Virus record (IMG/VR): IMGVR_UViG_3300020281_000015
Span: 22,010-86,009 of that record
DNA: 64,000 nt
Strand: one strand, 5' to 3'
From: a virus
Below, in pieces: positions 1 to 64,000 of the stretch. The first letter of the stretch is position 1. Each line of letters begins with the position of its first letter. The position numbers were made by a program, and so were the translations under genes. The notes below the pieces were generated by a model. It saw only the letters and a program-made list of their open reading frames with translations, was not told the origin of the DNA and did no database searches.

Positions 1-1
1 A

Positions 2-1543
2 GGTAGACCGCCTGCTGTATTCATTTATTGTGTATATCCTTATGAAACTGATGAAGCTAAATTTTTAGGACCAAAACAGATTCCTAAGAATACAGCAGGA
101 TTAAGGCAATCTGCCGCAAAAGAATACAATTATACCTATACAGGTAATAATGAAGATGTATTGAGATTTGATATAGAATTTAACACTGCTTTTATGAAAA
201 CTGCCCTTGCAGGCTACGGTAATAACTCTGGAGCAATGCAGGCTGAAGCAAGTCAATCTAAGGTTATTTCTGATAGTAGTCCTAAAGGAGCCAAACTTGC
301 TGAAACTCCTCCTGAAGCAACAGATGCTGTCGAACAATCTGCAGGCACTCAAGAAGTCACACGTTCCGAATCAAACAATGCTACAAGAAGTTTAGATATA
401 CGTAGACAAGTAGCTGAACAATTTCATGATTCTATTACAAATCAAATTACAGATATGATCAGCGTAGAAATGGACATATGGGGAGATCCGTTTTTTATGC
501 CTCAAGAAATAGGCAACTATGCTCCTAAACAATCAGGTGCTTCTCCTAATTCAACAGAAGATGGAACAATGACATATACTAAAGGTGAAGTATTTGTAGT
601 TGTAAATTTTAGGACACCATTTGATTATCAAGTAGATGGAGCGTTAATGGACCAACCAGTAATAGTTCCGCAATTTAGTGGATTGTTTAGTGTATGGAAA
701 ACAACAAGTACGTTTAGTAACGGACAGTTTACACAAACATTAAATTTAATTAGAAGATATGGACAGTCACAAGAATCTACCCCAAATAATAAAGGACTTA
801 TTCAAATTGAAGAAGATGCAAAAATGAAAGAAACATTGCCTAATAGTTCTAAAGTAGACGATAGTCAAAAATTAGGTAGCAATACTCCTTCTGAAACACA
901 AACTGCTGTTAACCAAGCTTCAAATTTACTTACACAAATAGAAAATTCAGGATCATCAGTAGTAGGCGATGTTACAGGTGCAATAGCTAACCAAGCCCAA
1001 ATAAGCCAAGGTATTGTAGCTAATCTAACAAGTTCAGGATCAGTAGCATCACAGGCTATTTCAAATCTAACAAGTTCAGGATCAGTAGCATCACAGGCTA
1101 TTTCAAATCTAACAGGCTCGGGGGCAGTAGCATCGCAAGCACTTTCAAAATTTACTGTGCCTACAACAGCTAATCTTTCTGTTGATAACTTCGGCTTTAA
1201 CAAATTTAAAACAAGTGATATAATAGGAGATACTAGTCAACTTGTTAATGATGCATTAGTAAATGCTATTCCATCATTTGGCCAAGTTAGTGTTGACTTG
1301 TCTACGCCTCAAGGTCAATTAGGTGTGCTTACAAATACTATCAACAAAGGATTTGATGATATATTAGGAACAAAACCAAGTCCTGCAATAGTTGATGCAA
1401 CTGAAGAACTTAAAGGATTAGCCACAAGTGTAGCAAGTATTGATTTAGGACCATCAATAAATCCAGAATCTATTACAAAAGATCAGACACAAGCACTACT
1501 AAAAATAGCTCAAGCTAAAAGAATGAGAGGAACAGTAACATAA
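2..1543 (+). CDS. Virion structural protein, baseplate/tail associated (5' end outside window)
   Basis: The reading frame is open from base 2, well before the first internal start near 161, so the gene is cut by the left edge. The middle of the visible part (around 480-760) has an aromatic and beta-rich segment ending in VPQFSGLFSVWKTTSTF and TQTLNLIRRYGQ. This resembles what I recall from cyanophage baseplate-side structural proteins, where an OB or LysM-like domain precedes a disordered tail. The remainder is Ser/Thr/Gln-rich, low complexity and probably extended, and includes a three-copy 14-residue repeat (1022-1147). The stop overlaps the next start as TAATG. Synteny just upstream of gp5 supports a baseplate hub or tail-tube role, but the family is not certain. 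Confidence 0.6.
   Translation, partial: GRPPAVFIYCVYPYETDEAKFLGPKQIPKNTAGLRQSAAKEYNYTYTGNNEDVLRFDIEFNTAFMKTALAGYGNNSGAMQAEASQSKVISDSSPKGAKLAETPPEATDAVEQSAGTQEVTRSESNNATRSLDIRRQVAEQFHDSITNQITDMISVEMDIWGDPFFMPQEIGNYAPKQSGASPNSTEDGTMTYTKGEVFVVVNFRTPFDYQVDGALMDQPVIVPQFSGLFSVWKTTSTFSNGQFTQTLNLIRRYGQSQESTPNNKGLIQIEEDAKMKETLPNSSKVDDSQKLGSNTPSETQTAVNQASNLLTQIENSGSSVVGDVTGAIANQAQISQGIVANLTSSGSVASQAISNLTSSGSVASQAISNLTGSGAVASQALSKFTVPTTANLSVDNFGFNKFKTSDIIGDTSQLVNDALVNAIPSFGQVSVDLSTPQGQLGVLTNTINKGFDDILGTKPSPAIVDATEELKGLATSVASIDLGPSINPESITKDQTQALLKIAQAKRMRGTVT
1022..1147 (+). repeat. Three tandem 42-bp coding repeats
   Basis: Three in-frame copies encode NLTSSGSVASQAIS or a close variant. The first two copies (1022-1063 and 1064-1105) are identical at the DNA level. 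The third (1106-1147) has diverged at several positions. The repeat lies in the low-complexity tail of the preceding structural gene and looks like a recent slip duplication. Confidence 0.9.
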
Positions 1544-2208
1544 TGTCAGACTCACCTCAAGATAATACATATACTATAAATGATGCTCCATCAATAGGTG
1601 CAGATCCTAATGCTAATCCTCACGCTTTTAAAGTAAGGGGAGACACTTTTTATCAAACTATAACACCTTCTGGTGTAGTTACAAAAGATCAGGTGTTTGC
1701 AACTAAAACTACAGACGATGTTATACCACCAGAAGCTGTTGAGCAATATAGTGCTTATTTAATTTTATCAAATAAAGTTAAACCTATTAGTAATTTAACT
1801 CCAGAAGAATTTTCTATTAATCAACAATACATAGAAGAAGCTGTAAAAAGGAGAAATAAGGCATTAGATTTAATTGGTGGAACAGAATATACAGAAGAAA
1901 ATTTGAATGTAATTGCAAAACAAAAACCTTTAGCAACATCAGTACCAGATTTTCAAGTAGATGCTAGTGGCAACACAGCTCCTTCAGTAGTCAGCAAAGA
2001 TTTTGCACACCTACCTGCTGATGCAGGTGTTTATTCTTATCAACAAATTGACTTATATGACGATAGATATGATTTTGAAACAGGAAAGAAAATACGTGTA
2101 GGAGTTGCAGGCGGAATAGCAGGCGGTGCAGGTAATACTACAACAGAAGGTAATACAGAATCTACAGTAGAACAATCAGAGTATCCTAATTATGGTCCTC
2201 CGATGTAA
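1543..2208 (+). CDS. Hypothetical virion-block protein, 221 aa
   Basis: I do not recognise a family. The start is coupled to the upstream stop through TAATG, and the gene sits between two baseplate-type genes, so a tail or baseplate role is inferred from position only. The protein is acidic and polar with no membrane segment or signal peptide. It has a helical stretch near residues 60-110 (PEEFSINQQYIEEAVKRRNK) and a Gly-rich end (VAGGIAGGAGNTTTEG) that looks flexible. A 24-base AT-rich gap separates it from the gp5-like gene. Confidence 0.6.
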   Translation: MSDSPQDNTYTINDAPSIGADPNANPHAFKVRGDTFYQTITPSGVVTKDQVFATKTTDDVIPPEAVEQYSAYLILSNKVKPISNLTPEEFSINQQYIEEAVKRRNKALDLIGGTEYTEENLNVIAKQKPLATSVPDFQVDASGNTAPSVVSKDFAHLPADAGVYSYQQIDLYDDRYDFETGKKIRVGVAGGIAGGAGNTTTEGNTESTVEQSEYPNYGPPM

Positions 2209-2232
2209 TAATTATAGTAAACTGGATATATA

Positions 2233-4698
2233 ATGGCTAGAGGCGAATATACAAGAACCCCCCATCAAAACAGGAAATTTAGAGATCCTGGACCATACGA
2301 AGCTGTGGTTGTAAATCATTTAGATGTAAGATATATGGGCGGTCTTGAGGTTGAACTTATAAAGTATGCTGGATCTGGCGGTACTCCTGAAAAAGGCGGA
2401 GAACTTGTGCAAGTAAGGTACCTAAGTCCATTTTATGGAATCACACCTGCATCTGGATTAACACCTAACGATGGTTATCAAAATACCCAAAAAAGTTATG
2501 GAATGTGGGCGGTACCTCCCGATATAGGCACCCGCGTACTTGTAATATTTGCAGAAGGAAATCCTAATCTAGGGTATTGGATTGGTTGTATACCTGACGA
2601 TTACATGAACTTTATGGTTCCTGATGGCAGAGCTAGTACAGAACAAACCACGGCACTTACACCAGAAAATATTAAAGGTGCAAAATTACCAGTTGGAGAA
2701 TATAATAAAGCATTTGAAGATGGATCTTTAGTTGATCCTACTTTATTTGAGAAACCTTACAATAAAGACTTTACAGAAGTGTTAGAAACACAAGGGCTTT
2801 TATTCGATGAGTCAAGAGGTACTACAACTTCAAGTGCAAGAAGAGAAATGCCAAGTATGGTTTTTGGTATAAGCACTCCTGGACCACTCGATAAAAGAGA
2901 CGGTTCTCCGCAGGTAACAATAGGTCCAGCAGATGACAAAGTAAATGTACCCTATAATAGACTAGGCGGTTCAAGTTTAGTTATGGATGATGGTGATCCG
3001 TCATTTATTAGAAAAACACACCCTGAAGATGGTCCTCCTATCTATATGAATTTAATGAAAGAAGAAACCGGTGGCAAGTTTACTATACCTCAAAATGAAT
3101 TGGTACGATTACGTACTAGGACAGGTCATCAAATTTTAATGCATAACTCAGAAGATTTAATTTATATTGGTAATGCTAGGGGAACTACTTGGATAGAAAT
3201 GACAAGTGACGGAAAAATTGATATACATGCACAGGATAGTGTAAGCATAATGACAGATAATGATCTAAACATTACAGCGGAAAGAGATATCAATTTTGAA
3301 GCTGGTAGAAATATTAACATGAAAGCTACTGCACGTTACAGTAAAGGAGAACCTATTGATACAAAAGGGCTAGAAAGCGGACGAATACATTTAGAGGCGC
3401 AACATAATCATAATTTACTTGTTGGTAAAGATTCTAAAATTACTGTAGTTGGAAATATGCATACTGGAGTAGGTGAAAACCAGTTTATATCTAGCGGAAA
3501 ATACTTGCATGTAAACACAGGGCAAGACAATAGATTTACAGCAGGAGGATATACGCATTTACATTCAGGAAAAGAACATCGAGAAACTGCCACATTTATA
3601 CATATGAACGGACCAGGAGCCGCAGTTGCTAATCAAGCAGATCTTGTAAAGCAATTAGAAACTGTACAGTTACCTTATATTTTTCCTGGCACATTAAACC
3701 CTGTTGCTTACGATAGTATTTTAACTAGAGCTCCGCAACACGAACCTTGGCCACATCATGAAAATTTAGATCCAACTGCATTTAAAAAACCAGAAACTGA
3801 TAGAGAACAACCAGGTGGCTTACCTACTTCTGAAAGAGTGCTTACTCCTGATACGTTTTTTAAAAATAAAGGTGGAAGAATATCAAGTGCATTTGTAAGT
3901 GGCTCAGGAGGTAATCTTGATAGTGGATACCAATCAACTGCTGGCGGCACAGGTTCTGGAGTTGGTACTACACCAATTGATGATTATTCGAGTAATTTTG
4001 AATTTAGTGAAGAATTAGGCTCACTAAGTTCTAAGTATGAATCTAAAGGCAATCCTACAGCAATAGGTTTTGACAAAACAGGAGGTTGGAGTTACGGAAC
4101 ATATCAGCTTGCAACAAGACCTGGAGCATTCAAAGGCTACATGCGTTATTTGAAGGCAAAACACAAACAAGTATATGAAGTATTACAAACAGCAGGCGGA
4201 AATTCTGCGGCTATGAATGGAATAGACACCTTTAGAGAAACTTGGCAATTAGCAATGTCTGAAAAAGATAAAGCAGAAACGCAACATGCTTATGCTGTTA
4301 TACAATATTTTGTGCCAGCGGCAGATAAAGTGACCAATAGCACAGGTATTGACGTAAGGTTAAAGTCAAAAACTTTACAAGACGTACTATGGTCTACTTC
4401 TGTTCAACACGGTGCAGGAGGTTGTAATAAAATTTTCAAAAGAGCAATACAAAGATGCGGTACTAAGACTCCTACAGATGATGCACTGATAGTAGCAGTC
4501 TATAATGAAAGAGCCGCAGATAATGGAAGAAAATATTTTGGAAGTAGTAATAATAATATTAGACAAAGTGTTGTAAAAAGATTTAATAATGAAAAATTAG
4601 ATGCTTTAAAAAGTTTAGAATTAGAATTAAAAGCCGCAACACAGGCACAACAAGGTAGTACCCCAGGTGCAGTCACACTGCCTGTGGGCCCGCAATAA
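2233..4698 (+). CDS. Baseplate hub protein, gp5-like, with C-terminal muralytic domain
   Basis: The N-terminal ~130 residues (AVVVNHLDVRYMGGLEVELI, then RVLVIFAEGNPNLGYWIGCI) look like the OB-fold of gp5/gpV/VgrG spike proteins. Residues ~300-460 hold short alternating beta repeats such as IDIHAQDSVSIMTDNDLNIT and INFEAGRNINMKA, as in the gp5 needle or VgrG gp5 repeats. Residues ~590-770 form a lysozyme- or transglycosylase-like domain: SKYESKGNPTAIG with a candidate catalytic Glu603, then GGWSYGTYQLA and WSTSVQHGAGG. In T4 gp5 the lysozyme lies between the OB-fold and the needle; here the lytic part is C-terminal. It would pierce the outer membrane and cut peptidoglycan during injection. The fold of the lytic domain is inferred from motif shape only. 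Confidence 0.85.
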   Translation: MARGEYTRTPHQNRKFRDPGPYEAVVVNHLDVRYMGGLEVELIKYAGSGGTPEKGGELVQVRYLSPFYGITPASGLTPNDGYQNTQKSYGMWAVPPDIGTRVLVIFAEGNPNLGYWIGCIPDDYMNFMVPDGRASTEQTTALTPENIKGAKLPVGEYNKAFEDGSLVDPTLFEKPYNKDFTEVLETQGLLFDESRGTTTSSARREMPSMVFGISTPGPLDKRDGSPQVTIGPADDKVNVPYNRLGGSSLVMDDGDPSFIRKTHPEDGPPIYMNLMKEETGGKFTIPQNELVRLRTRTGHQILMHNSEDLIYIGNARGTTWIEMTSDGKIDIHAQDSVSIMTDNDLNITAERDINFEAGRNINMKATARYSKGEPIDTKGLESGRIHLEAQHNHNLLVGKDSKITVVGNMHTGVGENQFISSGKYLHVNTGQDNRFTAGGYTHLHSGKEHRETATFIHMNGPGAAVANQADLVKQLETVQLPYIFPGTLNPVAYDSILTRAPQHEPWPHHENLDPTAFKKPETDREQPGGLPTSERVLTPDTFFKNKGGRISSAFVSGSGGNLDSGYQSTAGGTGSGVGTTPIDDYSSNFEFSEELGSLSSKYESKGNPTAIGFDKTGGWSYGTYQLATRPGAFKGYMRYLKAKHKQVYEVLQTAGGNSAAMNGIDTFRETWQLAMSEKDKAETQHAYAVIQYFVPAADKVTNSTGIDVRLKSKTLQDVLWSTSVQHGAGGCNKIFKRAIQRCGTKTPTDDALIVAVYNERAADNGRKYFGSSNNNIRQSVVKRFNNEKLDALKSLELELKAATQAQQGSTPGAVTLPVGPQ

Positions 4699-4701
4699 TA
4701 G

Positions 4702-4709
4702 GGTAAATA
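4702..4709 (+). promoter_or_regulatory. Late-promoter-like motif GGTAAATA before gp25
   Basis: A TAAATA core like the T4 late promoter (TATAAATA) lies in the 15-base gap before the gp25 start. It is only four bases from the ATG, so a transcript from here would have almost no leader. It may instead be chance in AT-rich DNA. Confidence 0.25.
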
Positions 4710-4713
4710 CAGT

Positions 4714-5151
4714 ATGAGTGAATTAGAAAAAAATCTATTTAAGCGTGTTACTGTAACACAAAAGCAAAAGGATGCTGTAAATGGTCGTGCCTATAGAGGG
4801 TTTTCAACTGTTGATGGTAAAAAAGAAGGTTTTGCAAAATACGATTTTGATCTAATAAAACAAGATCTTATAAATCATTTTCATATTAGACAGGGTGAAA
4901 AGTTAAGTGATCCTAGTTTTGGCACTATTATATGGGATATGTTGTATGAACCTTTTACAACAGACGTACAAGAAGCTATTGTAGATGATGTAACAACTAT
5001 TGTAAACTATGATCCAAGGTTAAGTGTTGATGAAATAGTAGTAGATACCTATGAAAAAGGTATTACTGTTGAATGTGTAGTAGTATTCCTACCTTATAAC
5101 ATTTCAGAGCAGTTACGATTTACGTTTGATCAGGCCAATGGCTTGCTGTAA
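4714..5151 (+). CDS. 25: Baseplate wedge protein gp25-like
   Basis: The 145-residue length and the sequence match the GPW/gp25 family. After a short N-terminal segment comes FDLIKQDLINHFHIRQGEKL, then DPSFGTIIWDMLYEPFT, VNYDPRLSVDEI and a final beta strand. The family forms part of the baseplate wedge and binds the gp6 layer. The order gp5, gp25, gp6 is as expected for T4-like marine phages. The start is the first ATG after a 15-base gap. Confidence 0.93.
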   Translation: MSELEKNLFKRVTVTQKQKDAVNGRAYRGFSTVDGKKEGFAKYDFDLIKQDLINHFHIRQGEKLSDPSFGTIIWDMLYEPFTTDVQEAIVDDVTTIVNYDPRLSVDEIVVDTYEKGITVECVVVFLPYNISEQLRFTFDQANGLL

Positions 5152-5164
5152 ATTATATACGCAC

Positions 5165-5181
5165 TTATCTGTAACAGATAA
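5165..5181. promoter_or_regulatory. Perfect 17-bp palindrome TTATCTGTaACAGATAA
   Basis: Two 8-base arms flank a single central base in the 56-base gap between gp25 and gp6. The right arm overlaps a late-promoter motif (5177-5184). A one-base centre is a poor RNA hairpin but a good binding site for a dimeric protein, so an operator is possible. No regulator is known from this window. Confidence 0.4.
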
Positions 5182-5184
5182 ATA
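5177..5184 (+). promoter_or_regulatory. Late promoter motif GATAAATA before gp6
   Basis: The motif matches the T4-type late consensus at seven of eight bases (TATAAATA) and ends 23 bases before the gp6 ATG. That leaves room for a short leader with a purine-rich AGAGGAAAAAG ribosome-binding site. Confidence 0.55.
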
Positions 5185-5207
5185 TCATAGTAAAAGAGGA
5201 AAAAGAC

Positions 5208-8200
5208 ATGTCGTCAACAGATAGACAGACAAGATTATTAGTATCTGAAGACTGGAAGAGAATTTATCAAGCATTTCGTAATGCAGATTTTCAGAGTTAC
5301 GATTTTGACAATCTTCGTCGTACTATGATAAATTATCTTAGACAAAACTATCCTGAAGATTTCAATGATTACATAGAATCTTCAGAATATCTCGCATTGA
5401 TTGAAATGATAGCTTTCCTCGGCCAAAATTTAAGTTTCAGAGTAGATTTAAATGCTAGAGAAAATTTCTTAGAAACGGCCGAAAGACGAGAAAGTATATT
5501 ACGTTTAGCACGTATGCTTTCGTATAATCCGAGACGTAATCAAGCCGCTAATGGCTTACTTAAAGTTAATACAATTAAAACTACAGAATCTATTATTGAT
5601 TCAAGCGGTATTAATCTTGCTAGTACAGTTATTAAATGGAATGATCAATCTAACACAAATTACTTTGAGCAATTTCTTAAAATATTAAATTCAGCATTGC
5701 CTGTTACAAATAACATAGGTAATCCTTTGAAAAGTGCAAGTATTGCAAATGTAATTACCCAACAATATAGATTTAATGCTACAAACACAACCTCTGCAGT
5801 TTTTCCTTTTACAAAAAGGGTTGAAGGAGTAAGCACTAGATATGAAGTGGTAAGTGCAGGTATATCAGGAGAGGATATTGTAGAAGAAGCTCCTATTCCG
5901 GGAAATAGTCCAGCATTTTTATTCCGTGACGACGGGCAAGGCGCAGGTAGTAGTAACACAGGGTTTTTTATGCACTTCAGACAAGGCAAATTAGATAGCT
6001 CTAACTTTAGCATTACATCACCTGTACCAAATCAGTCAGTTGCTATAGATGTTACTGATATTAATGATACAGATATATGGTTGTACAATGTCGATTCTAA
6101 TGGTTTTGAAACAGATTTTTGGACTAAAATTGAAGCAGTAGAAGGTAATAATATTATATACAACAATTTATTTGAAGGTATAAAAAATGTTTATGCTGTT
6201 AATACTCGTGTAGGCGATAGAGTAAATTTAGTATTTTCAGATGGAGTATTTGGTAATTTACCAACAGGTAATTTTAAAATATATTACAGGACAAGTGCTA
6301 ATGCAGGTAGCGTAATTACACCAGGAGCAATAGGAAATGTAAATATTGATATTCCTTACCAAAATAAATCAGGTGGACTAGAAACACTTACTTTAGGTTT
6401 GCGTTTAAATTATACTATCACAAATGGAAGTGCAACAGAATCTAATACTGAAATAAAAAATAATGCTCCAGCAACTTACTATACACAAAATAGGTTGATA
6501 ACAGGAGAAGATTATAATATCGGTCCCTTATCAGTAAGCCAAGAAATTATTAAAACAAAAAGTACTAATAGGATTAGTAGCGGAGTAAGCAGATATTTTG
6601 ATTTAAAAGATAGTTCTGGAAAATACAGTAACACAAGTCTATTTGCAGACGATGGCGTTTTATACAAAGAAATATTTTTAGAAAAAACACAGTTTACTTT
6701 TACAACACAGAGTGATATTGAAGGAATCATTAATAATACAATAGAACCTATACTAGGTGCGGCTAATACTAAAAACTTTTATTTAGATCAATTTCCAAAA
6801 ACTATTGTATCTGATTTAAATGCAAAATGGAATCAGCAATCACTTGCAACTAATCAAGCTACAGGAAGATTCTTAGATAGTACAGATTCTCCTTATATGA
6901 CAGGCACATTCACTGCAAATAGTTTAAGGTATATAGAGCCAGGAGCATTATGTAGATTTACGGCACCAACAGGCTTTCATTTTATGAAAGATGGAACACT
7001 AATGACAGGTACAGCAGACCATTTTGGATCTAGCACTTATAAATGGGCTAAAGTTATTTCAGTAGACGGCGACGGAACAACAATAGATACCGTAACTGAT
7101 ACTGGTCCTATAGTTTTTAATGATAATATTCCTTCTAATGCTATTTTAGATAGAATTATTCCAAACTTTTCACGTGTCTTAGTAGATTCTATAAAAGTAC
7201 AAATTATAGATCAAACTTTTGCTTATAAGGATTTTGGTTTAAGGTATGACTTAGAAGATAGACAGTGGAAACTTATAACAACAGAAAATTTAAATACAAT
7301 ATTAGACTTTTCTACAGGCAAAGCAGGAGATTCTACAGGGCAAAATTTAGACTCTAGTTGGTTTTTATATTTTAAAACTGACGGAGAAACTTATAATATC
7401 ACTTATCGTAACTTAAAATATGTTATAGAAAGTGCAGACGAAATTAGATTTTATTTTGACGGTATAGACAAAGTTTATAATCCTGCTACAGGACAAGTAG
7501 TAAGAGATAAGATTGACATTTTAAATATTAATACTAAACCTGCTAGTACAAGTCCTTTTACAAATGATTTTTCTTGGTCAGTTTCAGGAGCATATAGAGA
7601 TCCAGATGGGTATGTTGATTCACGTAAAATAGAAGTACAGTTTATAGATTTAGATGATGACGGCACTGTAGACAATCCTGAGATCTTTGATGAGATTGTA
7701 TCTCCTGATACTGTTACTACGCTACAAAAAACTATATTTCAAAAGAAATATACAACATCAGACGGTGTAGAAGATTTCAAATATTTTGATAATGCATCAA
7801 ATGAGATTACTATTGTTGCAAATGAAGCGGCTATTGCTCCTTATAGTACTAGGACAGAAGGACAAATATTTTATTTGGATGATGAGAAAGTATTTAAAAA
7901 GTTACAAAAGTCCTTGAACAATACAGTATTAAATTCAGATTACAAAGCATTTATTGGCAGAGGCGGTTTAAAGTTCCATTATGTTCATGTCGCAGACAGT
8001 AGCTATAGAATTGACCCAAGTGCAAGTAATCTAATTGATACTTATTTGCTAACAAAGACCTACGATAACAATATAAGAAAGTTTATCGCAGGAGAAGTTG
8101 CAACACTACCTATGCCACAAAGTAATGATGAATTGTATAGGAGTTATGGAGCTTCTTTAGAAAAAATAAAAAGTATAAGTGATGAAATTATTTACTATCC

Positions 8201-8810
8201 TGCAAAATATAAAATATTATTTGGATCAAAAGCACCGGCGGATTTACAAGTGAAATTTAAAATTGTTAAAAATAGAGATGTTGTTACAAACGATAACGAA
8301 TTAAAATCAAATTTGATAGAAGCTGTAAATAGATTCTTCGCAATAGAAAATTGGGATTTTGGAGAAACATTTTACTTCCAAGAACTTAGTGCATATATTA
8401 TGACAGAACTATCACCTAAGTTAGCTTCTGTTTTGATTGTACCTAATCAAGGCACACAATCCTTTGGTAGCTTATTTGAAATAAAATCAGAACCAGATGA
8501 GATTTTTGTAAGTGCCGCTACGGTTGCTGATGTTGAAACTATAACTGAAATTACTGCAAAGGAAATCCAAGCAAGTGGTACAGTTATCACAAGCTCGACT
8601 ACAACTTCTACTACAACAGGAATAACAAGTTCAGCTTCTACATCTACTACAGCTAGCACAGGTGGAGGTTTAGTTACATCTAGTAGTTCAACAAGTTCAA
8701 GTAGTTCTAGCTCAAGTAGTTCTAGTTCAGGAGGCAACGGTTCAGGTAGCTCAGGAGGCAACGGTTCAGGTGGTTCAGGTTCAGGCGGCGGTGGAGGCTA
8801 TAGCTATTAA
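5208..8810 (+). CDS. 6: Baseplate wedge protein gp6-like
   Basis: The N-terminus (LVSEDWKRIYQAFRNADFQS, YDFDNLRRTMINYLRQNYPE, SSEYLALIEMIAFLGQNLSF, ETAERRESILRLARMLSYNP) is the classic gp6 start of T4-like phages. gp6 ties the wedge together and forms the iris around the hub. At 1,200 residues it is almost twice T4 gp6 (about 660), with long insertions in the middle. Near the C-terminus SAYIMTELSPKLASVLIVPN fits the conserved gp6/gpJ core. The last ~75 residues (8578-8807) are a Thr/Ser then Ser/Gly low-complexity tail. The start is preceded by AGAGGAAAAAG, and the stop overlaps the next start as TAATG. Confidence 0.92.
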   Translation: MSSTDRQTRLLVSEDWKRIYQAFRNADFQSYDFDNLRRTMINYLRQNYPEDFNDYIESSEYLALIEMIAFLGQNLSFRVDLNARENFLETAERRESILRLARMLSYNPRRNQAANGLLKVNTIKTTESIIDSSGINLASTVIKWNDQSNTNYFEQFLKILNSALPVTNNIGNPLKSASIANVITQQYRFNATNTTSAVFPFTKRVEGVSTRYEVVSAGISGEDIVEEAPIPGNSPAFLFRDDGQGAGSSNTGFFMHFRQGKLDSSNFSITSPVPNQSVAIDVTDINDTDIWLYNVDSNGFETDFWTKIEAVEGNNIIYNNLFEGIKNVYAVNTRVGDRVNLVFSDGVFGNLPTGNFKIYYRTSANAGSVITPGAIGNVNIDIPYQNKSGGLETLTLGLRLNYTITNGSATESNTEIKNNAPATYYTQNRLITGEDYNIGPLSVSQEIIKTKSTNRISSGVSRYFDLKDSSGKYSNTSLFADDGVLYKEIFLEKTQFTFTTQSDIEGIINNTIEPILGAANTKNFYLDQFPKTIVSDLNAKWNQQSLATNQATGRFLDSTDSPYMTGTFTANSLRYIEPGALCRFTAPTGFHFMKDGTLMTGTADHFGSSTYKWAKVISVDGDGTTIDTVTDTGPIVFNDNIPSNAILDRIIPNFSRVLVDSIKVQIIDQTFAYKDFGLRYDLEDRQWKLITTENLNTILDFSTGKAGDSTGQNLDSSWFLYFKTDGETYNITYRNLKYVIESADEIRFYFDGIDKVYNPATGQVVRDKIDILNINTKPASTSPFTNDFSWSVSGAYRDPDGYVDSRKIEVQFIDLDDDGTVDNPEIFDEIVSPDTVTTLQKTIFQKKYTTSDGVEDFKYFDNASNEITIVANEAAIAPYSTRTEGQIFYLDDEKVFKKLQKSLNNTVLNSDYKAFIGRGGLKFHYVHVADSSYRIDPSASNLIDTYLLTKTYDNNIRKFIAGEVATLPMPQSNDELYRSYGASLEKIKSISDEIIYYPAKYKILFGSKAPADLQVKFKIVKNRDVVTNDNELKSNLIEAVNRFFAIENWDFGETFYFQELSAYIMTELSPKLASVLIVPNQGTQSFGSLFEIKSEPDEIFVSAATVADVETITEITAKEIQASGTVITSSTTTSTTTGITSSASTSTTASTGGGLVTSSSSTSSSSSSSSSSSSGGNGSGSSGGNGSGGSGSGGGGGYSY
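8578..8807 (+). repeat. Low-complexity Thr/Ser/Gly coding tract at the gp6 C-terminus
   Basis: The DNA is built from ACA/ACT, AGT/TCA/TCT and GGT/GGC/GGA codons and encodes a Thr/Ser block, then a long Ser run, then Gly/Ser/Asn repeats ending in GGGGGYSY. Mixed codon use argues that the composition is selected at the protein level rather than made by simple slippage alone. Confidence 0.85.
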
Positions 8811-11800
8811 TGTCATACGATGATAATCAAAAGGATTTAACTCCTCCTATACCCGGCGAAAAAGTTAAGAATATAGGTATTAATTTTTTGCCGAAGTTTT
8901 TCCGTACGGAAGCAAATAAAAAGTTTTTACAAGGGACTATTGATCAGCTTGTACAGCCAGGAGTAGCAGAAAAAGTAAGTGGATATATTGGTAGGGAAAC
9001 TGCAAAAGCATTTCAACCTACTGACAACTATATTGGTGATGTTACTAATGATAGGAAGAACTACCAATTAGAACCTGCCGCTGTAATTAAAGATAATTTT
9101 GATAATGTTTTATTTTATAAAGATTATAATGACTATGTAAATCAATTAGGCGCATTTGGTTCGAATAACGACAATCATAGTAGACTTAATAATCAAGATT
9201 CTTACGGATGGAATCCTAATATTGATTGGGATAAATTTGTAAACTTTAGAGAGTATTATTGGTTACCAAATGGTCCTACAAGTGTAGCTGTAAGAGGACA
9301 AAATAAAGAAGTTGTAAGTACTTACACTGTAACAACTTCAGATCAAGGTGATAATATCTCATATGTTTTTAATGACGGTTTAACAGTAAATCCAACAATT
9401 AAATTATATAAAGGGCAAACTTATAGATTTGAAATAGACACTCCTGGGCATCCAATAGCATTTGCTATTACAAGATCTTTTACTCCTGGAAGTGCAATAC
9501 TTACAGCAGGATCAGAAGGAATTAGGGCCGATGGACAGTTTGATGCAAAATTGTACGGCAACAATTATGATCAAGGAGAATATGTTGTATTGCCTAGCAG
9601 TGGGTCTGTAACATTTGAAGCAGACGAAAATGTTAGTACTTTGTATCCTACAGGTATTACAAAATATGGAAAAGAAGGAGAAGTAATTTCTGTTGTATAT
9701 GTAGAAGAAGGCACGATAGAATTTACTGTACCAGAAAATGCTCCTGATAGACTTTATTATGTAAGTCAAAATAGTGTTGATACAAGTGGTCTTATAAGAA
9801 TATACGATATAGCGGAAAATAGTGCAATAAATGTAGCTGATGAAATTTTAGGCAAAAAAACTTATTCAAGTGCAAATAATGTAAAATTATCAAATGGCAT
9901 GAAACTTACGTTTCAAGGCGAAGTTACACCTGCAAAGTATGCTACAGGACAATGGTATGTTGAAGGTGTAGGATCACAAATAAAATTAATTAATAGTAAA
10001 GACTTAATTATTCCTGCGGCATATTCTACAAATAAGCTTGTTCCTTTTGATACTGATAAATTTGATGAATTACCGTTTGCTGATGCTAAAGCATTTGCCG
10101 CTACAAAAGATTATATCACAGTAAATAGGGCAAGTCCAGATAGAAATGCATGGAGTAGGTATAATTGCTGGTATCATAAAGATGTAATTTTAGCTAGTGA
10201 ATCATATAATAGCTTACCTACAACACTCGACGAAAGCACTAGAGCTAAACGTCCTATTATTGAATATGAAGCAGGACTTAAATTAAACAACTTTGGTGTG
10301 TCAGCAAAGAATGATGTTGATTTAGTAGATGTCTTTACCAAAGACGTTTTTAGTACTATAGAAGGATCAACTGGTTACAATGTTGATGGTGTAGATTTGT
10401 CTGATGGCATGCGTGTATTGTTTACAGCAGATACAGATATTTTAGTGTCTGGAAGAATATATGAAGTTAAATTTGTTACTATTAATAATGTAAGACAGAT
10501 AAACCTTAAAACAGTAAGTGACACAGATCCTATTGACTTAGAAACAGTGCTTGTTACACAAGGTTCTAAGTATGCAGGTACAAGCTTTCATTACAACGGA
10601 ACATTGTGGGTTCAATCTCAGCAAAAAACTATTACTAACCAGCATCCATTATTTGAGGTATTTGATGCTAACACAAATAGTTTTAGTGATACAACTTATT
10701 ATGGTTCTACAACATTTACAGGAACCAAAATATTTTCATACAAGCAAGGAATTGGCACTAACGATACAGAGTTAGGCTTTCCGTTATCTTACAAGTCAAT
10801 TAATAATTCTGGTGATATTGTTTTTAACTTTAATTTGTTAAACGATACATTTACATATCAAACTGATACAGATTTATTTACGCAAGCAATTTCTACAGGA
10901 TACTTAAAAAAATACAAAAGCCTTACAGAATTTGATTACGTAAATGGGTTTAGCAGTATTGCAACTAGCACAAGACAAATGGTGCTAAAACAATACACAT
11001 CTACAGATATTAAAAATAATAATTTCGAAATTGATGCATATAAAAAAGCAGGCGATCTTAATGATCTAATTGTACATGTATATTTGGACAATAAATTAAA
11101 GATAATAAATCAAGATTATGAGATTGACAGAGCTAATGGGTTTGCACATGTACGTTTTTATAATGATTTAAAATCCGGACAAGTCATAAAAATTAAAACA
11201 CATAGCTCATCAGCAAAAGTTAATGGTCATTATGAATTTCCACACAACTTAGAAAGAAATCCTCTCAATGAGGATATTACAGAATTTACCCTTGGCGAAG
11301 TAATTGATCATGTTGATACCATGATTGAAGATATACAAGGATTTAGCGGAGAATATCCTGGAAGAAGTAATTTACGAGATGTAGGAGAAACTGATCAATT
11401 TGGTAAAAGATTTGTAAAGCATAGTGGTCCTATTAACATACCTCTTTATCATATAACAAATAAAGAGTTTAACATTGTAAAAGCTTTGAGGTATTCAAAA
11501 AATGAATATAGTAGATTCAAAAGAAAGTTTTTAGAAACTGCAAATAGTTTAGGATATGACGGTCCTATAAAACAGCATGTTGATAAAATTTTAAATGAAA
11601 TAAACAAAGAAAAAATAAAATCAGAACCTTTTTACTTTTCGGATATGTTAGGATACGGTGATGCTAATGTAATTAAGTATACAGTTGTAGATGCAAGAAC
11701 AACAACATACCCAATTACTTCACCTTTTAATTTAACCGATTTAAGTGCAAAAAGTATTAACATATATCTAAATGGAATACAATTAGAGTATGGATTAGAT

Positions 11801-14800
11801 TATACATTTAATTCAGACGGTTATGCTGTTATCACAGCTAGTAAAGTTGAAGATGATATAATTGAAATTTATGAGTATGAATCAACTGATGGCAGTTTTA
11901 TAGCACCTACTCCTAGTAAATTAGGATTGTATCCTAAGTACTATCCAGAATTAACAATAGATGATTCATATATTCAGTCATCTACAACTAACACTGGTCC
12001 TTTTAAAGTTTACGGCAGAGAAGAACAAACTACAAAAACACATAAAGGAAAAGTAGGTTGGTTTTATCCTTTGTATACTTCTGAAGAAGCCGCTATAGCC
12101 GCAGATTCAGATTCAAGTGCAGATACAGGTTCTGCACACAAACATGTGTTTGAAGGATTATCACAAATTTTCTATATGCCTTCTACAGAAGTAAATCATG
12201 CTGTACAAGATTCCGATTTGTACGATGAATATCCTGTAGGTGTTGCAATGATACGCGGTCATGACGGAAGTTATATAAAAGCGTACAAAGATTTTAGAGA
12301 TGAATTAATACTAGAATTAGAAAGACGTATTTTTAATAACATAAAAGTTGATTATTCTAAAGCTTTACTTGATATACAGGACTTTATTGGCGGCGAATAT
12401 AGAACATCTGAATTTTCTAAATCTGAAGTTGATAACACATTGGCTGCAGACTTCCAACAATGGCTAAGATTAATTGGTAGCAAAGAATATACAGAACATG
12501 ATTTTTACGATCCTAACAATAGTTTCACATTTAACTACGCAAGTGCTAGCACACCTCTTGGTAATGGTCATCCAGGTTTCTGGAGAGGTGCCTACATGCA
12601 TGCGTATGGTACAGATCGTCCAAATGCAACACCTTGGGAAATGTTAGGCTTTACAATGAAACCAACCTGGTGGGAAGCAACCTATGGTCCTGCACCATAT
12701 TCAGGAGATAATCTTGTCCTATGGAAAGACTTAGAAGAGGGAAGAATAAAGGAGCCTGGAGTTGCAGAAGTAGTTAACGGCAAATATGCTAGGCCTGGAT
12801 TAACAAATCATATACCTGTAGACGGCCAAGGAAAATTAAGATCACCAAGAGATAGTAATTTTGCTAGGGCTTTTTTAAGACGTCAAGCTACTAATGGTTG
12901 GAAGTTTGGCGACCATGCACCAGTAGAAACTGCCTGGAGAAGAAGCAGTGAATTTCCGTTTGCAATACTATTAGCATATTTGCTAAACAAACCAGCTAAA
13001 GTAATGGGATTAGGTTTTGATGTATCTAGGACAAAGAAAAATTTAGTCAAACAATGGATACAAAATGATACAAACAAACCTATACAGCTTTCTACTGCAA
13101 AGTTACCAAATACTTACAAAGATGATACTAGGGTACTAACCTGTGGATTAGTAAATTACATATATAACTTGGTAGCAAGTGATGTACTTTCAGTGTATAC
13201 TGATTATAAAAATAATCTTGCAAACTTGCGAAATCAATTAGGCTTTAAAGTTGGAGGATTTACCGACACAAGCAAGTTTAATTTAATACTTGATAGCAGG
13301 TCTCCCACCAAGCAAGCAGATAGAGATGGAATATTTGTTCCGCAAGAAAGTTTCAAAGTCTTTAACAACACAAGTAGTCCTTTAGAGATGGTGACATATA
13401 GTGGTATGTCTGTGGAAAAAGCTGGATCAGGATATATTATTAGAGGATACAGTAATACTTCGCCAGAGTTTGAATATTATAAACCTAAACAAGGATCATC
13501 AAAAATAACTGTCACTGTTGGAGGAATATCTGAAGCTTCGAGTGAATGGTCTGCAAATACATTTTATGAAAGAGGTCAAGTAATACAATTTAAAAATGAG
13601 TTTTATAGGGCGGCAAGACAATTTACAAGTGGCGACACATTTACAGCAGATGATACTGTAGCAAAATTAGATGAATTACCTATAACAGGAGGCAGGACAG
13701 CACACTTCTTTAAAGATTTTGACGAAACAGAAGTCTTTAAATTACAGTATGGTACAAGATTATCAACTACACAAGAAGTTGTAGATTTAATGCTAGGTTA
13801 TAATGCTAGACAAAAAGTGTTAGGATTTAGTTTTAATGAAGTTGACTCTTTCAATGAGAAAGTTGAAAACTGGGAAAATACTGCAAGAGAATTTATGTTC
13901 TTTACTACACAAGGATGGGCGGCAGGCACAGTTATAACATTAAGTCCTGGAGCACCTAAAATAGAATTTAGTAGACCTAATGTTGTAGTTGATAACCTTT
14001 ATGACACATTCTATGAATATAGCATATTTAAAGCTGATGGACAACCATTATCTGCAGAATTAAATGGAGTAGTAAGAGAAGGTAATAGTTTTGGGTTAGC
14101 TGTAGCAGATTCTGATGAAGGCATATATCATGTAGCATTACCTTTAGTACAAAAAGAACACGTAATTCTATTAGAAAATAAAACAGCATTTAGTGATGTA
14201 ATTTACGAACCAAAATCCGGATACAGACAAGAACGTATCAAGGTAAGTGGATATAGAACAGCTGATTGGGATGGAGGATTAAATCTACCTGGATTTTTAT
14301 ATGATGAAGCGAAAATAGTAGATTGGTCTCAGTGGAAAGATTACAAAATTGGAGAATTAGTCAAATATAAGCAATTCTATTACACAGCAAAAAATAACAT
14401 TCCTGGTTCCAAAAATTTTAATGCAAGTAGTTGGTTACAATTATCAAATAAGCCTGAACCAGAGCTAACAGCAAACATGGATTACAAAGCTAATCAGTTT
14501 ACTGATTTCTATGATTTAGACAGTGCAGGTTTTGACAGTGAGCAACAGAGATTAGCACAGCATCTAATAGGTTATCAAAAAAGACAATATCTAGCAAATA
14601 TTATTAATGACGATGTAAGTCAATTTAAATTTTATAGAGGATTCATTGGTGAAAAGGGTACTATGAATGCTCTTACAAAATTATTTGAATCTTTAGGTAC
14701 AGGACAAGAGTCTGCTTTAGATTTTTATGAAGAGTGGGCAATTCAAACAGGAAGGTTTGGTGCAACAGACAATACTAAACAGGTTGAATTTAGTCTCAAA

Positions 14801-17800
14801 GAAGATTTAATGACAGAAACACCTCAAGCGTTTGAGTTGCTTAATACATTACCTACAACTAATTACGAAAAAGTTTATAGAATATTACCTAATGAAGTTT
14901 TTGATAAACCTGAGAATTATAATCATGAACCGTTCCCTACAAAAGTAATATCATCAGCAGACGAATATATAAAGACAGGTGGATATGTATCTGAAGAAGA
15001 TGTAGCATTTGTTGCAGGATCAATTCCAGAACTTGCATTAGGTGATGTAAATGCAGTAAACCTAGGCGATTATATATGGGTTGTTGAAACAGGGAAAAAT
15101 ACTTGGAGTGTGTATCAAGTGATTCCTGCGAACGTCAATGTAGTATCAGCAACAGTAAGAACAGATACTATTTCGAACGATGGTATGCGTTTAATTGACT
15201 TACAACTTGACACATGGGCAGATATTCCATATGATGGAATTAAAGCACTTATCACTGTAAATGATATTATTGGTGTACGTGGCGCGACTGCATATAATCT
15301 TGATGGCATGTATGCAATAGAAAAAGATGGAATAGATTTAACTAAAGTAACAATTAAAGCAGATATAAATGTTGAAACAGAAGACTTTGAAGGCGAATCA
15401 TTTCAAGTTGTTAAATTTAGAGAAGTGCGTAGAGCAACTATTGACGAACTTAATGTAAGTCGTTATGACATGTATGAAAAGCAAAAAGTATGGATAGATA
15501 ATTATAATGGTGATTGGGCCGTACTTGAGAATAATCCAGCATTTTCAGAAAACCAAACAATTTATAATACATCAGATTTTGATAGCACCGCACATGATTT
15601 TAGTAAAGGTGGCACTGTTACAGAAAATAACAATGATGTTTTTGTTTCTGCACCAGGAGACGGTTCAGGAAAAATTACGCATTATAAAAGAACAAACGAA
15701 AAGAATAATTTAGTTTATGATAATGTAATTCAATTAGATGCTAATGATGATTTACTTAATACTGCAAGCACTTCAAGATTTGGTGAAAGTATATCAGTAA
15801 GCCCAGACGGCGAATACTTAGCAGTAGGTATGCCAAACGCAACTGGAATCAAAACAAAATTTAAAGGTGACTTTGACAAAACACAAACTTACACTAAAGC
15901 TGATATTGTAAAGTATAGAGAAAGTTTATGGAAAGCAAACAGAGAAATACTTCCAGAAATTTCTTCGCAAGCATTTACTACATTTGATACATATGTTAAC
16001 TTGGCTGCTTCTGCTGATGCAGACTCTACAACTTTACAGCTACTAGTAGCAGGTGATCCTGGTTTAGCTAATAATACAGTAGATCATTTACTAGTTAGAG
16101 CACCAAAAGACATGTATTTAGGCACTTCTGCAGGAGATACTATTAGTTTATATTGGAATCAGCGAAGTTTTGCTTATCCTACATTAGATAATTATTTGCC
16201 GTTCAACGGTGCAATCCCTCAAATTAATTTTAGTTTTCTAACAGGCCAGCATACGATTGTCCATAAAGTTGATCATGTGTTGTTTGTATCAACATTTGTT
16301 ACACTACCTACTGTAGGTCAAACAGTTACAACAAACACTGGTAGTGCTACAGTCGCATACGTAGGAACAAAAGCTGATAGTGCAGTAATTTATATTAAAG
16401 ACACTAATGGTATATTCAATGTTACAGATGAATTGTTTATTGACGAAACAATATTTGTTGGTTTTTATTCTGAAACATCAACTTACAACACAAGTTCAGC
16501 TGTAGATGGATTTTGGTATATTAATACTGGATTTAGTTATTCTAATAATGCAACATACTATGACACAGGTAGAGGATTAGTATATGCAGATGTTAGATTA
16601 GCTTCATCATCAAGAGCATTTAATACATATTCAAATATTCAACAGGCTGTAGGTTCGATTGGATCATATGTTAAGAATAAAAATAGAGCCAGCTATATTA
16701 CACATTTATCTTACAGAGGTGATCCAGGCGGCGTCGAAGCAGATCAACTAAGCAACAAATGGGTAGTAAGAGGTGAAAAATCTTATACTGACACTTTAAG
16801 TGCAGGAGATGAAACTGAATTTAGAATATATGATCTAGAAAACAGAACAGTGGATGTTACTTCGGCTGGATTTAGTCTAGCTATTTTAAATAAAAAACAA
16901 ACTATTGTAGATCTTTGGGACGGATATATAGATTTTACTTTTGATGAATTTGATTTTAACGGAAATGTATTCGAACCTGTAATAGGAGATATAATCAGTG
17001 ATGTACAAATTCCAAACGACGGACAAGGCGGGTTGGCAATTACAACTCAAACTACAAGCACAGCGGAAGTTGTATTTTATAGAAGAAACTTTAACAGCGT
17101 AAGAGTTTATGTAAAAGCATTAAGCGGCGATTGGAGCCAGTTAACAAACATAGGCAAGTATTCTATACAACGTAATGCAAATACAGCAGTAAGAGGAATT
17201 GCTGACGTAAATCGTGTTATGGGCACAGTAGCTGACGTAGACAATGATATTGCAGTTGGGACTGCTACTGTAGGTAAATTAATAGTATTTGAAAATAGTT
17301 CACAATTCAATGTTGTTACTAATCCAGAAATTGTTGATGAGGAATATTGGTTCTTTAACGAAAATACAGAACAGGGTATTTCTAGGACAGAAAATCCTCC
17401 ATATAGTCTGAACAAAGATTACACACAAGTATTTCATATACAAGCAGAAGCTACTGGAGTAGCAGGTCCTAACACAGAAGGTGCGGTAGCAATATATAGA
17501 AGAACTGAAGGAGGAAATTATAGACGACAGTATGTGTTTGTTTCTGAACATAGAAAAGAAAATAGAAAATTCGGCAAAAAAGTCAAACTAGTACAAAAAG
17601 GAAATTATTATACACTTGCAGTTTCAAGCGAAGGTTTAGGTACAAGAGAAGATCCAGGTAGTATCGAATTTTATAGGCATGGTGTTAAGCCAGAACAAGT
17701 CAATAATTTTAGAGGCAATTATCAGATAGCCGCATACAGTGTTGGCGATATTGTAAAAAATAATGATTTATTTTACCTTTGTATAAGAGCCGCGGCTAGC

Positions 17801-20800
17801 ACAAATTTTGTTTCTGATCCTGTGTATTGGGAAAATATAAGTTGGAAGCACGGAAAAGACAGAAATTATAGAGGTGTATGGGACAATACTTACAGATATG
17901 AAAAAGGCACTATAGTAGAATACAATAATCAACTTTACAAAGCAAAAACTAATATTGCGGTAGGCGCTAGTTGGGCACCAACTAGCTGGGATTTGCTAAC
18001 AACTAATATAGACTATATTGGAATGTTACCAAATAGAACGAGTAAAACTTTTTATACAGACGAAAACATATTTGATCCTATACAGGATATACAACAATTT
18101 AGTAAAGATTTCGATCTAAGCAAAGATGGAGATGTGCTTGTTACCACAAGCACACAAGTTGCTACAGATAGTACCAGAGATATTGCAGTAGTAATATACA
18201 GAGAAGTAGATGATAAGTTTCAGTTTTCTCAAATGATCACTGAAAAATCAGCAGTTGACGGCTTTGCTGATAAAGTAAGTATGAATCCTGAAGGAACAAA
18301 GATTGCTGTTAGTGCTCCTTTGGAAGATACTACAAGAATTAATCAAGGCGTTGTAAACATTTATAGTGCAGATACTAGCGGAACATTCGGTACCCCAATT
18401 ACTACGTCAACGCAGATAGACTGGACACAGTTTGCTACAGCAGTTTTAGAAATGTCTTCAAATAACTTTACTCATCCACTAGTACCTTTCTTAAAAACGC
18501 AACATACAGATGGAAGAATTTATGCTGATGCTAATTTAAGTGGAAATATTGCAGATAGTGTAGATCAACAAGCAGATGATATAAATGTTTGGGACGCATT
18601 AGAATGGCAAAGATATGCGGCTGATCAAGATAATCATACGGTTAACAGTCATTCTTGGATAGATGGCACAGTAAAATCTGCATTTCTTAAAGTAGCAAGT
18701 TCTTATCCTTCGGCTTTGAAAACAGTAAATGTTGATGTAGGAGAATGTACACCTAATCAAATTTTACTTCCACCACAAGACGAAGAATCAGAAAAGTTTG
18801 GTCATAGTGTTGAATGGGGATCAGAATACTTGGCTATATCAAGTCTTAATGGGGATCAAAAAATTCCTACAGAATTTGATACATATACAAAAACACAAAC
18901 AGATTCATATCAGTTAGATGTAACCTCTGATAGGAAACAAACACCTACTACTTTTGACAATAAATTTACCACATTTAAAAATATAAAAATTGACAAAGGT
19001 GTTATATATCTGTACGAAACACTAGAAAACAAAGTAACACAATCAGAAGTTATTACGTTTCCATTAATACAAACAACGTTCGGAGAAAATCTTCTAGCAC
19101 AAGGAAATCATTTGTATGTAGGTTTACCTCAACAATTTGATAATAATAAAAGAGGTGCTGTAGTTGATTTTAGAAAACTGCCAGGAAATAATGCTTGGAA
19201 ACAAATAAGAAGCAGTGTTACTCCTGTTGATGTAGATAAAATTAGAGGAGCATTTTTATATAATAAAAGAGAAAATCAAATTGTTACATATCTTGATTTC
19301 ATAGATCCTGTGCAAGGAAAAATAGCAGGTATTGCAGAACAAGAAATTGATTTCAAAACAAAATATGATCCTGCTTTCTACAATACAGGACAATTGGCAG
19401 ATGATAATGTTGATCCTAATAGGCACTGGGCTGAAAAGTATATAGGTAAAGTATGGTGGAATATTGCAGGAGCAAGATTTGCTCATCCTTATCAAGGTAG
19501 TACTAATTTCCAAAGAAACGTTTGGAACACACAATTAGAAGGCTCAACAATTAATGTTTATGAATGGGTAGAAAGTAAATTACTACCATCTACTTGGGAT
19601 TCTATTGCTGATACAGATGAAGGGTTAGCACAAGGTATTAGCGGAATAAGTTTGTTTGGTAATACAAAATATACAACAAGATTAGTATATGATAGTGTAA
19701 GTAAAACTTTTAATAGTCTATATTACTTCTGGGTAGAAAACAAAAAAACAATACCTGCAAACACAAAACGTTTATTAAGTATTAGAAACATTGCCGCACT
19801 TATAGGAAATCCAAAAGATCAAAAATATAGATATCTTAGTTTGCTATCTAAAAATAAGTTCCTATTAACAAATTGTAATGACATTGTTAATAATGACGAT
19901 ATTGTTTTAAACATAAAATATACAAATGATAATTTACAAAAACAAAAACAAAATACACATAGTCAATATCAAATTTTAAGTAAAGGCTTATCTACTAGTG
20001 TGCCAAATCCTGATATACAATTAAAATGGTTTGATAGTTTGATAGGATTTGATGATAAGGAGCGTAAAGTCCCTAACACTGATGTACCAGTAAAAAGTAG
20101 ATACGGAATTCAAAACAGACCAAGACAAGGAATGTTTGTTAACAGATTTGAAGCACTAAAACAATTTATTGAACGTGTAAATCTTGTATGTAAACAAAAC
20201 CTATTAGCTGACGAATATGATCTAAGTTCATTATCTATGAAAGAACCTTTGCCTACTTTATTAAGTGGCGAATATGATCATAAAGTAAGTACCTATAGCG
20301 AAATAAATTTTATTAGTACAAGTAAAGTAACTCCTGCAAAGCTTACTCCTGTAGTCCTAAATGGTAAAATTGTTAGAGTAACAATTGATGATGCAGGTAG
20401 AGGATATAAAGTTGCTCCAAGACTTAAAATTACCGGCGCAGGAAAAGATGCTGAAGTAAAATTAACTATAGATACTTTAGGAAAAATTACTTCTGCAACT
20501 GTAGAAAATCAAGGAACAGGTTATGATGAAAATACTTACATTAGTGTAAGGAGATACAGCGTATTAGTTGAAGCTGATAATACAGTGTTTAATAAATGGG
20601 CATTGTATTCTTGGAACGAAACTGATAGTGTATGGTTTAGAAGAAGCATACAAGACTATGACGTAACACAGTTTTGGAGTCAAATTGATTGGTATGCAGA
20701 TGGCTACAATCAATTTACAGAAATAGATGATATAATTGCAGGTTCTTACTTACTTACAAGTCTTGATAATAGCATAGGTGATGTTGTAAAGATTAATAGT

Positions 20801-23800
20801 GTAGGATCTGGCGGATGGCTACTATTAGAAAAAATTGCAGATGAAGATACAGAAGATTATACAGTAAATTATAAAACAATTGGTAGACAAAACGGAACAA
20901 TTGAATTTAATGATAGATTATATGATTATACAAAAAACACTGTAGGTTTTGACAATAGAAGTTTTGATAGCTATTTCTACGATAATACGCCTGCAAAAGA
21001 ATTAAGAATAATACTTAATGCAATAAAAGACAAAATTTTTATAGGTACTCTTGCAGTTGAATATAATGAATTATTTTTTGCTTCATTAAGATATGTATTA
21101 GCTGAGCAAAAAGGTGCTGATTGGTTATTTAAAACAAGTTTTGTTAAAGCTAAACACAATCTTGGACCTTTATACCAAGATCTAACATTTAATAATGATA
21201 ATTTAGCAAATTACGAAGCTTACATTAATGAAGTGAAACCATATAGCACGAATGTTAGGGAATTTGTAAGTAATTATTCTACAGTACAAGAAACTAATAC
21301 AACAATTAGTGATTTTGATTTACCGCCAGAATATAATAATTTAACAAAAGCTATAGAAGCTAGTAAGGCACAAGTTATTGATGGTGTAGTAGTTTCTTCA
21401 CCAAACAGTGCAAGTATATATCCTAGAAAACATTGGGCTGATAATAATTCATATCAAGTAAAAGAAATTAAAATTAGTAATCCAGGTAGCGGATATACAT
21501 ATACACCTACTGTAAAAATTACAAACACAGAAGGATCTGGTGCTACTGCAAAAGCATATTTAGGTTATGGTAAAATTACTAAAATAGAAGTAACAAACCC
21601 TGGCTCAGGATATATTAAGCAACCTATTGTTACTATAGAAGGGCCGCAAAGTGAAGGTAGTGTAAAAGCTACTGCTACAGCAATTCTTGGTAATGGTGTT
21701 GTAAGAGCTCCTACTATTGTAACTAAATTTGATAGAATTTCAGGTAAAACATACTATACTACATTATTACAAGAAAGCACATTTGCAGGCACAGGTTCTC
21801 AATTAACCTACAATTTAGAATGGCCAATGGACCTTTCAGCTTCAAAAGTTAAGGTTTTTGTAGGCAAAGATGCAAATAATTTAGTTGAACAGTTAAGAAG
21901 TGCTTATACTTTTACTAATATTGAAAATGATACAGCAGGTTATACACGAGAGCAAGGTAGAATTACATTTACAACTCCACCAAAAAATAATGATGTTATA
22001 AAAATAAGTTATTATAGGCCTTTAAGCTTGCTTACAGCTGAAGATAGAATAAACTTCGCATACAATCCAACAAAAGAAATGTATGGTAAAGAACTATCAC
22101 AACTAATGACAGGTATAGATTATGGCGGAGTTCAAGTTCGTAGTTTTGAATTTGATAAACCAGCTGGTTGGGATAGTGCAGGCTGGTATACAGATAGTTG
22201 GGACACATTTGATAATACATTTGAAGATGAAGTTTTTTATAGTGATGGTTCTACAAATGCTGTACAGTTGACAAAACCAATGGCAAATGGCATTATGTAT
22301 AATTTTTACTTGAACGGTGTACGTATTGATGATCCAAATTATGATAATAGCACCCTAAATAAAAACCCTAGTGCAATTACAAATTCGATTATAGGCGATG
22401 GAGTTACAGATACATTAGATTTAGAAACTATGGGTATTAGGTTAGCACCTAGTGATGTTTTAATAATAAGAAAAACTACTAGTGATGGAAGCACATTGCC
22501 TGATGCAGAAAGTTATGATACAGCATTGTCTGGAGGTGACTTGGCATATAAAACAGCAACAGGTTTAAAAGCAGAAGATATTATTATCGATGGTGATGAC
22601 TTTGTAACACCTACAACAAGTGGCGGTCCTGAAGAGCTTGTTCCAGGACAAGTACTAGATACTTTAGACATAAAAGTGTTTACAAGAGATAGTGCAGGAC
22701 AAGGAAGAATACACAGTCAAAGCTATACAATGACTAATCAAACCATTTATGATTTAGGTGTAATTCCAAGAACTGCTCCTGCTGTAATAGTGAAAGTTGC
22801 TAACGTAATTCAACCTACTAGCAATTACACAATTGATTGGAATTTGAATACAATAACTTTAAATAATCCAACTCCTGGTGCAGAGTTAAACATAATTGCA
22901 ATGGCACAAGGTACACAAAAAGTTTTAGATTTCGGCACAGGACAATCAGTAGCTGGCCAATCAGATTACCTTACAACAGTTGACTGGGAAGAAGGAGTTA
23001 GTGTTTTTGTAAGTGTCAATGGTGTGGCATATAATGATGTGGTTGTATTTAATAGTGCAGAAGATAGTGTTCCAGGACCAGCAAAGGTTGGTATTAGATT
23101 TAGTACTCCTTTAGAAGCATCTAACTACAAAATACATTACACAGTATTCAGTGATAGCACAAAAATAAATTACAGTCAAGTAAGCAAAGACCAATTCCAA
23201 GCAGATGGTACAACTAAATCATTTTCTCTTGCTACTACTCCATTTTATGCAAAACCAAATGAGCATAACATAATTGTAAAAGTTGCAAATAAAATTTTAA
23301 ATCCTGGTTATAATATACAGTATACTATAGATTCAGATAATACGAGAGAATATAAAATTGAATCTTTCCAACAGCCAATAGGATCAAATGCGGCATCTGA
23401 TATTAAAGTATTTGTTGATGGAGTAGAAAAGTTTACTCCAAATGAGTGGAGATTTGATATTGCTAATAGCCAAGTTGTGTTGGCTGATGAAGTAGGTAAA
23501 CCTGGCTCTACTGTAGAACTTTTTGCAATTACAGATGGCGAATACAGGATAACAGGAAATGTAATCACGCTTGATAGTACTCCAGCTCAAGATACAATTA
23601 TTGAAGTTTTCCAATTTTCAAATCATGATTTACTTGGCCTAGAAAGAATCAACTATGACGTTGTTAAAAGGACTTTGTTATTATCAACTGATGTACAAAA
23701 TACAACATATAACAGATTAACAGTAGGAGAAATTACACTTAGAAGTAAAGCAGTAGATGCTGAATATGTATGGGTAAGTGTAAACGGTGAATTGCTTACG

Positions 23801-24607
23801 CCTAGTGTTGATTATTATCTTACAGATGACCAAATGAAGGTTAGGTTAGTAAGAACACCAGAAGCAAATGATGTAATTGATGTATTGCACTTTAGCGAAA
23901 AAGTAAGTACAGAAAAATTTGCATATAGACAATTTAAAGATATGTTAAACAGAACACACTTTAAGCGTTTAGATAAAGAAGCTACTACTCTTAGTGTTCC
24001 ACTGAATAGCACAGATTTAAGAATAGAAGTTGTAGACGGGACTAACTTATCAGTACCTAGCAAAGGACAGAATATTCCAGGAGTACTTTTTATAAATGGA
24101 GAAAGAATAGAATATTTTGTAAAAGAAGGCAATACATTAAAGCAATTAAGGAGAGGTACACTTGGTACAGGTGTAAAATCAGTTTACCCAGCAGGTCAAA
24201 AAGTATTTGATCAGAACATAAGTAAGACTATACCATATAAAGATATGACACAGTCACAGAGCTTTAATGGAGATGGTGCTACTACTGCATTTACTTTAGG
24301 ATTTGATGTTACATCTGCAGATGAAATTGAAGTATTTTCTGCAGGTTCAAGACTAAGAAAAACAACTTTACAATCTTTTGATCCAGCAGTAGCATTAGAT
24401 AGTCCAGATGGTGATACGACATTACCAGAAGAGTTTACTCTAAACGGACAAGTTTTAACTTTAAGTGCTATTCCTGCATTGAATACTAAGGTAACAGTGA
24501 TTAAAAAGACTGGTCAAACATGGACAAATACAGGAGAAACACTAGGAGAAGCTGAAAATTCTATAGCACGATTCTTACGAGCAGGAACTTCGGCGCTACC
24601 AGAATAA
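8810..24607 (+). CDS. Giant virion structural protein, 5,265 aa (gp7/gp8 position)
   Basis: One uninterrupted frame of 15.8 kb is coupled to gp6 by TAATG. The N-terminus (GINFLPKFFRTEANKKFLQG, YGWNPNIDWDKFVNFREYYW) resembles the very large proteins that I recall following gp6 in marine T4-like phages. Visible modules include five W/Y-rich segments like chitin-binding CBM5/12 folds near residues 1577, 1843, 2353, 2964 and 3018 (for example YRYEKGTIVEYNNQLYKAK). There are propeller-like strands near 2272-2344, 3101-3187, 3330 and 3423 (FGESISVSPDGEYLAVGMPN). G-x-G-Y repeats lie near 3859, 3896, 4220 and 4260 (ITNPGSGY-like). A role as a peripheral wedge or fibre that may touch surface glycans is inferred. 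No frameshift or stop breaks it. Confidence 0.85.
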   Translation: MSYDDNQKDLTPPIPGEKVKNIGINFLPKFFRTEANKKFLQGTIDQLVQPGVAEKVSGYIGRETAKAFQPTDNYIGDVTNDRKNYQLEPAAVIKDNFDNVLFYKDYNDYVNQLGAFGSNNDNHSRLNNQDSYGWNPNIDWDKFVNFREYYWLPNGPTSVAVRGQNKEVVSTYTVTTSDQGDNISYVFNDGLTVNPTIKLYKGQTYRFEIDTPGHPIAFAITRSFTPGSAILTAGSEGIRADGQFDAKLYGNNYDQGEYVVLPSSGSVTFEADENVSTLYPTGITKYGKEGEVISVVYVEEGTIEFTVPENAPDRLYYVSQNSVDTSGLIRIYDIAENSAINVADEILGKKTYSSANNVKLSNGMKLTFQGEVTPAKYATGQWYVEGVGSQIKLINSKDLIIPAAYSTNKLVPFDTDKFDELPFADAKAFAATKDYITVNRASPDRNAWSRYNCWYHKDVILASESYNSLPTTLDESTRAKRPIIEYEAGLKLNNFGVSAKNDVDLVDVFTKDVFSTIEGSTGYNVDGVDLSDGMRVLFTADTDILVSGRIYEVKFVTINNVRQINLKTVSDTDPIDLETVLVTQGSKYAGTSFHYNGTLWVQSQQKTITNQHPLFEVFDANTNSFSDTTYYGSTTFTGTKIFSYKQGIGTNDTELGFPLSYKSINNSGDIVFNFNLLNDTFTYQTDTDLFTQAISTGYLKKYKSLTEFDYVNGFSSIATSTRQMVLKQYTSTDIKNNNFEIDAYKKAGDLNDLIVHVYLDNKLKIINQDYEIDRANGFAHVRFYNDLKSGQVIKIKTHSSSAKVNGHYEFPHNLERNPLNEDITEFTLGEVIDHVDTMIEDIQGFSGEYPGRSNLRDVGETDQFGKRFVKHSGPINIPLYHITNKEFNIVKALRYSKNEYSRFKRKFLETANSLGYDGPIKQHVDKILNEINKEKIKSEPFYFSDMLGYGDANVIKYTVVDARTTTYPITSPFNLTDLSAKSINIYLNGIQLEYGLDYTFNSDGYAVITASKVEDDIIEIYEYESTDGSFIAPTPSKLGLYPKYYPELTIDDSYIQSSTTNTGPFKVYGREEQTTKTHKGKVGWFYPLYTSEEAAIAADSDSSADTGSAHKHVFEGLSQIFYMPSTEVNHAVQDSDLYDEYPVGVAMIRGHDGSYIKAYKDFRDELILELERRIFNNIKVDYSKALLDIQDFIGGEYRTSEFSKSEVDNTLAADFQQWLRLIGSKEYTEHDFYDPNNSFTFNYASASTPLGNGHPGFWRGAYMHAYGTDRPNATPWEMLGFTMKPTWWEATYGPAPYSGDNLVLWKDLEEGRIKEPGVAEVVNGKYARPGLTNHIPVDGQGKLRSPRDSNFARAFLRRQATNGWKFGDHAPVETAWRRSSEFPFAILLAYLLNKPAKVMGLGFDVSRTKKNLVKQWIQNDTNKPIQLSTAKLPNTYKDDTRVLTCGLVNYIYNLVASDVLSVYTDYKNNLANLRNQLGFKVGGFTDTSKFNLILDSRSPTKQADRDGIFVPQESFKVFNNTSSPLEMVTYSGMSVEKAGSGYIIRGYSNTSPEFEYYKPKQGSSKITVTVGGISEASSEWSANTFYERGQVIQFKNEFYRAARQFTSGDTFTADDTVAKLDELPITGGRTAHFFKDFDETEVFKLQYGTRLSTTQEVVDLMLGYNARQKVLGFSFNEVDSFNEKVENWENTAREFMFFTTQGWAAGTVITLSPGAPKIEFSRPNVVVDNLYDTFYEYSIFKADGQPLSAELNGVVREGNSFGLAVADSDEGIYHVALPLVQKEHVILLENKTAFSDVIYEPKSGYRQERIKVSGYRTADWDGGLNLPGFLYDEAKIVDWSQWKDYKIGELVKYKQFYYTAKNNIPGSKNFNASSWLQLSNKPEPELTANMDYKANQFTDFYDLDSAGFDSEQQRLAQHLIGYQKRQYLANIINDDVSQFKFYRGFIGEKGTMNALTKLFESLGTGQESALDFYEEWAIQTGRFGATDNTKQVEFSLKEDLMTETPQAFELLNTLPTTNYEKVYRILPNEVFDKPENYNHEPFPTKVISSADEYIKTGGYVSEEDVAFVAGSIPELALGDVNAVNLGDYIWVVETGKNTWSVYQVIPANVNVVSATVRTDTISNDGMRLIDLQLDTWADIPYDGIKALITVNDIIGVRGATAYNLDGMYAIEKDGIDLTKVTIKADINVETEDFEGESFQVVKFREVRRATIDELNVSRYDMYEKQKVWIDNYNGDWAVLENNPAFSENQTIYNTSDFDSTAHDFSKGGTVTENNNDVFVSAPGDGSGKITHYKRTNEKNNLVYDNVIQLDANDDLLNTASTSRFGESISVSPDGEYLAVGMPNATGIKTKFKGDFDKTQTYTKADIVKYRESLWKANREILPEISSQAFTTFDTYVNLAASADADSTTLQLLVAGDPGLANNTVDHLLVRAPKDMYLGTSAGDTISLYWNQRSFAYPTLDNYLPFNGAIPQINFSFLTGQHTIVHKVDHVLFVSTFVTLPTVGQTVTTNTGSATVAYVGTKADSAVIYIKDTNGIFNVTDELFIDETIFVGFYSETSTYNTSSAVDGFWYINTGFSYSNNATYYDTGRGLVYADVRLASSSRAFNTYSNIQQAVGSIGSYVKNKNRASYITHLSYRGDPGGVEADQLSNKWVVRGEKSYTDTLSAGDETEFRIYDLENRTVDVTSAGFSLAILNKKQTIVDLWDGYIDFTFDEFDFNGNVFEPVIGDIISDVQIPNDGQGGLAITTQTTSTAEVVFYRRNFNSVRVYVKALSGDWSQLTNIGKYSIQRNANTAVRGIADVNRVMGTVADVDNDIAVGTATVGKLIVFENSSQFNVVTNPEIVDEEYWFFNENTEQGISRTENPPYSLNKDYTQVFHIQAEATGVAGPNTEGAVAIYRRTEGGNYRRQYVFVSEHRKENRKFGKKVKLVQKGNYYTLAVSSEGLGTREDPGSIEFYRHGVKPEQVNNFRGNYQIAAYSVGDIVKNNDLFYLCIRAAASTNFVSDPVYWENISWKHGKDRNYRGVWDNTYRYEKGTIVEYNNQLYKAKTNIAVGASWAPTSWDLLTTNIDYIGMLPNRTSKTFYTDENIFDPIQDIQQFSKDFDLSKDGDVLVTTSTQVATDSTRDIAVVIYREVDDKFQFSQMITEKSAVDGFADKVSMNPEGTKIAVSAPLEDTTRINQGVVNIYSADTSGTFGTPITTSTQIDWTQFATAVLEMSSNNFTHPLVPFLKTQHTDGRIYADANLSGNIADSVDQQADDINVWDALEWQRYAADQDNHTVNSHSWIDGTVKSAFLKVASSYPSALKTVNVDVGECTPNQILLPPQDEESEKFGHSVEWGSEYLAISSLNGDQKIPTEFDTYTKTQTDSYQLDVTSDRKQTPTTFDNKFTTFKNIKIDKGVIYLYETLENKVTQSEVITFPLIQTTFGENLLAQGNHLYVGLPQQFDNNKRGAVVDFRKLPGNNAWKQIRSSVTPVDVDKIRGAFLYNKRENQIVTYLDFIDPVQGKIAGIAEQEIDFKTKYDPAFYNTGQLADDNVDPNRHWAEKYIGKVWWNIAGARFAHPYQGSTNFQRNVWNTQLEGSTINVYEWVESKLLPSTWDSIADTDEGLAQGISGISLFGNTKYTTRLVYDSVSKTFNSLYYFWVENKKTIPANTKRLLSIRNIAALIGNPKDQKYRYLSLLSKNKFLLTNCNDIVNNDDIVLNIKYTNDNLQKQKQNTHSQYQILSKGLSTSVPNPDIQLKWFDSLIGFDDKERKVPNTDVPVKSRYGIQNRPRQGMFVNRFEALKQFIERVNLVCKQNLLADEYDLSSLSMKEPLPTLLSGEYDHKVSTYSEINFISTSKVTPAKLTPVVLNGKIVRVTIDDAGRGYKVAPRLKITGAGKDAEVKLTIDTLGKITSATVENQGTGYDENTYISVRRYSVLVEADNTVFNKWALYSWNETDSVWFRRSIQDYDVTQFWSQIDWYADGYNQFTEIDDIIAGSYLLTSLDNSIGDVVKINSVGSGGWLLLEKIADEDTEDYTVNYKTIGRQNGTIEFNDRLYDYTKNTVGFDNRSFDSYFYDNTPAKELRIILNAIKDKIFIGTLAVEYNELFFASLRYVLAEQKGADWLFKTSFVKAKHNLGPLYQDLTFNNDNLANYEAYINEVKPYSTNVREFVSNYSTVQETNTTISDFDLPPEYNNLTKAIEASKAQVIDGVVVSSPNSASIYPRKHWADNNSYQVKEIKISNPGSGYTYTPTVKITNTEGSGATAKAYLGYGKITKIEVTNPGSGYIKQPIVTIEGPQSEGSVKATATAILGNGVVRAPTIVTKFDRISGKTYYTTLLQESTFAGTGSQLTYNLEWPMDLSASKVKVFVGKDANNLVEQLRSAYTFTNIENDTAGYTREQGRITFTTPPKNNDVIKISYYRPLSLLTAEDRINFAYNPTKEMYGKELSQLMTGIDYGGVQVRSFEFDKPAGWDSAGWYTDSWDTFDNTFEDEVFYSDGSTNAVQLTKPMANGIMYNFYLNGVRIDDPNYDNSTLNKNPSAITNSIIGDGVTDTLDLETMGIRLAPSDVLIIRKTTSDGSTLPDAESYDTALSGGDLAYKTATGLKAEDIIIDGDDFVTPTTSGGPEELVPGQVLDTLDIKVFTRDSAGQGRIHSQSYTMTNQTIYDLGVIPRTAPAVIVKVANVIQPTSNYTIDWNLNTITLNNPTPGAELNIIAMAQGTQKVLDFGTGQSVAGQSDYLTTVDWEEGVSVFVSVNGVAYNDVVVFNSAEDSVPGPAKVGIRFSTPLEASNYKIHYTVFSDSTKINYSQVSKDQFQADGTTKSFSLATTPFYAKPNEHNIIVKVANKILNPGYNIQYTIDSDNTREYKIESFQQPIGSNAASDIKVFVDGVEKFTPNEWRFDIANSQVVLADEVGKPGSTVELFAITDGEYRITGNVITLDSTPAQDTIIEVFQFSNHDLLGLERINYDVVKRTLLLSTDVQNTTYNRLTVGEITLRSKAVDAEYVWVSVNGELLTPSVDYYLTDDQMKVRLVRTPEANDVIDVLHFSEKVSTEKFAYRQFKDMLNRTHFKRLDKEATTLSVPLNSTDLRIEVVDGTNLSVPSKGQNIPGVLFINGERIEYFVKEGNTLKQLRRGTLGTGVKSVYPAGQKVFDQNISKTIPYKDMTQSQSFNGDGATTAFTLGFDVTSADEIEVFSAGSRLRKTTLQSFDPAVALDSPDGDTTLPEEFTLNGQVLTLSAIPALNTKVTVIKKTGQTWTNTGETLGEAENSIARFLRAGTSALPE

Positions 24608-24610
24608 ATA
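24603..24610 (+). promoter_or_regulatory. Late-promoter-like motif AATAAATA
   Basis: The motif overlaps the stop codon of the giant gene and ends 16 bases before the next ATG. It matches the T4 late-promoter core (ATAAATA). It could give fresh transcription of the fibre genes after a 15.8-kb gene. Confidence 0.45.
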
Positions 24611-24626
24611 CAGTATAGGAAATACA

Positions 24627-25229
24627 ATGAGCGAAAATATGCAAGATAAAAACGGAGTACTAGTACAGGGTCATATCAAGATATTTGATCCTAAATCGCA
24701 AGAAGTTTACGTAGATAAGCGTAATGCAATTCATTATGAAAATATGAGTATTGCATTAGCAGAAAGCCTTGCTAATGAAGGTGCAGGATTTATATATGAA
24801 ATGAGCTTCGGCAACGGCGGAACTTCAGTCGATCCAACTGGTATTATTACATATCTTACACCTAACAGTACAGGTACAAACGCTACATTGTATAATCAAA
24901 CGTATACAAAAGTAGTAGACGAAAAAAGTGTTAACAATACTGACACTGCAAGAAATAAAACAGAAACAAGACATGTAAGCGGAACAAACTACACAGATAT
25001 ACTTGTTTCATGTTTGCTTGATTACGGTGAACCGAGTGGACAACAAGCATTTGATAATGCTACTGATCCAGAAAATGCTTACGTATTTGATGAACTTGGA
25101 TTAAGAAGTTATAGTGCAAGCGGTACAGGACGCTTAATTACTCATGTAATTTTTCATCCTGTACAAAAATCATTGAACAGATTGATACAGATAGATTATA
25201 CTGTTCGTGTACAGAGTTTAGCGGGTTAA
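24627..25229 (+). CDS. Virion structural protein, 200 aa, fibre/baseplate connector candidate
   Basis: I recognise the general type (conserved small structural gene between the large wedge protein and the fibres of marine T4-like phages) but not a named family. Key segments are LVQGHIKIFDPKSQEVYVDK, IYEMSFGNGGTSVDPTG and, near the end, YVFDELGLRSY with LITHVIFHPVQKSLNRLIQI. It is beta-rich and has no membrane segment. The start is the first ATG after a 19-base gap with AGGA upstream. It may play the gp8- or gp9-like role of linking wedge and fibre. Confidence 0.65.
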   Translation: MSENMQDKNGVLVQGHIKIFDPKSQEVYVDKRNAIHYENMSIALAESLANEGAGFIYEMSFGNGGTSVDPTGIITYLTPNSTGTNATLYNQTYTKVVDEKSVNNTDTARNKTETRHVSGTNYTDILVSCLLDYGEPSGQQAFDNATDPENAYVFDELGLRSYSASGTGRLITHVIFHPVQKSLNRLIQIDYTVRVQSLAG

Positions 25230-25239
25230 GGAAAAGATT

Positions 25240-27300
25240 ATGGCATATGCAATTAATTACACTGACTCCGTAAATAAAGGAACAATTACTGTTGAAGACA
25301 ATACTATAAACTCTGAAACTACTATTAGTCTACCTGGTAGATTTACAACAGCATATGGCCAAGCAATCAGTGAAAACTTTTTACATTTATTAGAAAATTT
25401 TGCAAATAGTTCTGCACCAGAGAGACCTGTAGAAGGTCAATTATGGTATGATACTACAACAGGTGTCGACCAACTAAAAATTTATGATGGAACAATTTGG
25501 CAAGCGGCCGCAGGGTTGAAAAAAGCAAGCTCAGAACCAGCAGTGGCAAATAGCAGTGCAGGCGATTTATGGGTAAACACAGGCTCGCAACAATTATATT
25601 TGTTTACAGGATCTACTTGGGTTTTAGTTGGACCAGAATTTACAGATGGATTATTAACTGGTACAAAGTCGGAAGTTTTAGCAGGAACTGACAATTTAAG
25701 TTATACAGTATTGTCTATTAAGGTACAAGACAAAACTGCATTTATTATAAGTGATAGAGCTTTTACACCTAAAACAGCTATTGCAGGATTTACAACAGGA
25801 ATTAAAGCAGGTATTAATATTAGTTCTGTAGCATTAGTCGGCACAGAAACATTAAAATATTATGGAACAGCTGAAAAAGCAGATGCATTAGTAATTGGAA
25901 ATACAACAGTACCAGCGGCGAATTTTGTAAGAACAGACGTTAGCTCAACATCAAATTTTGATTTAAAAGTAAAAAATAATGATGGTGTTGTAATTGGTAC
26001 AGGAGGACAATTAAGCCTAGGTGTTGACGGTGAGCAGGGAGTTATCCAACACAACACTAGCGGATCTAATATTGATTTTAGATTAAGAAGCGGCACTTCT
26101 ACACCTACAATTATGCGTATTGACGCATCAGGAAAAGTAGGAATCAACAATAGTGCTCCTGAGCAAGATCTTGATGTTGCAGGTAATATTAAACTTACAC
26201 CAAAAGCAGGAGTTGCTGGTTCAGGTTATTTACAGCTTACTAGTACAACAGATAGCAGTAGTATTAGCACAGGATCATTAATTACAGCAGGTGGTATAGG
26301 CGTAGCATTAAATGCTTATATAGGTGGTAACGTTGATGTAGGAGGAATACTACAAACAGGTAATATTGCACCTGACACTGGATCTAGTAGGAATATTGGA
26401 ACATTAATTAACAAATATGACAGCATATATGCAAATACATTTTTTGGTAATTTACAAGGAAATGTTAGCGGTACAGTTAGCGGCAGGGCAGGCTCTGCAG
26501 ATAAGTTAGCTAGTGCAACAACTTTTGCAGTTACTGGTGATGTTGATGCGGCTAGTTTTGAATTTGATGGACAAACTGGCGGCAGTACAAAAACATTTAA
26601 TATGTCAATTGCTAATACCTTTATTAGTAATAAAACTGTTACATATGCCGCTGAGAACTCAGATGAATTATTACTGAATAGACCAACAGGTACAACAGGT
26701 GTGTTTAGAATTACTAAAAGTAATTTCCTTAAATCAGTGCCTATTACTCCAGTTGGATCAATGGTTATATATGGTGGAACTACTGCACCTGCAGGATGGT
26801 TATTTTGTGATGGCACAGAAGTTAGAAAATCAGATTACAACGATTTATGGTTAGCTATAGGATTTAATTTTAAAGATGCTTCGCTTATTTCAGATGCAGG
26901 AGTTAACTTTTTTGCACTACCTGATTTAAGAGGTAGATTTGCATTAGGTATGGATAATATGGGCGGAAACACTGCCAATAGGGTTACAGATGCTACAGCA
27001 GATACAATAGGCGGAACAGGCGGTGCTCAAAATACAACAATTCAGCTTAATAATTTACCAGAACACGAACATGATATGGAAGGTGATAGCGGTACTCAGT
27101 ACTATGCAACAAGAGTAGGAACAGGTACTCCTGCAGATTCAGGAGCCATTCAACTTTCAATTACTTCTGGAACACAAGGTACACAAGGTCTTGCGTCAAG
27201 TGGAGGTATTAAAACTACATCTTCATTAGGAACAGCAATGGATACAATAGATCCTTACTTGGCTGTAAACTATATTATATATACTGGAGTAACAACATGA
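25240..27300 (+). CDS. Tail fibre protein with C-terminal tail-collar domain
   Basis: Residues ~1-110 form a module shared with the next two genes: YGQAISENFLHLLENFANSS, PVEGQLWYDTTTG and KIYDGTIWQA. The middle (26000-26500) has GITTVGGG-like fibre repeats such as GKVGINNSAPEQDLDVAGNI. The C-terminal ~180 residues start with PVGSMVIYGGTTAPAGWLFC and contain ALPDLRGRFALGMDNMGG, the phage tail-collar domain (Pfam PF07484) found at the tips of many fibres such as T4 gp12. Near the end LNNLPEHEHD fits the His-rich, metal-binding part of such tips. It probably contributes to host recognition. It overlaps the next gene by ATGA. Confidence 0.88.
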   Translation: MAYAINYTDSVNKGTITVEDNTINSETTISLPGRFTTAYGQAISENFLHLLENFANSSAPERPVEGQLWYDTTTGVDQLKIYDGTIWQAAAGLKKASSEPAVANSSAGDLWVNTGSQQLYLFTGSTWVLVGPEFTDGLLTGTKSEVLAGTDNLSYTVLSIKVQDKTAFIISDRAFTPKTAIAGFTTGIKAGINISSVALVGTETLKYYGTAEKADALVIGNTTVPAANFVRTDVSSTSNFDLKVKNNDGVVIGTGGQLSLGVDGEQGVIQHNTSGSNIDFRLRSGTSTPTIMRIDASGKVGINNSAPEQDLDVAGNIKLTPKAGVAGSGYLQLTSTTDSSSISTGSLITAGGIGVALNAYIGGNVDVGGILQTGNIAPDTGSSRNIGTLINKYDSIYANTFFGNLQGNVSGTVSGRAGSADKLASATTFAVTGDVDAASFEFDGQTGGSTKTFNMSIANTFISNKTVTYAAENSDELLLNRPTGTTGVFRITKSNFLKSVPITPVGSMVIYGGTTAPAGWLFCDGTEVRKSDYNDLWLAIGFNFKDASLISDAGVNFFALPDLRGRFALGMDNMGGNTANRVTDATADTIGGTGGAQNTTIQLNNLPEHEHDMEGDSGTQYYATRVGTGTPADSGAIQLSITSGTQGTQGLASSGGIKTTSSLGTAMDTIDPYLAVNYIIYTGVTT

Positions 27301-29165
27301 GCTATCAATTAAATAAAACAGATGGTACATTACTTACTTCGTTAATTGACGGGCAGATTGATCAAGCTAGCACAAATTTAACTTTAGTTGGAAAAAACTA
27401 CACAGGGTATGGCGAAGCGTTTAATGAAAATTTTATAAAGTTGTTAGAAAATTTTTCTAACACTTCAGCGCCAAGTAATCCCCTAACAGGACAGCTATGG
27501 TGGGACACGAGTAATGCTAGACTTAAAGTTTATACAGGCACACAATGGAAAGCAAGCGGTGGCCCATTTGTGCAAAACACACAACCTACTATGGTTGCAG
27601 GCGATTTATGGATTGATAATTTAAATAATCAATTGTACGCATTTGATGGTACTGACACTACTTTAGTAGGTCCACAATATACAACAGCACAAAAGAAAAG
27701 CGGCTTTGAAATAGGAACAATTCTTGATAATCAAAGTAGATCAAGAACAGTAGCATATCTATATATAGGTGGCACTCTTTCTGCAGTTTTAAGTTCACTA
27801 GAATTTACACCTACATATTCTCAACGAGTTTTAGGTTTAGTTGATGCAAGCACTAATCCAAATGGTATAATATATGAAGGTGTTAATATTATTAACAACT
27901 CAACGTTTAAGTGGCACGGGGTTGCAAATAGTTCATTAGCACTTACAGACTCTGCAGGTGTTGCAAGAACTGCTGAACAATTTTTAGCATCAAATGCTAA
28001 TGATGTAACAACAGGTGCTTTAACAATTCAAAATTCAGGTGGCTTAACAATAGGGCTTTCGCAAAACAATGTTCAAAAAGTTATTGGTGACAGATTTTAT
28101 ATAGAAAATCAACTTTTAGATCATGATTTAAGTTTGCGTGTACGTTCTAACCAATTTAACTCATTGATTGTTGACGCTTTGTATGTAGACGCAAGTACAG
28201 CAAGAGTTGGAATATTTACAACAAACAGACTGCCACAGTACACATTAGATGTTGAAGGTGATATAAGAGCTACAGGAAACTTAATTGTACAAGGTACGCA
28301 AACTACACTTGATACAGTTACACTAAGAGTAGAAGATAAAAATATAGAATTAGGCTATCAGTCAGATAGCACAGGCGGTGATGATGTAGGTGCAGACGGA
28401 GGTGGTGTTACATTATTATCAACAGACTCTAACAAAGAAATCAAATGGCTAAATTCAACTGATTCCTGGACTTTTAACAAGAATATAGATCTATCTGATA
28501 CTACTAAATCTATTAAGATCGGCGGACAAACAAAATTAACAAATACAAGTCTATCAAATATTTTGTATGCTGACGAATTAACAAGAGTAGGCACACTTGT
28601 AAATCTGCAGGTAGATAGTATTAATATTAATGGTAACACTATTAGTAACAGTGTTTCTAATATTAATCTTACAGCAACAGGAGGAATGGGTATAACACCT
28701 GGTGGTGCAGTAACATTTACTGGAGCACCACAAATTAAAGGTGTTGGTGATCCTTCAGACATACAGGATGTTGCAACTAAAGCTTATACAGATACAGAAA
28801 TAGCAAATGAAGTAATAGTAATGGGTTTTGACATTACCGGATTAGGTACAGGGTCAACATTACAAGCGGCAGTAGCAGGTTATTTAAATGACCTGTATCC
28901 TGCAAGTGCGGCAAATAGTGGAAAACAAGCAAAACTACATTGTACTTCATACGCAAACGCAACAGCAAGTGGTATCGATGTGGATTCAGCTAAAACTATT
29001 TCCTATATTGCTGTTGATTCTAATGGCACACAGAATGAGTCTGTTGTGCAAGATATAGTTTTTGCAGGAGCCAGTGGTAACGTTTCGTTGACTGCGGCAC
29101 GTAGTTTGATGAGATACCAGTCAAACGGAACAGCATGGGAGTGGCAGCAAACAACTGCTTATTAA
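27297..29165 (+). CDS. Tail fibre-like protein, paralogue of its neighbours
   Basis: The N-terminal module repeats that of the upstream gene (NYTGYGEAFNENFIKLLENF, NPLTGQLWWDTSNARLKVYT). A second shared unit follows (FKWHGVANSSLALTDSAGVA). The middle has YTLDVEGDIRATGNLIVQGT and TLRVEDKNIELGYQSD, a motif typical of marine phage fibre proteins. The C-terminus differs from the other two copies, has no collar domain, and ends in a beta-rich domain of unknown type. Start and upstream stop overlap by four bases, so translation is probably coupled. Confidence 0.82.
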   Translation: MSYQLNKTDGTLLTSLIDGQIDQASTNLTLVGKNYTGYGEAFNENFIKLLENFSNTSAPSNPLTGQLWWDTSNARLKVYTGTQWKASGGPFVQNTQPTMVAGDLWIDNLNNQLYAFDGTDTTLVGPQYTTAQKKSGFEIGTILDNQSRSRTVAYLYIGGTLSAVLSSLEFTPTYSQRVLGLVDASTNPNGIIYEGVNIINNSTFKWHGVANSSLALTDSAGVARTAEQFLASNANDVTTGALTIQNSGGLTIGLSQNNVQKVIGDRFYIENQLLDHDLSLRVRSNQFNSLIVDALYVDASTARVGIFTTNRLPQYTLDVEGDIRATGNLIVQGTQTTLDTVTLRVEDKNIELGYQSDSTGGDDVGADGGGVTLLSTDSNKEIKWLNSTDSWTFNKNIDLSDTTKSIKIGGQTKLTNTSLSNILYADELTRVGTLVNLQVDSININGNTISNSVSNINLTATGGMGITPGGAVTFTGAPQIKGVGDPSDIQDVATKAYTDTEIANEVIVMGFDITGLGTGSTLQAAVAGYLNDLYPASAANSGKQAKLHCTSYANATASGIDVDSAKTISYIAVDSNGTQNESVVQDIVFAGASGNVSLTAARSLMRYQSNGTAWEWQQTTAY

Positions 29166-29180
29166 ACATATGATAAAAAC

Positions 29181-29188
29181 GATAAATA
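29181..29188 (+). promoter_or_regulatory. Late promoter motif GATAAATA before third fibre gene
   Basis: It lies in a 47-base gap and ends 24 bases before the ATG at 29213, with an AGGA ribosome-binding site at 29203-29206. Motif and spacing are like the one before gp6. Confidence 0.55.
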
Positions 29189-29212
29189 ACATAAGTACTA
29201 CGAGGAACAGCA

Positions 29213-30688
29213 ATGGCATATCAAATAGACAGATACAATAATACGCTTTTAACAAACGTAGAAGATGGTACCGTTGACCAAACCACGGATTTAAAGTTCA
29301 TTGGTAAGAATTATGCAGGTTACGGTGAAATTCAAAACGAAAACTTCCTGTTTTTGTTGGAAAATTTTAGTGGAGCGACAGCACCTGCTAAGCCACTAAG
29401 TGGTCAAGTTTGGTATGATAGCTCTGTTTCAAAGTTAAAATTTTATGACGGAACAAAGTGGAGAACAAACGGAGGTTCAGAAGCGGCTTCCACAGAACCA
29501 ACAGGGTTATCAATTGGCGATTTTTGGTTCGATACAACAAATAATCAATTATATGTTTATAACGGAACAATTTTTGTTTTAATAGGTCCACAAAACGCAG
29601 GTAGCGGTATTACACAAATGCAAAGCTTATCTTTGCTGGACACAGGCGGTACTACAAGAAATGTAATAGCAGGAACAATTAATAGTGAAACTGTTATGCT
29701 TATTAGTACTAACGAGTTTGATATTGCCGCAAGTAATTCAATAACAGGATTTGACAGAGTTAAAAAGGGTATTACTTTAGTTAATACACAATTAGCAAGT
29801 AATGGAGTAACAACACCAGCAGGACACTATTTTTGGGGTACAGCATCTGATTCGTTAAGATTAGGAGGTGTTCTTGCATCTAACTTTATACAACAATCAT
29901 CAGGTGGTGCTAATACTGTGTTTACTACTACAGTTGAATTTCCTGATAGCGGAATTCAAATTGGCAATTCACAAGATTTACAATTATTAATTGAAAACGG
30001 TACAGAAGGTGTTATACAGAACGTTACTGGTAATAACAGTAAGATTAAAGTTAAAAGTACAAATGGATCTGGCACTACAACACACTCAGTAACATTTGAT
30101 TCTACAGGAATTACTCCAGCAGTAGATAATACATTTGCTTTGGGTAGCGGATCATTAAAGTTTTCAAATGTATATGCAACTAATTTTACAGGTGAGGCTT
30201 CACAAGCAACTGCACTTAGAGTAGGTACAGATTTTAGAACCGCAAGTGCAAGTGCATCAAATAATACGGTAGCTGTAAGAGATGCAACAGGCAATATTGC
30301 GGCTAACTTATTTCAAGGAACTGCTACACAGGCAAGGTACGCTGACTTAGCAGAAAATTATTTAACTGATGAAATATATCCAGTAGGTACAGCAATGGCT
30401 GTAGGCGGCGATGCAGAAGCAAGATCCGCAAAAGTTGGAGATTATTGTATTGGTGTAATATCTGAGAATCCAGCTTACTTAATGAACTCAGAAGCGGGGG
30501 GCCAAGCAATTGGCTTAAAAGGTAGAGTTCCTGTTAGGGTAAACGGTCCAGTTTCAAAAGGGCAAGCAGTTTTTGCTTGGAAAGACGGAGTATGTAGTAC
30601 TATTACTACGAATGCGTTAGTTGGTATTGCACTTGAAACAAGTACTGAAGATGGTGAAAAATTAGTCGAATGTGTACTCAAAGTTTAA
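29213..30688 (+). CDS. Tail fibre-like protein with self-cleavage-type or trimerising C-terminal domain
   Basis: This is the third copy of the fibre N-terminal module (NYAGYGEIQNENFLFLLENF, KPLSGQVWYDSSVSKLKFYD). The C-terminal ~125 residues (QARYADLAENYLTDEIYPVG, AMAVGGDAEARSAKVGDYCI, GLKGRVPVRVNGPVSKGQAV) resemble the peptidase G2/fibre-chaperone-like ends of phage fibres, in which YADLAE marks the domain start. I cannot tell whether autocleavage occurs. The preceding text NTFALGSGSLKFSNVYATNF is a standard fibre repeat. It is followed by only nine bases before the next gene. Confidence 0.82.
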   Translation: MAYQIDRYNNTLLTNVEDGTVDQTTDLKFIGKNYAGYGEIQNENFLFLLENFSGATAPAKPLSGQVWYDSSVSKLKFYDGTKWRTNGGSEAASTEPTGLSIGDFWFDTTNNQLYVYNGTIFVLIGPQNAGSGITQMQSLSLLDTGGTTRNVIAGTINSETVMLISTNEFDIAASNSITGFDRVKKGITLVNTQLASNGVTTPAGHYFWGTASDSLRLGGVLASNFIQQSSGGANTVFTTTVEFPDSGIQIGNSQDLQLLIENGTEGVIQNVTGNNSKIKVKSTNGSGTTTHSVTFDSTGITPAVDNTFALGSGSLKFSNVYATNFTGEASQATALRVGTDFRTASASASNNTVAVRDATGNIAANLFQGTATQARYADLAENYLTDEIYPVGTAMAVGGDAEARSAKVGDYCIGVISENPAYLMNSEAGGQAIGLKGRVPVRVNGPVSKGQAVFAWKDGVCSTITTNALVGIALETSTEDGEKLVECVLKV

Positions 30689-30697
30689 GGATCGATT

Positions 30698-31639
30698 ATG
30701 GCAGATATTACCGCGGCTCGATTAAATAACTTACAATCGAGAATAGCATTAATACTTGGAACAGGAAGCGGCACTAGCGGTTACGGACAAACCCTAGTAT
30801 CCTCCCAAGTTGTCGCTGATTCAATCGTAGATGCGGACGATATCAATAATATTTTTACTGACATGGTTAAAGCAAGGATACACCAAGTAGGTATCCAAGA
30901 AACAGGAATTAGACAAGTTGTTGAAGACCTAAATACTATTGCAGAAGAAACAAGTAAAAATATTGATAATTCAGGTAATGAAACAGCTGATGCTGAAGGT
31001 ACAAAAAAAGGTATAGCTGACTATGAGTCATTAATGACTCAAATAGAAACTGACAAATTATTACTTCATTCAAGTCAAGCTGCCTTAGAACCACAACTTA
31101 CAAGCACAAGAACAACTACTTGGAACGGAATAATTACACATATATTTCAAGTTACTTGGGGATCAGCTGACGAAAGACGTCATTTTTTTAATGCAGGTGG
31201 AGAAATAAGATTATCTGCAAATAATTCAGGAGCAAACGGTCCTAAAGGATTAGATTGGGCCGCATTATGTAGTGAAATTGGTGTAGTAAAATTCGGGCAA
31301 GATACTACTACAGCAACTGGTTCAGGTACTAGTTATGCAATCGGAAACAATGATGTGACATCTGCATATCAAAACTGTTTTCAGAAAGTAGGAGCAGGCA
31401 CATACAGTGGAATTTATGCTGGTAACCTATACACAGTAAAAGTTAGAATGCCAAATGCAGGCATTAACGAAGGTGTGCTTGAATTTAGAATAGAATTCAA
31501 TGATGTTGTTTTTGACAACACAGTAGATAATAATGTTGACGGAGCACTAACAAGTACAGTTCAGCAGTATAGAGCAGTTGGTCCTACAAGTGTTACTTCT
31601 GTAAGTCCTACATATTTTACTACTGATGCACTCCAGTAA
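30698..31639 (+). CDS. Virion structural protein A of a paralogous pair, 313 aa
   Basis: It starts MADITAARLNNLQSRIALIL and shares with the next gene the blocks SGYGQTL, KARIHQVGIQE, WNGIITHIFQVTWG, RRHFFNAGGEIRLS and GLDWAALCSEIGVVKFG, plus a final beta pair around LEFRIEFNDVVFD. The conserved HFFNAGGEIR-type core is one I associate with virion proteins of marine T4-like phages, but the exact role (neck, fibre or decoration) is unknown. No transmembrane segment or signal is visible. AGGAT precedes the start. Confidence 0.65.
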   Translation: MADITAARLNNLQSRIALILGTGSGTSGYGQTLVSSQVVADSIVDADDINNIFTDMVKARIHQVGIQETGIRQVVEDLNTIAEETSKNIDNSGNETADAEGTKKGIADYESLMTQIETDKLLLHSSQAALEPQLTSTRTTTWNGIITHIFQVTWGSADERRHFFNAGGEIRLSANNSGANGPKGLDWAALCSEIGVVKFGQDTTTATGSGTSYAIGNNDVTSAYQNCFQKVGAGTYSGIYAGNLYTVKVRMPNAGINEGVLEFRIEFNDVVFDNTVDNNVDGALTSTVQQYRAVGPTSVTSVSPTYFTTDALQ

Positions 31640-31662
31640 ATTTTTTACCCCCACTTCAAACG

Positions 31663-31670
31663 CTAAATAG
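31663..31670 (+). promoter_or_regulatory. Late-promoter-like motif CTAAATAG
   Basis: The motif sits in the 51-base gap between the two paralogous structural genes and ends 20 bases before the ATG at 31691. The TAAATA core matches the other late motifs, and GAGAGG upstream of the start is a plausible ribosome-binding site. Confidence 0.45.
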
Positions 31671-31690
31671 TACTATAGAGAGGTTATTTC

Positions 31691-32638
31691 ATGCCAACTA
31701 AGGTACTAGCATCACGTTTTAACACATTAAAAGATAGAATAGAAAATATTCTAGGTCCCGCCGAAGAAACTAATAGGGTAGCGGCAAATAATGGTTATTC
31801 GTATGGATACGGACAAGCACTAGGACCATTAGTAGACCAATCTAGTAGTAATGATTTAATAGATGCTTTAGCTTACAAGCAATTATATATAAATGTACTA
31901 AAAATTAGATTTCATCAGGTAGGCACATCTGCATTTACAGCTGATCCTTTCGTTGTAGGAGATTTTGCAACAAACGCCGCATCTACAGATAAAATTTTAG
32001 AAGCGTATATTCAAGGTATTGAAACTCTTGCAACTAATATGGAAAATGATAGACTTACAGTACATCCTTCGCAAGCGTCAATACAATCTATGGGAAGTAG
32101 CACTAGTGCAACAAGCTGGAATGGAACATTGTCACATATTTTCCAAATAACATTTACAGATGCACAAGCAAGAAGACAATTTTTTAATGCAGGCGGTAAA
32201 ATTAGGTTTTCAACAAGTATGAACTATACAGGAAGCCAAGCTAAAAGTCTTGATTGGAAAAATATGCTTGCACAAGTAGGAACAGTAGATTTTGCGTATA
32301 GTAGTACTATAAATTCAACAGGCGTAGGACAGTCTTACGGAGGCATAGGGCATGATTATATGTTCAGCTACTATCAAACTGCATATTACAATTCAGGAGG
32401 AGGAGTATATAATCCGAATAGATATACCGTATATGCTATGGAAATGAATGATAGTGTGTTACAATTTAAAGTCGAGTTTTCAGATCCTTCCTATGGAGTA
32501 CCAGACGAAACTGTTCTTGGTGCTGTAACTAGTGATATAGAAGCTGTAGTTCCAGATGGTACCGCATCTATTGACGGCACTATGCAAACAACCGTATCTG
32601 TACCATCCCCTACATACACACTTGTATCTAACTTATAA
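31691..32638 (+). CDS. Virion structural protein B of a paralogous pair, 315 aa
   Basis: Paralogue of the gene just upstream: SYGYGQALG, LKIRFHQVGTSAF, WNGTLSHIFQITFTDAQA, RRQFFNAGGKIRFS and KSLDWKNMLAQVGTVDFAY align in order. It differs mainly at the ends and in the Tyr-rich segment near 32340-32420. It is the last gene of the structural block; a sigma-70-type promoter follows at once. The role inside the virion is unknown. Confidence 0.65.
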   Translation: MPTKVLASRFNTLKDRIENILGPAEETNRVAANNGYSYGYGQALGPLVDQSSSNDLIDALAYKQLYINVLKIRFHQVGTSAFTADPFVVGDFATNAASTDKILEAYIQGIETLATNMENDRLTVHPSQASIQSMGSSTSATSWNGTLSHIFQITFTDAQARRQFFNAGGKIRFSTSMNYTGSQAKSLDWKNMLAQVGTVDFAYSSTINSTGVGQSYGGIGHDYMFSYYQTAYYNSGGGVYNPNRYTVYAMEMNDSVLQFKVEFSDPSYGVPDETVLGAVTSDIEAVVPDGTASIDGTMQTTVSVPSPTYTLVSNL

Positions 32639-32641
32639 TTA

Positions 32642-32670
32642 TTGACATATATTCATAATAATGCTATAAT
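32642..32670 (+). promoter_or_regulatory. Consensus sigma-70 promoter (TTGACA-17-TATAAT)
   Basis: The -35 TTGACA (32642-32647) and -10 TATAAT (32665-32670) are both perfect and 17 bases apart. This is the strongest promoter seen in the window and lies exactly at the border between structural and auxiliary genes. Host RNA polymerase could use it early in infection. About 65 bases of leader follow, with a weak TAGTAC/GTACTA inverted repeat (32694-32699, 32715-32720) and a strong AGGAGGT ribosome-binding site (32728-32734). Confidence 0.85.
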
Positions 32671-32738
32671 ACTGTAGTTCAGTCTTTGTCATTTAGTACC
32701 TAAAGATTGAATAAGTACTACTATTATAGGAGGTTTCT

Positions 32739-33098
32739 ATGGACGAAAAGTTATCAAAAGCATTAGACTTTTCTAATTATATGGTTACTCTAAATAACCA
32801 AAAAAGACTACTTAACGAAAAATATGCAGAAAATTTATTACATTTTACTAATGGTGGACAATTTACTGTTACTAAAGAACTTATAAATTTTGTAAAACTA
32901 CTAATTGATAACCATCAAAACGACGATGTGGTTCTTACAGACGATAATGATATTCCTCTCATAATCGACGATATTGAAGCTTTTTACCAAGACATAATTA
33001 ATGTTTATTTTGAAGCGTCCAACTCTTATCACTCAGAATATATGAAATTAAAAACACAACGTAGTGTGGAGAACCTCGTCGATCATGCAGAAAAGTAG
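32739..33098 (+). CDS. Small conserved-type hypothetical protein, 119 aa
   Basis: It is the first gene behind the sigma-70 promoter and has the best ribosome-binding site in the window (AGGAGG, five bases from ATG). The protein is mostly helical and charged (LNNQKRLLNEKYAENLLHFT, TVTKELINFVKLLIDNHQND). I recall similar small proteins in marine T4-like phages but no function. Its end overlaps the next gene by 14 bases if that starts at 33085. Candidate host-takeover or regulatory protein by position only. Confidence 0.65.
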   Translation: MDEKLSKALDFSNYMVTLNNQKRLLNEKYAENLLHFTNGGQFTVTKELINFVKLLIDNHQNDDVVLTDDNDIPLIIDDIEAFYQDIINVYFEASNSYHSEYMKLKTQRSVENLVDHAEK

Positions 33099-33939
33099 AG
33101 GGGCATTATTAATTGCTAAAAATAATACACAAGTTGATTACATAAAGCAAGCAGTTTTTTTAGCAAAACGAATAAAAAAGTTTCTTAATATCGGAACTTC
33201 AGTGATAACAGATTCTACAGAATATTTAGAATCTGCATTTGATAGTTCTATATTTGATAAAGTTATTTCCTTGAATAGTCATTCGGAAAAAAATGAAAGA
33301 TTATATTTTGATGGAGCTATGTATCAAAAACAAGCTACATTTAAAAATAGATCTAGAAGTAAAGCCTTTGATTTATCACCTTATTATGAAACTCTTCTTT
33401 TAGATACTGATTATATTATTTCTAATAATTTATTAGGATCTTGTTTTAATTCTGATGACGATTTTATGATATATAAAAAATCCTCAGATATTGCACAAGT
33501 AAGAAATGAACAAGAATTTAAATATATAAGCGATACTGGAGTTCCTTTTTATTGGGCTACATGTGTATTTTTTAGAAAAACTAATGTTAATAAAATATAC
33601 TTTGATCTAGTAAAGCATATCGAAGAAGAATGGGATCATTACCGAAGAGCATACCAAATTACCTCTTCTCTGTTTAGAAATGATTTTGCTTTTAGTATTG
33701 CAATACATATTATGAATGGATTTGCTCAAGGTACTTTCGCAAAAGAATTGCCAGGCAAAATGCTATACACAACAGATAAAGATATACTTTGGAAATTAGA
33801 CGATGATAAAATGATGTTCCTTGTTGAAAAGAAAGATTACATGGGAGAATATACAGCTTTAAGCACAAAAGGACAAACTATACATGTTATGAATAAATTT
33901 AGTTTAGGTAGAATGATAGACGAGGTAGAAAATGTCTAA
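33085..33939 (+). CDS. GT8-like (GT-A fold) glycosyltransferase
   Basis: The N-terminus RGALLIAKNNTQVDYIKQAV is followed at residue 107 by a D-T-D motif inside YYETLLLDTDYIISN, the metal and nucleotide-sugar binding site of GT-A enzymes such as family 8. I chose ATG 33085 rather than the in-frame GTG at 33064, because the ATG gives a sequence that aligns with the next gene from its first residues. The two proteins share the same plan and are paralogues. It overlaps the next gene by eight bases. Probable sugar transfer to a glycan or protein; donor and acceptor unknown. Confidence 0.75.
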   Translation: MQKSRGALLIAKNNTQVDYIKQAVFLAKRIKKFLNIGTSVITDSTEYLESAFDSSIFDKVISLNSHSEKNERLYFDGAMYQKQATFKNRSRSKAFDLSPYYETLLLDTDYIISNNLLGSCFNSDDDFMIYKKSSDIAQVRNEQEFKYISDTGVPFYWATCVFFRKTNVNKIYFDLVKHIEEEWDHYRRAYQITSSLFRNDFAFSIAIHIMNGFAQGTFAKELPGKMLYTTDKDILWKLDDDKMMFLVEKKDYMGEYTALSTKGQTIHVMNKFSLGRMIDEVENV

Positions 33940-34771
33940 AGGTATACTAGTACTTGCACAAAATCTTTCTGAAGTAAATTATGTAAAACAAGCAGAAGTG
34001 CTTGCAATGAGTCTTAAAGTTACTAATCCAGAAACTAAAATTAGTATTGTAACAAACGACAAAGTTGAGTTCAAAAATTTATTTGATAAGATAATAGAAA
34101 TTCCATGGAATGATGACGCACAGTTCAGTGACTGGAAAGTTGAAAATAGATGGAAGCTTTATCATGCTAGTCCTTATGATAAAACTATTGTAATGGATAC
34201 TGATATGTTAATCTTGCAAGATATAACAACATGGTGGAAATTTTTAGAAAATTACAAATTGTTTTTTACTAGTAGTGTTCTTACATATAGAGGAGAAATT
34301 GCAGATACGCAATACTATCGAAAAGCATTTATTGCAAATAATCTTCCTAATCTTTTTGCAGGATTTCATTACTTTGAAAAATCAAATATGTCATTAGAAT
34401 TTTACAAACTTTTAGAATTGGTCGTACAAAACTGGCAGGCGTTTTACGAAAAGTTTTTAGAAGGAGTCACAAGACCTAAACACGTTAGTATTGATGTGTG
34501 TGCTTCTATAGTAGCATTAATTTTAGATTGTACAAATGATATTACAAATGCTAAAGCAAGTTTTCCTACATTTACTCATATGAAAAAATATTGTCAAGGA
34601 TGGGTTGATGGGTCTGATAACTGGCAAGATAGAGTCGGCTTTTATATGTCAAGAGATTGTGATATTAAGATTGGAAATTATAACCAAACAGGTATCTTGC
34701 ATTATACTGAAAATGATTTTTTAGAAAAATCTCCAGTAATTGAAAGATACAGGAATTATTTAAATGTCTGA
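33932..34771 (+). CDS. GT8-like (GT-A fold) glycosyltransferase, paralogue
   Basis: It starts SKGILVLAQNLSEVNYVKQA, like the upstream gene, and has a D-T-D motif at residues 89-91 (YDKTIVMDTDMLILQDITTW). WKLYHASPYDKT before it fits the GT8 pattern in which an acceptor or donor loop leads into the metal site. Near the C-terminus GILHYTE supplies a His in the position of the second metal ligand seen in GT8 enzymes. No membrane segment is visible, so it would act in the cytoplasm. It overlaps both neighbours by eight bases. Confidence 0.78.
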   Translation: MSKGILVLAQNLSEVNYVKQAEVLAMSLKVTNPETKISIVTNDKVEFKNLFDKIIEIPWNDDAQFSDWKVENRWKLYHASPYDKTIVMDTDMLILQDITTWWKFLENYKLFFTSSVLTYRGEIADTQYYRKAFIANNLPNLFAGFHYFEKSNMSLEFYKLLELVVQNWQAFYEKFLEGVTRPKHVSIDVCASIVALILDCTNDITNAKASFPTFTHMKKYCQGWVDGSDNWQDRVGFYMSRDCDIKIGNYNQTGILHYTENDFLEKSPVIERYRNYLNV

Positions 34772-36098
34772 TTTAAGCGAATTATTAAAAGCACTTACTA
34801 CTAGTGTAGAAACTGATGATCTTACGTATGTATACTATTACAGCGATAGCGGAGAAATATTTAAAATATCAGGTGTAATAGATGAGGTTGAAGAAGGGCA
34901 AGAAATACTTGAAGTACTTTACGATATTGCTAGTCCTATTCTAACTGGAGAAAAACGTACAACAGATTTTGTGGTCATTTATGATACTGCGTTAAAGCGT
35001 AAAACTTTAAAAGAAAAAAACTATCAAGATACGTTTAAAACTGCATCTGCTATGTGCTATCAAATACCTGTTATTGCAAAAAGCCTTGCAGGTCATTTTT
35101 CGTTATCTGAAATTTATGAAGATGTAAAAGTCTACATATGGGTTAAAGAGTTAGCTTATAAAAAAGATGACATAGTTTGGTATAATGATAATGTCTATAA
35201 ATTACTTGCAGATAACGGAAAGGATAAAAGATGGAGCAAAAAAAATTCTAAGTTGTTTATTGAAAATGTATTCTTATCTGACATTCCTACGCAAAAGTTT
35301 TCAGTGTTAGAATTAAAATTTGAACAACAATATAAAGGTATACATGTTGATGTATGGTATGATGATTTAAATCATTTGGCAGGACAGCATGTATGGATAG
35401 GAGACTGTGTATATAAAATATTAGAAGACCAGCCCGCACACACAAATTTTGATCCAAAAAATGCAGAAATGCTAGTATCTAATGTAGCACTTAGGAACGA
35501 CACAAACAAAAATCTTACTTTTACACAAATTATCGATGATGGAAAATTATATTTAGATTTTAATAAAATTTATAGTGCAAAAATTATAGAATCTCATTAT
35601 GATAAAAGTGCAGATGATATAGTTTATCATACAGATGAACGTCATATAATAGTTTGTAAAAAAGACTTTAAAATTCATATGGATACTTTTGACAAGAAAA
35701 AGTTTAATTATTTAAAAACTGATTTAACATTACAAGATCAAAATACATTAAAAAACGGAGACAAAGTTTTACTAGGTACAAAATTATATAATGTACAGTT
35801 AAATAAAGAATTTGATATTATAGTAACTCAACATACTAATGAAAAATTCTGGCAACTGAATATACACCCCTCGACATTAAAATATTTTCAAACAACTAAT
35901 TATGATCAAGATGACCTTTTGTACTTTAGTATTACTGCAAAACATGATCCTAATATACTTTATAGGTCATTGAAAATACCATTATCAATGTTAGCTGATA
36001 AATTAGTAATTCCGTTTAAATATGATGCAGAACATAAAGAAGATCTTAGTATATATACAGCAAAGTATTTTGATAGTTATGGACACGAAATTTTATGA
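34764..36098 (+). CDS. Unknown 444-aa protein with CBM5/12-like short modules
   Basis: I cannot name a family. Two segments resemble the aromatic carbohydrate-binding type repeats of the giant virion protein: KELAYKKDDIVWYNDNVYKL (near 35145-35210) and LAGQHVWIGDCVYKILEDQP (near 35375-35440). The rest is beta-rich and charged, with no membrane segment or catalytic motif that I can see. It lies between glycosyltransferase genes and overlaps both neighbours. It could be a glycan-binding partner of those enzymes or a virion-attached adhesin. Both are guesses from composition and place. Confidence 0.6.
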   Translation: MSDLSELLKALTTSVETDDLTYVYYYSDSGEIFKISGVIDEVEEGQEILEVLYDIASPILTGEKRTTDFVVIYDTALKRKTLKEKNYQDTFKTASAMCYQIPVIAKSLAGHFSLSEIYEDVKVYIWVKELAYKKDDIVWYNDNVYKLLADNGKDKRWSKKNSKLFIENVFLSDIPTQKFSVLELKFEQQYKGIHVDVWYDDLNHLAGQHVWIGDCVYKILEDQPAHTNFDPKNAEMLVSNVALRNDTNKNLTFTQIIDDGKLYLDFNKIYSAKIIESHYDKSADDIVYHTDERHIIVCKKDFKIHMDTFDKKKFNYLKTDLTLQDQNTLKNGDKVLLGTKLYNVQLNKEFDIIVTQHTNEKFWQLNIHPSTLKYFQTTNYDQDDLLYFSITAKHDPNILYRSLKIPLSMLADKLVIPFKYDAEHKEDLSIYTAKYFDSYGHEIL

Positions 36099-37018
36099 CC
36101 AACAGATTTAAAGTAACAGACTATGACATAATTTATTTAAGTTATGACGAACCTAATGCAGAAAAAAACTATGCAGACTTATGCAGTAAAGTTCCGTGGG
36201 CAAAACGTATACATGGAGTTGAAGGTTCTGACGCCGCACACAAAGCTTGTGCTGAAATAAGTGAAACTGATAGATTTATAACCGTAGATGGAGATAACAT
36301 AATAGATCCTAAATTTATTCAGCAAGTTATAGATTTTGATGAACATGAAGATCTACAGCATAGTGTTATAAGTTGGGCAGGATATAATGTAGTCAATGGT
36401 TTAATGTATGGCAATGGCGGACTTAAATGTTGGCCAAAGAAATTTGTACTTAATATGCGTACCCATGAAAATGCTGATCCTAATAATGCTCATGCACAAG
36501 TTGACTTTTGTTGGGATATAAATTATATTCAAATGAATAGTTGTTTTAGTTATGTATATAATAACCATACTGCCCAGCAAGCTTGGAGAGCAGGCTTTCG
36601 TGAAGGTGTGAAAATGGCATTAGATAGAGGAGTGCGTGTTACGAAAGAGGAGTTTGCAAATTTACACTGGAAGAACTTACATAGGTTGTATATTTGGTTA
36701 ACAGTTGGCAGCGATGCAAAAAATGGGCTTTGGGCAATATACGGAGCAAGAGAAGGCCTATACAAAACAATGGCTACAGAATGGGACTACATAAATGTAA
36801 GAGATTTTGAATATTTGAACAACTATTGGAATGAGCAAGTAAAAATAGAAGAGGAAAATCTTTTAGATGCAGTGAAAAAATTAGGTAGCAAATTATTAAA
36901 TGAATTAGATGTTCCTATCCCAGTAGATCCTTTTAGTGAAGAACAAAGCAAATTTTTTAAAACTGTTTATCAAAATCCTGGTAGGATGGCAAATCAATTC
37001 ATTGATATTGAGAGATAA
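36095..37018 (+). CDS. Glycosyltransferase-like protein with D-G-D motif, 307 aa
   Basis: The opening DYDIIYLSYDEPNAEKNYAD is typical of a nucleotide-sugar binding Rossmann start. FITVDGDNIIDPKF carries D65-G-D67, a plausible DxD metal site of GT-A enzymes. The middle VVNGLMYGNGGLKCWPKKF is shared with the shorter paralogue at 48056 (VNGLIYGYGGVKLFPRQM). The last ~70 residues, with EEENLLDAVKKLGSKLLNEL, are helical and absent from that paralogue. It follows its neighbour by ATGA overlap. Family GT2-like is likely but unproven. Confidence 0.68.
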   Translation: MTNRFKVTDYDIIYLSYDEPNAEKNYADLCSKVPWAKRIHGVEGSDAAHKACAEISETDRFITVDGDNIIDPKFIQQVIDFDEHEDLQHSVISWAGYNVVNGLMYGNGGLKCWPKKFVLNMRTHENADPNNAHAQVDFCWDINYIQMNSCFSYVYNNHTAQQAWRAGFREGVKMALDRGVRVTKEEFANLHWKNLHRLYIWLTVGSDAKNGLWAIYGAREGLYKTMATEWDYINVRDFEYLNNYWNEQVKIEEENLLDAVKKLGSKLLNELDVPIPVDPFSEEQSKFFKTVYQNPGRMANQFIDIER

Positions 37019-37020
37019 AC

Positions 37021-38424
37021 ATGAGTCAAAGCAGTTATAATGCTGGAGCCGAATACGCTAGAGAGAAGCTAAAGCAAATTAGTTGTTCAATGTGTCTTGC
37101 AAAATGGACACAAGTAACAATGCATTTGCATAATGGGCATACCCATAGCTGTCATCATCCTGCTCCTCATTTTATTCCTTTAGATGAAATAAAACAAAAT
37201 CCCCATGCATTGCATAATACAAAACATAAAATAAAACAACGCCAACTAATGCTTGCAGGAGAACAACCAGAAGAATGCAACTATTGTTGGAATATAGAAA
37301 ATTTAAATCATGGGCATTTTAGTGATAGGCATTTTAAAAGTGGAGAAGATTGGAACGAAGGACAACTTGAAAAAATAAAAGCAAACCCTTTAGATGAAAA
37401 TTTTTTACCAACTTATGTTGAAGTTAGTTTTAATAATACTTGTAATTTTGCTTGTATGTATTGCAGTCCACAAATATCTAGTAAATGGATGGAGGATATT
37501 GAACACGGTGGAGCATATGACCTAGGAAATTATCAAGTCCATCATCTTGATTACTTACGCATTAAAAATCAAATACCAATTCCTAACAGAGAAGTTAATC
37601 CTTATATTGAAGCATTTTGGAAAATATGGCCTGAGCTATATACTAATTTAAAAGTTTTTAGAATTACAGGCGGAGAACCGTTGTTAAGTAAACACACATG
37701 GAAAGTATTAAAGTATATTCAAGATAATCCTAATCCAGATTTGATAATAGGAATAAACACAAATTTAGGAGTACAAGATGCTTTTATTGATAGATTAATA
37801 CCTATAGCAAAAGATCTAATTCTTAATAATAAAGTAAAAAACTTTGAATTATATACAAGCGTCGAAAGTACAGGAGTACAAGCAGAATATATTAGAGATG
37901 GATTAGATTATAAAAAGTTTATTAGCAATCTTAATAAAGTAACAAGCGAAATTCCAATGTTAGATTGGAAGTCAAAAACAGTTATTATGGCAACATATAA
38001 TTTATTAAGTATTCCTAATTTTAGAAATTTGCTAGAATGGTTACTTGAATGGCGTACTAAACATGGTTCAGCTACGTGGAAAAAGTTATGGTTAGATATA
38101 AGTTATTTAACTTATCCTAACTGGCAAACTATTGCATTAGCTGATAATAATATGTTAGCTATAATGGAGTCTGATTTAAAATTTATGCAAGATCATAAAG
38201 AACAAGCAATAGGACATCACGGATTTCAAGATACCGAAATTTCAAAAATGGCAAGGGCTGTAGACTATGTGACGCAAAATATAAGCAAAGATAAAACAAC
38301 TGAGATGATGCAGTTTTATAATTTTTTTAATGCTTATGATTTGAGAAGAAATAAAAACTTTGTAAAAACTTTTCCAGAATTTGCAAATTTTTATAGTAGG
38401 TGCAAAGAGGTAGCAAATGCATAA
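37021..38424 (+). CDS. Radical SAM protein with N-terminal twitch-like Cys region (copy 1)
   Basis: C141-x3-C145-x2-C148 in NNTCNFACMYCSPQISSKWM is the radical SAM [4Fe-4S] site. RITGGEPLLSK is the GGE motif that holds SAM. The first ~90 residues add SCSMCLAKWTQV, HSCHHPAPHF and EECNYCW (C25, C44, C86, C89), a likely auxiliary cluster site placed at the N-terminus. I recall this plan as the N_twitch_rSAM family of phage and marine bacteria; its chemistry is unknown. Auxiliary-cluster radical SAM enzymes often modify peptides or sugars. Only two bases separate it from the upstream stop. Confidence 0.88.
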   Translation: MSQSSYNAGAEYAREKLKQISCSMCLAKWTQVTMHLHNGHTHSCHHPAPHFIPLDEIKQNPHALHNTKHKIKQRQLMLAGEQPEECNYCWNIENLNHGHFSDRHFKSGEDWNEGQLEKIKANPLDENFLPTYVEVSFNNTCNFACMYCSPQISSKWMEDIEHGGAYDLGNYQVHHLDYLRIKNQIPIPNREVNPYIEAFWKIWPELYTNLKVFRITGGEPLLSKHTWKVLKYIQDNPNPDLIIGINTNLGVQDAFIDRLIPIAKDLILNNKVKNFELYTSVESTGVQAEYIRDGLDYKKFISNLNKVTSEIPMLDWKSKTVIMATYNLLSIPNFRNLLEWLLEWRTKHGSATWKKLWLDISYLTYPNWQTIALADNNMLAIMESDLKFMQDHKEQAIGHHGFQDTEISKMARAVDYVTQNISKDKTTEMMQFYNFFNAYDLRRNKNFVKTFPEFANFYSRCKEVANA

Positions 38425-39679
38425 AGTTCCAATATGGCATAGGACAGATTTAAACGACTATCCAGAAACTCCCGATGGTCAAAAGTTATACAAGTATCAT
38501 TGTGGTATTAATTTAGATTATTTGAATAATACTTACAATGCTCATGGTGATCCTGGTATTAACATAGGAGTAGCAGGTATACATAAAACAAGGGTATACG
38601 AAGATATTGATTCAAATTACAAAGGAAAATATTACTATCCTTTTATATTGATGCAACCTATAGAAGGAGTACATTATGGTTCTGTGCCAGATAAACCTAT
38701 TATAGATATTGAACCAGAACATATATTAAATATAAAAACAGGTAGATGTAAAATTTTAATTGTGAATACCATGGAAGGTTGGGATCATAATTCGTTCTTT
38801 AAAATTTTAATTGATGCTATCAAGAGTAAATATTTCCTAAAATATAATGATTTTGTAATACTGTCGGGCAATATGGAAGAAACCCAATATGGTACGCCTA
38901 CTGTGTATCATAATTGGTGGGAACAGCATCTACGAGAGCACGATTTGGGAGAACTATTAGAACAAGGTGTCCTAAGCATGAATAATTGGGAAAGGCCACA
39001 CAAGTTTATTTGTTTGAATAGAAGACCTCACGCCCATAGAATAGCAATTACAACACTATTACATAATTATAAACACAAAGGTATACTTACACTTGCTAAA
39101 AAAGTTGACAACCATACAGAAGTTTTTGATAAAAATCTTAAACTTATGAATGAATACTATCCTGGATTAACAGCAAAGCCTAAAGCTATGAATCGTCTTC
39201 TTAAAGATTTACCTTTGGAATATAATGACGGAGTAGACCCAAATACAGAAAATCCAGTACATGATGATGCCCCTGATAAATTTTATATGAGTTATCTACA
39301 TGTCGTTACGGAAACATTTGGGAGAGGATCACAAACTTTTTTTAGTGAAAAAGTTTTCAAACCAATTATATACTTCCAGCCTTTTGTATTAGTGGGTGCA
39401 TATAATGATTTGCATAGGTTAAAAAGTTTAGGTTATAAAACTTTTAATGGTATAATAGACGAAAGTTATGATGATATTAAGGATGACGAGAAAAGATTAA
39501 TAGTGTTATCGAAAGAAATAGGTAGAATTGTTTCTATGTCAAATGATGAAATTAATAATTTTTATCAAAGTTGCTACGACATCATGATGCACAATTTTTT
39601 CCATTGGATATATAGGCAACAAACAATACATATTGATTTAAAAAATAATTTGTTAAGGAAGTTAAATGGATACGCCTAG
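38417..39679 (+). CDS. S/T-E-K family glycosyltransferase-like protein (copy 1)
   Basis: The last third holds FYMSYLHVVTETFGRGSQTF followed by FSEKVFKPIIYFQPFVLVGA (E311-K312) and LGYKTFNGIIDESYDDI. The same order is found in the genes at 41823 and 44429. It resembles the donor-binding motif of GT10 alpha-1,3-fucosyltransferases (FENS...YVTEK...VPVV), so a GT-B-type transferase is inferred. The N-terminal half is unique, with HKFICLNRRPHAHR as a possible second motif. It overlaps the upstream radical SAM gene by eight bases and the SGNH gene by 14. No membrane segment is present. Confidence 0.6.
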   Translation: MHKVPIWHRTDLNDYPETPDGQKLYKYHCGINLDYLNNTYNAHGDPGINIGVAGIHKTRVYEDIDSNYKGKYYYPFILMQPIEGVHYGSVPDKPIIDIEPEHILNIKTGRCKILIVNTMEGWDHNSFFKILIDAIKSKYFLKYNDFVILSGNMEETQYGTPTVYHNWWEQHLREHDLGELLEQGVLSMNNWERPHKFICLNRRPHAHRIAITTLLHNYKHKGILTLAKKVDNHTEVFDKNLKLMNEYYPGLTAKPKAMNRLLKDLPLEYNDGVDPNTENPVHDDAPDKFYMSYLHVVTETFGRGSQTFFSEKVFKPIIYFQPFVLVGAYNDLHRLKSLGYKTFNGIIDESYDDIKDDEKRLIVLSKEIGRIVSMSNDEINNFYQSCYDIMMHNFFHWIYRQQTIHIDLKNNLLRKLNGYA

Positions 39680-40394
39680 TTTATTTGCATTTGGTTGTAG
39701 TTATACATACGGACATGGTTTAGAAGACTGCTTCGAACTTTATCCCAATGGTAACAATGGTCCAGGAAAACTTCCTACAAGATTGGGTTACACAAATATA
39801 ATTGCAAAGAAAATTGGTAGGAGGGTGATTAACTGTGCATCTCCTGGCTCAAGTAATAAATTAATTATGCATACTATAAACATGATAAAACAAGAAGAAT
39901 ATTATACGGTTCATCAAGGAAAAAAACTTAAAAAATTACAAACTTATTGGAGAGAAAAAATTCCTGCTATGAATCCTGATACAGATGCTGTAATAATTCA
40001 ATGGAGTTACATAGACCGACACTGTGTTTTAGATCAATATGCAGACGTGCAATTAGATAAAGTAGAAAATTTAGGACCGTGGGTAAAAAAAGGTAGATCT
40101 CCAAAATATTATAAATTTGTTTGGTCTACTTACGATGATCAAATTAGTGTATATCATTATATAAATTATGCTGATCTTACACTAAAAAACATGGGCTTTA
40201 AAAAAGTTTTACATTTGCCTCCGCCGTTGTTAAGTTTGCATAGAAGCAAATTAGAAAAGGGTTTGGTTATGGCAGATACAGATATTACACGACACTCATG
40301 TGATAAGGCTTTAGATGGCGGCCATCCAGGTCCTCTATCACAACAAGCGTATGCTGAACATTTGTTAGAGGATTATGCTGAATATTTAAAATGA
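39666..40394 (+). CDS. SGNH-hydrolase-like protein with G-C-S block I (copy 1)
   Basis: Block I is FAFGCSYTYGHG with candidate nucleophile Ser12; Asp of the usual GDS is replaced by Cys. CASPGSSNKL fits block II (Gly) and DGGHPGPLSQQAYAEHL fits block V with the catalytic Asp/His pair. SGNH enzymes cleave or transfer O-acyl groups, often acetyl on glycans. It has no signal peptide, so a cytoplasmic substrate such as a lipid-linked sugar is more likely. It overlaps both neighbours and is one of three such proteins in 7 kb. Confidence 0.75.
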   Translation: MDTPSLFAFGCSYTYGHGLEDCFELYPNGNNGPGKLPTRLGYTNIIAKKIGRRVINCASPGSSNKLIMHTINMIKQEEYYTVHQGKKLKKLQTYWREKIPAMNPDTDAVIIQWSYIDRHCVLDQYADVQLDKVENLGPWVKKGRSPKYYKFVWSTYDDQISVYHYINYADLTLKNMGFKKVLHLPPPLLSLHRSKLEKGLVMADTDITRHSCDKALDGGHPGPLSQQAYAEHLLEDYAEYLK

Positions 40395-41845
40395 AAAAGA
40401 TAACTGAAATAGATCCGCAAACTGCCGCACAGCAAGTATTGCCCATGTTGGATGAAATATCTCCTAGCATGTGCATGGCTAAATGGTTGTGGTCAAGTAT
40501 CCATTTGACTAATGGTCTTACTAATAGTTGTTTTTTACCTCCGCTACACAAAATTGATCCAAAAGCAGTAGAAAATAATCCAAGAGCTTTACACAATACA
40601 CCAGAGAAAAAAGCACAACGTAAAATGATGCTCAAAGGAGAACAACCAGAAGGATGTAATAGTTGTTGGAAAGTAGAAGCTCAAGGTAAACAACTTAGTG
40701 ATCGTGCTTATCGCAGTTCAGAGCCCTGGGCACAACAAGGATGGGAAGAAGTTATTGCTACTGGTTCCGAAGGGGACATTGATCCAACATATTTAGAAGT
40801 AAATTTTAATCATGCTTGCAATCTTGCATGTAGTTACTGTAGTCCTCATTTGAGTAGTAAGTGGGCAGAAGATATTGAGCAAAATGGTCCATATCCTACT
40901 AAAGTTCCACACAATAGTATTGAATATTTTAAGAGCATAGGACATTATCCTATTCCAAACAGAGAACACAATCCTTATGTGGAAGCTTTTTGGAAATGGT
41001 GGCCTGAGTTATATCCTAAATTAAAACATTTTAGGATGACCGGAGGTGAGCCTTTAATGGATAAAAATACATTTCGTGTATTAGATTATGTCTTAGATCA
41101 TCCACGAGATGATCTTAATATTAGCATCACCTCAAATGCAAGTGTTCCAAAAAAAAATTGGGATAGGTTTGTAGATACAGTAAGTTTCATAGATGAATAT
41201 AAAAAATTAGAAAGCTTTAGGCTGTATGTAAGTGTAGACGGATGGGGAGAACAAGCCGAATATATGCGTGACGGTTTAGATTTTGAGCTTCTATGGAATA
41301 ATGTAAACAATTATTTAACTAGAACCAAAGACGGCCTAGTAACTTTTATTGTTACATTAAATATGTTGAGTATGCCAAGTGTTAAAAAACTAATGCAAGG
41401 TATTCTTGAATTACAACGTATACATAATGTAAAAAAAACAAGGCGTGATGATAATGGAAAGTTGACATACTATGGCAACCATAGAGTATTTGTGGACACA
41501 CCAGCTTTACATTATCCTGCTTGGCAAAGTTTAAAAGTATTGCCAGAGGAATTTTGGCATTACGGGGATGAGTGTTTAGAATTTATGAAAGCTAATACTG
41601 ATAAACAACGTGAAAGTCGCTGGGTTGGATTCAAACCACATCAAATTAAGCGTTTTGAAAGAAGTTTAGATTTTATGAAGCAAGGATTTCCTACAGAACA
41701 AGACAAAATAAATGCACAGGAGAATTTTGTTAGATTTTTTGAAGAATACGATAAAAGAAGAAATTTAAATTTTCATAAAACATTTGTTGAATTTAGTCCT
41801 TATGTAAAAAGATGGAAGAAAAATGCGATACTCACATCATCATAA
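40391..41845 (+). CDS. Radical SAM protein with N-terminal twitch-like Cys region (copy 2)
   Basis: C143-x3-C147-x2-C150 lies in FNHACNLACSYCSPHLSSKW, and RMTGGEPLMDK follows. The N-terminus has SMCMAKWLWSSIHLTNGLTN, then SCFLPPLHKI and PEGCNSCWKVEAQG, aligning with copy 1 at the same spacing. The middle LYVSVDGWGEQAEYMRDGLD and the C-terminal EYDKRRNLNFHKTF are shared across copies. The second ORF of the repeated set radical SAM, S/T-E-K, SGNH starts here. The gene overlaps the next by 23 bases. Confidence 0.88.
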   Translation: MKKITEIDPQTAAQQVLPMLDEISPSMCMAKWLWSSIHLTNGLTNSCFLPPLHKIDPKAVENNPRALHNTPEKKAQRKMMLKGEQPEGCNSCWKVEAQGKQLSDRAYRSSEPWAQQGWEEVIATGSEGDIDPTYLEVNFNHACNLACSYCSPHLSSKWAEDIEQNGPYPTKVPHNSIEYFKSIGHYPIPNREHNPYVEAFWKWWPELYPKLKHFRMTGGEPLMDKNTFRVLDYVLDHPRDDLNISITSNASVPKKNWDRFVDTVSFIDEYKKLESFRLYVSVDGWGEQAEYMRDGLDFELLWNNVNNYLTRTKDGLVTFIVTLNMLSMPSVKKLMQGILELQRIHNVKKTRRDDNGKLTYYGNHRVFVDTPALHYPAWQSLKVLPEEFWHYGDECLEFMKANTDKQRESRWVGFKPHQIKRFERSLDFMKQGFPTEQDKINAQENFVRFFEEYDKRRNLNFHKTFVEFSPYVKRWKKNAILTSS

Positions 41846-43118
41846 TCTATTAGAAGAACATGACTTGCTTAATCCGAACAATACAGGACTGTATAGCAAC
41901 TACCCTCTAGGACCTGCTTGGTTCCCTTTACGAGAAAAAACAAAGCAACAAGAAGGTTGGGACAGCATGTTTATTGATTTAGGTAAAACTTTTTTCAAAG
42001 GTGTAAATAATCCTTATGCTGTATATATGGGTGTGGGAAAAATAGGTTATCTAGAATTACCAAGCACAATACTTGATGTAAAACCTAGGAATAGAATTAG
42101 GAAAAAAGGATTAAAAATTTATTTGCTAGAACCTCTAAGTACTTACAATATCCATGAAACTAATCCTCAGCACATTTATGCAAATTATGAATTAGACGAT
42201 ATTGCAGATATTAGAGCTAGGGAGTTAGATAGTATTTCTATATTTGCAGAACGTAATGAACTTCCAGATGTAACAGTTTATGCTCCTGATTATAGAATAA
42301 ATGAATTTTTTGGAATGACATATCCTAACCTAAATTTATATTGTTCACCTGTTGGTTGGATATATCCTGCAACTATGAAAATAGATATAGACATTCCAGA
42401 AAAAACTAGTATACGTGCAAAATTTTGGTGCGGTAATTGGAAGTATGGCGCTCATAGGCATTTAATTGCATCATACCTTGCTGGAAGATTTGATTCTAAT
42501 GAAATAAATTTAAGTTGGATATACAGTTCTAGTCCATCTATGCTAAAAAATAATTTATGGTTTAATTTAAAAAAATTAAAAAAATGGGAAAATCCTATTT
42601 TAAATGGTGCTCAAAAATTAGATTTACTTGCTCCTCAAACAATGGGCGTAAAAATGAAACGTGCATTAGATATTACAGAACAAGCACCGGACTTACACAC
42701 GAATACAAATCCTAAAAGCTACTATGACGAAAGTTTTTGTGCTATTGTTAATGAAACAAGGTTTGCTCAAGCTACAGGATTGCTTACAGAAAAAATAATG
42801 ATGCCTATGCTTAACTGTAAACCGTTTATTATGGTTGGCCCTCCAGGGAATTTAGAATATATGAAAAGATGGGGATTTGAAACATTTAGTGATTATTGGG
42901 ACGAAAGCTATGATAAAGAAGAACAGCATGATAAACGTCTCGCAAAAATTTTAGGATTAATAGACTGGATAGGTTCTAAGAGTATAGAAGAATTACAAGA
43001 CTTGTATGAAAGAATGTTACCAACTTTAATGTTTAATCAAGTTAGAATTTTAGACTTACAAGAACAGTTATTAGCAGAACCTATTACAAAAAACATTTTA
43101 TTCAAGAGGCTCGGATGA
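41823..43118 (+). CDS. S/T-E-K family glycosyltransferase-like protein (copy 2)
   Basis: CAIVNETRFAQATGLLTEKI with E323-K324 is followed by LNCKPFIMVGPPGNLEYMKR and WGFETFSDYWDESYDKEEQH. This is the same motif order as the 38417 and 44429 genes, and like the GT10 fucosyltransferase donor site. The N-terminal ~270 residues differ and hold KFWCGNWKYGAHRHLIASYL, perhaps equivalent to the LNRRPHAHR segment of copy 1. An acyltransferase gene of PglD type overlaps its end by ATGA, so sugar transfer and N- or O-acylation may be paired here. Confidence 0.58.
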   Translation: MRYSHHHNLLEEHDLLNPNNTGLYSNYPLGPAWFPLREKTKQQEGWDSMFIDLGKTFFKGVNNPYAVYMGVGKIGYLELPSTILDVKPRNRIRKKGLKIYLLEPLSTYNIHETNPQHIYANYELDDIADIRARELDSISIFAERNELPDVTVYAPDYRINEFFGMTYPNLNLYCSPVGWIYPATMKIDIDIPEKTSIRAKFWCGNWKYGAHRHLIASYLAGRFDSNEINLSWIYSSSPSMLKNNLWFNLKKLKKWENPILNGAQKLDLLAPQTMGVKMKRALDITEQAPDLHTNTNPKSYYDESFCAIVNETRFAQATGLLTEKIMMPMLNCKPFIMVGPPGNLEYMKRWGFETFSDYWDESYDKEEQHDKRLAKILGLIDWIGSKSIEELQDLYERMLPTLMFNQVRILDLQEQLLAEPITKNILFKRLG

Positions 43119-43711
43119 TAATAAAAAATGACAAGCCATTAAAAATTATTGGGTATGCTGAAAGCACACTTACACAGGAAAGTTTGTTTTATGGAAAAAG
43201 TTTTGTTATAGAAGATACTAGTCTTATGACTCCGCAAGAATTCAAAGTATTGAAAAACAAAGATGATTTTCAATATTTTATAGGATTTGCTTTAGACTTA
43301 AAAGAAAGGGAACAAACTATTGATCTTTTAGATGAATACGATAGTGATTGTGTTACATATGTTCATGATAGTGCTATAGTGTTTGACGGAGCAACTATAG
43401 GTAAAGGTTCTTGTGTTGCAAATTTTAGTTCATTAATGGCAGGAGCAACTGTAGGTAATCATTGTTTTATAGAAACTTACTGTTTAGTAAGCCACCAAAC
43501 TACAATAGGAAATAATTGTATGTTACACAGCGGTACAATGATAGCAGGAAAAACAAAAATAGGAAAAAATTGTATGTTTAATTTCAAAAGTGCCGCAATT
43601 AACAATATAGAAATATGCGATAATGTTACTCTTGGAGCTTTTAGTAGTGCAACTAAAAGTATTACAAAAGAAGGAATCTATGTAGGCACTCCTGCAAGAC
43701 TTTTAAGATGA
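43115..43711 (+). CDS. PglD/NeuD-like sugar acyltransferase (left-handed beta-helix)
   Basis: Residues ~85-190 form hexapeptide repeats of a left-handed beta-helix: GATIGKGSCVANFSSLMAGA, TVGNHCFIETYCLVSHQTTI and KIGKNCMFNFKSAAINNIEI. SHQTTIG supplies the catalytic His seen in PglD-type enzymes. The C-terminus VGTPARLLR is the common end of this family. The N-terminal part is shorter and less like the usual Rossmann start. It would acetylate an amino or hydroxyl group of a UDP-sugar; the DegT-like and UDP-sugar dehydrogenase genes downstream fit this. It overlaps both neighbours by four bases. Confidence 0.85.
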   Translation: MIIKNDKPLKIIGYAESTLTQESLFYGKSFVIEDTSLMTPQEFKVLKNKDDFQYFIGFALDLKEREQTIDLLDEYDSDCVTYVHDSAIVFDGATIGKGSCVANFSSLMAGATVGNHCFIETYCLVSHQTTIGNNCMLHSGTMIAGKTKIGKNCMFNFKSAAINNIEICDNVTLGAFSSATKSITKEGIYVGTPARLLR

Positions 43712-44442
43712 AAATCCATAAAAAGAAAAAATTACTAATTACAAGTGGTTGTAGTTTTAGCGAAACTTCAAATCAAATGCAATCGTGGCCTATTCAATTA
43801 AATAGACACTTTCAGAATTTTGGATTAATATCAAAAGGAATGAGTAGCCAAGGCAACGGATTGATTGCAAGAAGTATAATTTATGAAGTAAGTAAAGCTC
43901 TTGAAGATACTCTTCCTCAGAATATTATTGTAGGTATAGGATGGTCGGGTGCTGATAGGCACGAAGTTTGGGTAGATAATCCAACATGCCAACAATATAA
44001 TAATACAGATGGTTGGATACAAAATCCTACTGGGTTTATTGATGGCACTAAAAGTTGGGAAATATTTAATCATCATTGGACCACAACAAAATCAAAAATT
44101 TTTTATAAAAATTTTTATACTGAGGTAGGAAAATTAATTGATACTATTGAGAATGTTTTAAGGGTACAATGGTTTTTAGAAAAACATAATATTAAATACT
44201 TTATGACTAGAATGTGTGATTGGCAAGATAGCCTTGCTGAACATCATGCTGAAATAGGATATTTAGTAAAGCTTATTGATAAAACTAAATTTTTACCAGT
44301 AATGGGTATGTATGAATGGGCCAGGGACGAATCAGGACTTCCTTTAGGCCCAGACGATTACCATCCAACAGTAGCACAACATATAATGTTCACTCAAGAA
44401 ATTATATTGCCATTTTTGAAAAAGACGTATGATTTATCTTAA
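43708..44442 (+). CDS. SGNH-hydrolase-like protein with G-C-S block I (copy 2)
   Basis: Block I is LITSGCSFSETSNQMQSWP with Ser16 as candidate nucleophile and Cys in place of the usual Asp. MSSQGNGLIARSI fits the Gly/Asn blocks and DDYHPTVAQHIMFTQEI fits the Asp/His block. VGIGWSGADRHEVWVDN is shared in position with the other copies. No signal peptide is visible. It overlaps the acyltransferase gene by ATGA and the next S/T-E-K gene by 14 bases. Confidence 0.72.
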   Translation: MKIHKKKKLLITSGCSFSETSNQMQSWPIQLNRHFQNFGLISKGMSSQGNGLIARSIIYEVSKALEDTLPQNIIVGIGWSGADRHEVWVDNPTCQQYNNTDGWIQNPTGFIDGTKSWEIFNHHWTTTKSKIFYKNFYTEVGKLIDTIENVLRVQWFLEKHNIKYFMTRMCDWQDSLAEHHAEIGYLVKLIDKTKFLPVMGMYEWARDESGLPLGPDDYHPTVAQHIMFTQEIILPFLKKTYDLS

Positions 44443-45400
44443 CATATGGAATGACATACACCCTATAGTGTCAAAACATGGTAATGATTACATGCTTAAT
44501 AAATTAATTGATTTAAATAAATCTGATGACATAGGAGTAATGTGTGCAGAAGAAGCAAGTATGCACGATATTCGCCCATTCCTACTTACTGATACTATGT
44601 CTAAGTTTAACAGATTATATATGGTTCAAGGAGGCTATGATAAAAATTATTATAGTTTTTTAGATAGTTTTAAAAATCTTAAATTTGAAATTTGGCCATA
44701 TTACTTTTTATATGAAAGTGTATACCATAATAATTCTGCGAACAACAAGCAACAAATAGACAGATTATTTTTGTGTATGAATTACAAGCCTAGAATACAT
44801 AGGAAAAAATTATTAGATAGATTGGCTAAATTTAATTTACTAGATTATAATTATTACACTTGGCATCAACCTAAAGAAAGTAAATTTTACAAACCAGATT
44901 TATTTGACGAAGATCAATACGAGTGGAAATATTGGAAACCTAAGCAAGTATACTTAGAAGGACAAACCTGGGATCAATATGCGCCACCAATACAAATGTC
45001 TAAGTGTGTAATTAATTTAGTAACTGAATCTTTTTTACATTGCCCTTTTATAACTGAAAAAACATGGAATTCTATTATATCAAAAAAACCTTTTATAATT
45101 TTAGGAAATGTAGGTATACACAGACATTTAGAAACACTAGGATTTAAATTACCAACTCAAATAAATTATTCATTTGATAGTGTTGCTGATAACGATTTGC
45201 GTATAACAATGATTGTAGATGAAATAAACAGACTATCAAAAAAGAATCTACAAGAATTAAGTGAAAGTATGCAAGATGTAGTAGAACACAACTACATGAA
45301 AGCAATAGATATCGTTAAAACAGAAAAACAGTCTAAGCACGTATATATACATTACAAAAAAATAATAGATAGAGCAAAGGATAAAGCTAATGGGATTTGA
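44429..45400 (+). CDS. S/T-E-K family glycosyltransferase-like protein (copy 3, short)
   Basis: CVINLVTESFLHCPFITEKT (E210-K211) followed by ISKKPFIILGNVGIHRHLET and LGFKLPTQINYSFDSVAD matches the motif order of copies 1 and 2. At 323 residues it is about 100 shorter, lacking part of the N-terminal half. RLFLCMNYKPRIHRKKLLDR corresponds to the LNRRPHAHR segment of copy 1, which supports a shared fold. It overlaps the compact DegT gene by 11 bases. Confidence 0.58.
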   Translation: MIYLNIWNDIHPIVSKHGNDYMLNKLIDLNKSDDIGVMCAEEASMHDIRPFLLTDTMSKFNRLYMVQGGYDKNYYSFLDSFKNLKFEIWPYYFLYESVYHNNSANNKQQIDRLFLCMNYKPRIHRKKLLDRLAKFNLLDYNYYTWHQPKESKFYKPDLFDEDQYEWKYWKPKQVYLEGQTWDQYAPPIQMSKCVINLVTESFLHCPFITEKTWNSIISKKPFIILGNVGIHRHLETLGFKLPTQINYSFDSVADNDLRITMIVDEINRLSKKNLQELSESMQDVVEHNYMKAIDIVKTEKQSKHVYIHYKKIIDRAKDKANGI

Positions 45401-45989
45401 AATAGTGCAAAGATTTGAGCAAGATATTGCACAATTTTATGGTGCTCCTTATGCAGTAGCAACAGATTCTTGCACACATGCTATTGAATTATGTTTACGC
45501 ATTGAACCATTAGCGGCTATGGTATGTCCTACCCATACTTACATTAGCGTACCTATGACTTTGCAAAAATTAAAATTGCCTTGGAGTTGGATAGATCAAC
45601 CCTGGGAAGATTATTATTTTTTAGGTAATACAAGAATTATAGATGCCGCTGTGTATTGGCAAAAAGATAGTTATATATCTGATTCATTGATGTGTTTAAG
45701 TTTCCAATTTCAAAAACACCTAAGTCTAGGGAGAGGCGGAGCAATACTATGTGATGATAAATTCACTTATGATGTTCTAAAACGTATGACTTATGATGGT
45801 CGTGATCCACATATTCCCTGGAAAGAACAAGATATTGAACACATAGGCTATCATTACTATATGACACCCGAAACTGCCCAACTAGGCTTAGATAGTCTTC
45901 CTGATGCAGAAATACGTAAGCCAAAAAAATGGACATCTGCAGATTATCCTGATCTCAGGAACATGACTGTTTTTCAAAATCTTAGATAA
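45390..45989 (+). CDS. Compact DegT/DnrJ/EryC1-like aminotransferase-fold protein
   Basis: FYGAPYAVATDSCTHAIELC matches the start of the PLP-dependent sugar aminotransferase family, and CPTHTYISVPMTLQKLKL follows. SFQFQKHLSLGRGGAILCDD contains the Lys that binds PLP, and YHYYMTPETAQLGLDSL matches the NyRm-elqAAlgl region. The protein is 199 residues, against about 370-400 in the family, and stops soon after that region, so the C-terminal small domain is missing. It may be a reduced enzyme, a partner of a host protein, or a decayed gene. The frame itself is clean. Confidence 0.72.
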   Translation: MGFEIVQRFEQDIAQFYGAPYAVATDSCTHAIELCLRIEPLAAMVCPTHTYISVPMTLQKLKLPWSWIDQPWEDYYFLGNTRIIDAAVYWQKDSYISDSLMCLSFQFQKHLSLGRGGAILCDDKFTYDVLKRMTYDGRDPHIPWKEQDIEHIGYHYYMTPETAQLGLDSLPDAEIRKPKKWTSADYPDLRNMTVFQNLR

Positions 45990-46023
45990 TTATATATGTA
46001 CTTAATAATTGAAGGAGATATGT

Positions 46024-46836
46024 GTGAAGTATGACAGGATATTTGCTTTCGGATGTAGTTATACAAGGTTTCCGTGGCCTACATGGGCAGATATAATTGC
46101 ATATGATTTAGACATACCTTTCGAAAATTGGGCTAATGCAGGTCACGGCAATGTTTCTATTGCTCATCATATGTTAGAGTGTAACTTGCTAAAAAAGTTT
46201 ACACCTAAAGATTTAATTCTTGTATGTTGGTCTACTTGGAATAGAGAAGATAGATTAATGCACGACGGTTGGCATGCAGGAGGGAATATTTTAAACAATA
46301 ATTTTTATGGAAGTAAATGGCTTAAAAAATATTGGTCAGAGTATAATGACACAGCAAAAAATTGTTATGCAATTATTAGTGCAAACAAGATGCATAATAT
46401 ATCACATCAAAGTCATATAGCAGACTATGCAAATACTCCGTTAGATCAAGGCCCTGCATTGTCTTACAGTTTTAATACACCAAGATACATGGAATACGGA
46501 TTAGATGTATTAGAAAAAGAGTTGCCTCAAAAAATTCTTTTTGATAATTTTAATAATAGTAAATTTGAAGGACAACTTACCGATCAGCATCCGGATATAA
46601 AAAGTCATTTAAATCATGCGTATTTGGTTTTAGATATGCTAGGAATAAACATGAAAGAAACAACTAAAAAAGGTTACACAAAATTACATAATGATGTTGT
46701 AAATAGTCTTAGAATGAAATATGGAGGCACCCGTTTATCAGATTGGGCAAGGATAAAGGAATTTATGGTATCTTATAATTGGGGACATTTTATGAAAAGC
46801 AGAGATATTAATAGAAAGGTTGGTGAAGCACAATGA
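46024..46836 (+). CDS. SGNH-hydrolase-like protein with G-C-S block I (copy 3)
   Basis: I place the start at GTG 46024, five bases behind AGGAGA (46013-46018), instead of the in-frame TTG at 46009, because a ribosome-binding site directly precedes it and block I then sits as in copy 1. IFAFGCSYTRFPWPTWADII carries Ser12 with Cys before it. NAGHGNVSIAHHM is block II-like, LVCWSTWNRED corresponds to the Trp-rich strand of the other copies, and LTDQHPDIKSHL fits the Asp/His block. It is longer, with a helical C-terminal extension. A 34-base gap, rare in this cluster, precedes it. Confidence 0.72.
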   Translation: MKYDRIFAFGCSYTRFPWPTWADIIAYDLDIPFENWANAGHGNVSIAHHMLECNLLKKFTPKDLILVCWSTWNREDRLMHDGWHAGGNILNNNFYGSKWLKKYWSEYNDTAKNCYAIISANKMHNISHQSHIADYANTPLDQGPALSYSFNTPRYMEYGLDVLEKELPQKILFDNFNNSKFEGQLTDQHPDIKSHLNHAYLVLDMLGINMKETTKKGYTKLHNDVVNSLRMKYGGTRLSDWARIKEFMVSYNWGHFMKSRDINRKVGEAQ

Positions 46837-48056
46837 AAATAGGTTTTATTGGTACAGGAAAATTAGGTATGCCTTGTGCAGAAGCTATAGCAGAAAAAGG
46901 ACATGATGTTAGAGGCTACGATGTAATTAATCATCAAAGCAAAACTGTTTTAATGTGCAGTGACATTTATACTTGTGTAAATGATAGAGATATTGTGTTT
47001 ATTGCAGTGCCTACTCCTCATGATCCTGCATACGATGGTCGTAAACCAACTGCACATCTTGAACCTAAAGATTTTAGCTATGATATTGTTATACAATGTT
47101 TAAAAGAAGCTAATAAGCATATGAATAAAGAACAATTACTTGTGCTTATTAGCACAGTATTACCTGGCACCACACGTAGAGAATTTGCACACTTAGTCAC
47201 TAATACTAGATTTGTGTACAATCCTTATTTAATTGCAATGGGAAGCGTTGCCTGGGATATGGTTAACCCGGAAATGGTAATGATAGGTACCGAAGATGGA
47301 ACCAAAACAGGTGATGCACAAGAACTTGTAGAGTTTTATGAAACTGTTATGGAAAACAATCCACGCTACGAAGTTGGTACTTGGGACGAATGCGAGTGTA
47401 TTAAGGTTTTTTATAACACTTTTATAAGTGCTAAGATAGGACTTGTAAATATGATTCAAGATGTAGCTGAAAAACAAGGTAACATAAATGTTGATGTTGT
47501 TACTAATGCTCTTGCACATAGCGATAAGCGTATAATGGGTCCACAGTATATGACAGCTGGTATGGGAGACGGCGGCGCATGTCATCCTAGAGATAATATC
47601 GCCTTACGCTATATGGCACAAGAACTAGGATTAGGATATGATTTGTTTGACAGCATTATGCATGCAAGAGAAATACAAGCAGAAAATCTTGCCAAACGTT
47701 TAGTTGAAGAAGCTAAGGAAACAGACTTGCCTATTTTAATTCATGGAGCGGCGTACAAACCAGATGTACCTTATCAAGATGGTAGTTATAGTCTATTAGT
47801 TGGACATTATTGTGAGCAAATGGGATATCATCCAATTTATGTTGATCCATATACACACCCTCAAAAAGGACCATTTAAAGCTGTAGCTTTGTTGGCACAC
47901 AGTAGTGATGTTACATACAAGTATATGGGTAAAAAGCACAAACAAGAATTATATTGTTACTTAGAACCAGGTAGTATAATTGTTGATCCGTGGAGAACAT
48001 TTGATAAAAGACAAAACGAATTTAAGGTAGTATACTACGGGGATACAAGAAAGTAA
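46833..48056 (+). CDS. UDP-glucose/GDP-mannose dehydrogenase family protein
   Basis: MKIGFIGTGKLGMPCAEAIA is the NAD-binding Rossmann start. VLISTVLPGTTRREFAHLV fits the substrate-binding middle. GDGGACHPRDNIALRYMAQE holds the catalytic Cys250 (family pattern GGxCxPKD). The C-terminal domain has ILIHGAAYKPDVPYQDGSYS, the conserved GxAyKp-tdD-R-S region in a looser form. The enzyme oxidises the C6 alcohol of a UDP-sugar to a uronic acid. At 407 residues the length is normal. It lies between an SGNH and a glycosyltransferase gene and overlaps both ends by one to four bases. Confidence 0.87.
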   Translation: MKIGFIGTGKLGMPCAEAIAEKGHDVRGYDVINHQSKTVLMCSDIYTCVNDRDIVFIAVPTPHDPAYDGRKPTAHLEPKDFSYDIVIQCLKEANKHMNKEQLLVLISTVLPGTTRREFAHLVTNTRFVYNPYLIAMGSVAWDMVNPEMVMIGTEDGTKTGDAQELVEFYETVMENNPRYEVGTWDECECIKVFYNTFISAKIGLVNMIQDVAEKQGNINVDVVTNALAHSDKRIMGPQYMTAGMGDGGACHPRDNIALRYMAQELGLGYDLFDSIMHAREIQAENLAKRLVEEAKETDLPILIHGAAYKPDVPYQDGSYSLLVGHYCEQMGYHPIYVDPYTHPQKGPFKAVALLAHSSDVTYKYMGKKHKQELYCYLEPGSIIVDPWRTFDKRQNEFKVVYYGDTRK

Positions 48057-48736
48057 TGTACGACATAGTTTTTATTTCATATCAAGAGCCTAATGCAGAT
48101 GAAAATTATGGTAAACTAAAAGAACGTTTTCCATTAGCAAAACGTTTACATGGTGTAAAAGGAATTCATCAAGCCCATATTGCCGCGGCAAAAAAATGTT
48201 TTACAAAAATGTTTTGGATTGTAGACGGCGATGCAATTATAGAAAATAATTTTAATTTTGATCACGAAGTTCCTTGGCACCAGTTAGATCATGTTCATGT
48301 TTGGCGTGCAAAAAATTCAGTAAATGGATTAATATATGGATATGGAGGAGTAAAATTATTTCCTAGACAAATGACTATTGACATGGATTTATCTAAGCCA
48401 GATATGACAACAAGTATAAGTGGAAAATTTAAAGCTATACAAGAGATAGCAAACACAACTGTATTTAATACTGATCCTTTTAATACATGGAAAAGTGCTT
48501 TTAGAGAATGTTGTAAATTAAGTAGTAAAGTTATTGATAAACAAAAAGATATAGAAACAGATAAAAGATTACACACTTGGTGTACAAGAGGAAAAACAAA
48601 ACCATTTGGAGAATATGCAATACAAGGTGCCTTAGCAGGTAAGGCATACGGTGAAGAGAACAGAACTATGCCAGAAAATTTACGTAAAATTAATGACTTT
48701 GATTGGTTATTGGAGAAATTTAATGGAAACACATGA
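48056..48736 (+). CDS. Glycosyltransferase-like protein with D-G-D motif, short paralogue
   Basis: MYDIVFISYQEPNADENYGK, RLHGVKGIHQAHIAAAKKC and FWIVDGDAIIENNF align with the 36095 gene, including the D-G-D metal motif. VNGLIYGYGGVKLFPRQM is also shared. It is 226 residues and lacks the long helical C-terminus of its paralogue. It begins with TAATG coupling to the dehydrogenase, so a uronic-acid-containing donor is a natural guess, with no direct evidence. Confidence 0.68.
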   Translation: MYDIVFISYQEPNADENYGKLKERFPLAKRLHGVKGIHQAHIAAAKKCFTKMFWIVDGDAIIENNFNFDHEVPWHQLDHVHVWRAKNSVNGLIYGYGGVKLFPRQMTIDMDLSKPDMTTSISGKFKAIQEIANTTVFNTDPFNTWKSAFRECCKLSSKVIDKQKDIETDKRLHTWCTRGKTKPFGEYAIQGALAGKAYGEENRTMPENLRKINDFDWLLEKFNGNT

Positions 48737-49484
48737 GCTATTAGATAGATTAGCATTGCTGTACCCGGATAATGATCTTTTAAGAGATTTGCGTAGGGCT
48801 TTTGTTGATGACGATAGAAATAGTTTACATAGAATTATTAGAAGTATTAATGATACAGAATTAACAAATAGTATCAGGTTACTTGATAACGACATGTCAT
48901 TTGTTACAGACTCTTTGTCTCGTGGACAAATCAAAAGTAAAATGTGGATTATAAATGAGCTGAAAAAATTAAATTTAGATTTAGGCACAGTATTTCTTTG
49001 TGCAGGTTGGTACGGAATACTTGCAACTTTAATTTTTGAAAACAATTTAAAAGTAAACAAAATAAGAAGTTTTGATATAGATAAATCTGTGTTAGACATT
49101 GCAGAACGCTTTAATAAAAAGTGGGTGCAAGATGATTGGAAATTTAAGCCAGCTACTTATGATATACATAAGATAGACTACACTGGATTTGCGTATGATG
49201 TAAGTAGATCAAACGGAGAGATAGTAGAGCTATATGACTCTCCAGATACAGTAATTAATACTTCATGTGAACATATATTTGACTTTGATGAATGGTACTT
49301 AAAAATACCTAAAGGAAAGTTATTAATACTTCAATCAAATGACTTTTTTGAAGGTACAGGTCATGTAAACTGTTGTGAAGTTTTGGAAGACTTTGAAGAA
49401 CAAACTCCTTTTGAGGATACCTTATATTCAGGAACACTTGATTTAAAAATGTATACAAGGTTTATGCGTATCGGATACAAGTAA
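48723..49484 (+). CDS. Class I SAM-dependent methyltransferase-like protein
   Basis: I prefer ATG 48723, with GGAGA at the right distance, over the in-frame ATG 48651, which would overlap the upstream gene by 86 bases. Motif I is loose but recognisable: GTVFLCAGWYGILATLIFEN (around residues 88-107), followed by IRSFDIDKSVLDIAERFNKK with the acidic end of strand 2. VINTSCEHIFDFDEWYLKIP fits the motif IV region. The N-terminal ~60 residues are helical and unlike standard methyltransferases. The next gene starts with TAATG coupling. The target is unknown, perhaps a sugar or the product of the radical SAM genes. Confidence 0.75.
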   Translation: METHELLDRLALLYPDNDLLRDLRRAFVDDDRNSLHRIIRSINDTELTNSIRLLDNDMSFVTDSLSRGQIKSKMWIINELKKLNLDLGTVFLCAGWYGILATLIFENNLKVNKIRSFDIDKSVLDIAERFNKKWVQDDWKFKPATYDIHKIDYTGFAYDVSRSNGEIVELYDSPDTVINTSCEHIFDFDEWYLKIPKGKLLILQSNDFFEGTGHVNCCEVLEDFEEQTPFEDTLYSGTLDLKMYTRFMRIGYK

Positions 49485-50749
49485 TGGATAACGCTACTAC
49501 TAAAAAAGTACTGGACAAAATTAGTCCGAGCTTTTGTATAGCAAAATGGGCAAGAACAAATGTGAGGACCTATGAAGGTACTTCATATAGTTGTCATCAT
49601 TGTAGGCCTATAATTACTCCTAAAGAAAATGTTGTTAATGATCACGAAACACTTACCAACAATGACAAAGTTAAAGATTATAGACAACAAATGTTAGATG
49701 GTGAACGGCCTGAAGAATGTAATTACTGTTGGACAAGGGAGGATCAGGGGTTTGTAAGTGATCGTATTTTGAAAAGTGCCAAGTTCATTACTGAACATAA
49801 AATGAATCCCTTTACAGTAGCAGAAAAATTAACACATGACCCTGTACATTTAGATATTGCATTTGACAGAACATGTAACTTTAAATGCTCCTACTGCGGC
49901 CCGCAAAATAGTAGCTTGTGGGCAGAAGAAATATCTCAATATGGAGACATAGAAGGATTACCTAGTTTTGTAAATAGAGAACAAATTTTAAACAAGGATG
50001 AAAATCCTTATAATGACGCATTTTGGAAATGGTGGGACAGTGGGTTAAAAAACAGCCTAAGACATTTAACTATTACTGGAGGCGAACCTTTGCTTTCTAA
50101 ACAATTTTGGAAAGTATTAGATAGAGTTGAGGAAGAAAAATTAGATATCACCGTTATGGTAAACACTAATTTATGTCCACCAGTCAAACTATTCAATAAA
50201 TTTATGGATAGAGTAAAAAATTTTAATCAAGATAAATTGATAGTCTCTACAAGCATTGAGTCTACAGGACAACGTGCAGAGTATAGTAGATATGGACTAA
50301 ATTATGATATGTTTATGGAAAATTTTAAAACTATTTTAGATAATACTAAAATGAGAACAGCAGTAAATCTTACTAACAATGCTTTAAGTTTTACTTCTAT
50401 GACAGATATAGTTGAAGAAATTACAAAATTTAAAGCTAAATATGGTGCAAGGAGAATTATCTTACATAGTAATGATGTGACCTATCCTAAATATCTTAAT
50501 TTAAGATTACTTCCTGAAAGTATTAAAAAACAAGAAGTAGCAAAGTTTAAAAAATTTATGAAATCAAATTTAGATCAATTTACAGAAATTGAAAAATTAA
50601 AATTTGCAAGAACACTTGATGTTGCTTTAGTTGAAGAACCAGAAAAAGAAATGTATAGAGATCAATTTTTTAAATTTATTAAAGAATATGATAAAAGAAG
50701 AAACTTGAATTTTCAAGATACATTTCCAGAGTTGGCTAGGGTTATATAA
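49484..50749 (+). CDS. Radical SAM protein with N-terminal twitch-like Cys region (copy 3)
   Basis: C131-x3-C135-x2-C138 lies in FDRTCNFKCSYCGPQNSSLW, and TITGGEPLLSKQFWK follows. The N-terminal region has SPSFCIAKWARTNVRTYEGT, SCHHCRPIITP and PEECNYCWTREDQG, aligned with copies 1 and 2. VSTSIESTGQRAEYSRYGLN and the C-terminal EYDKRRNLNFQDTFPELARV are shared. It is the shortest full copy (421 aa). Both ends are coupled to neighbours by TAATG. Confidence 0.88.
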   Translation: MDNATTKKVLDKISPSFCIAKWARTNVRTYEGTSYSCHHCRPIITPKENVVNDHETLTNNDKVKDYRQQMLDGERPEECNYCWTREDQGFVSDRILKSAKFITEHKMNPFTVAEKLTHDPVHLDIAFDRTCNFKCSYCGPQNSSLWAEEISQYGDIEGLPSFVNREQILNKDENPYNDAFWKWWDSGLKNSLRHLTITGGEPLLSKQFWKVLDRVEEEKLDITVMVNTNLCPPVKLFNKFMDRVKNFNQDKLIVSTSIESTGQRAEYSRYGLNYDMFMENFKTILDNTKMRTAVNLTNNALSFTSMTDIVEEITKFKAKYGARRIILHSNDVTYPKYLNLRLLPESIKKQEVAKFKKFMKSNLDQFTEIEKLKFARTLDVALVEEPEKEMYRDQFFKFIKEYDKRRNLNFQDTFPELARVI

Positions 50750-51996
50750 TGTCTAAAACTAAAACACCATGGTGCATAGATCCATTTATACAAATGGCGC
50801 ATACTGCTGATGGATTTTTTAGAGTATGCTGTATTGGCGAAGTAAAAAGAGAACGCAAAGATCTTAATACTAAGGCGATGACGCCTTTAGAATATTGGAA
50901 TAGTGATGTAAGTAAACAAATACGTAATGACATGTTTAAACCTATAGAGGAGTTTAGCGATACTACAAAATTTGCTTGCAGTCAATGTTTAAAAAATAAT
51001 AGAGATGGTGTACGTAGTCGTAGACAAACAGAAAATACAAGGTACCGAGATAGTAAAAAAGCAAAAATAAATGTTATTAAGCATCTAAAAAATATTGATT
51101 ACACTTATGAAGATTTACTTTATGTAAATTTTAAAGTTTTAGGAAACATATGTAACTTAAAATGTGTTATGTGTAGTGCTAATGCAAGTAGTAAAATTGC
51201 CGCTGAAGCAAAACAACATTATGGATTTCCAAAAGGGTGGAGTGCAGGCGATAAAGCTGAGTTAGAACCTTTTACTCCTGATACACGTAATGACTATTTT
51301 ACAGAATTACAAAAAATAATCGACAGTATTCCTAAATTTAATCTTGTTGGCGGTGAAAACTTAATTCATCCAGACTTTCCTCGTTTATTCCAGATGTTTA
51401 TAGACAGTCCAAATGTTGGCAATATAGATATGCTTATAATAACTAACGGTACAATAGTACCAGACATTGTTCAAGATAATGCACATTTGTTTAAAAGTAT
51501 GACTATACTAATAAGTATGGACGGCGTATTTGAAAGAGGTTCTTATGTAAGATCTGGACTAAATTGGAAAAAGTTTGATACTAATGTAAGGAAGTTTGCA
51601 AATAATAAAGATGTGTTTTTACGATTAGTGCCAGCAATACAAATGCTAAATGTTGGATACGTAAAAGAGATGCATAATTGGATAGAGTCTGTAGGATTAG
51701 ACCCTAAGATGGCTATAGATTGGAATAATGTTGTTACATATCCTGAAACATTACGTGCAGTTAATTTACCACGCGAAATAAAACAACAGTATATGCGTAG
51801 AATGGTAGGACCTGACGTAACTCATCCTTCAATAAGAGTTGTATTCAATATACTTAAACAGCCTCAATATAGTCATAAAGAGTTCATCGAAGGACTTAAA
51901 TACTTAAGAAAGCTTGACAAAATTAGGAACACCAATTTATTAGATCATTTTCCTGAATTTGAGAAGTACATAGGAGAATTAGATGATAACAGATAA
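50749..51996 (+). CDS. Radical SAM protein, divergent N-twitch-like member (copy 4)
   Basis: C135-x3-C139-x2-C142 is in LGNICNLKCVMCSANASSKI. The SAM-binding motif reads NLVGGENLIHPDF, so GGEN replaces GGEP. The N-terminus CIDPFIQMAHTADGFFRVCC and FACSQCLKNNRDGVRSRRQT is the usual pattern for SPASM or twitch-type Cys sites but differs from copies 1-3. ISMDGVFERGSYVRSGLNWK corresponds to the shared S/V-D/E motif. Chemistry may therefore differ from the other three. It overlaps the next gene by 14 bases. Confidence 0.85.
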   Translation: MSKTKTPWCIDPFIQMAHTADGFFRVCCIGEVKRERKDLNTKAMTPLEYWNSDVSKQIRNDMFKPIEEFSDTTKFACSQCLKNNRDGVRSRRQTENTRYRDSKKAKINVIKHLKNIDYTYEDLLYVNFKVLGNICNLKCVMCSANASSKIAAEAKQHYGFPKGWSAGDKAELEPFTPDTRNDYFTELQKIIDSIPKFNLVGGENLIHPDFPRLFQMFIDSPNVGNIDMLIITNGTIVPDIVQDNAHLFKSMTILISMDGVFERGSYVRSGLNWKKFDTNVRKFANNKDVFLRLVPAIQMLNVGYVKEMHNWIESVGLDPKMAIDWNNVVTYPETLRAVNLPREIKQQYMRRMVGPDVTHPSIRVVFNILKQPQYSHKEFIEGLKYLRKLDKIRNTNLLDHFPEFEKYIGELDDNR

Positions 51997-52705
51997 GGAA
52001 AAGGCAGAATTAGCAAAGTTTAGCTATTACAAAAATTATAAAGAGGGACTTATTCCTTCACCAAAGATGATGGATTTAGTATGCGAAACTCAATTAGCGG
52101 CTTTGGGTGATTTTGTTCCACTAAAAATAAAAATAAAATTAGGTAATTTTAAAAAAGAAATATCTAAGTATGATGGCAAGTGGGTTCCTTACCTTGCAAG
52201 AGAAGGTGAACAAAATGATAGGCAAGGACTTAATTATGTAGGACTTGAGGGAGATACTCCATACGATAGTATTAGCTTGCCTGAAGTTAGAAAGCGTACA
52301 GGAAAACTATTGCGTGAAACTGATTTTACAGTTCCTACAGAATTATTTGAAACACTACCTAGTTTAAAGCCTATTACTAGTATTTGGCCAACACTTGGAC
52401 GTTGTACTCTTGTAAAAGTAAACAAAGGAGGATGGTTTCCTTATCATAGAGATAGTGTATTAATTAATAGAAATACTTTTAGGATTATAGCCTTTCTTAC
52501 TAACACAGGTCACGAAAGCTACCAATGGGAACATGATTATGCATTACGTAATATAGAAGAAGGCAGATGCTACTATGTAAATACACAAAAAGCACATAGG
52601 ACGCATAGTTATGTTCATGATAGTATACATTTAGTTATGAATGTACCAAAAACTTTTGATAATATCTTAAGGACAATGGATTTACTAAAACACGGCGAGA
52701 CCTAA
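51983..52705 (+). CDS. Putative 2OG-Fe(II) oxygenase, Asp/Asn beta-hydroxylase-like
   Basis: KGGWFPYHRDSVLINRNTFR has H155-x-D157, and near the C-terminus KAHRTHSYVHDSIHLVMNV fits the distal His and 2OG-binding strand of aspartyl/asparaginyl beta-hydroxylases (W-HsV-N-gd-R-hLi-D). The arginine normally binding 2OG is not obvious. The first ~80 residues are a family-specific lead. It overlaps the radical SAM gene upstream and meets the next oxygenase gene at TAATG. It may hydroxylate an amino-acid side chain in a peptide or small molecule. Confidence 0.7.
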   Translation: MITDKEKAELAKFSYYKNYKEGLIPSPKMMDLVCETQLAALGDFVPLKIKIKLGNFKKEISKYDGKWVPYLAREGEQNDRQGLNYVGLEGDTPYDSISLPEVRKRTGKLLRETDFTVPTELFETLPSLKPITSIWPTLGRCTLVKVNKGGWFPYHRDSVLINRNTFRIIAFLTNTGHESYQWEHDYALRNIEEGRCYYVNTQKAHRTHSYVHDSIHLVMNVPKTFDNILRTMDLLKHGET

Positions 52706-53421
52706 TGCGTGACCCTTCTACAATAAAAAAGTTACAAGATAGAATGTCTCCTGCTTATTGCATAAGCAACTTTCTTACCGAACAAAATTTATCTGATTTA
52801 TATAGTGTTTGGTTAAGCACTCAAGATAGTGCAATAGAAAAAAACACCGGCCCTATAACTGTAAACTTAAAAGACATTCGACACGAAAAAATCATAAAAG
52901 ATGTAATACAAAAAATTAAAAATGAAATAGGCGAGGATTGTGAATGTTGGGGCGGGCAATTTTTTTATACAAATGTTCCTTATGTAGTACACAACGACGA
53001 TGACATTGATAGATTTCCAAATGCATATAAAGCCTTTAGTATGCCAATAAAAGTTTGGCCAGAAGAGAAAGAAAGTTCTCTAACTGAATTAATTTTGTTT
53101 GAACAATCATATTTTAACGGTCCTGCAAAGTTTTTTAAAGGAGGCCCTATACAACAAACTTATTATAATGTTGCAGTATATGATTACAAAGATGTCAAAA
53201 ATATAAAAGATATACCTATTCCAAAAGCAATTACCAATAAATTATTGCCTCATTTAAAAAGTGAATGGTTGCAAGGATTAAGTATTGATAATAAATTTTC
53301 TTGGCAAATAGGAGATGCAATAGTTTTTGATTCTCTTAAGTTACATGCAAGCACAGACTTTAGGAAAAAAGGTATACAATCGAAATTAGGTCTAAGTTTA
53401 TTTTTTGAGAAAGCATTATGA
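52705..53421 (+). CDS. Putative 2OG-Fe(II) oxygenase, 238 aa
   Basis: VPYVVHNDDDIDRFPNAYKA gives H96-x-D98 and FSWQIGDAIVFDSLKLHAST gives the distal His214 in a W-x-x-GD-a-i-fd-s--lHas pattern seen in phage 2OG-oxygenases. KLGLSLFF closes the barrel with a Lys where the 2OG-binding Arg or Lys is expected. The N-terminus begins MRDPSTIKKLQDRMSPAYCI and may be a docking segment. It is coupled to both neighbours. Confidence 0.7.
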   Translation: MRDPSTIKKLQDRMSPAYCISNFLTEQNLSDLYSVWLSTQDSAIEKNTGPITVNLKDIRHEKIIKDVIQKIKNEIGEDCECWGGQFFYTNVPYVVHNDDDIDRFPNAYKAFSMPIKVWPEEKESSLTELILFEQSYFNGPAKFFKGGPIQQTYYNVAVYDYKDVKNIKDIPIPKAITNKLLPHLKSEWLQGLSIDNKFSWQIGDAIVFDSLKLHASTDFRKKGIQSKLGLSLFFEKAL

Positions 53422-53981
53422 GATTAGAAACATTCAATCATAAAACTATAAATGAGAGTCAGAGATACGCATTAGAAAGTCTATCTAAATACGCAAGTAC
53501 ATTAGATGATCCTGCCGCAAAAAATTATGCTGTAGAAGATTGGGAAGAAAGGGTAGACACTTTATTATATGCTTTTTACAAGAAAAAAAGATTTGAAATA
53601 TTTAATATTTTATATCATCAAGATACACCTATAGCAATGGCAGGAGCATATGTTTTTAATCACCAACCAATCATTGGAGTAAGAACATTTACCCATCCAG
53701 ATTTTAGAGGTGGAGGACATTGGTGTCAAGCAAGATACATACTTCCTGCTCAAATAGATTATTACGATGAAAAAGGATATAAAAAAGTATGGCTCACTTT
53801 TAATGATTATAATAAGCGTTTAGTAAATTTTATTAAACGTATAAGTGAAGGTAAATCTTCACATTTAGGTGGAGGCCCAAAAAAAATATATCAAAATCTC
53901 ACATGGCATGACCAGCCAAAGACTGTACAATACACAAAACAAATAATTGCCGAACTAGTTATTGCTGACTATAAATCCTGA
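53418..53981 (+). CDS. GNAT-like acetyltransferase candidate
   Basis: IAMAGAYVFNHQPIIGVRTF is the usual pair of beta strands before the acetyl-CoA site, and THPDFRGGGHWCQARYILPA has an R-G-G-G-H loop like motif A (Q/R-x-x-G-x-G/A). DEKGYKKVWLTFNDYNKRLV fits the following strand and helix (motif B). Length and order fit GNAT, though conservation is loose. It overlaps the upstream gene by ATGA. The acceptor is unknown. Confidence 0.6.
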   Translation: MRLETFNHKTINESQRYALESLSKYASTLDDPAAKNYAVEDWEERVDTLLYAFYKKKRFEIFNILYHQDTPIAMAGAYVFNHQPIIGVRTFTHPDFRGGGHWCQARYILPAQIDYYDEKGYKKVWLTFNDYNKRLVNFIKRISEGKSSHLGGGPKKIYQNLTWHDQPKTVQYTKQIIAELVIADYKS

Positions 53982-53987
53982 TAAATA
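53980..53987 (+). promoter_or_regulatory. Late-promoter-like motif GATAAATA before desaturase gene
   Basis: It overlaps the stop of the GNAT-like gene and ends six bases before the desaturase ATG. The sequence is the same as the motifs at 5177 and 29181, but the leader would be very short. Confidence 0.35.
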
Positions 53988-53992
53988 TTAAC

Positions 53993-54745
53993 ATGAAGGA
54001 CATTTTTAGAGCAAATACAACCTATTTTCCGTTTATACAAGCTGTCAGTACAGTAACATTTGTATACATGTTATTTCAGTCAGTGCCTATGCAATGGTGG
54101 TTGTTAAGCATGGCTATGTATTTTTTAACTGGTTGTTTAGGTATAACTATAACTTTTCATAGGTATTTGACTCATAAAAGTTTTAAATTTAGATATAAAT
54201 GGATGGAATATTTGTTTTCGTTTTTTGGTGCAATAGGTGGAACAGGCAGTTCAATAGGTTGGGTAGCTGTGCATAACGAACATCATAAAAATGCAGATCA
54301 ACCAGGAGATCCTCATGCTCCACATAACGGTTTTTGGAATGTTATTATTCCTTCGTATGAATTTGATATGAACAAATGGGCTGTAAGAAGGCTTATAACA
54401 AACAAATTTCATTTAGCATTACACAACTATTACTATTTGATATTATTAGTATGGTTTGCACTACTTTTCCTATTAGGTGGAAGTAATGTATTAATTTTTG
54501 CAGGTATTATTCCTGTTGCATTTCAGATTTGGGCTAGCGTATTAAGTAATTACGGCAATCATAGTTGGGGGTACCGTAATTTTAAAACAAAAGAAGACAG
54601 TAGGAATACTTGGTGGTTAGCCGCAATTACATGGGGTGAAGGCTGGCATAATAATCATCATGCTAAGCCGGGTAAATGGAATTTTCAATATAAGTGGTGG
54701 GAACTTGACCCAAGTGCTTGGATAATTCGATTAGTTAAGATTTAA
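53993..54745 (+). CDS. Acyl-CoA/acyl-lipid delta-9-type fatty-acid desaturase
   Basis: All three His boxes are present: HRYLTH at 56-61, HNEHH at 94-98 and EGWHNNHH with H219-H223. Hydrophobic segments near residues 10-50 and 135-175 fit the four-helix membrane core. The protein is a standard ~250 residues. It uses iron and O2 to place a cis double bond in a fatty acyl chain, in the cytoplasmic membrane. Phage desaturases are known in marine cyanophages. Here it may alter host membrane fluidity or make a lipid for the neighbouring pathway. Confidence 0.92.
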   Translation: MKDIFRANTTYFPFIQAVSTVTFVYMLFQSVPMQWWLLSMAMYFLTGCLGITITFHRYLTHKSFKFRYKWMEYLFSFFGAIGGTGSSIGWVAVHNEHHKNADQPGDPHAPHNGFWNVIIPSYEFDMNKWAVRRLITNKFHLALHNYYYLILLVWFALLFLLGGSNVLIFAGIIPVAFQIWASVLSNYGNHSWGYRNFKTKEDSRNTWWLAAITWGEGWHNNHHAKPGKWNFQYKWWELDPSAWIIRLVKI

Positions 54746-56214
54746 TGTATCATGCAATTATTTTTACAGGTTTAGATGTAGGCTCCAAAAACTATTTTAG
54801 GCCACTGGGTGCTTATCGAATAAGAACAGAGTTAGAGTCAAAAGGCTACAAAGTAAAAGTAATTGACTATTTCCATAATCTTGAAGATGAACATATTGAA
54901 ACTGCGTTAGACAAATATGTTGGAAAAGAAACATTATGGGTCGGTTTTAGCACAACATTTTTTAACACTTCAGAATTATTAGCAAAAAGATCACCTTTTT
55001 TTGAAAGGCTACGCAAAAAATATAGTGTGCCTTTTGTAATGGGAGGCGCAAAAAGTATTGTTGAATATTTAGATTGGGCAGATATTTTTATTACTGGTTA
55101 TGCTGATGATGCAACAGTAGCAGTCACTAATTATCTTGCCGACAAAGGTCCTACTCCTGTATGGAGAGATTATAAAGGAAAAAAGGTAATAGATAGCAAT
55201 CATCAATACGATAAAAAAGATTTGTCAAACATAGGTGTTGTATGGAAACCAGAAGATGGCATAGATTCACGTCAAGCGTTACCTATGGAGATAGCAAGGG
55301 GCTGTATCTTTAATTGTGCATTTTGTAATTTTCCATTGAACAATAAAACTAAATTTGATTATGTTAGAGTCAAAGATGATATGCAAAATGAATTTATAAG
55401 GAATTATGAAAATTTTGGTACTACTAGCTATTGGTTAATGGATGATACTTATAATGATAGTATGCAAAAGTTAGAACTAATGCATGATATAATTACATCT
55501 CTTCCTTTTAAGATAAAATTTGACACATATGTTAAACCCGAACTTTTAGTAAGATGGCCAGATCAAATAGATTTATTAGTAGAAACTGGTTTGCGTGGTG
55601 CAAGCTTTGGTGTTGAAAGTCTAAATACCCGTGCAAGACAAGCAATACAAAAAGGTGCTAATGCAGATAAGGTCCTCGATGCAATTACAAGTATGAAACA
55701 AAAAAGTAACGGACAAGTAAAGGTACAATGTAACTTTATAGTAGGACTACCTTATGAAGATGAGAAAAGCATTTGGAAAACACACGAGACTGTAATTAAC
55801 CATGATGCAATAGATTGGTGGAATTGGTATCCCTTACTAATACATTCAAAAGATCATCATGAATATCATTCCCCAATAGATAGAGATCCAGCAAAATATG
55901 GATATGAAGTAGCAAGCACTCCTGTGTTAATTAAAAACACAGGCGCAGGAAAAACAAATGCTTGGAATACAATGTGGCGTAATGATTATATGAATTCTAT
56001 GACAGCTGGTAAATTAGCAGGAAAACTAAGAAATATGGATCAGCCATTATTAAAAATAGGCGGCTGGAGTTGTGGAAGCTACGAGAGTTTAGGTGTTGAT
56101 GTAGACAAACATTATGAGACATTTGACGGCATGGAAAAAGATTTACCTATCGACAGTATGTTACAAAATAAGAAAAAAATAATAGATGATTATATTCAAA
56201 AAGAAATAGTATAG
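54745..56214 (+). CDS. B12-binding-type radical SAM protein
   Basis: The first ~150 residues look like a cobalamin-binding Rossmann fold: FRPLGAYRIRTELESKGYKV, TLWVGFSTTFFNTSELLAKR and VPFVMGGAKSIVEYLDWADI. RGCIFNCAFCNFPLNN then gives C187-x3-C191-x2-C194. ASFGVESLNTRARQAIQKGA and CNFIVGLPYEDEKSIWKTHE are classic for this group (methyltransferases and ring-cyclising enzymes). I do not see the D-x-H-x-x-G signature of the base-off cobalamin binders, so B12 use is uncertain. It is the last gene of the long + strand chain and overlaps the convergent gene by 19 bases. Confidence 0.85.
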   Translation: MYHAIIFTGLDVGSKNYFRPLGAYRIRTELESKGYKVKVIDYFHNLEDEHIETALDKYVGKETLWVGFSTTFFNTSELLAKRSPFFERLRKKYSVPFVMGGAKSIVEYLDWADIFITGYADDATVAVTNYLADKGPTPVWRDYKGKKVIDSNHQYDKKDLSNIGVVWKPEDGIDSRQALPMEIARGCIFNCAFCNFPLNNKTKFDYVRVKDDMQNEFIRNYENFGTTSYWLMDDTYNDSMQKLELMHDIITSLPFKIKFDTYVKPELLVRWPDQIDLLVETGLRGASFGVESLNTRARQAIQKGANADKVLDAITSMKQKSNGQVKVQCNFIVGLPYEDEKSIWKTHETVINHDAIDWWNWYPLLIHSKDHHEYHSPIDRDPAKYGYEVASTPVLIKNTGAGKTNAWNTMWRNDYMNSMTAGKLAGKLRNMDQPLLKIGGWSCGSYESLGVDVDKHYETFDGMEKDLPIDSMLQNKKKIIDDYIQKEIV

Positions 56215-56798
56215 TCTTTATATTTTTCCAAACTTCTTTTTAATATTTCTTGATGTTTTTCTTTGTTTAATTTGCCTAATATAGTCATAATAATTTTTCT
56301 ATCTGGTGATTTAGGCAAATCTGCCGCATGTAGTGCATCATAATTGTTTATAGCAAACCATTTTGTCAAATGATTAGGATGATTTATATATATCTTATCT
56401 TCAACATCTCTTTTTTCTTGAAAGTACATTAATGGTTTATCGTATACCATAAAAGCTTTGTATGAACCAGGTTCATCTTCTTTGTCAGGCCTTGATCCTA
56501 CGTCTTGATGTAACTGACAAGGTATTTTTTGTTCTAAAAAATTTACATATACAACATCATTATATGGTAAGTGGTTATACAATATATCTTGAAAGTTAGG
56601 GATCACTTTTAAAAATCTATTACACCATCCGTAATCTTTATGAAAAGCAAAACTTACAAGCCAAGGAGCAATAAAGTCTTTTGTTGAATATGCAATATTG
56701 TCTTGATTACGTTTCCTTTTTGATTCGTGCCATTTGATAAACTCATCACGATCAACTTTCATCTCTGGTAGGTCTATAGGAGTATACATTAATACCAT
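56196..56798 (-). CDS. Putative 2OG-Fe(II) oxygenase A, 200 aa
   Basis: QKIPCQLHQDVGSRPDKEDE gives H97-x-D99, and NNYDALHAADLPKSPDRKII gives H157 with R167 ten residues later, the usual spacing of distal His to 2OG-binding Arg. DLPEMKVDRDEFIKWHESKR at the N-terminus is shared in form with the next gene (DLPDPPEIDMDEFISWHSDQ), so the two are paralogues. It is the last gene of a three-gene minus-strand set. Confidence 0.75.
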   Translation of the reverse strand: MVLMYTPIDLPEMKVDRDEFIKWHESKRKRNQDNIAYSTKDFIAPWLVSFAFHKDYGWCNRFLKVIPNFQDILYNHLPYNDVVYVNFLEQKIPCQLHQDVGSRPDKEDEPGSYKAFMVYDKPLMYFQEKRDVEDKIYINHPNHLTKWFAINNYDALHAADLPKSPDRKIIMTILGKLNKEKHQEILKRSLEKYKDYTISF

Positions 56799-57496
56799 AT
56801 TTGATACTCCTTGTGTTTTTTTGTACTAGCTTCTAATAACGAAAATAGTCTATCTTTATCGTAATCACCTATTATTGCACATGTAATTCTACTTCCTGTT
56901 GGTGTAGGATTTTCATCAATACCGTGCCATGCCCTATAACTATTTAACATCCAAGCACAACGGTCTTTGGGAAATTTTGCGTATATTTTTTCATCTTTAC
57001 AAAAATCTAAATGATTTCGTCTTTCTTTAAGTGGATTACCTTCAGGATCTTCCATAGTACGTATCCTATGGTTATGAGGCTCTTTCATTCTACTAAAGTA
57101 AAGTGCTTCTTTAGTTTTATTTTTTAAATAAAATCTCATACCCCAAAAGTCATCTGGATCACTATGAGGTTCAACTTTAGATCCTCCGATTTGATTTAAA
57201 AAACTTATGCTTTTCATTTGTGTAAAAGGAAATAAATTTAAATAGTCGACAAGTTCAGGAAAGCGTTTATCAAAATTACAAATCCATGGTTCTTCTGATT
57301 CATATGTATTCCACCATTTCGCCCAACTAATATGCCAGCAATAGCCTCCGTATAAATTTGTGCTATTAACTTTGTTTTGATTATGTTTTAGCATGTATGA
57401 TTTTTGATCACTATGCCAAGATATAAATTCGTCCATATCAATTTCTGGAGGATCAGGAAGATCTAAGGGCGAAAATATTAAATTTTTCCAATCCAT
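56789..57496 (-). CDS. Putative 2OG-Fe(II) oxygenase B, 235 aa
   Basis: GGSKVEPHSDPDDFWGMRFY gives H111-x-D113, and MLNSYRAWHGIDENPTPTGS with SRITCAIIGD gives H191 and R203. The barrel order is complete. N-terminal similarity to the neighbouring oxygenase A shows tandem duplication. It overlaps that gene by ten bases and abuts the next upstream gene with no gap. Phage members of this superfamily hydroxylate peptides, sugars or nucleobases; the substrate is open. Confidence 0.78.
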   Translation of the reverse strand: MDWKNLIFSPLDLPDPPEIDMDEFISWHSDQKSYMLKHNQNKVNSTNLYGGYCWHISWAKWWNTYESEEPWICNFDKRFPELVDYLNLFPFTQMKSISFLNQIGGSKVEPHSDPDDFWGMRFYLKNKTKEALYFSRMKEPHNHRIRTMEDPEGNPLKERRNHLDFCKDEKIYAKFPKDRCAWMLNSYRAWHGIDENPTPTGSRITCAIIGDYDKDRLFSLLEASTKKHKEYQIWY

Positions 57497-58171
57497 TTAT
57501 TTCTTTCTGCCAAATACTCTAATCTGCACTCTAGGCGAAAAAATTTCTGTGGTACAATGTGGCATACTATCATCAAAGTGCCAACATTTATATTTTGATT
57601 CATCAACTTCGTGCATCTCTTTTCCTACTCTGTATTGCAAATGACCGCCACCATCAGAAACATTTAGTGTTATAGCAACACCACCGTTCCTAAAATATAA
57701 TAAATTATCTCTGTATCTAGCATCTGCATGCACTATACCTTTACTAGGTGGAGTTTGACCTACAAGTCTAACACAACTTACATATTTAAGATTAAACTTG
57801 TTTACAATTTCTATTAGACTTTGTGGTGTATCTTCTTTCCATTTCCATGCAGTATCATACACATGCCAAATAGGACTTCTACCTCTAAATGTATCTAAAT
57901 AACAAGTATTCTCTGTTTCAGGAATGCCGGGGATATGTGTAAAGTTATAGTTTACAAATGTTTTATATTTGTTTTCTACTAGATTACGGTTTTCATCGTA
58001 ATGAGTGACATCATCGTACTGTTCAAAGTAACCATCTTTATCATAATTACTACGTCCGTCAGTGTAAATAACAGTAGCGAGAAAGCTTTTATCAAACATA
58101 TTTGTTGACATTAAGTCCGCATAAAGACTTTGCTGATCAAAGTCAACATCTATAGGTACAAAAGCATTCAT
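57497..58171 (-). CDS. Putative 2OG-Fe(II) oxygenase C, 224 aa
   Basis: PPSKGIVHADARYRDNLLYF gives H148-x-D150, and WHFDDSMPHCTTEIFSPRVQ gives distal His205 and Arg214. AITLNVSDGGGHLQYRVGKE is a barrel strand with a small loop. It has a unique N-terminal ~130 residues. It is the first gene of the minus-strand trio, and a double late-promoter motif lies just upstream on the same strand. Confidence 0.72.
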   Translation of the reverse strand: MNAFVPIDVDFDQQSLYADLMSTNMFDKSFLATVIYTDGRSNYDKDGYFEQYDDVTHYDENRNLVENKYKTFVNYNFTHIPGIPETENTCYLDTFRGRSPIWHVYDTAWKWKEDTPQSLIEIVNKFNLKYVSCVRLVGQTPPSKGIVHADARYRDNLLYFRNGGVAITLNVSDGGGHLQYRVGKEMHEVDESKYKCWHFDDSMPHCTTEIFSPRVQIRVFGRKK

Positions 58172-58175
58172 ATAA

Positions 58176-58187
58176 GTATTTATTTAG
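58176..58187 (-). promoter_or_regulatory. Late-promoter-like motif CTAAATAAATAC (minus strand)
   Basis: Read on the minus strand, two overlapping TAAATA cores sit a few bases before the ATG at 58171. They lie in the 24-base divergent gap between the oxygenase trio and the PP-loop gene. The motif faces the trio only. Confidence 0.4.
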
Positions 58188-58195
58188 GGGTATTG

Positions 58196-59077
58196 ATGGT
58201 ACAAACATTTCCGATATCAGCTTTAACACATAATAATTATTTTACTACGTCTGGTCACGGTTCAAGATGGAAAGTAAAATTGAAATCAGGTGACAGGTTT
58301 CCAGATAATTATTACAAGGAAAGTATTAGAGCCGCTCGGCTACTAGACTCTTCAATTGACGCACCTTTGGTATTATTGTTCAGTGGTGGTTTAGATAGTG
58401 AATATATGGTGAATGTTTTTATTAAATCGGGTGTAGAATTTAAAGTAGCAATTATAAGTTACGGAGATTATAATAAACATGATAACAAGTATGCCTTTGA
58501 ATTTTGCAAAAAGCGTAACATAGAGCCTATTGTTATTGATGTCGATATAGAGAAATTTATTACTAGTGGCAGAATAATTGAAATAGCAAATGAAGCCAAA
58601 TGTTGTGCTTATCAGATTCCTAGTATTATGGAAGGTATACTTAAAGTAGATGGTGCTGTAATAATGGCAAACGGAGAACCTTATGTAAAAAACTTTGATG
58701 GTGATTGGCGATGGGAAGAAACTGAAAGAGTCAATAGTTATATGAATTGGTACAAACAAAAAAATATTCTTGGTACACCGGATTTTTTAAGATATACTCC
58801 TCAAATGACAGCAGGTTTTTTGTTAGAACCTAGGGTAATGAAATTAGTGAACAATGAATTACCTGGAAAATTAAGCACTAGAACTAGTAAACATATAATA
58901 TACAGTCAAAACTTTGACCTTGCAAAAAGATCAAAATTTACAGGCTGGGAAAAATTAGAACAAACTGATTTTATGAATAACGAAGTATTCCGTGAATTTG
59001 ATTTATTAAAGAAAAAGTATGACGGGGTTTTCGAAATGCAATACCAAGCTTTACTTGATATACTTTTACCTACATAA
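58196..59077 (+). CDS. PP-loop ATPase (N-type ATP pyrophosphatase superfamily)
   Basis: I choose ATG 58196, with AGGGG ahead, because the longer version starting at 58130 would run back into the divergent gene. LVLLFSGGLDSEYMVNVFIK has the PP-loop S-G-G-L-D-S (residues 63-68). FKVAIISYGDYNKHDNKYAF and IEPIVIDVDIEKFI are the next Rossmann-like strands, and GAVIMANGEPYVKNFDGDWR follows. Members such as asparagine synthetases, QueC and NAD synthetases activate a substrate by adenylation. The exact class is unclear, and no glutaminase domain is attached. Confidence 0.8.
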   Translation: MVQTFPISALTHNNYFTTSGHGSRWKVKLKSGDRFPDNYYKESIRAARLLDSSIDAPLVLLFSGGLDSEYMVNVFIKSGVEFKVAIISYGDYNKHDNKYAFEFCKKRNIEPIVIDVDIEKFITSGRIIEIANEAKCCAYQIPSIMEGILKVDGAVIMANGEPYVKNFDGDWRWEETERVNSYMNWYKQKNILGTPDFLRYTPQMTAGFLLEPRVMKLVNNELPGKLSTRTSKHIIYSQNFDLAKRSKFTGWEKLEQTDFMNNEVFREFDLLKKKYDGVFEMQYQALLDILLPT

Positions 59078-59486
59078 AACCGTCACCATCAGCGCCTCTT
59101 TGAGCTACGCCTTCTGGATCTAATTCATCTTTCCTAGGGTGTTGTATACGAGTCTCTTGTCTTTCTGCCGCAAATTCTGCAAATTCATCAAAACTCATAT
59201 CTTCTACTGTGGTTTCAATAAAACCTGTACCTGATTCAAGGTATGCTCTATGAGGAGCCATCTTTGTTACAGCTTCGTCAGAATCTAAAATGAATACACA
59301 ATGAATATTATCGCCATTATGTTCATAGTTTCTAAACCATATATCACCTTCGTCGGTCATAGTTTTCAATCCATTAAACATAGTTTCAAATTTAGCTTTA
59401 TCATTGTCTAGTTCATCAATCATTTCAGTGACAAATTGGGTAATGCGTCTACCGTTGTGAGGAAATTTCAATGTAACTTTCTTCAT
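59070..59486 (-). CDS. Hypothetical protein, 138 aa, own promoter
   Basis: No family recognised. The protein is acidic at its C-terminus (HPRKDELDPEGVAQRGADGD) and has a beta-rich start (KKVTLKFPHNGRRITQFVTE). A good ribosome-binding site (AAGGAG, six bases from ATG on the minus strand) and a late-type motif precede it. It stands alone between two + strand genes and overlaps the upstream PP-loop gene tail-to-tail by eight bases. Similar short acidic proteins in phages can be regulators, but nothing here shows this. Confidence 0.65.
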   Translation of the reverse strand: MKKVTLKFPHNGRRITQFVTEMIDELDNDKAKFETMFNGLKTMTDEGDIWFRNYEHNGDNIHCVFILDSDEAVTKMAPHRAYLESGTGFIETTVEDMSFDEFAEFAAERQETRIQHPRKDELDPEGVAQRGADGDGFM

Positions 59487-59504
59487 GTTGACTCCTTATT
59501 ACTA

Positions 59505-59513
59505 GTATTTATC
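59505..59513 (-). promoter_or_regulatory. Late promoter motif GATAAATAC (minus strand)
   Basis: On the minus strand the motif ends 18 bases before the 59486 ATG, with AAGGAG between. A second GATAAAT lies just upstream (59514-59520). The spacing is like the best + strand late motifs. Confidence 0.5.
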
Positions 59514-59530
59514 ATTTATCACAATAGCTT

Positions 59531-59541
59531 TATGCTATACA
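59531..59541 (+). promoter_or_regulatory. Possible extended -10 promoter (TATGCTATACA)
   Basis: TGCTATACA is an extended -10 of the same form as the one at 32662 (TGCTATAAT), 20 bases before the next + strand gene. No clear -35 is present. A TTAAATA motif also lies at 59550-59556, immediately before the ATG at 59561. Confidence 0.3.
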
Positions 59542-59560
59542 GATACCGGTTAAATACCAT

Positions 59561-60121
59561 ATGCAGTATTTTATTCTTAACAATCTTATTTATGACACAA
59601 ATTTACTAAAACAAAACATTAAGAATATACAAAATTGGGAGTACTATGGGTCAGGCAGAACTAGATTAGGTGTTGTGCTTTCTGACAAAGATACAATAAA
59701 GCATATAGCTTCCAAATTCAATAAACCTAAAGATATAATTTATAAAATAGAATCAAACTGTATACATCCATACGAAAGAGTGTTACCTCATACTGATCAC
59801 GATAGAAGAGTAACATGTAATATTCCAGTAAGTGGTGATTTTGATAATAGCTTTGTTAAGTTTTATGCTAATAATACTACTGGATCTGCAATACCTGTTG
59901 CACCCAACACTACAAAACCTAACACTGCAAAGAGATATGATAATGCAGAAATGTTAGGAAAAGTTAGTTACACAAAACCTATTTGTTTTGATACGCAAAA
60001 TATACATGGTGTAGATAATCTAACAAAAGAAATACGTTATATTATTACTATATCATTTCGGCTAGATCTAAGCTATGAAAATATATTAAATATGTACAAC
60101 AATGGAGATCTGCTTAAATGA
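59561..60121 (+). CDS. Putative 2OG-Fe(II) oxygenase D, 186 aa
   Basis: YERVLPHTDHDRRVTCNIPV gives H77-x-D79, and ICFDTQNIHGVDNLTKEIRY gives distal His149 and Arg159. It is a short, complete double-stranded beta-helix. Its stop overlaps the start of the PhyH-like gene by four bases, so the two oxygenases are made together. Confidence 0.78.
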   Translation: MQYFILNNLIYDTNLLKQNIKNIQNWEYYGSGRTRLGVVLSDKDTIKHIASKFNKPKDIIYKIESNCIHPYERVLPHTDHDRRVTCNIPVSGDFDNSFVKFYANNTTGSAIPVAPNTTKPNTAKRYDNAEMLGKVSYTKPICFDTQNIHGVDNLTKEIRYIITISFRLDLSYENILNMYNNGDLLK

Positions 60122-60810
60122 TTCAAGGATATGAAATAATCAAAAATTGCTTTGATCCTGTTGATCTTGCAAAGTGTAGTCAAGATCTTCTTGATAGGAA
60201 AGAAGATTCGTATATCTATGAACATGATGGTAGTATAAGGAGTGTGTTTGCACCACATTGGTATAATAAAAATGTTGAAAAGTTTGTGTATAATAATCCT
60301 GCAATTCCTCGTATAAAAGAATTAATAGCAGATGAAATATATGTGCATCAAGTACATTTTAATTACAAATTAGCAGGTGTAGGCGGAGAATATGCATGGC
60401 ATAGCGATTATACATTTTGGCATTACTATGATGGCATGCCCAATCCAAACGCTATAAGTGCCCTGTATCTTTTGGACGACATGACAGATGAAAATGGACC
60501 ATTAGAAGTAAAGATTAATAGTCATAAAGGACCAGTCCAAAAACCTCCAAAAGGGGAGTGGACTATAAAGCATGACAGTAAGGAACTACCTATAAAAACA
60601 CCGTCTAAGACTGCATATAAGCGTCATACAGTGCTTGGCAAAGCTGGTGATGTAGTTTTGATGCATGCTAATTTACTACACGCTAGCAAGGCAAATAAGA
60701 GCCATAAAAACCGAAAAGTGCTATTTATATGCTATAATTCGCTAAAAAACGCCACGACAGAGGCGTTAAGACCTGGTTATATTACCCTAAAAAATTTTAA
60801 GACTGTTTAG
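60118..60810 (+). CDS. Phytanoyl-CoA dioxygenase (PhyH) family protein
   Basis: YAWHSDYTFWHYYDGMPNPN has H95-x-D97. AISALYLLDDMTDENGPLEV is the conserved middle (al-lddmt-enGpl--). GKAGDVVLMHANLLHASKAN has distal His188, and NRKVLFICYNS has the 2OG-binding Arg. The family includes hydroxylases of lipids, ectoine and antibiotics. Near its 3' end the DNA also encodes a terminator for the opposite strand. It overlaps the convergent ATP-grasp gene by 14 bases. Confidence 0.87.
   Translation: MIQGYEIIKNCFDPVDLAKCSQDLLDRKEDSYIYEHDGSIRSVFAPHWYNKNVEKFVYNNPAIPRIKELIADEIYVHQVHFNYKLAGVGGEYAWHSDYTFWHYYDGMPNPNAISALYLLDDMTDENGPLEVKINSHKGPVQKPPKGEWTIKHDSKELPIKTPSKTAYKRHTVLGKAGDVVLMHANLLHASKANKSHKNRKVLFICYNSLKNATTEALRPGYITLKNFKTV
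60742..60767 (-). terminator. Intrinsic terminator for minus-strand operon
   Basis: On the minus strand AACGCC, an eight-base loop and GGCGTT form a six-pair GC-rich stem followed at once by a run of six T (two shared with the stem). It lies 30 bases past the stop of the ATP-grasp gene. It is inside the coding sequence of the convergent PhyH-like gene, where it reads LKNATTEALR. Confidence 0.75.
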
Positions 60811-61933
60811 TAATGTTGATGTGTGTTAGTACGTTTTCGTACTTTATCTCGGCATTTAAGAGCCTTTTATCAGTGGTGATTGCATAGCCATTTAAGCCTA
60901 CAAGTAAGTCCAAACGCCTTAAGTATTGTTGTTGATTTGGTAGTTTGAGCTCATCATATTCTACTCCAGGACGCATAGATACTTTATATTTTCCTTTTCC
61001 TAAGTTAAAATATCTAAATACCACTGCTTTATCAAGCTTAATTTTTTCTTTTGTCTTATGTACAATACTATCCATTAATATTCTATTATAATTACAATTG
61101 GCAGAATATTTTATTATAGTTTGTCCACTTGTACTTAATCTTGGACTAAAGTCTACAAGATATGGAACATTATCACGGACTACAAAATCAGCCATAAAAG
61201 GACCATTATTATAGTCTAAGCTTTCGCACATAATCTTGCAATAATTTCCTATATCACACTGTACAGACGTATCTACTTTGCTAGGCCAAGTAAACCCTGT
61301 TTCAGCTCTAAACGGAAGATCACTAATTTCTATGTCATATATACAGTCTAAAATATATTCTCCATCTACTATTCTGCCTGATACACTTACAGTTGGCCCT
61401 TCAATAAACTCTTGGTATATGTAATGGGAGTTTAGATCATTATAATGTATATCATCCAAAAAGTATCTATATTCACTCCAATTGTTTAACACTTTGATAC
61501 CGATCCCGCCAGTGCCGTTAGCAGGTTTTGCTACCACAGGAAATTGTCTTCTTAGTTTTAAATGGGTTATTGGTACAGGTATACCAATATTATATGCATG
61601 GTTAGTATAATTTTCTTTACTACTTAATATATCACATTGCTGTTTGTTAATACCTACTAGATCATGAATATATGGCAACATCATATCATTATACAAAGGA
61701 AAAATATAATCAATTTTGTGTGTAGATATAATTTCTCTAAGTTGATTTGCAAGTTCCTTTCTATCATCGGTGCTAATAATAAAATTAGGAATTTTATCTG
61801 GTACAGTAGGTAGTAGTTTGTCTAAAAAATCACTTACATGTGTCTGCCATGTATATAACTTATAATTGTTTAGTTCTTGTGTAGTGTATCTTAAATTATC
61901 ACTTTGATAGTTTATAATTACTTTAGGAGCCAT
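60797..61933 (-). CDS. ATP-grasp domain protein
   Basis: QFPVVAKPANGTGGIGIKVL is the ATP-binding glycine-rich loop, HYIYQEFIEGPTVSVSGRIV the strand with the acidic base contact, and VVRDNVPYLVDFSPRLSTSG the Mg-binding end of the ATP-grasp fold. The N-terminal pre-ATP-grasp part has KIDYIFPLYNDMMLPYIHDL. ATP-grasp ligases join a carboxylate to an amine or thiol through an acyl phosphate, often in peptide tailoring or carbamoyl chemistry. It is the last gene of the right-hand minus-strand operon. Confidence 0.87.
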   Translation of the reverse strand: MAPKVIINYQSDNLRYTTQELNNYKLYTWQTHVSDFLDKLLPTVPDKIPNFIISTDDRKELANQLREIISTHKIDYIFPLYNDMMLPYIHDLVGINKQQCDILSSKENYTNHAYNIGIPVPITHLKLRRQFPVVAKPANGTGGIGIKVLNNWSEYRYFLDDIHYNDLNSHYIYQEFIEGPTVSVSGRIVDGEYILDCIYDIEISDLPFRAETGFTWPSKVDTSVQCDIGNYCKIMCESLDYNNGPFMADFVVRDNVPYLVDFSPRLSTSGQTIIKYSANCNYNRILMDSIVHKTKEKIKLDKAVVFRYFNLGKGKYKVSMRPGVEYDELKLPNQQQYLRRLDLLVGLNGYAITTDKRLLNAEIKYENVLTHINITKQS

Positions 61934-62534
61934 ATGTAACCTTATCCCTCATAAATGTGTTCATATAGTGAAATTTCATACTAACAAATCTTATTGTTAC
62001 ATCATACGGTAAAGGCTTACCTCCTAAGCAATGATCATACAATTTGTTTCCAGTCATATGTCCTGCTTTTACATATGCGGCATCTGTAATATTATATTTT
62101 TCATCGTACAATTTACCCATCTTATCACCAAACTTTGATACATTTTGTCCTTGTAGTTGATTGCTTCCTTTTTTACTTACATTGTCTATGTCAAATTTTC
62201 TAATCCAAAAAGCACCCCACTTTCCTCTTTCTTCACAATCGTCTATTTGGAACTTTACAAGTTTCGATATATTTTTTATATTAGTAAAATGACTTTGATC
62301 CCGTCTTGCTAGCAAAGTATCAGTAGTAGTCCAAGGCATATTAGGCAAGTTGTTGTTTGCAATTACTGCTTGTATTTCATCGTCATGTATAGATGCATAT
62401 ACATTTCTATCATCTGCAATGTATTTTACATTTTGCCATTGTGGATCTTTTTGCAGTGAGTGTAATTCAATTTGCGTATTAATAAATTTATAAAACATTT
62501 CTTTATGTTCGAAAGTTAGTTTAACACACTTCAT
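61923..62534 (-). CDS. Hypothetical protein, 203 aa, GNAT-like shape
   Basis: I do not recognise a family with confidence. KYIADDRNVYASIHDDEIQA and VIANNNLPNMPWTTTDTLLA look like the opening strands of an acyltransferase fold, and QIDDCEERGKWGAFWIRKFD resembles the motif B strand and helix of the GNAT-like gene at 53418. No clear acetyl-CoA loop is visible. It overlaps the ATP-grasp gene by 11 bases and the radical SAM gene by one, so joint work with them is likely. Confidence 0.55.
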   Translation of the reverse strand: MKCVKLTFEHKEMFYKFINTQIELHSLQKDPQWQNVKYIADDRNVYASIHDDEIQAVIANNNLPNMPWTTTDTLLARRDQSHFTNIKNISKLVKFQIDDCEERGKWGAFWIRKFDIDNVSKKGSNQLQGQNVSKFGDKMGKLYDEKYNITDAAYVKAGHMTGNKLYDHCLGGKPLPYDVTIRFVSMKFHYMNTFMRDKVTYGS

Positions 62535-63469
62535 TAGTATCCGCCTTCATTTCTTAATACATGTTCGAAGAAAGGAGCTACAGTCCAATTTTCAGTTAAT
62601 CTACCCCTATTAGGATTATCATGGTCAACAACACCGTCGTCATTTACAGACCAATCTACTAATCGAATTAAGATAGTACCTATTCTTGTTTTATATTCAA
62701 ACATTCTACTAGTCATTCTATCGCCATCTTGCGGACCTGCTTTAACTACTCCACTACTTGTTTCAAAAATATTTTCTTTTTTTACTCCTAGTTCTTTTAC
62801 AGCTAAGTCCATTAGTTCTTCCATTGAATAACTACTATCTTGCATATGTCTACCAATAAGTCCTACACTTTTCATACGAAGCACAGGTGTTATTCTATTA
62901 TAAGGAGCAGTAGTATTAAAATTTATTCCACTTTTTTCTGCAAGATCAGTGAAAACTTCTACTTGTCTACGCATTGTCCTTTCATTTACACCTTTTGCAA
63001 TAATTGTTCCTGTATTCACAGGTAATCTAGCATCGAAAATATTTTTTAAAGCTCTTACTTTTGCAGTCGCCCATTTACCTTCATCTAGTATTTTATAAAC
63101 TTCGTCGTCGTCTGCACCATTCATTGAATGTAATAATAAACGCAATCCAGCATCTTTTAATTTTTGAACATATTCTGGTCTTGCTAGTTTCAGTCCATTA
63201 GTTGTTACACTAGGTCTGTGACCGTATTTTTTAACTGCGGTAATTATTTCTGGTAGATCTTCACGCATAGTAGGTTCTGCTCCGATAATACGTATGTAAG
63301 ATCTAAAAGGTAATCGCTGTAAAAAATCAAATAGTTTATGTTTGTCTAAATCAGGTATATTCCGATTAGGAATATAACAGTTAGCACATTCCATTTGACA
63401 TTTATGTGTAATATCAACTACAATATTAGAAAAGGTATTGTTTTCTGGTTGAAGTTCGAAATACTTCAT
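62534..63469 (-). CDS. Radical SAM protein, single-cluster type
   Basis: I choose ATG 63469, one base after the upstream stop (TAGTATG), over ATG 63520, which would overlap the TauD-like gene by 50 bases. THKCQMECANCYIPNRNIPD gives C24-x3-C28-x2-C31, and RIIGAEPTMREDLPEIITAV is the SAM motif with G-A-E-P in place of G-G-E-P. RPSVTTNGLKLARPEYVQKL is the next conserved strand. The C-terminus has no extra Cys cluster, unlike the N-twitch group. Such enzymes often act on peptides or small molecules. Confidence 0.87.
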   Translation of the reverse strand: MKYFELQPENNTFSNIVVDITHKCQMECANCYIPNRNIPDLDKHKLFDFLQRLPFRSYIRIIGAEPTMREDLPEIITAVKKYGHRPSVTTNGLKLARPEYVQKLKDAGLRLLLHSMNGADDDEVYKILDEGKWATAKVRALKNIFDARLPVNTGTIIAKGVNERTMRRQVEVFTDLAEKSGINFNTTAPYNRITPVLRMKSVGLIGRHMQDSSYSMEELMDLAVKELGVKKENIFETSSGVVKAGPQDGDRMTSRMFEYKTRIGTILIRLVDWSVNDDGVVDHDNPNRGRLTENWTVAPFFEHVLRNEGGY

Positions 63470-63470
63470 A

Positions 63471-63998
63471 CTAGATCCAGAACTGCACTCGCCACAGTGT
63501 TCTCGATCCAGTAAAAGCATGGCGTCTATGCATTACTCTTATATTATCGTAAATAAGGATATCATTTGGTTCCCATTGATGTTCATATATATTCTTCTCA
63601 CAATGTGTAATTAAATGACTTACATCTATATCAGTTTGTAGTGAACCAGGACTAAAGTATAAAACTTTATCTCCAGTGATATGATGTGTATGTGCAAATT
63701 TTCTTGTTTGCTTGCGTTTTTCTAGTATTCTTTTTTGTTGTTCAGTAAAACAATAGTTGTATGCATCTGGAGGAAAATAAGTACCTTCTTGATCTTCTAA
63801 TTCTTGTTTGTTAGGATAAGTTTGGTATGCATCTTTCATATCTACAAAATCTGTAGTGCTTTTTTCTCCGTTTAATTTATTGTAGAGCATTGTACCAAAA
63901 TAATTTCCTCTACCATAACTCCAATCATTATGCCATTCTACATCTCCGTCTATAAAAAGATCTGTCTCACTAACAATTTGTATGGTGTTATTTTTATT
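63471..63998 (-). CDS. TauD/TfdA-like 2OG-Fe(II) dioxygenase (5' end outside window)
   Basis: The minus-strand frame stays open from the internal ATG at 63890 to the right edge, and the extra part encodes FIDGDVEWHNDWSYGRGNYF. That supplies the H-x-D iron motif missing from the shorter version. IYDNIRVMHRRHAFTGSRTL and WRVQFW give the distal His and the 2OG-binding Arg of the TauD family. The gene is therefore partial here, with its start beyond base 64,000. It is the most upstream visible gene of the operon with radical SAM and ATP-grasp genes. Confidence 0.85.
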   Translation of the reverse strand, partial: NKNNTIQIVSETDLFIDGDVEWHNDWSYGRGNYFGTMLYNKLNGEKSTTDFVDMKDAYQTYPNKQELEDQEGTYFPPDAYNYCFTEQQKRILEKRKQTRKFAHTHHITGDKVLYFSPGSLQTDIDVSHLITHCEKNIYEHQWEPNDILIYDNIRVMHRRHAFTGSRTLWRVQFWI

Positions 63999-64000
63999 TA

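Follow-up and report, generated by a model that had tools for sequence, protein, structure and literature searches.

A conserved PanD-ATP-grasp operon of a jumbo T4-like marine phage, a candidate pathway for a beta-alanine amide

We describe a set of five genes in a jumbo T4-like marine phage that encode, from 5' to 3', the aspartate 1-decarboxylase PanD, a TauD-type oxygenase, a radical SAM enzyme, a protein with a predicted GNAT fold and an ATP-grasp ligase. We propose, with the scales about evenly balanced, that this operon produces beta-alanine, links it to a second amino acid or another acid and then modifies the conjugate, yielding a phage-encoded small amide metabolite from free amino acids. 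The component families are known; the combination of PanD, ATP-grasp, GNAT and TauD/radical SAM is new, and no description of this gene set was found in a search of open-access papers.

The phage and its operon

The window, that is, the whole stretch of DNA that was analyzed, comprises 64 kb at the right-hand end of a virus record of 86,009 bp, so that its right edge is also the end of the record. The same phage is represented by PBPT01000016.1, a 335-kb metagenome-assembled contig, which matches over 11,201 bp at 99.97% identity and continues past the window edge; it is also 100% identical to positions 33 to 50 kb of the window and at the capsid end. The T4-type capsid and replication genes and the large contig identify the phage as a jumbo T4-like marine myovirus: the record carries T4-type head and replication genes (gp20-, gp21-, gp22-, gp46- and gp47-like, by reading), and the capsid protein is 65 to 69% identical to those of the jumbo phages Phosso, 2.275.O and PA5oct. 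PBPT01000016.1 was binned in a Neomarinimicrobiota metagenome-assembled genome (MAG), which is only a hint at the host.

The preliminary description had reported four overlapping or abutting genes on the minus strand of the window, and the coordinates, Pfam matches and dN/dS values bear this out (Table 1): successive frames are at most 1 nt apart or share up to 11 nt. The extent of the operon stood for these four genes; the full set is five, the first gene, PanD, being located outside the window and directly upstream of TauD in the same phage (99.97% identity over 11.2 kb). In L052, the extension beyond the right edge, PanD follows a fibre gene after a gap of 39 nt, and TauD begins 10 nt past the PanD stop codon, probably at a TTG, to give a full protein of ~233 residues. 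The PanD frame overlaps an open TauD frame, and PanD was identified by DNA reading and a profile search. The start of the radical SAM gene, originally placed at 63520, was corrected to 63469, 1 nt after the TauD stop codon; the homologues begin at that Met. Because the operon proteins of relatives are 45 to 75% identical and pairwise dN/dS values for the five genes range from 0.27 to 0.44, indicative of purifying selection, the coding is not due to chance. The arrangement suggests that the five genes form a single promoter-to-terminator operon of the phage.

Table 1. Features of the operon and its surroundings in the window and in the L052 extension
Feature	Position in window	Strand	Position in L052	Remarks
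Fibre gene			3835-5373	
PanD			5413-5754	
TauD-type Fe(II)/2-oxoglutarate oxygenase, C-terminal 175 aa	63471-63998	-	5765-6463	Pfam TauD 2.3e-18; cut by record end
Radical SAM enzyme	62534-63469	-	6465-7400	311 aa; Pfam Radical_SAM 1.5e-16; homologue alignment
Protein with predicted GNAT fold (earlier "unknown" gene)	61923-62534	-	7400-8011	203 aa; fold from AlphaFold and Foldseek
ATP-grasp carboxylate-amine ligase, L-amino-acid-ligase type	60797-61933	-	8001-9137	378 aa; Pfam ATP-grasp_3 1.5e-11
Intrinsic terminator	60744-60767	-		Stem 60748-60767, AACGCC/GGCGTT, with an 8-nt loop and a T-run; falls within the PhyH gene, at its 3' end
PhyH-type 2OG oxygenase, convergent	60118-60810	+		Pfam PhyH 1.4e-25; co-conserved with operon
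PP-loop (QueC/asparagine-synthetase-like) ATP pyrophosphatase	58196-59077	+		SGGLDS; Pfam QueC 2.6e-06; co-conserved
224-aa protein, HxD motif	57497-58171	-		63-91% identity in PanD contigs; no Pfam match

Proteins of the operon

PanD matches PF02261 at 5.7e-29 over residues 3 to 107 of 113. In an alignment to the E. coli enzyme (1ppy), it retains the equivalents of K9, Y22, G24-S25, R54, T57, Y58 and N72, and thus has the Gly24-Ser25 self-cleavage site together with activation and active-site residues. While the Pfam/TIGRFAM match, the Gly-Ser site and most active-site residues are shared with bacterial aspartate 1-decarboxylases, the phage copy is shorter, has Q for His11 and V for Trp47, and lacks the PanZ-binding tail. 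The copy in one relative, L029, scores 77.8 bits, below the TIGR00223 cutoff of 106. Gordonia phage Jace, in which a PanD 51% identical to that of L029 lies beside an "ATP binding protein" and a 227-aa protein, was considered as a carrier of the same trio and rejected: direct and profile comparisons of the neighbors gave no homology.

The ATP-grasp ligase resembles the L-amino-acid (dipeptide) ligases BL00235 and BacD in both sequence and modeled fold, combining an ATP-grasp domain with a Lal-type fold. The first PDB match in a profile search was BL00235 (3vot; E 6.6e-11), and the AlphaFold model (pLDDT 84.2) retrieved the same structure as the best Foldseek match, over the length of the protein (TM 0.80), followed by BacD/YwfE of the bacilysin pathway (TM 0.75 to 0.77). 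Unlike BL00235, to which it is ~15% identical, the ligase is phage encoded and would be fed by the adjacent PanD, and its metal-site motif reads D-F-S-P-R versus E-V-G-A-R. In a genome scan with the ligase profile, the full ligase was found solely in the phage's own contig in the MAG. A cellular origin was rejected, the other matches being remote, partial ATP-grasp genes (≤42%) with no PanD nearby at a tblastn E of 1e-3. Neither the ligase nor the GNAT gene had a match among 50,697 GenBank phage records.

The gene families proposed earlier for TauD, radical SAM and ATP-grasp were confirmed by Pfam; the third gene gave no match to Pfam, PHROG or NCBIfam models, including those of GNAT families. 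Its structural model (pLDDT 82.3) nevertheless predicts a GNAT fold: the top 50 Foldseek matches in the PDB are mostly GNAT acyltransferases (best E 7.6e-07), the best being acetyltransferases such as AAC(6')-Ii, RimI and SpeG. In Gammaproteobacteria, the GNAT homologue PanZ/PanM matures PanD (PMC4410942, PMC4537548), and the tail of PanD that PanZ binds is the C-terminal KAIPVQVA (PMC4410942). The phage protein is similarly a GNAT-fold candidate partnered with PanD, and a PanZ-like role is possible; it differs in that it has no sequence match and that the phage PanDs have other C-terminal ends, from which KAIPVQVA is absent. Membership in PanZ/PanM failed both the docking-tail and the sequence tests, the profile of the phage protein retrieving only three unrelated PDB chains at E up to 10 and no PanZ.

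The TauD protein scores 67.5 bits against PF02668 (cutoff 27), and an iron triad H-N-D (WHND) and distal His (VMH) can be read in its sequence. In the radical SAM enzyme, CX3CX2C (C24, C28 and C31) and GAEP are invariant among 17 sequences. Among proteins of solved structure, it is closest to archaeal tetraether synthase, MoaA, BlsE and PqqE; only four weak partial matches were found among the GenBank phage records. Assignment as a viperin was rejected: the PADLOC pVip matches are weak (best 1.1e-11, residues 17 to 127) and reflect generic radical SAM similarity, and NCBIfam gave stronger matches to TrsS, MoaA and Tes.

A conserved core and an exchangeable cassette

We identified 13 PanD contigs representing about ten lineages. 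PanD and the ATP-grasp gene occur together in all 10 PanD lineages, and the GNAT gene is recognizable in nine. The outcome that the preliminary description had named as refuting, unrelated neighboring genes and a set that is not conserved in relatives, therefore did not occur: the neighbor beyond the window is PanD. The tenth lineage (L035/L036) has a changed gene order, a ligase 30% identical and, in the GNAT place, a 189-aa protein, which is assigned its role by size and place only, a profile having given no homology to the GNAT protein. Every PanD contig that is long enough also has the PhyH, PP-loop and 224-aa genes, with PhyH beside ATP-grasp. The 224-aa protein looks 2OG-oxygenase-like by reading only.

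The idea of the four window genes as one fixed set held in part, since several lineages lack TauD and radical SAM. A desaturase, TauD_a, TauD_b and radical SAM constitute a cassette that is optional and, where present, separates PanD from the GNAT gene; the TauD of the window is 60% identical to TauD_b of L029. The TauD_a-TauD_b-radical SAM set was also found in other virus contigs that have no PanD or ligase. (Judged by eye, the c4 proteins encoded after radical SAM in such stand-alone modules resemble GNAT proteins.) In a maximum-likelihood tree, the radical SAM of the window groups with the stand-alone copies and is split from three other PanD-linked copies with 100/100 support. The radical SAM genes beside PanD thus come from two separate clades. 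Such a gene has therefore entered the PanD operon, or been replaced in it, on at least two occasions, and this speaks for a functional link.

Phages carry auxiliary metabolic genes, which usually boost a host pathway. As in the auxiliary metabolic islands of marine T4-like phages, the genes described here lie beside structural genes and among many 2OG oxygenase and radical SAM genes; the difference is a defined PanD-GNAT-ATP-grasp core with its own promoter.

Signals at the operon ends

TTGAC(N) and a TATAAT-like hexamer precede PanD in all 10 lineages inspected. In each, the -10 box ends exactly 6 nt before the PanD ATG, and the spacer sequences differ. The same pattern is absent elsewhere in 124 kb of this phage, in which several other consensus-like promoters sit 20 to 30 nt before their genes. 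We infer that the PanD transcript would begin at or next to the ATG, i.e., as a leaderless mRNA.

The intrinsic terminator that had been proposed to end the operon withstood closer analysis. It is the sole hairpin of its class (6 bp, 4 GC, followed by TTTT) on either strand of the 64 kb; six Markov shuffles, both strands of each being scanned, contained 0, 0, 0, 0, 1 and 0 such hairpins. The terminator is retained in L043, the closest long relative, and not in five more distant relatives. A generic terminator scan did not detect it, and the 71-nt fold at this position is ordinary (z -0.56).

A proposed pathway and its alternatives

The earlier view of these genes as a small-molecule tailoring set is supported, and its suggestion of a free substrate is favored. 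We infer the reactions, the product and its role as follows. PanD, a self-cleaving pyruvoyl enzyme, would convert aspartate to beta-alanine (or a close beta-amino acid). The ATP-grasp ligase would then convert a carboxylate to its acyl phosphate and condense this with an amine; the resulting amide would be dipeptide-like and include beta-alanine. The GNAT-fold protein may acylate an intermediate or, alternatively, assist PanD maturation. Finally, TauD could hydroxylate or desaturate the product and the radical SAM enzyme could make a radical C-H change; being absent in several lineages, this exchangeable tailoring cassette is optional and not essential to the core step. The convergent PhyH and PP-loop neighbors probably act in the same pathway. 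Against this scheme, the ligase is only distantly similar to BL00235 (~15%), and its sequence does not reveal its substrates. PanD might instead contribute to CoA synthesis, and the analysis revealed no exporter, no self-resistance gene and no clear target.

There are precedents for such chemistry. Carnosine synthase (ATPGD1) is an ATP-grasp ligase that uses beta-alanine as an amino acid substrate (PMC6920838); it is a vertebrate enzyme, and the analogy is one of chemistry only, drawn without sequence comparison. According to its abstract, a report on E-64 biosynthesis describes an NRPS-independent route to a pseudodipeptide via a 2OG oxygenase and an ATP-grasp ligase, with an amide synthetase (PMC12568646). 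That pathway is fungal and builds another scaffold, and the abstract names no PanD and no radical SAM enzyme.

The main rival, since the island borders a fibre gene and has sugar genes further left, is decoration of the surface or virion: the ligase would put beta-alanine or another amino acid on a nucleotide sugar or on a glycan of the tail fibre or host envelope, and variation in the decoration would come from the oxygenases and radical SAM enzymes, joined in relatives by sulfotransferases. The tail-fibre gene adjoins the island in PanD contigs, UDP-sugar dehydrogenase, DegT-type, hexapeptide transferase and GT2-like genes are found in its left part, and sulfotransferase-like genes adjoin PanD in a relative. 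However, the conserved PanD block has no glycosyltransferase, and the closest matches of the ligase are enzymes that act on free amino acids; we consider this explanation unlikely, if deserving of attention.

It is also conceivable, though we think it improbable, that there is no single pathway and that the genes belong to a hypervariable auxiliary island, in which PanD, aided by a GNAT protein in the manner of PanZ, supplies host CoA synthesis while each of the other enzymes has a separate function. The coming and going of TauD, radical SAM and desaturase would fit, as would the maturation of PanD by a GNAT homologue in Gammaproteobacteria. It would also fit that the phage PanD is the only one in the MAG that holds PBPT01000016.1, but this MAG may be incomplete. 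Against this reading, the phage PanD lacks the KAIPVQVA tail, nearly all lineages have the ligase and GNAT genes after PanD, often in overlapping frames, and pantothenate synthesis is not known to involve such an ATP-grasp ligase.

Construction of a modified nucleobase for DNA hypermodification is very improbable. The PP-loop QueC-like gene and radical SAM resemble parts of the deazaguanine pathway, but QueC is matched only weakly (TIGR00364 E 1.1e-04, 21.9 bits versus a cutoff of 150.3), the best radical SAM family matches are not QueE, and the annotated genes include no glycosylase or transglycosylase.

Least probable is a RiPP cluster in which the radical SAM, ATP-grasp and oxygenase enzymes modify a ribosomal peptide: these classes do occur in RiPP clusters, as the preliminary description had pointed out, but with gaps of at most 10 nt within the operon and 39 nt before PanD no precursor gene fits, none was found in the operon or directly before it, the 17-homologue alignment of the radical SAM enzyme has no further conserved cysteine of the auxiliary-cluster (SPASM) kind, and no leader-binding (RRE/PqqD) domain in the operon proteins was matched by Pfam or NCBIfam models, which diverged RREs can escape. 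Nor does the precursor lie just beyond the right edge, as had been suggested: L052 shows PanD, not a peptide gene, and then the fibre gene.

Implications

With a conserved PanD and ATP-grasp core, its own promoter and swappable oxidative tailoring, the operon looks like a biosynthetic pathway of the phage's own. A more ambitious reading, which we advance as speculative and rather doubtful, is that jumbo marine phages encode a complete pathway, transcribed independently from a leaderless mRNA, whose end product is a new natural product of the beta-alanine amide kind with a function in infection; the product might be, for example, an inhibitor, signal or protectant, diversified between lineages by the TauD/radical SAM cassette. 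The five proteins are soluble and of ordinary size, and the pathway idea is thus directly testable in E. coli. If true, it would provide a concrete substrate class for the 2OG oxygenases and radical SAM enzymes that marine T4-like phages carry in large, so far unexplained numbers.

Genomic setting and related modules

The 335-kb contig L052 (C57 of assembly bin G001; PBPT01000016.1) represents the present jumbo T4-like phage but is filed in a Candidatus Neomarinimicrobiota MAG, where the phage copy is the sole PanD in the bin. A second contig of this bin, C77, matches parts of C57 at 100%, indicating that the bin is contaminated or contains duplicate assemblies.

In the window, the enzyme island left of the operon encodes five radical SAM proteins additional to the operon's own, a UDP-sugar dehydrogenase and a hexapeptide transferase, a partial DegT aminotransferase, GNAT and fatty-acid-desaturase-like proteins, as well as several HxD-motif proteins. 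The 138-aa gene has fast-diverging relatives (32 to 68% identity) at the same position in other PanD contigs.

Virus contigs with the stand-alone radical SAM module contain neither PanD nor the ligase; its c4 protein, encoded after the radical SAM gene, is ~165 to 210 aa long and matches no family. In relatives, sulfotransferase-like genes adjoin either this module or the PanD operon.

Features of the window and of related contigs
Feature	Contig	Position	Strand	Remark
Uninterrupted reading frame, 5,265 codons	Window	8810-24607		Tail region
Enzyme island	Window	33064-56798	+	Long
138-aa gene	Window	59070-59486		
Consensus promoter before PanD	L052	5370-5415		Conserved, ten phage lineages
Radical SAM - c4 - TauD_a - TauD_b (TauD-type oxygenases)	L005-L014, L022			Stand-alone; virus contigs
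Sulfotransferase-like gene	L016	7091-7702		Pfam match
Sulfotransferase-like gene	L035	5216-5962		By reading only
Sulfotransferase-like gene	L037	2775-3374		Pfam match
Sulfotransferase-like gene	L037	5993-6745		Pfam match

A promoter ahead of PanD

The promoter pattern found before PanD does not occur across 124 kb of the rest of the same phage. Since its -10 box ends exactly 6 nt upstream of the PanD ATG in all ten lineages, the mRNA of the PanD operon is probably leaderless, judging from sequence.
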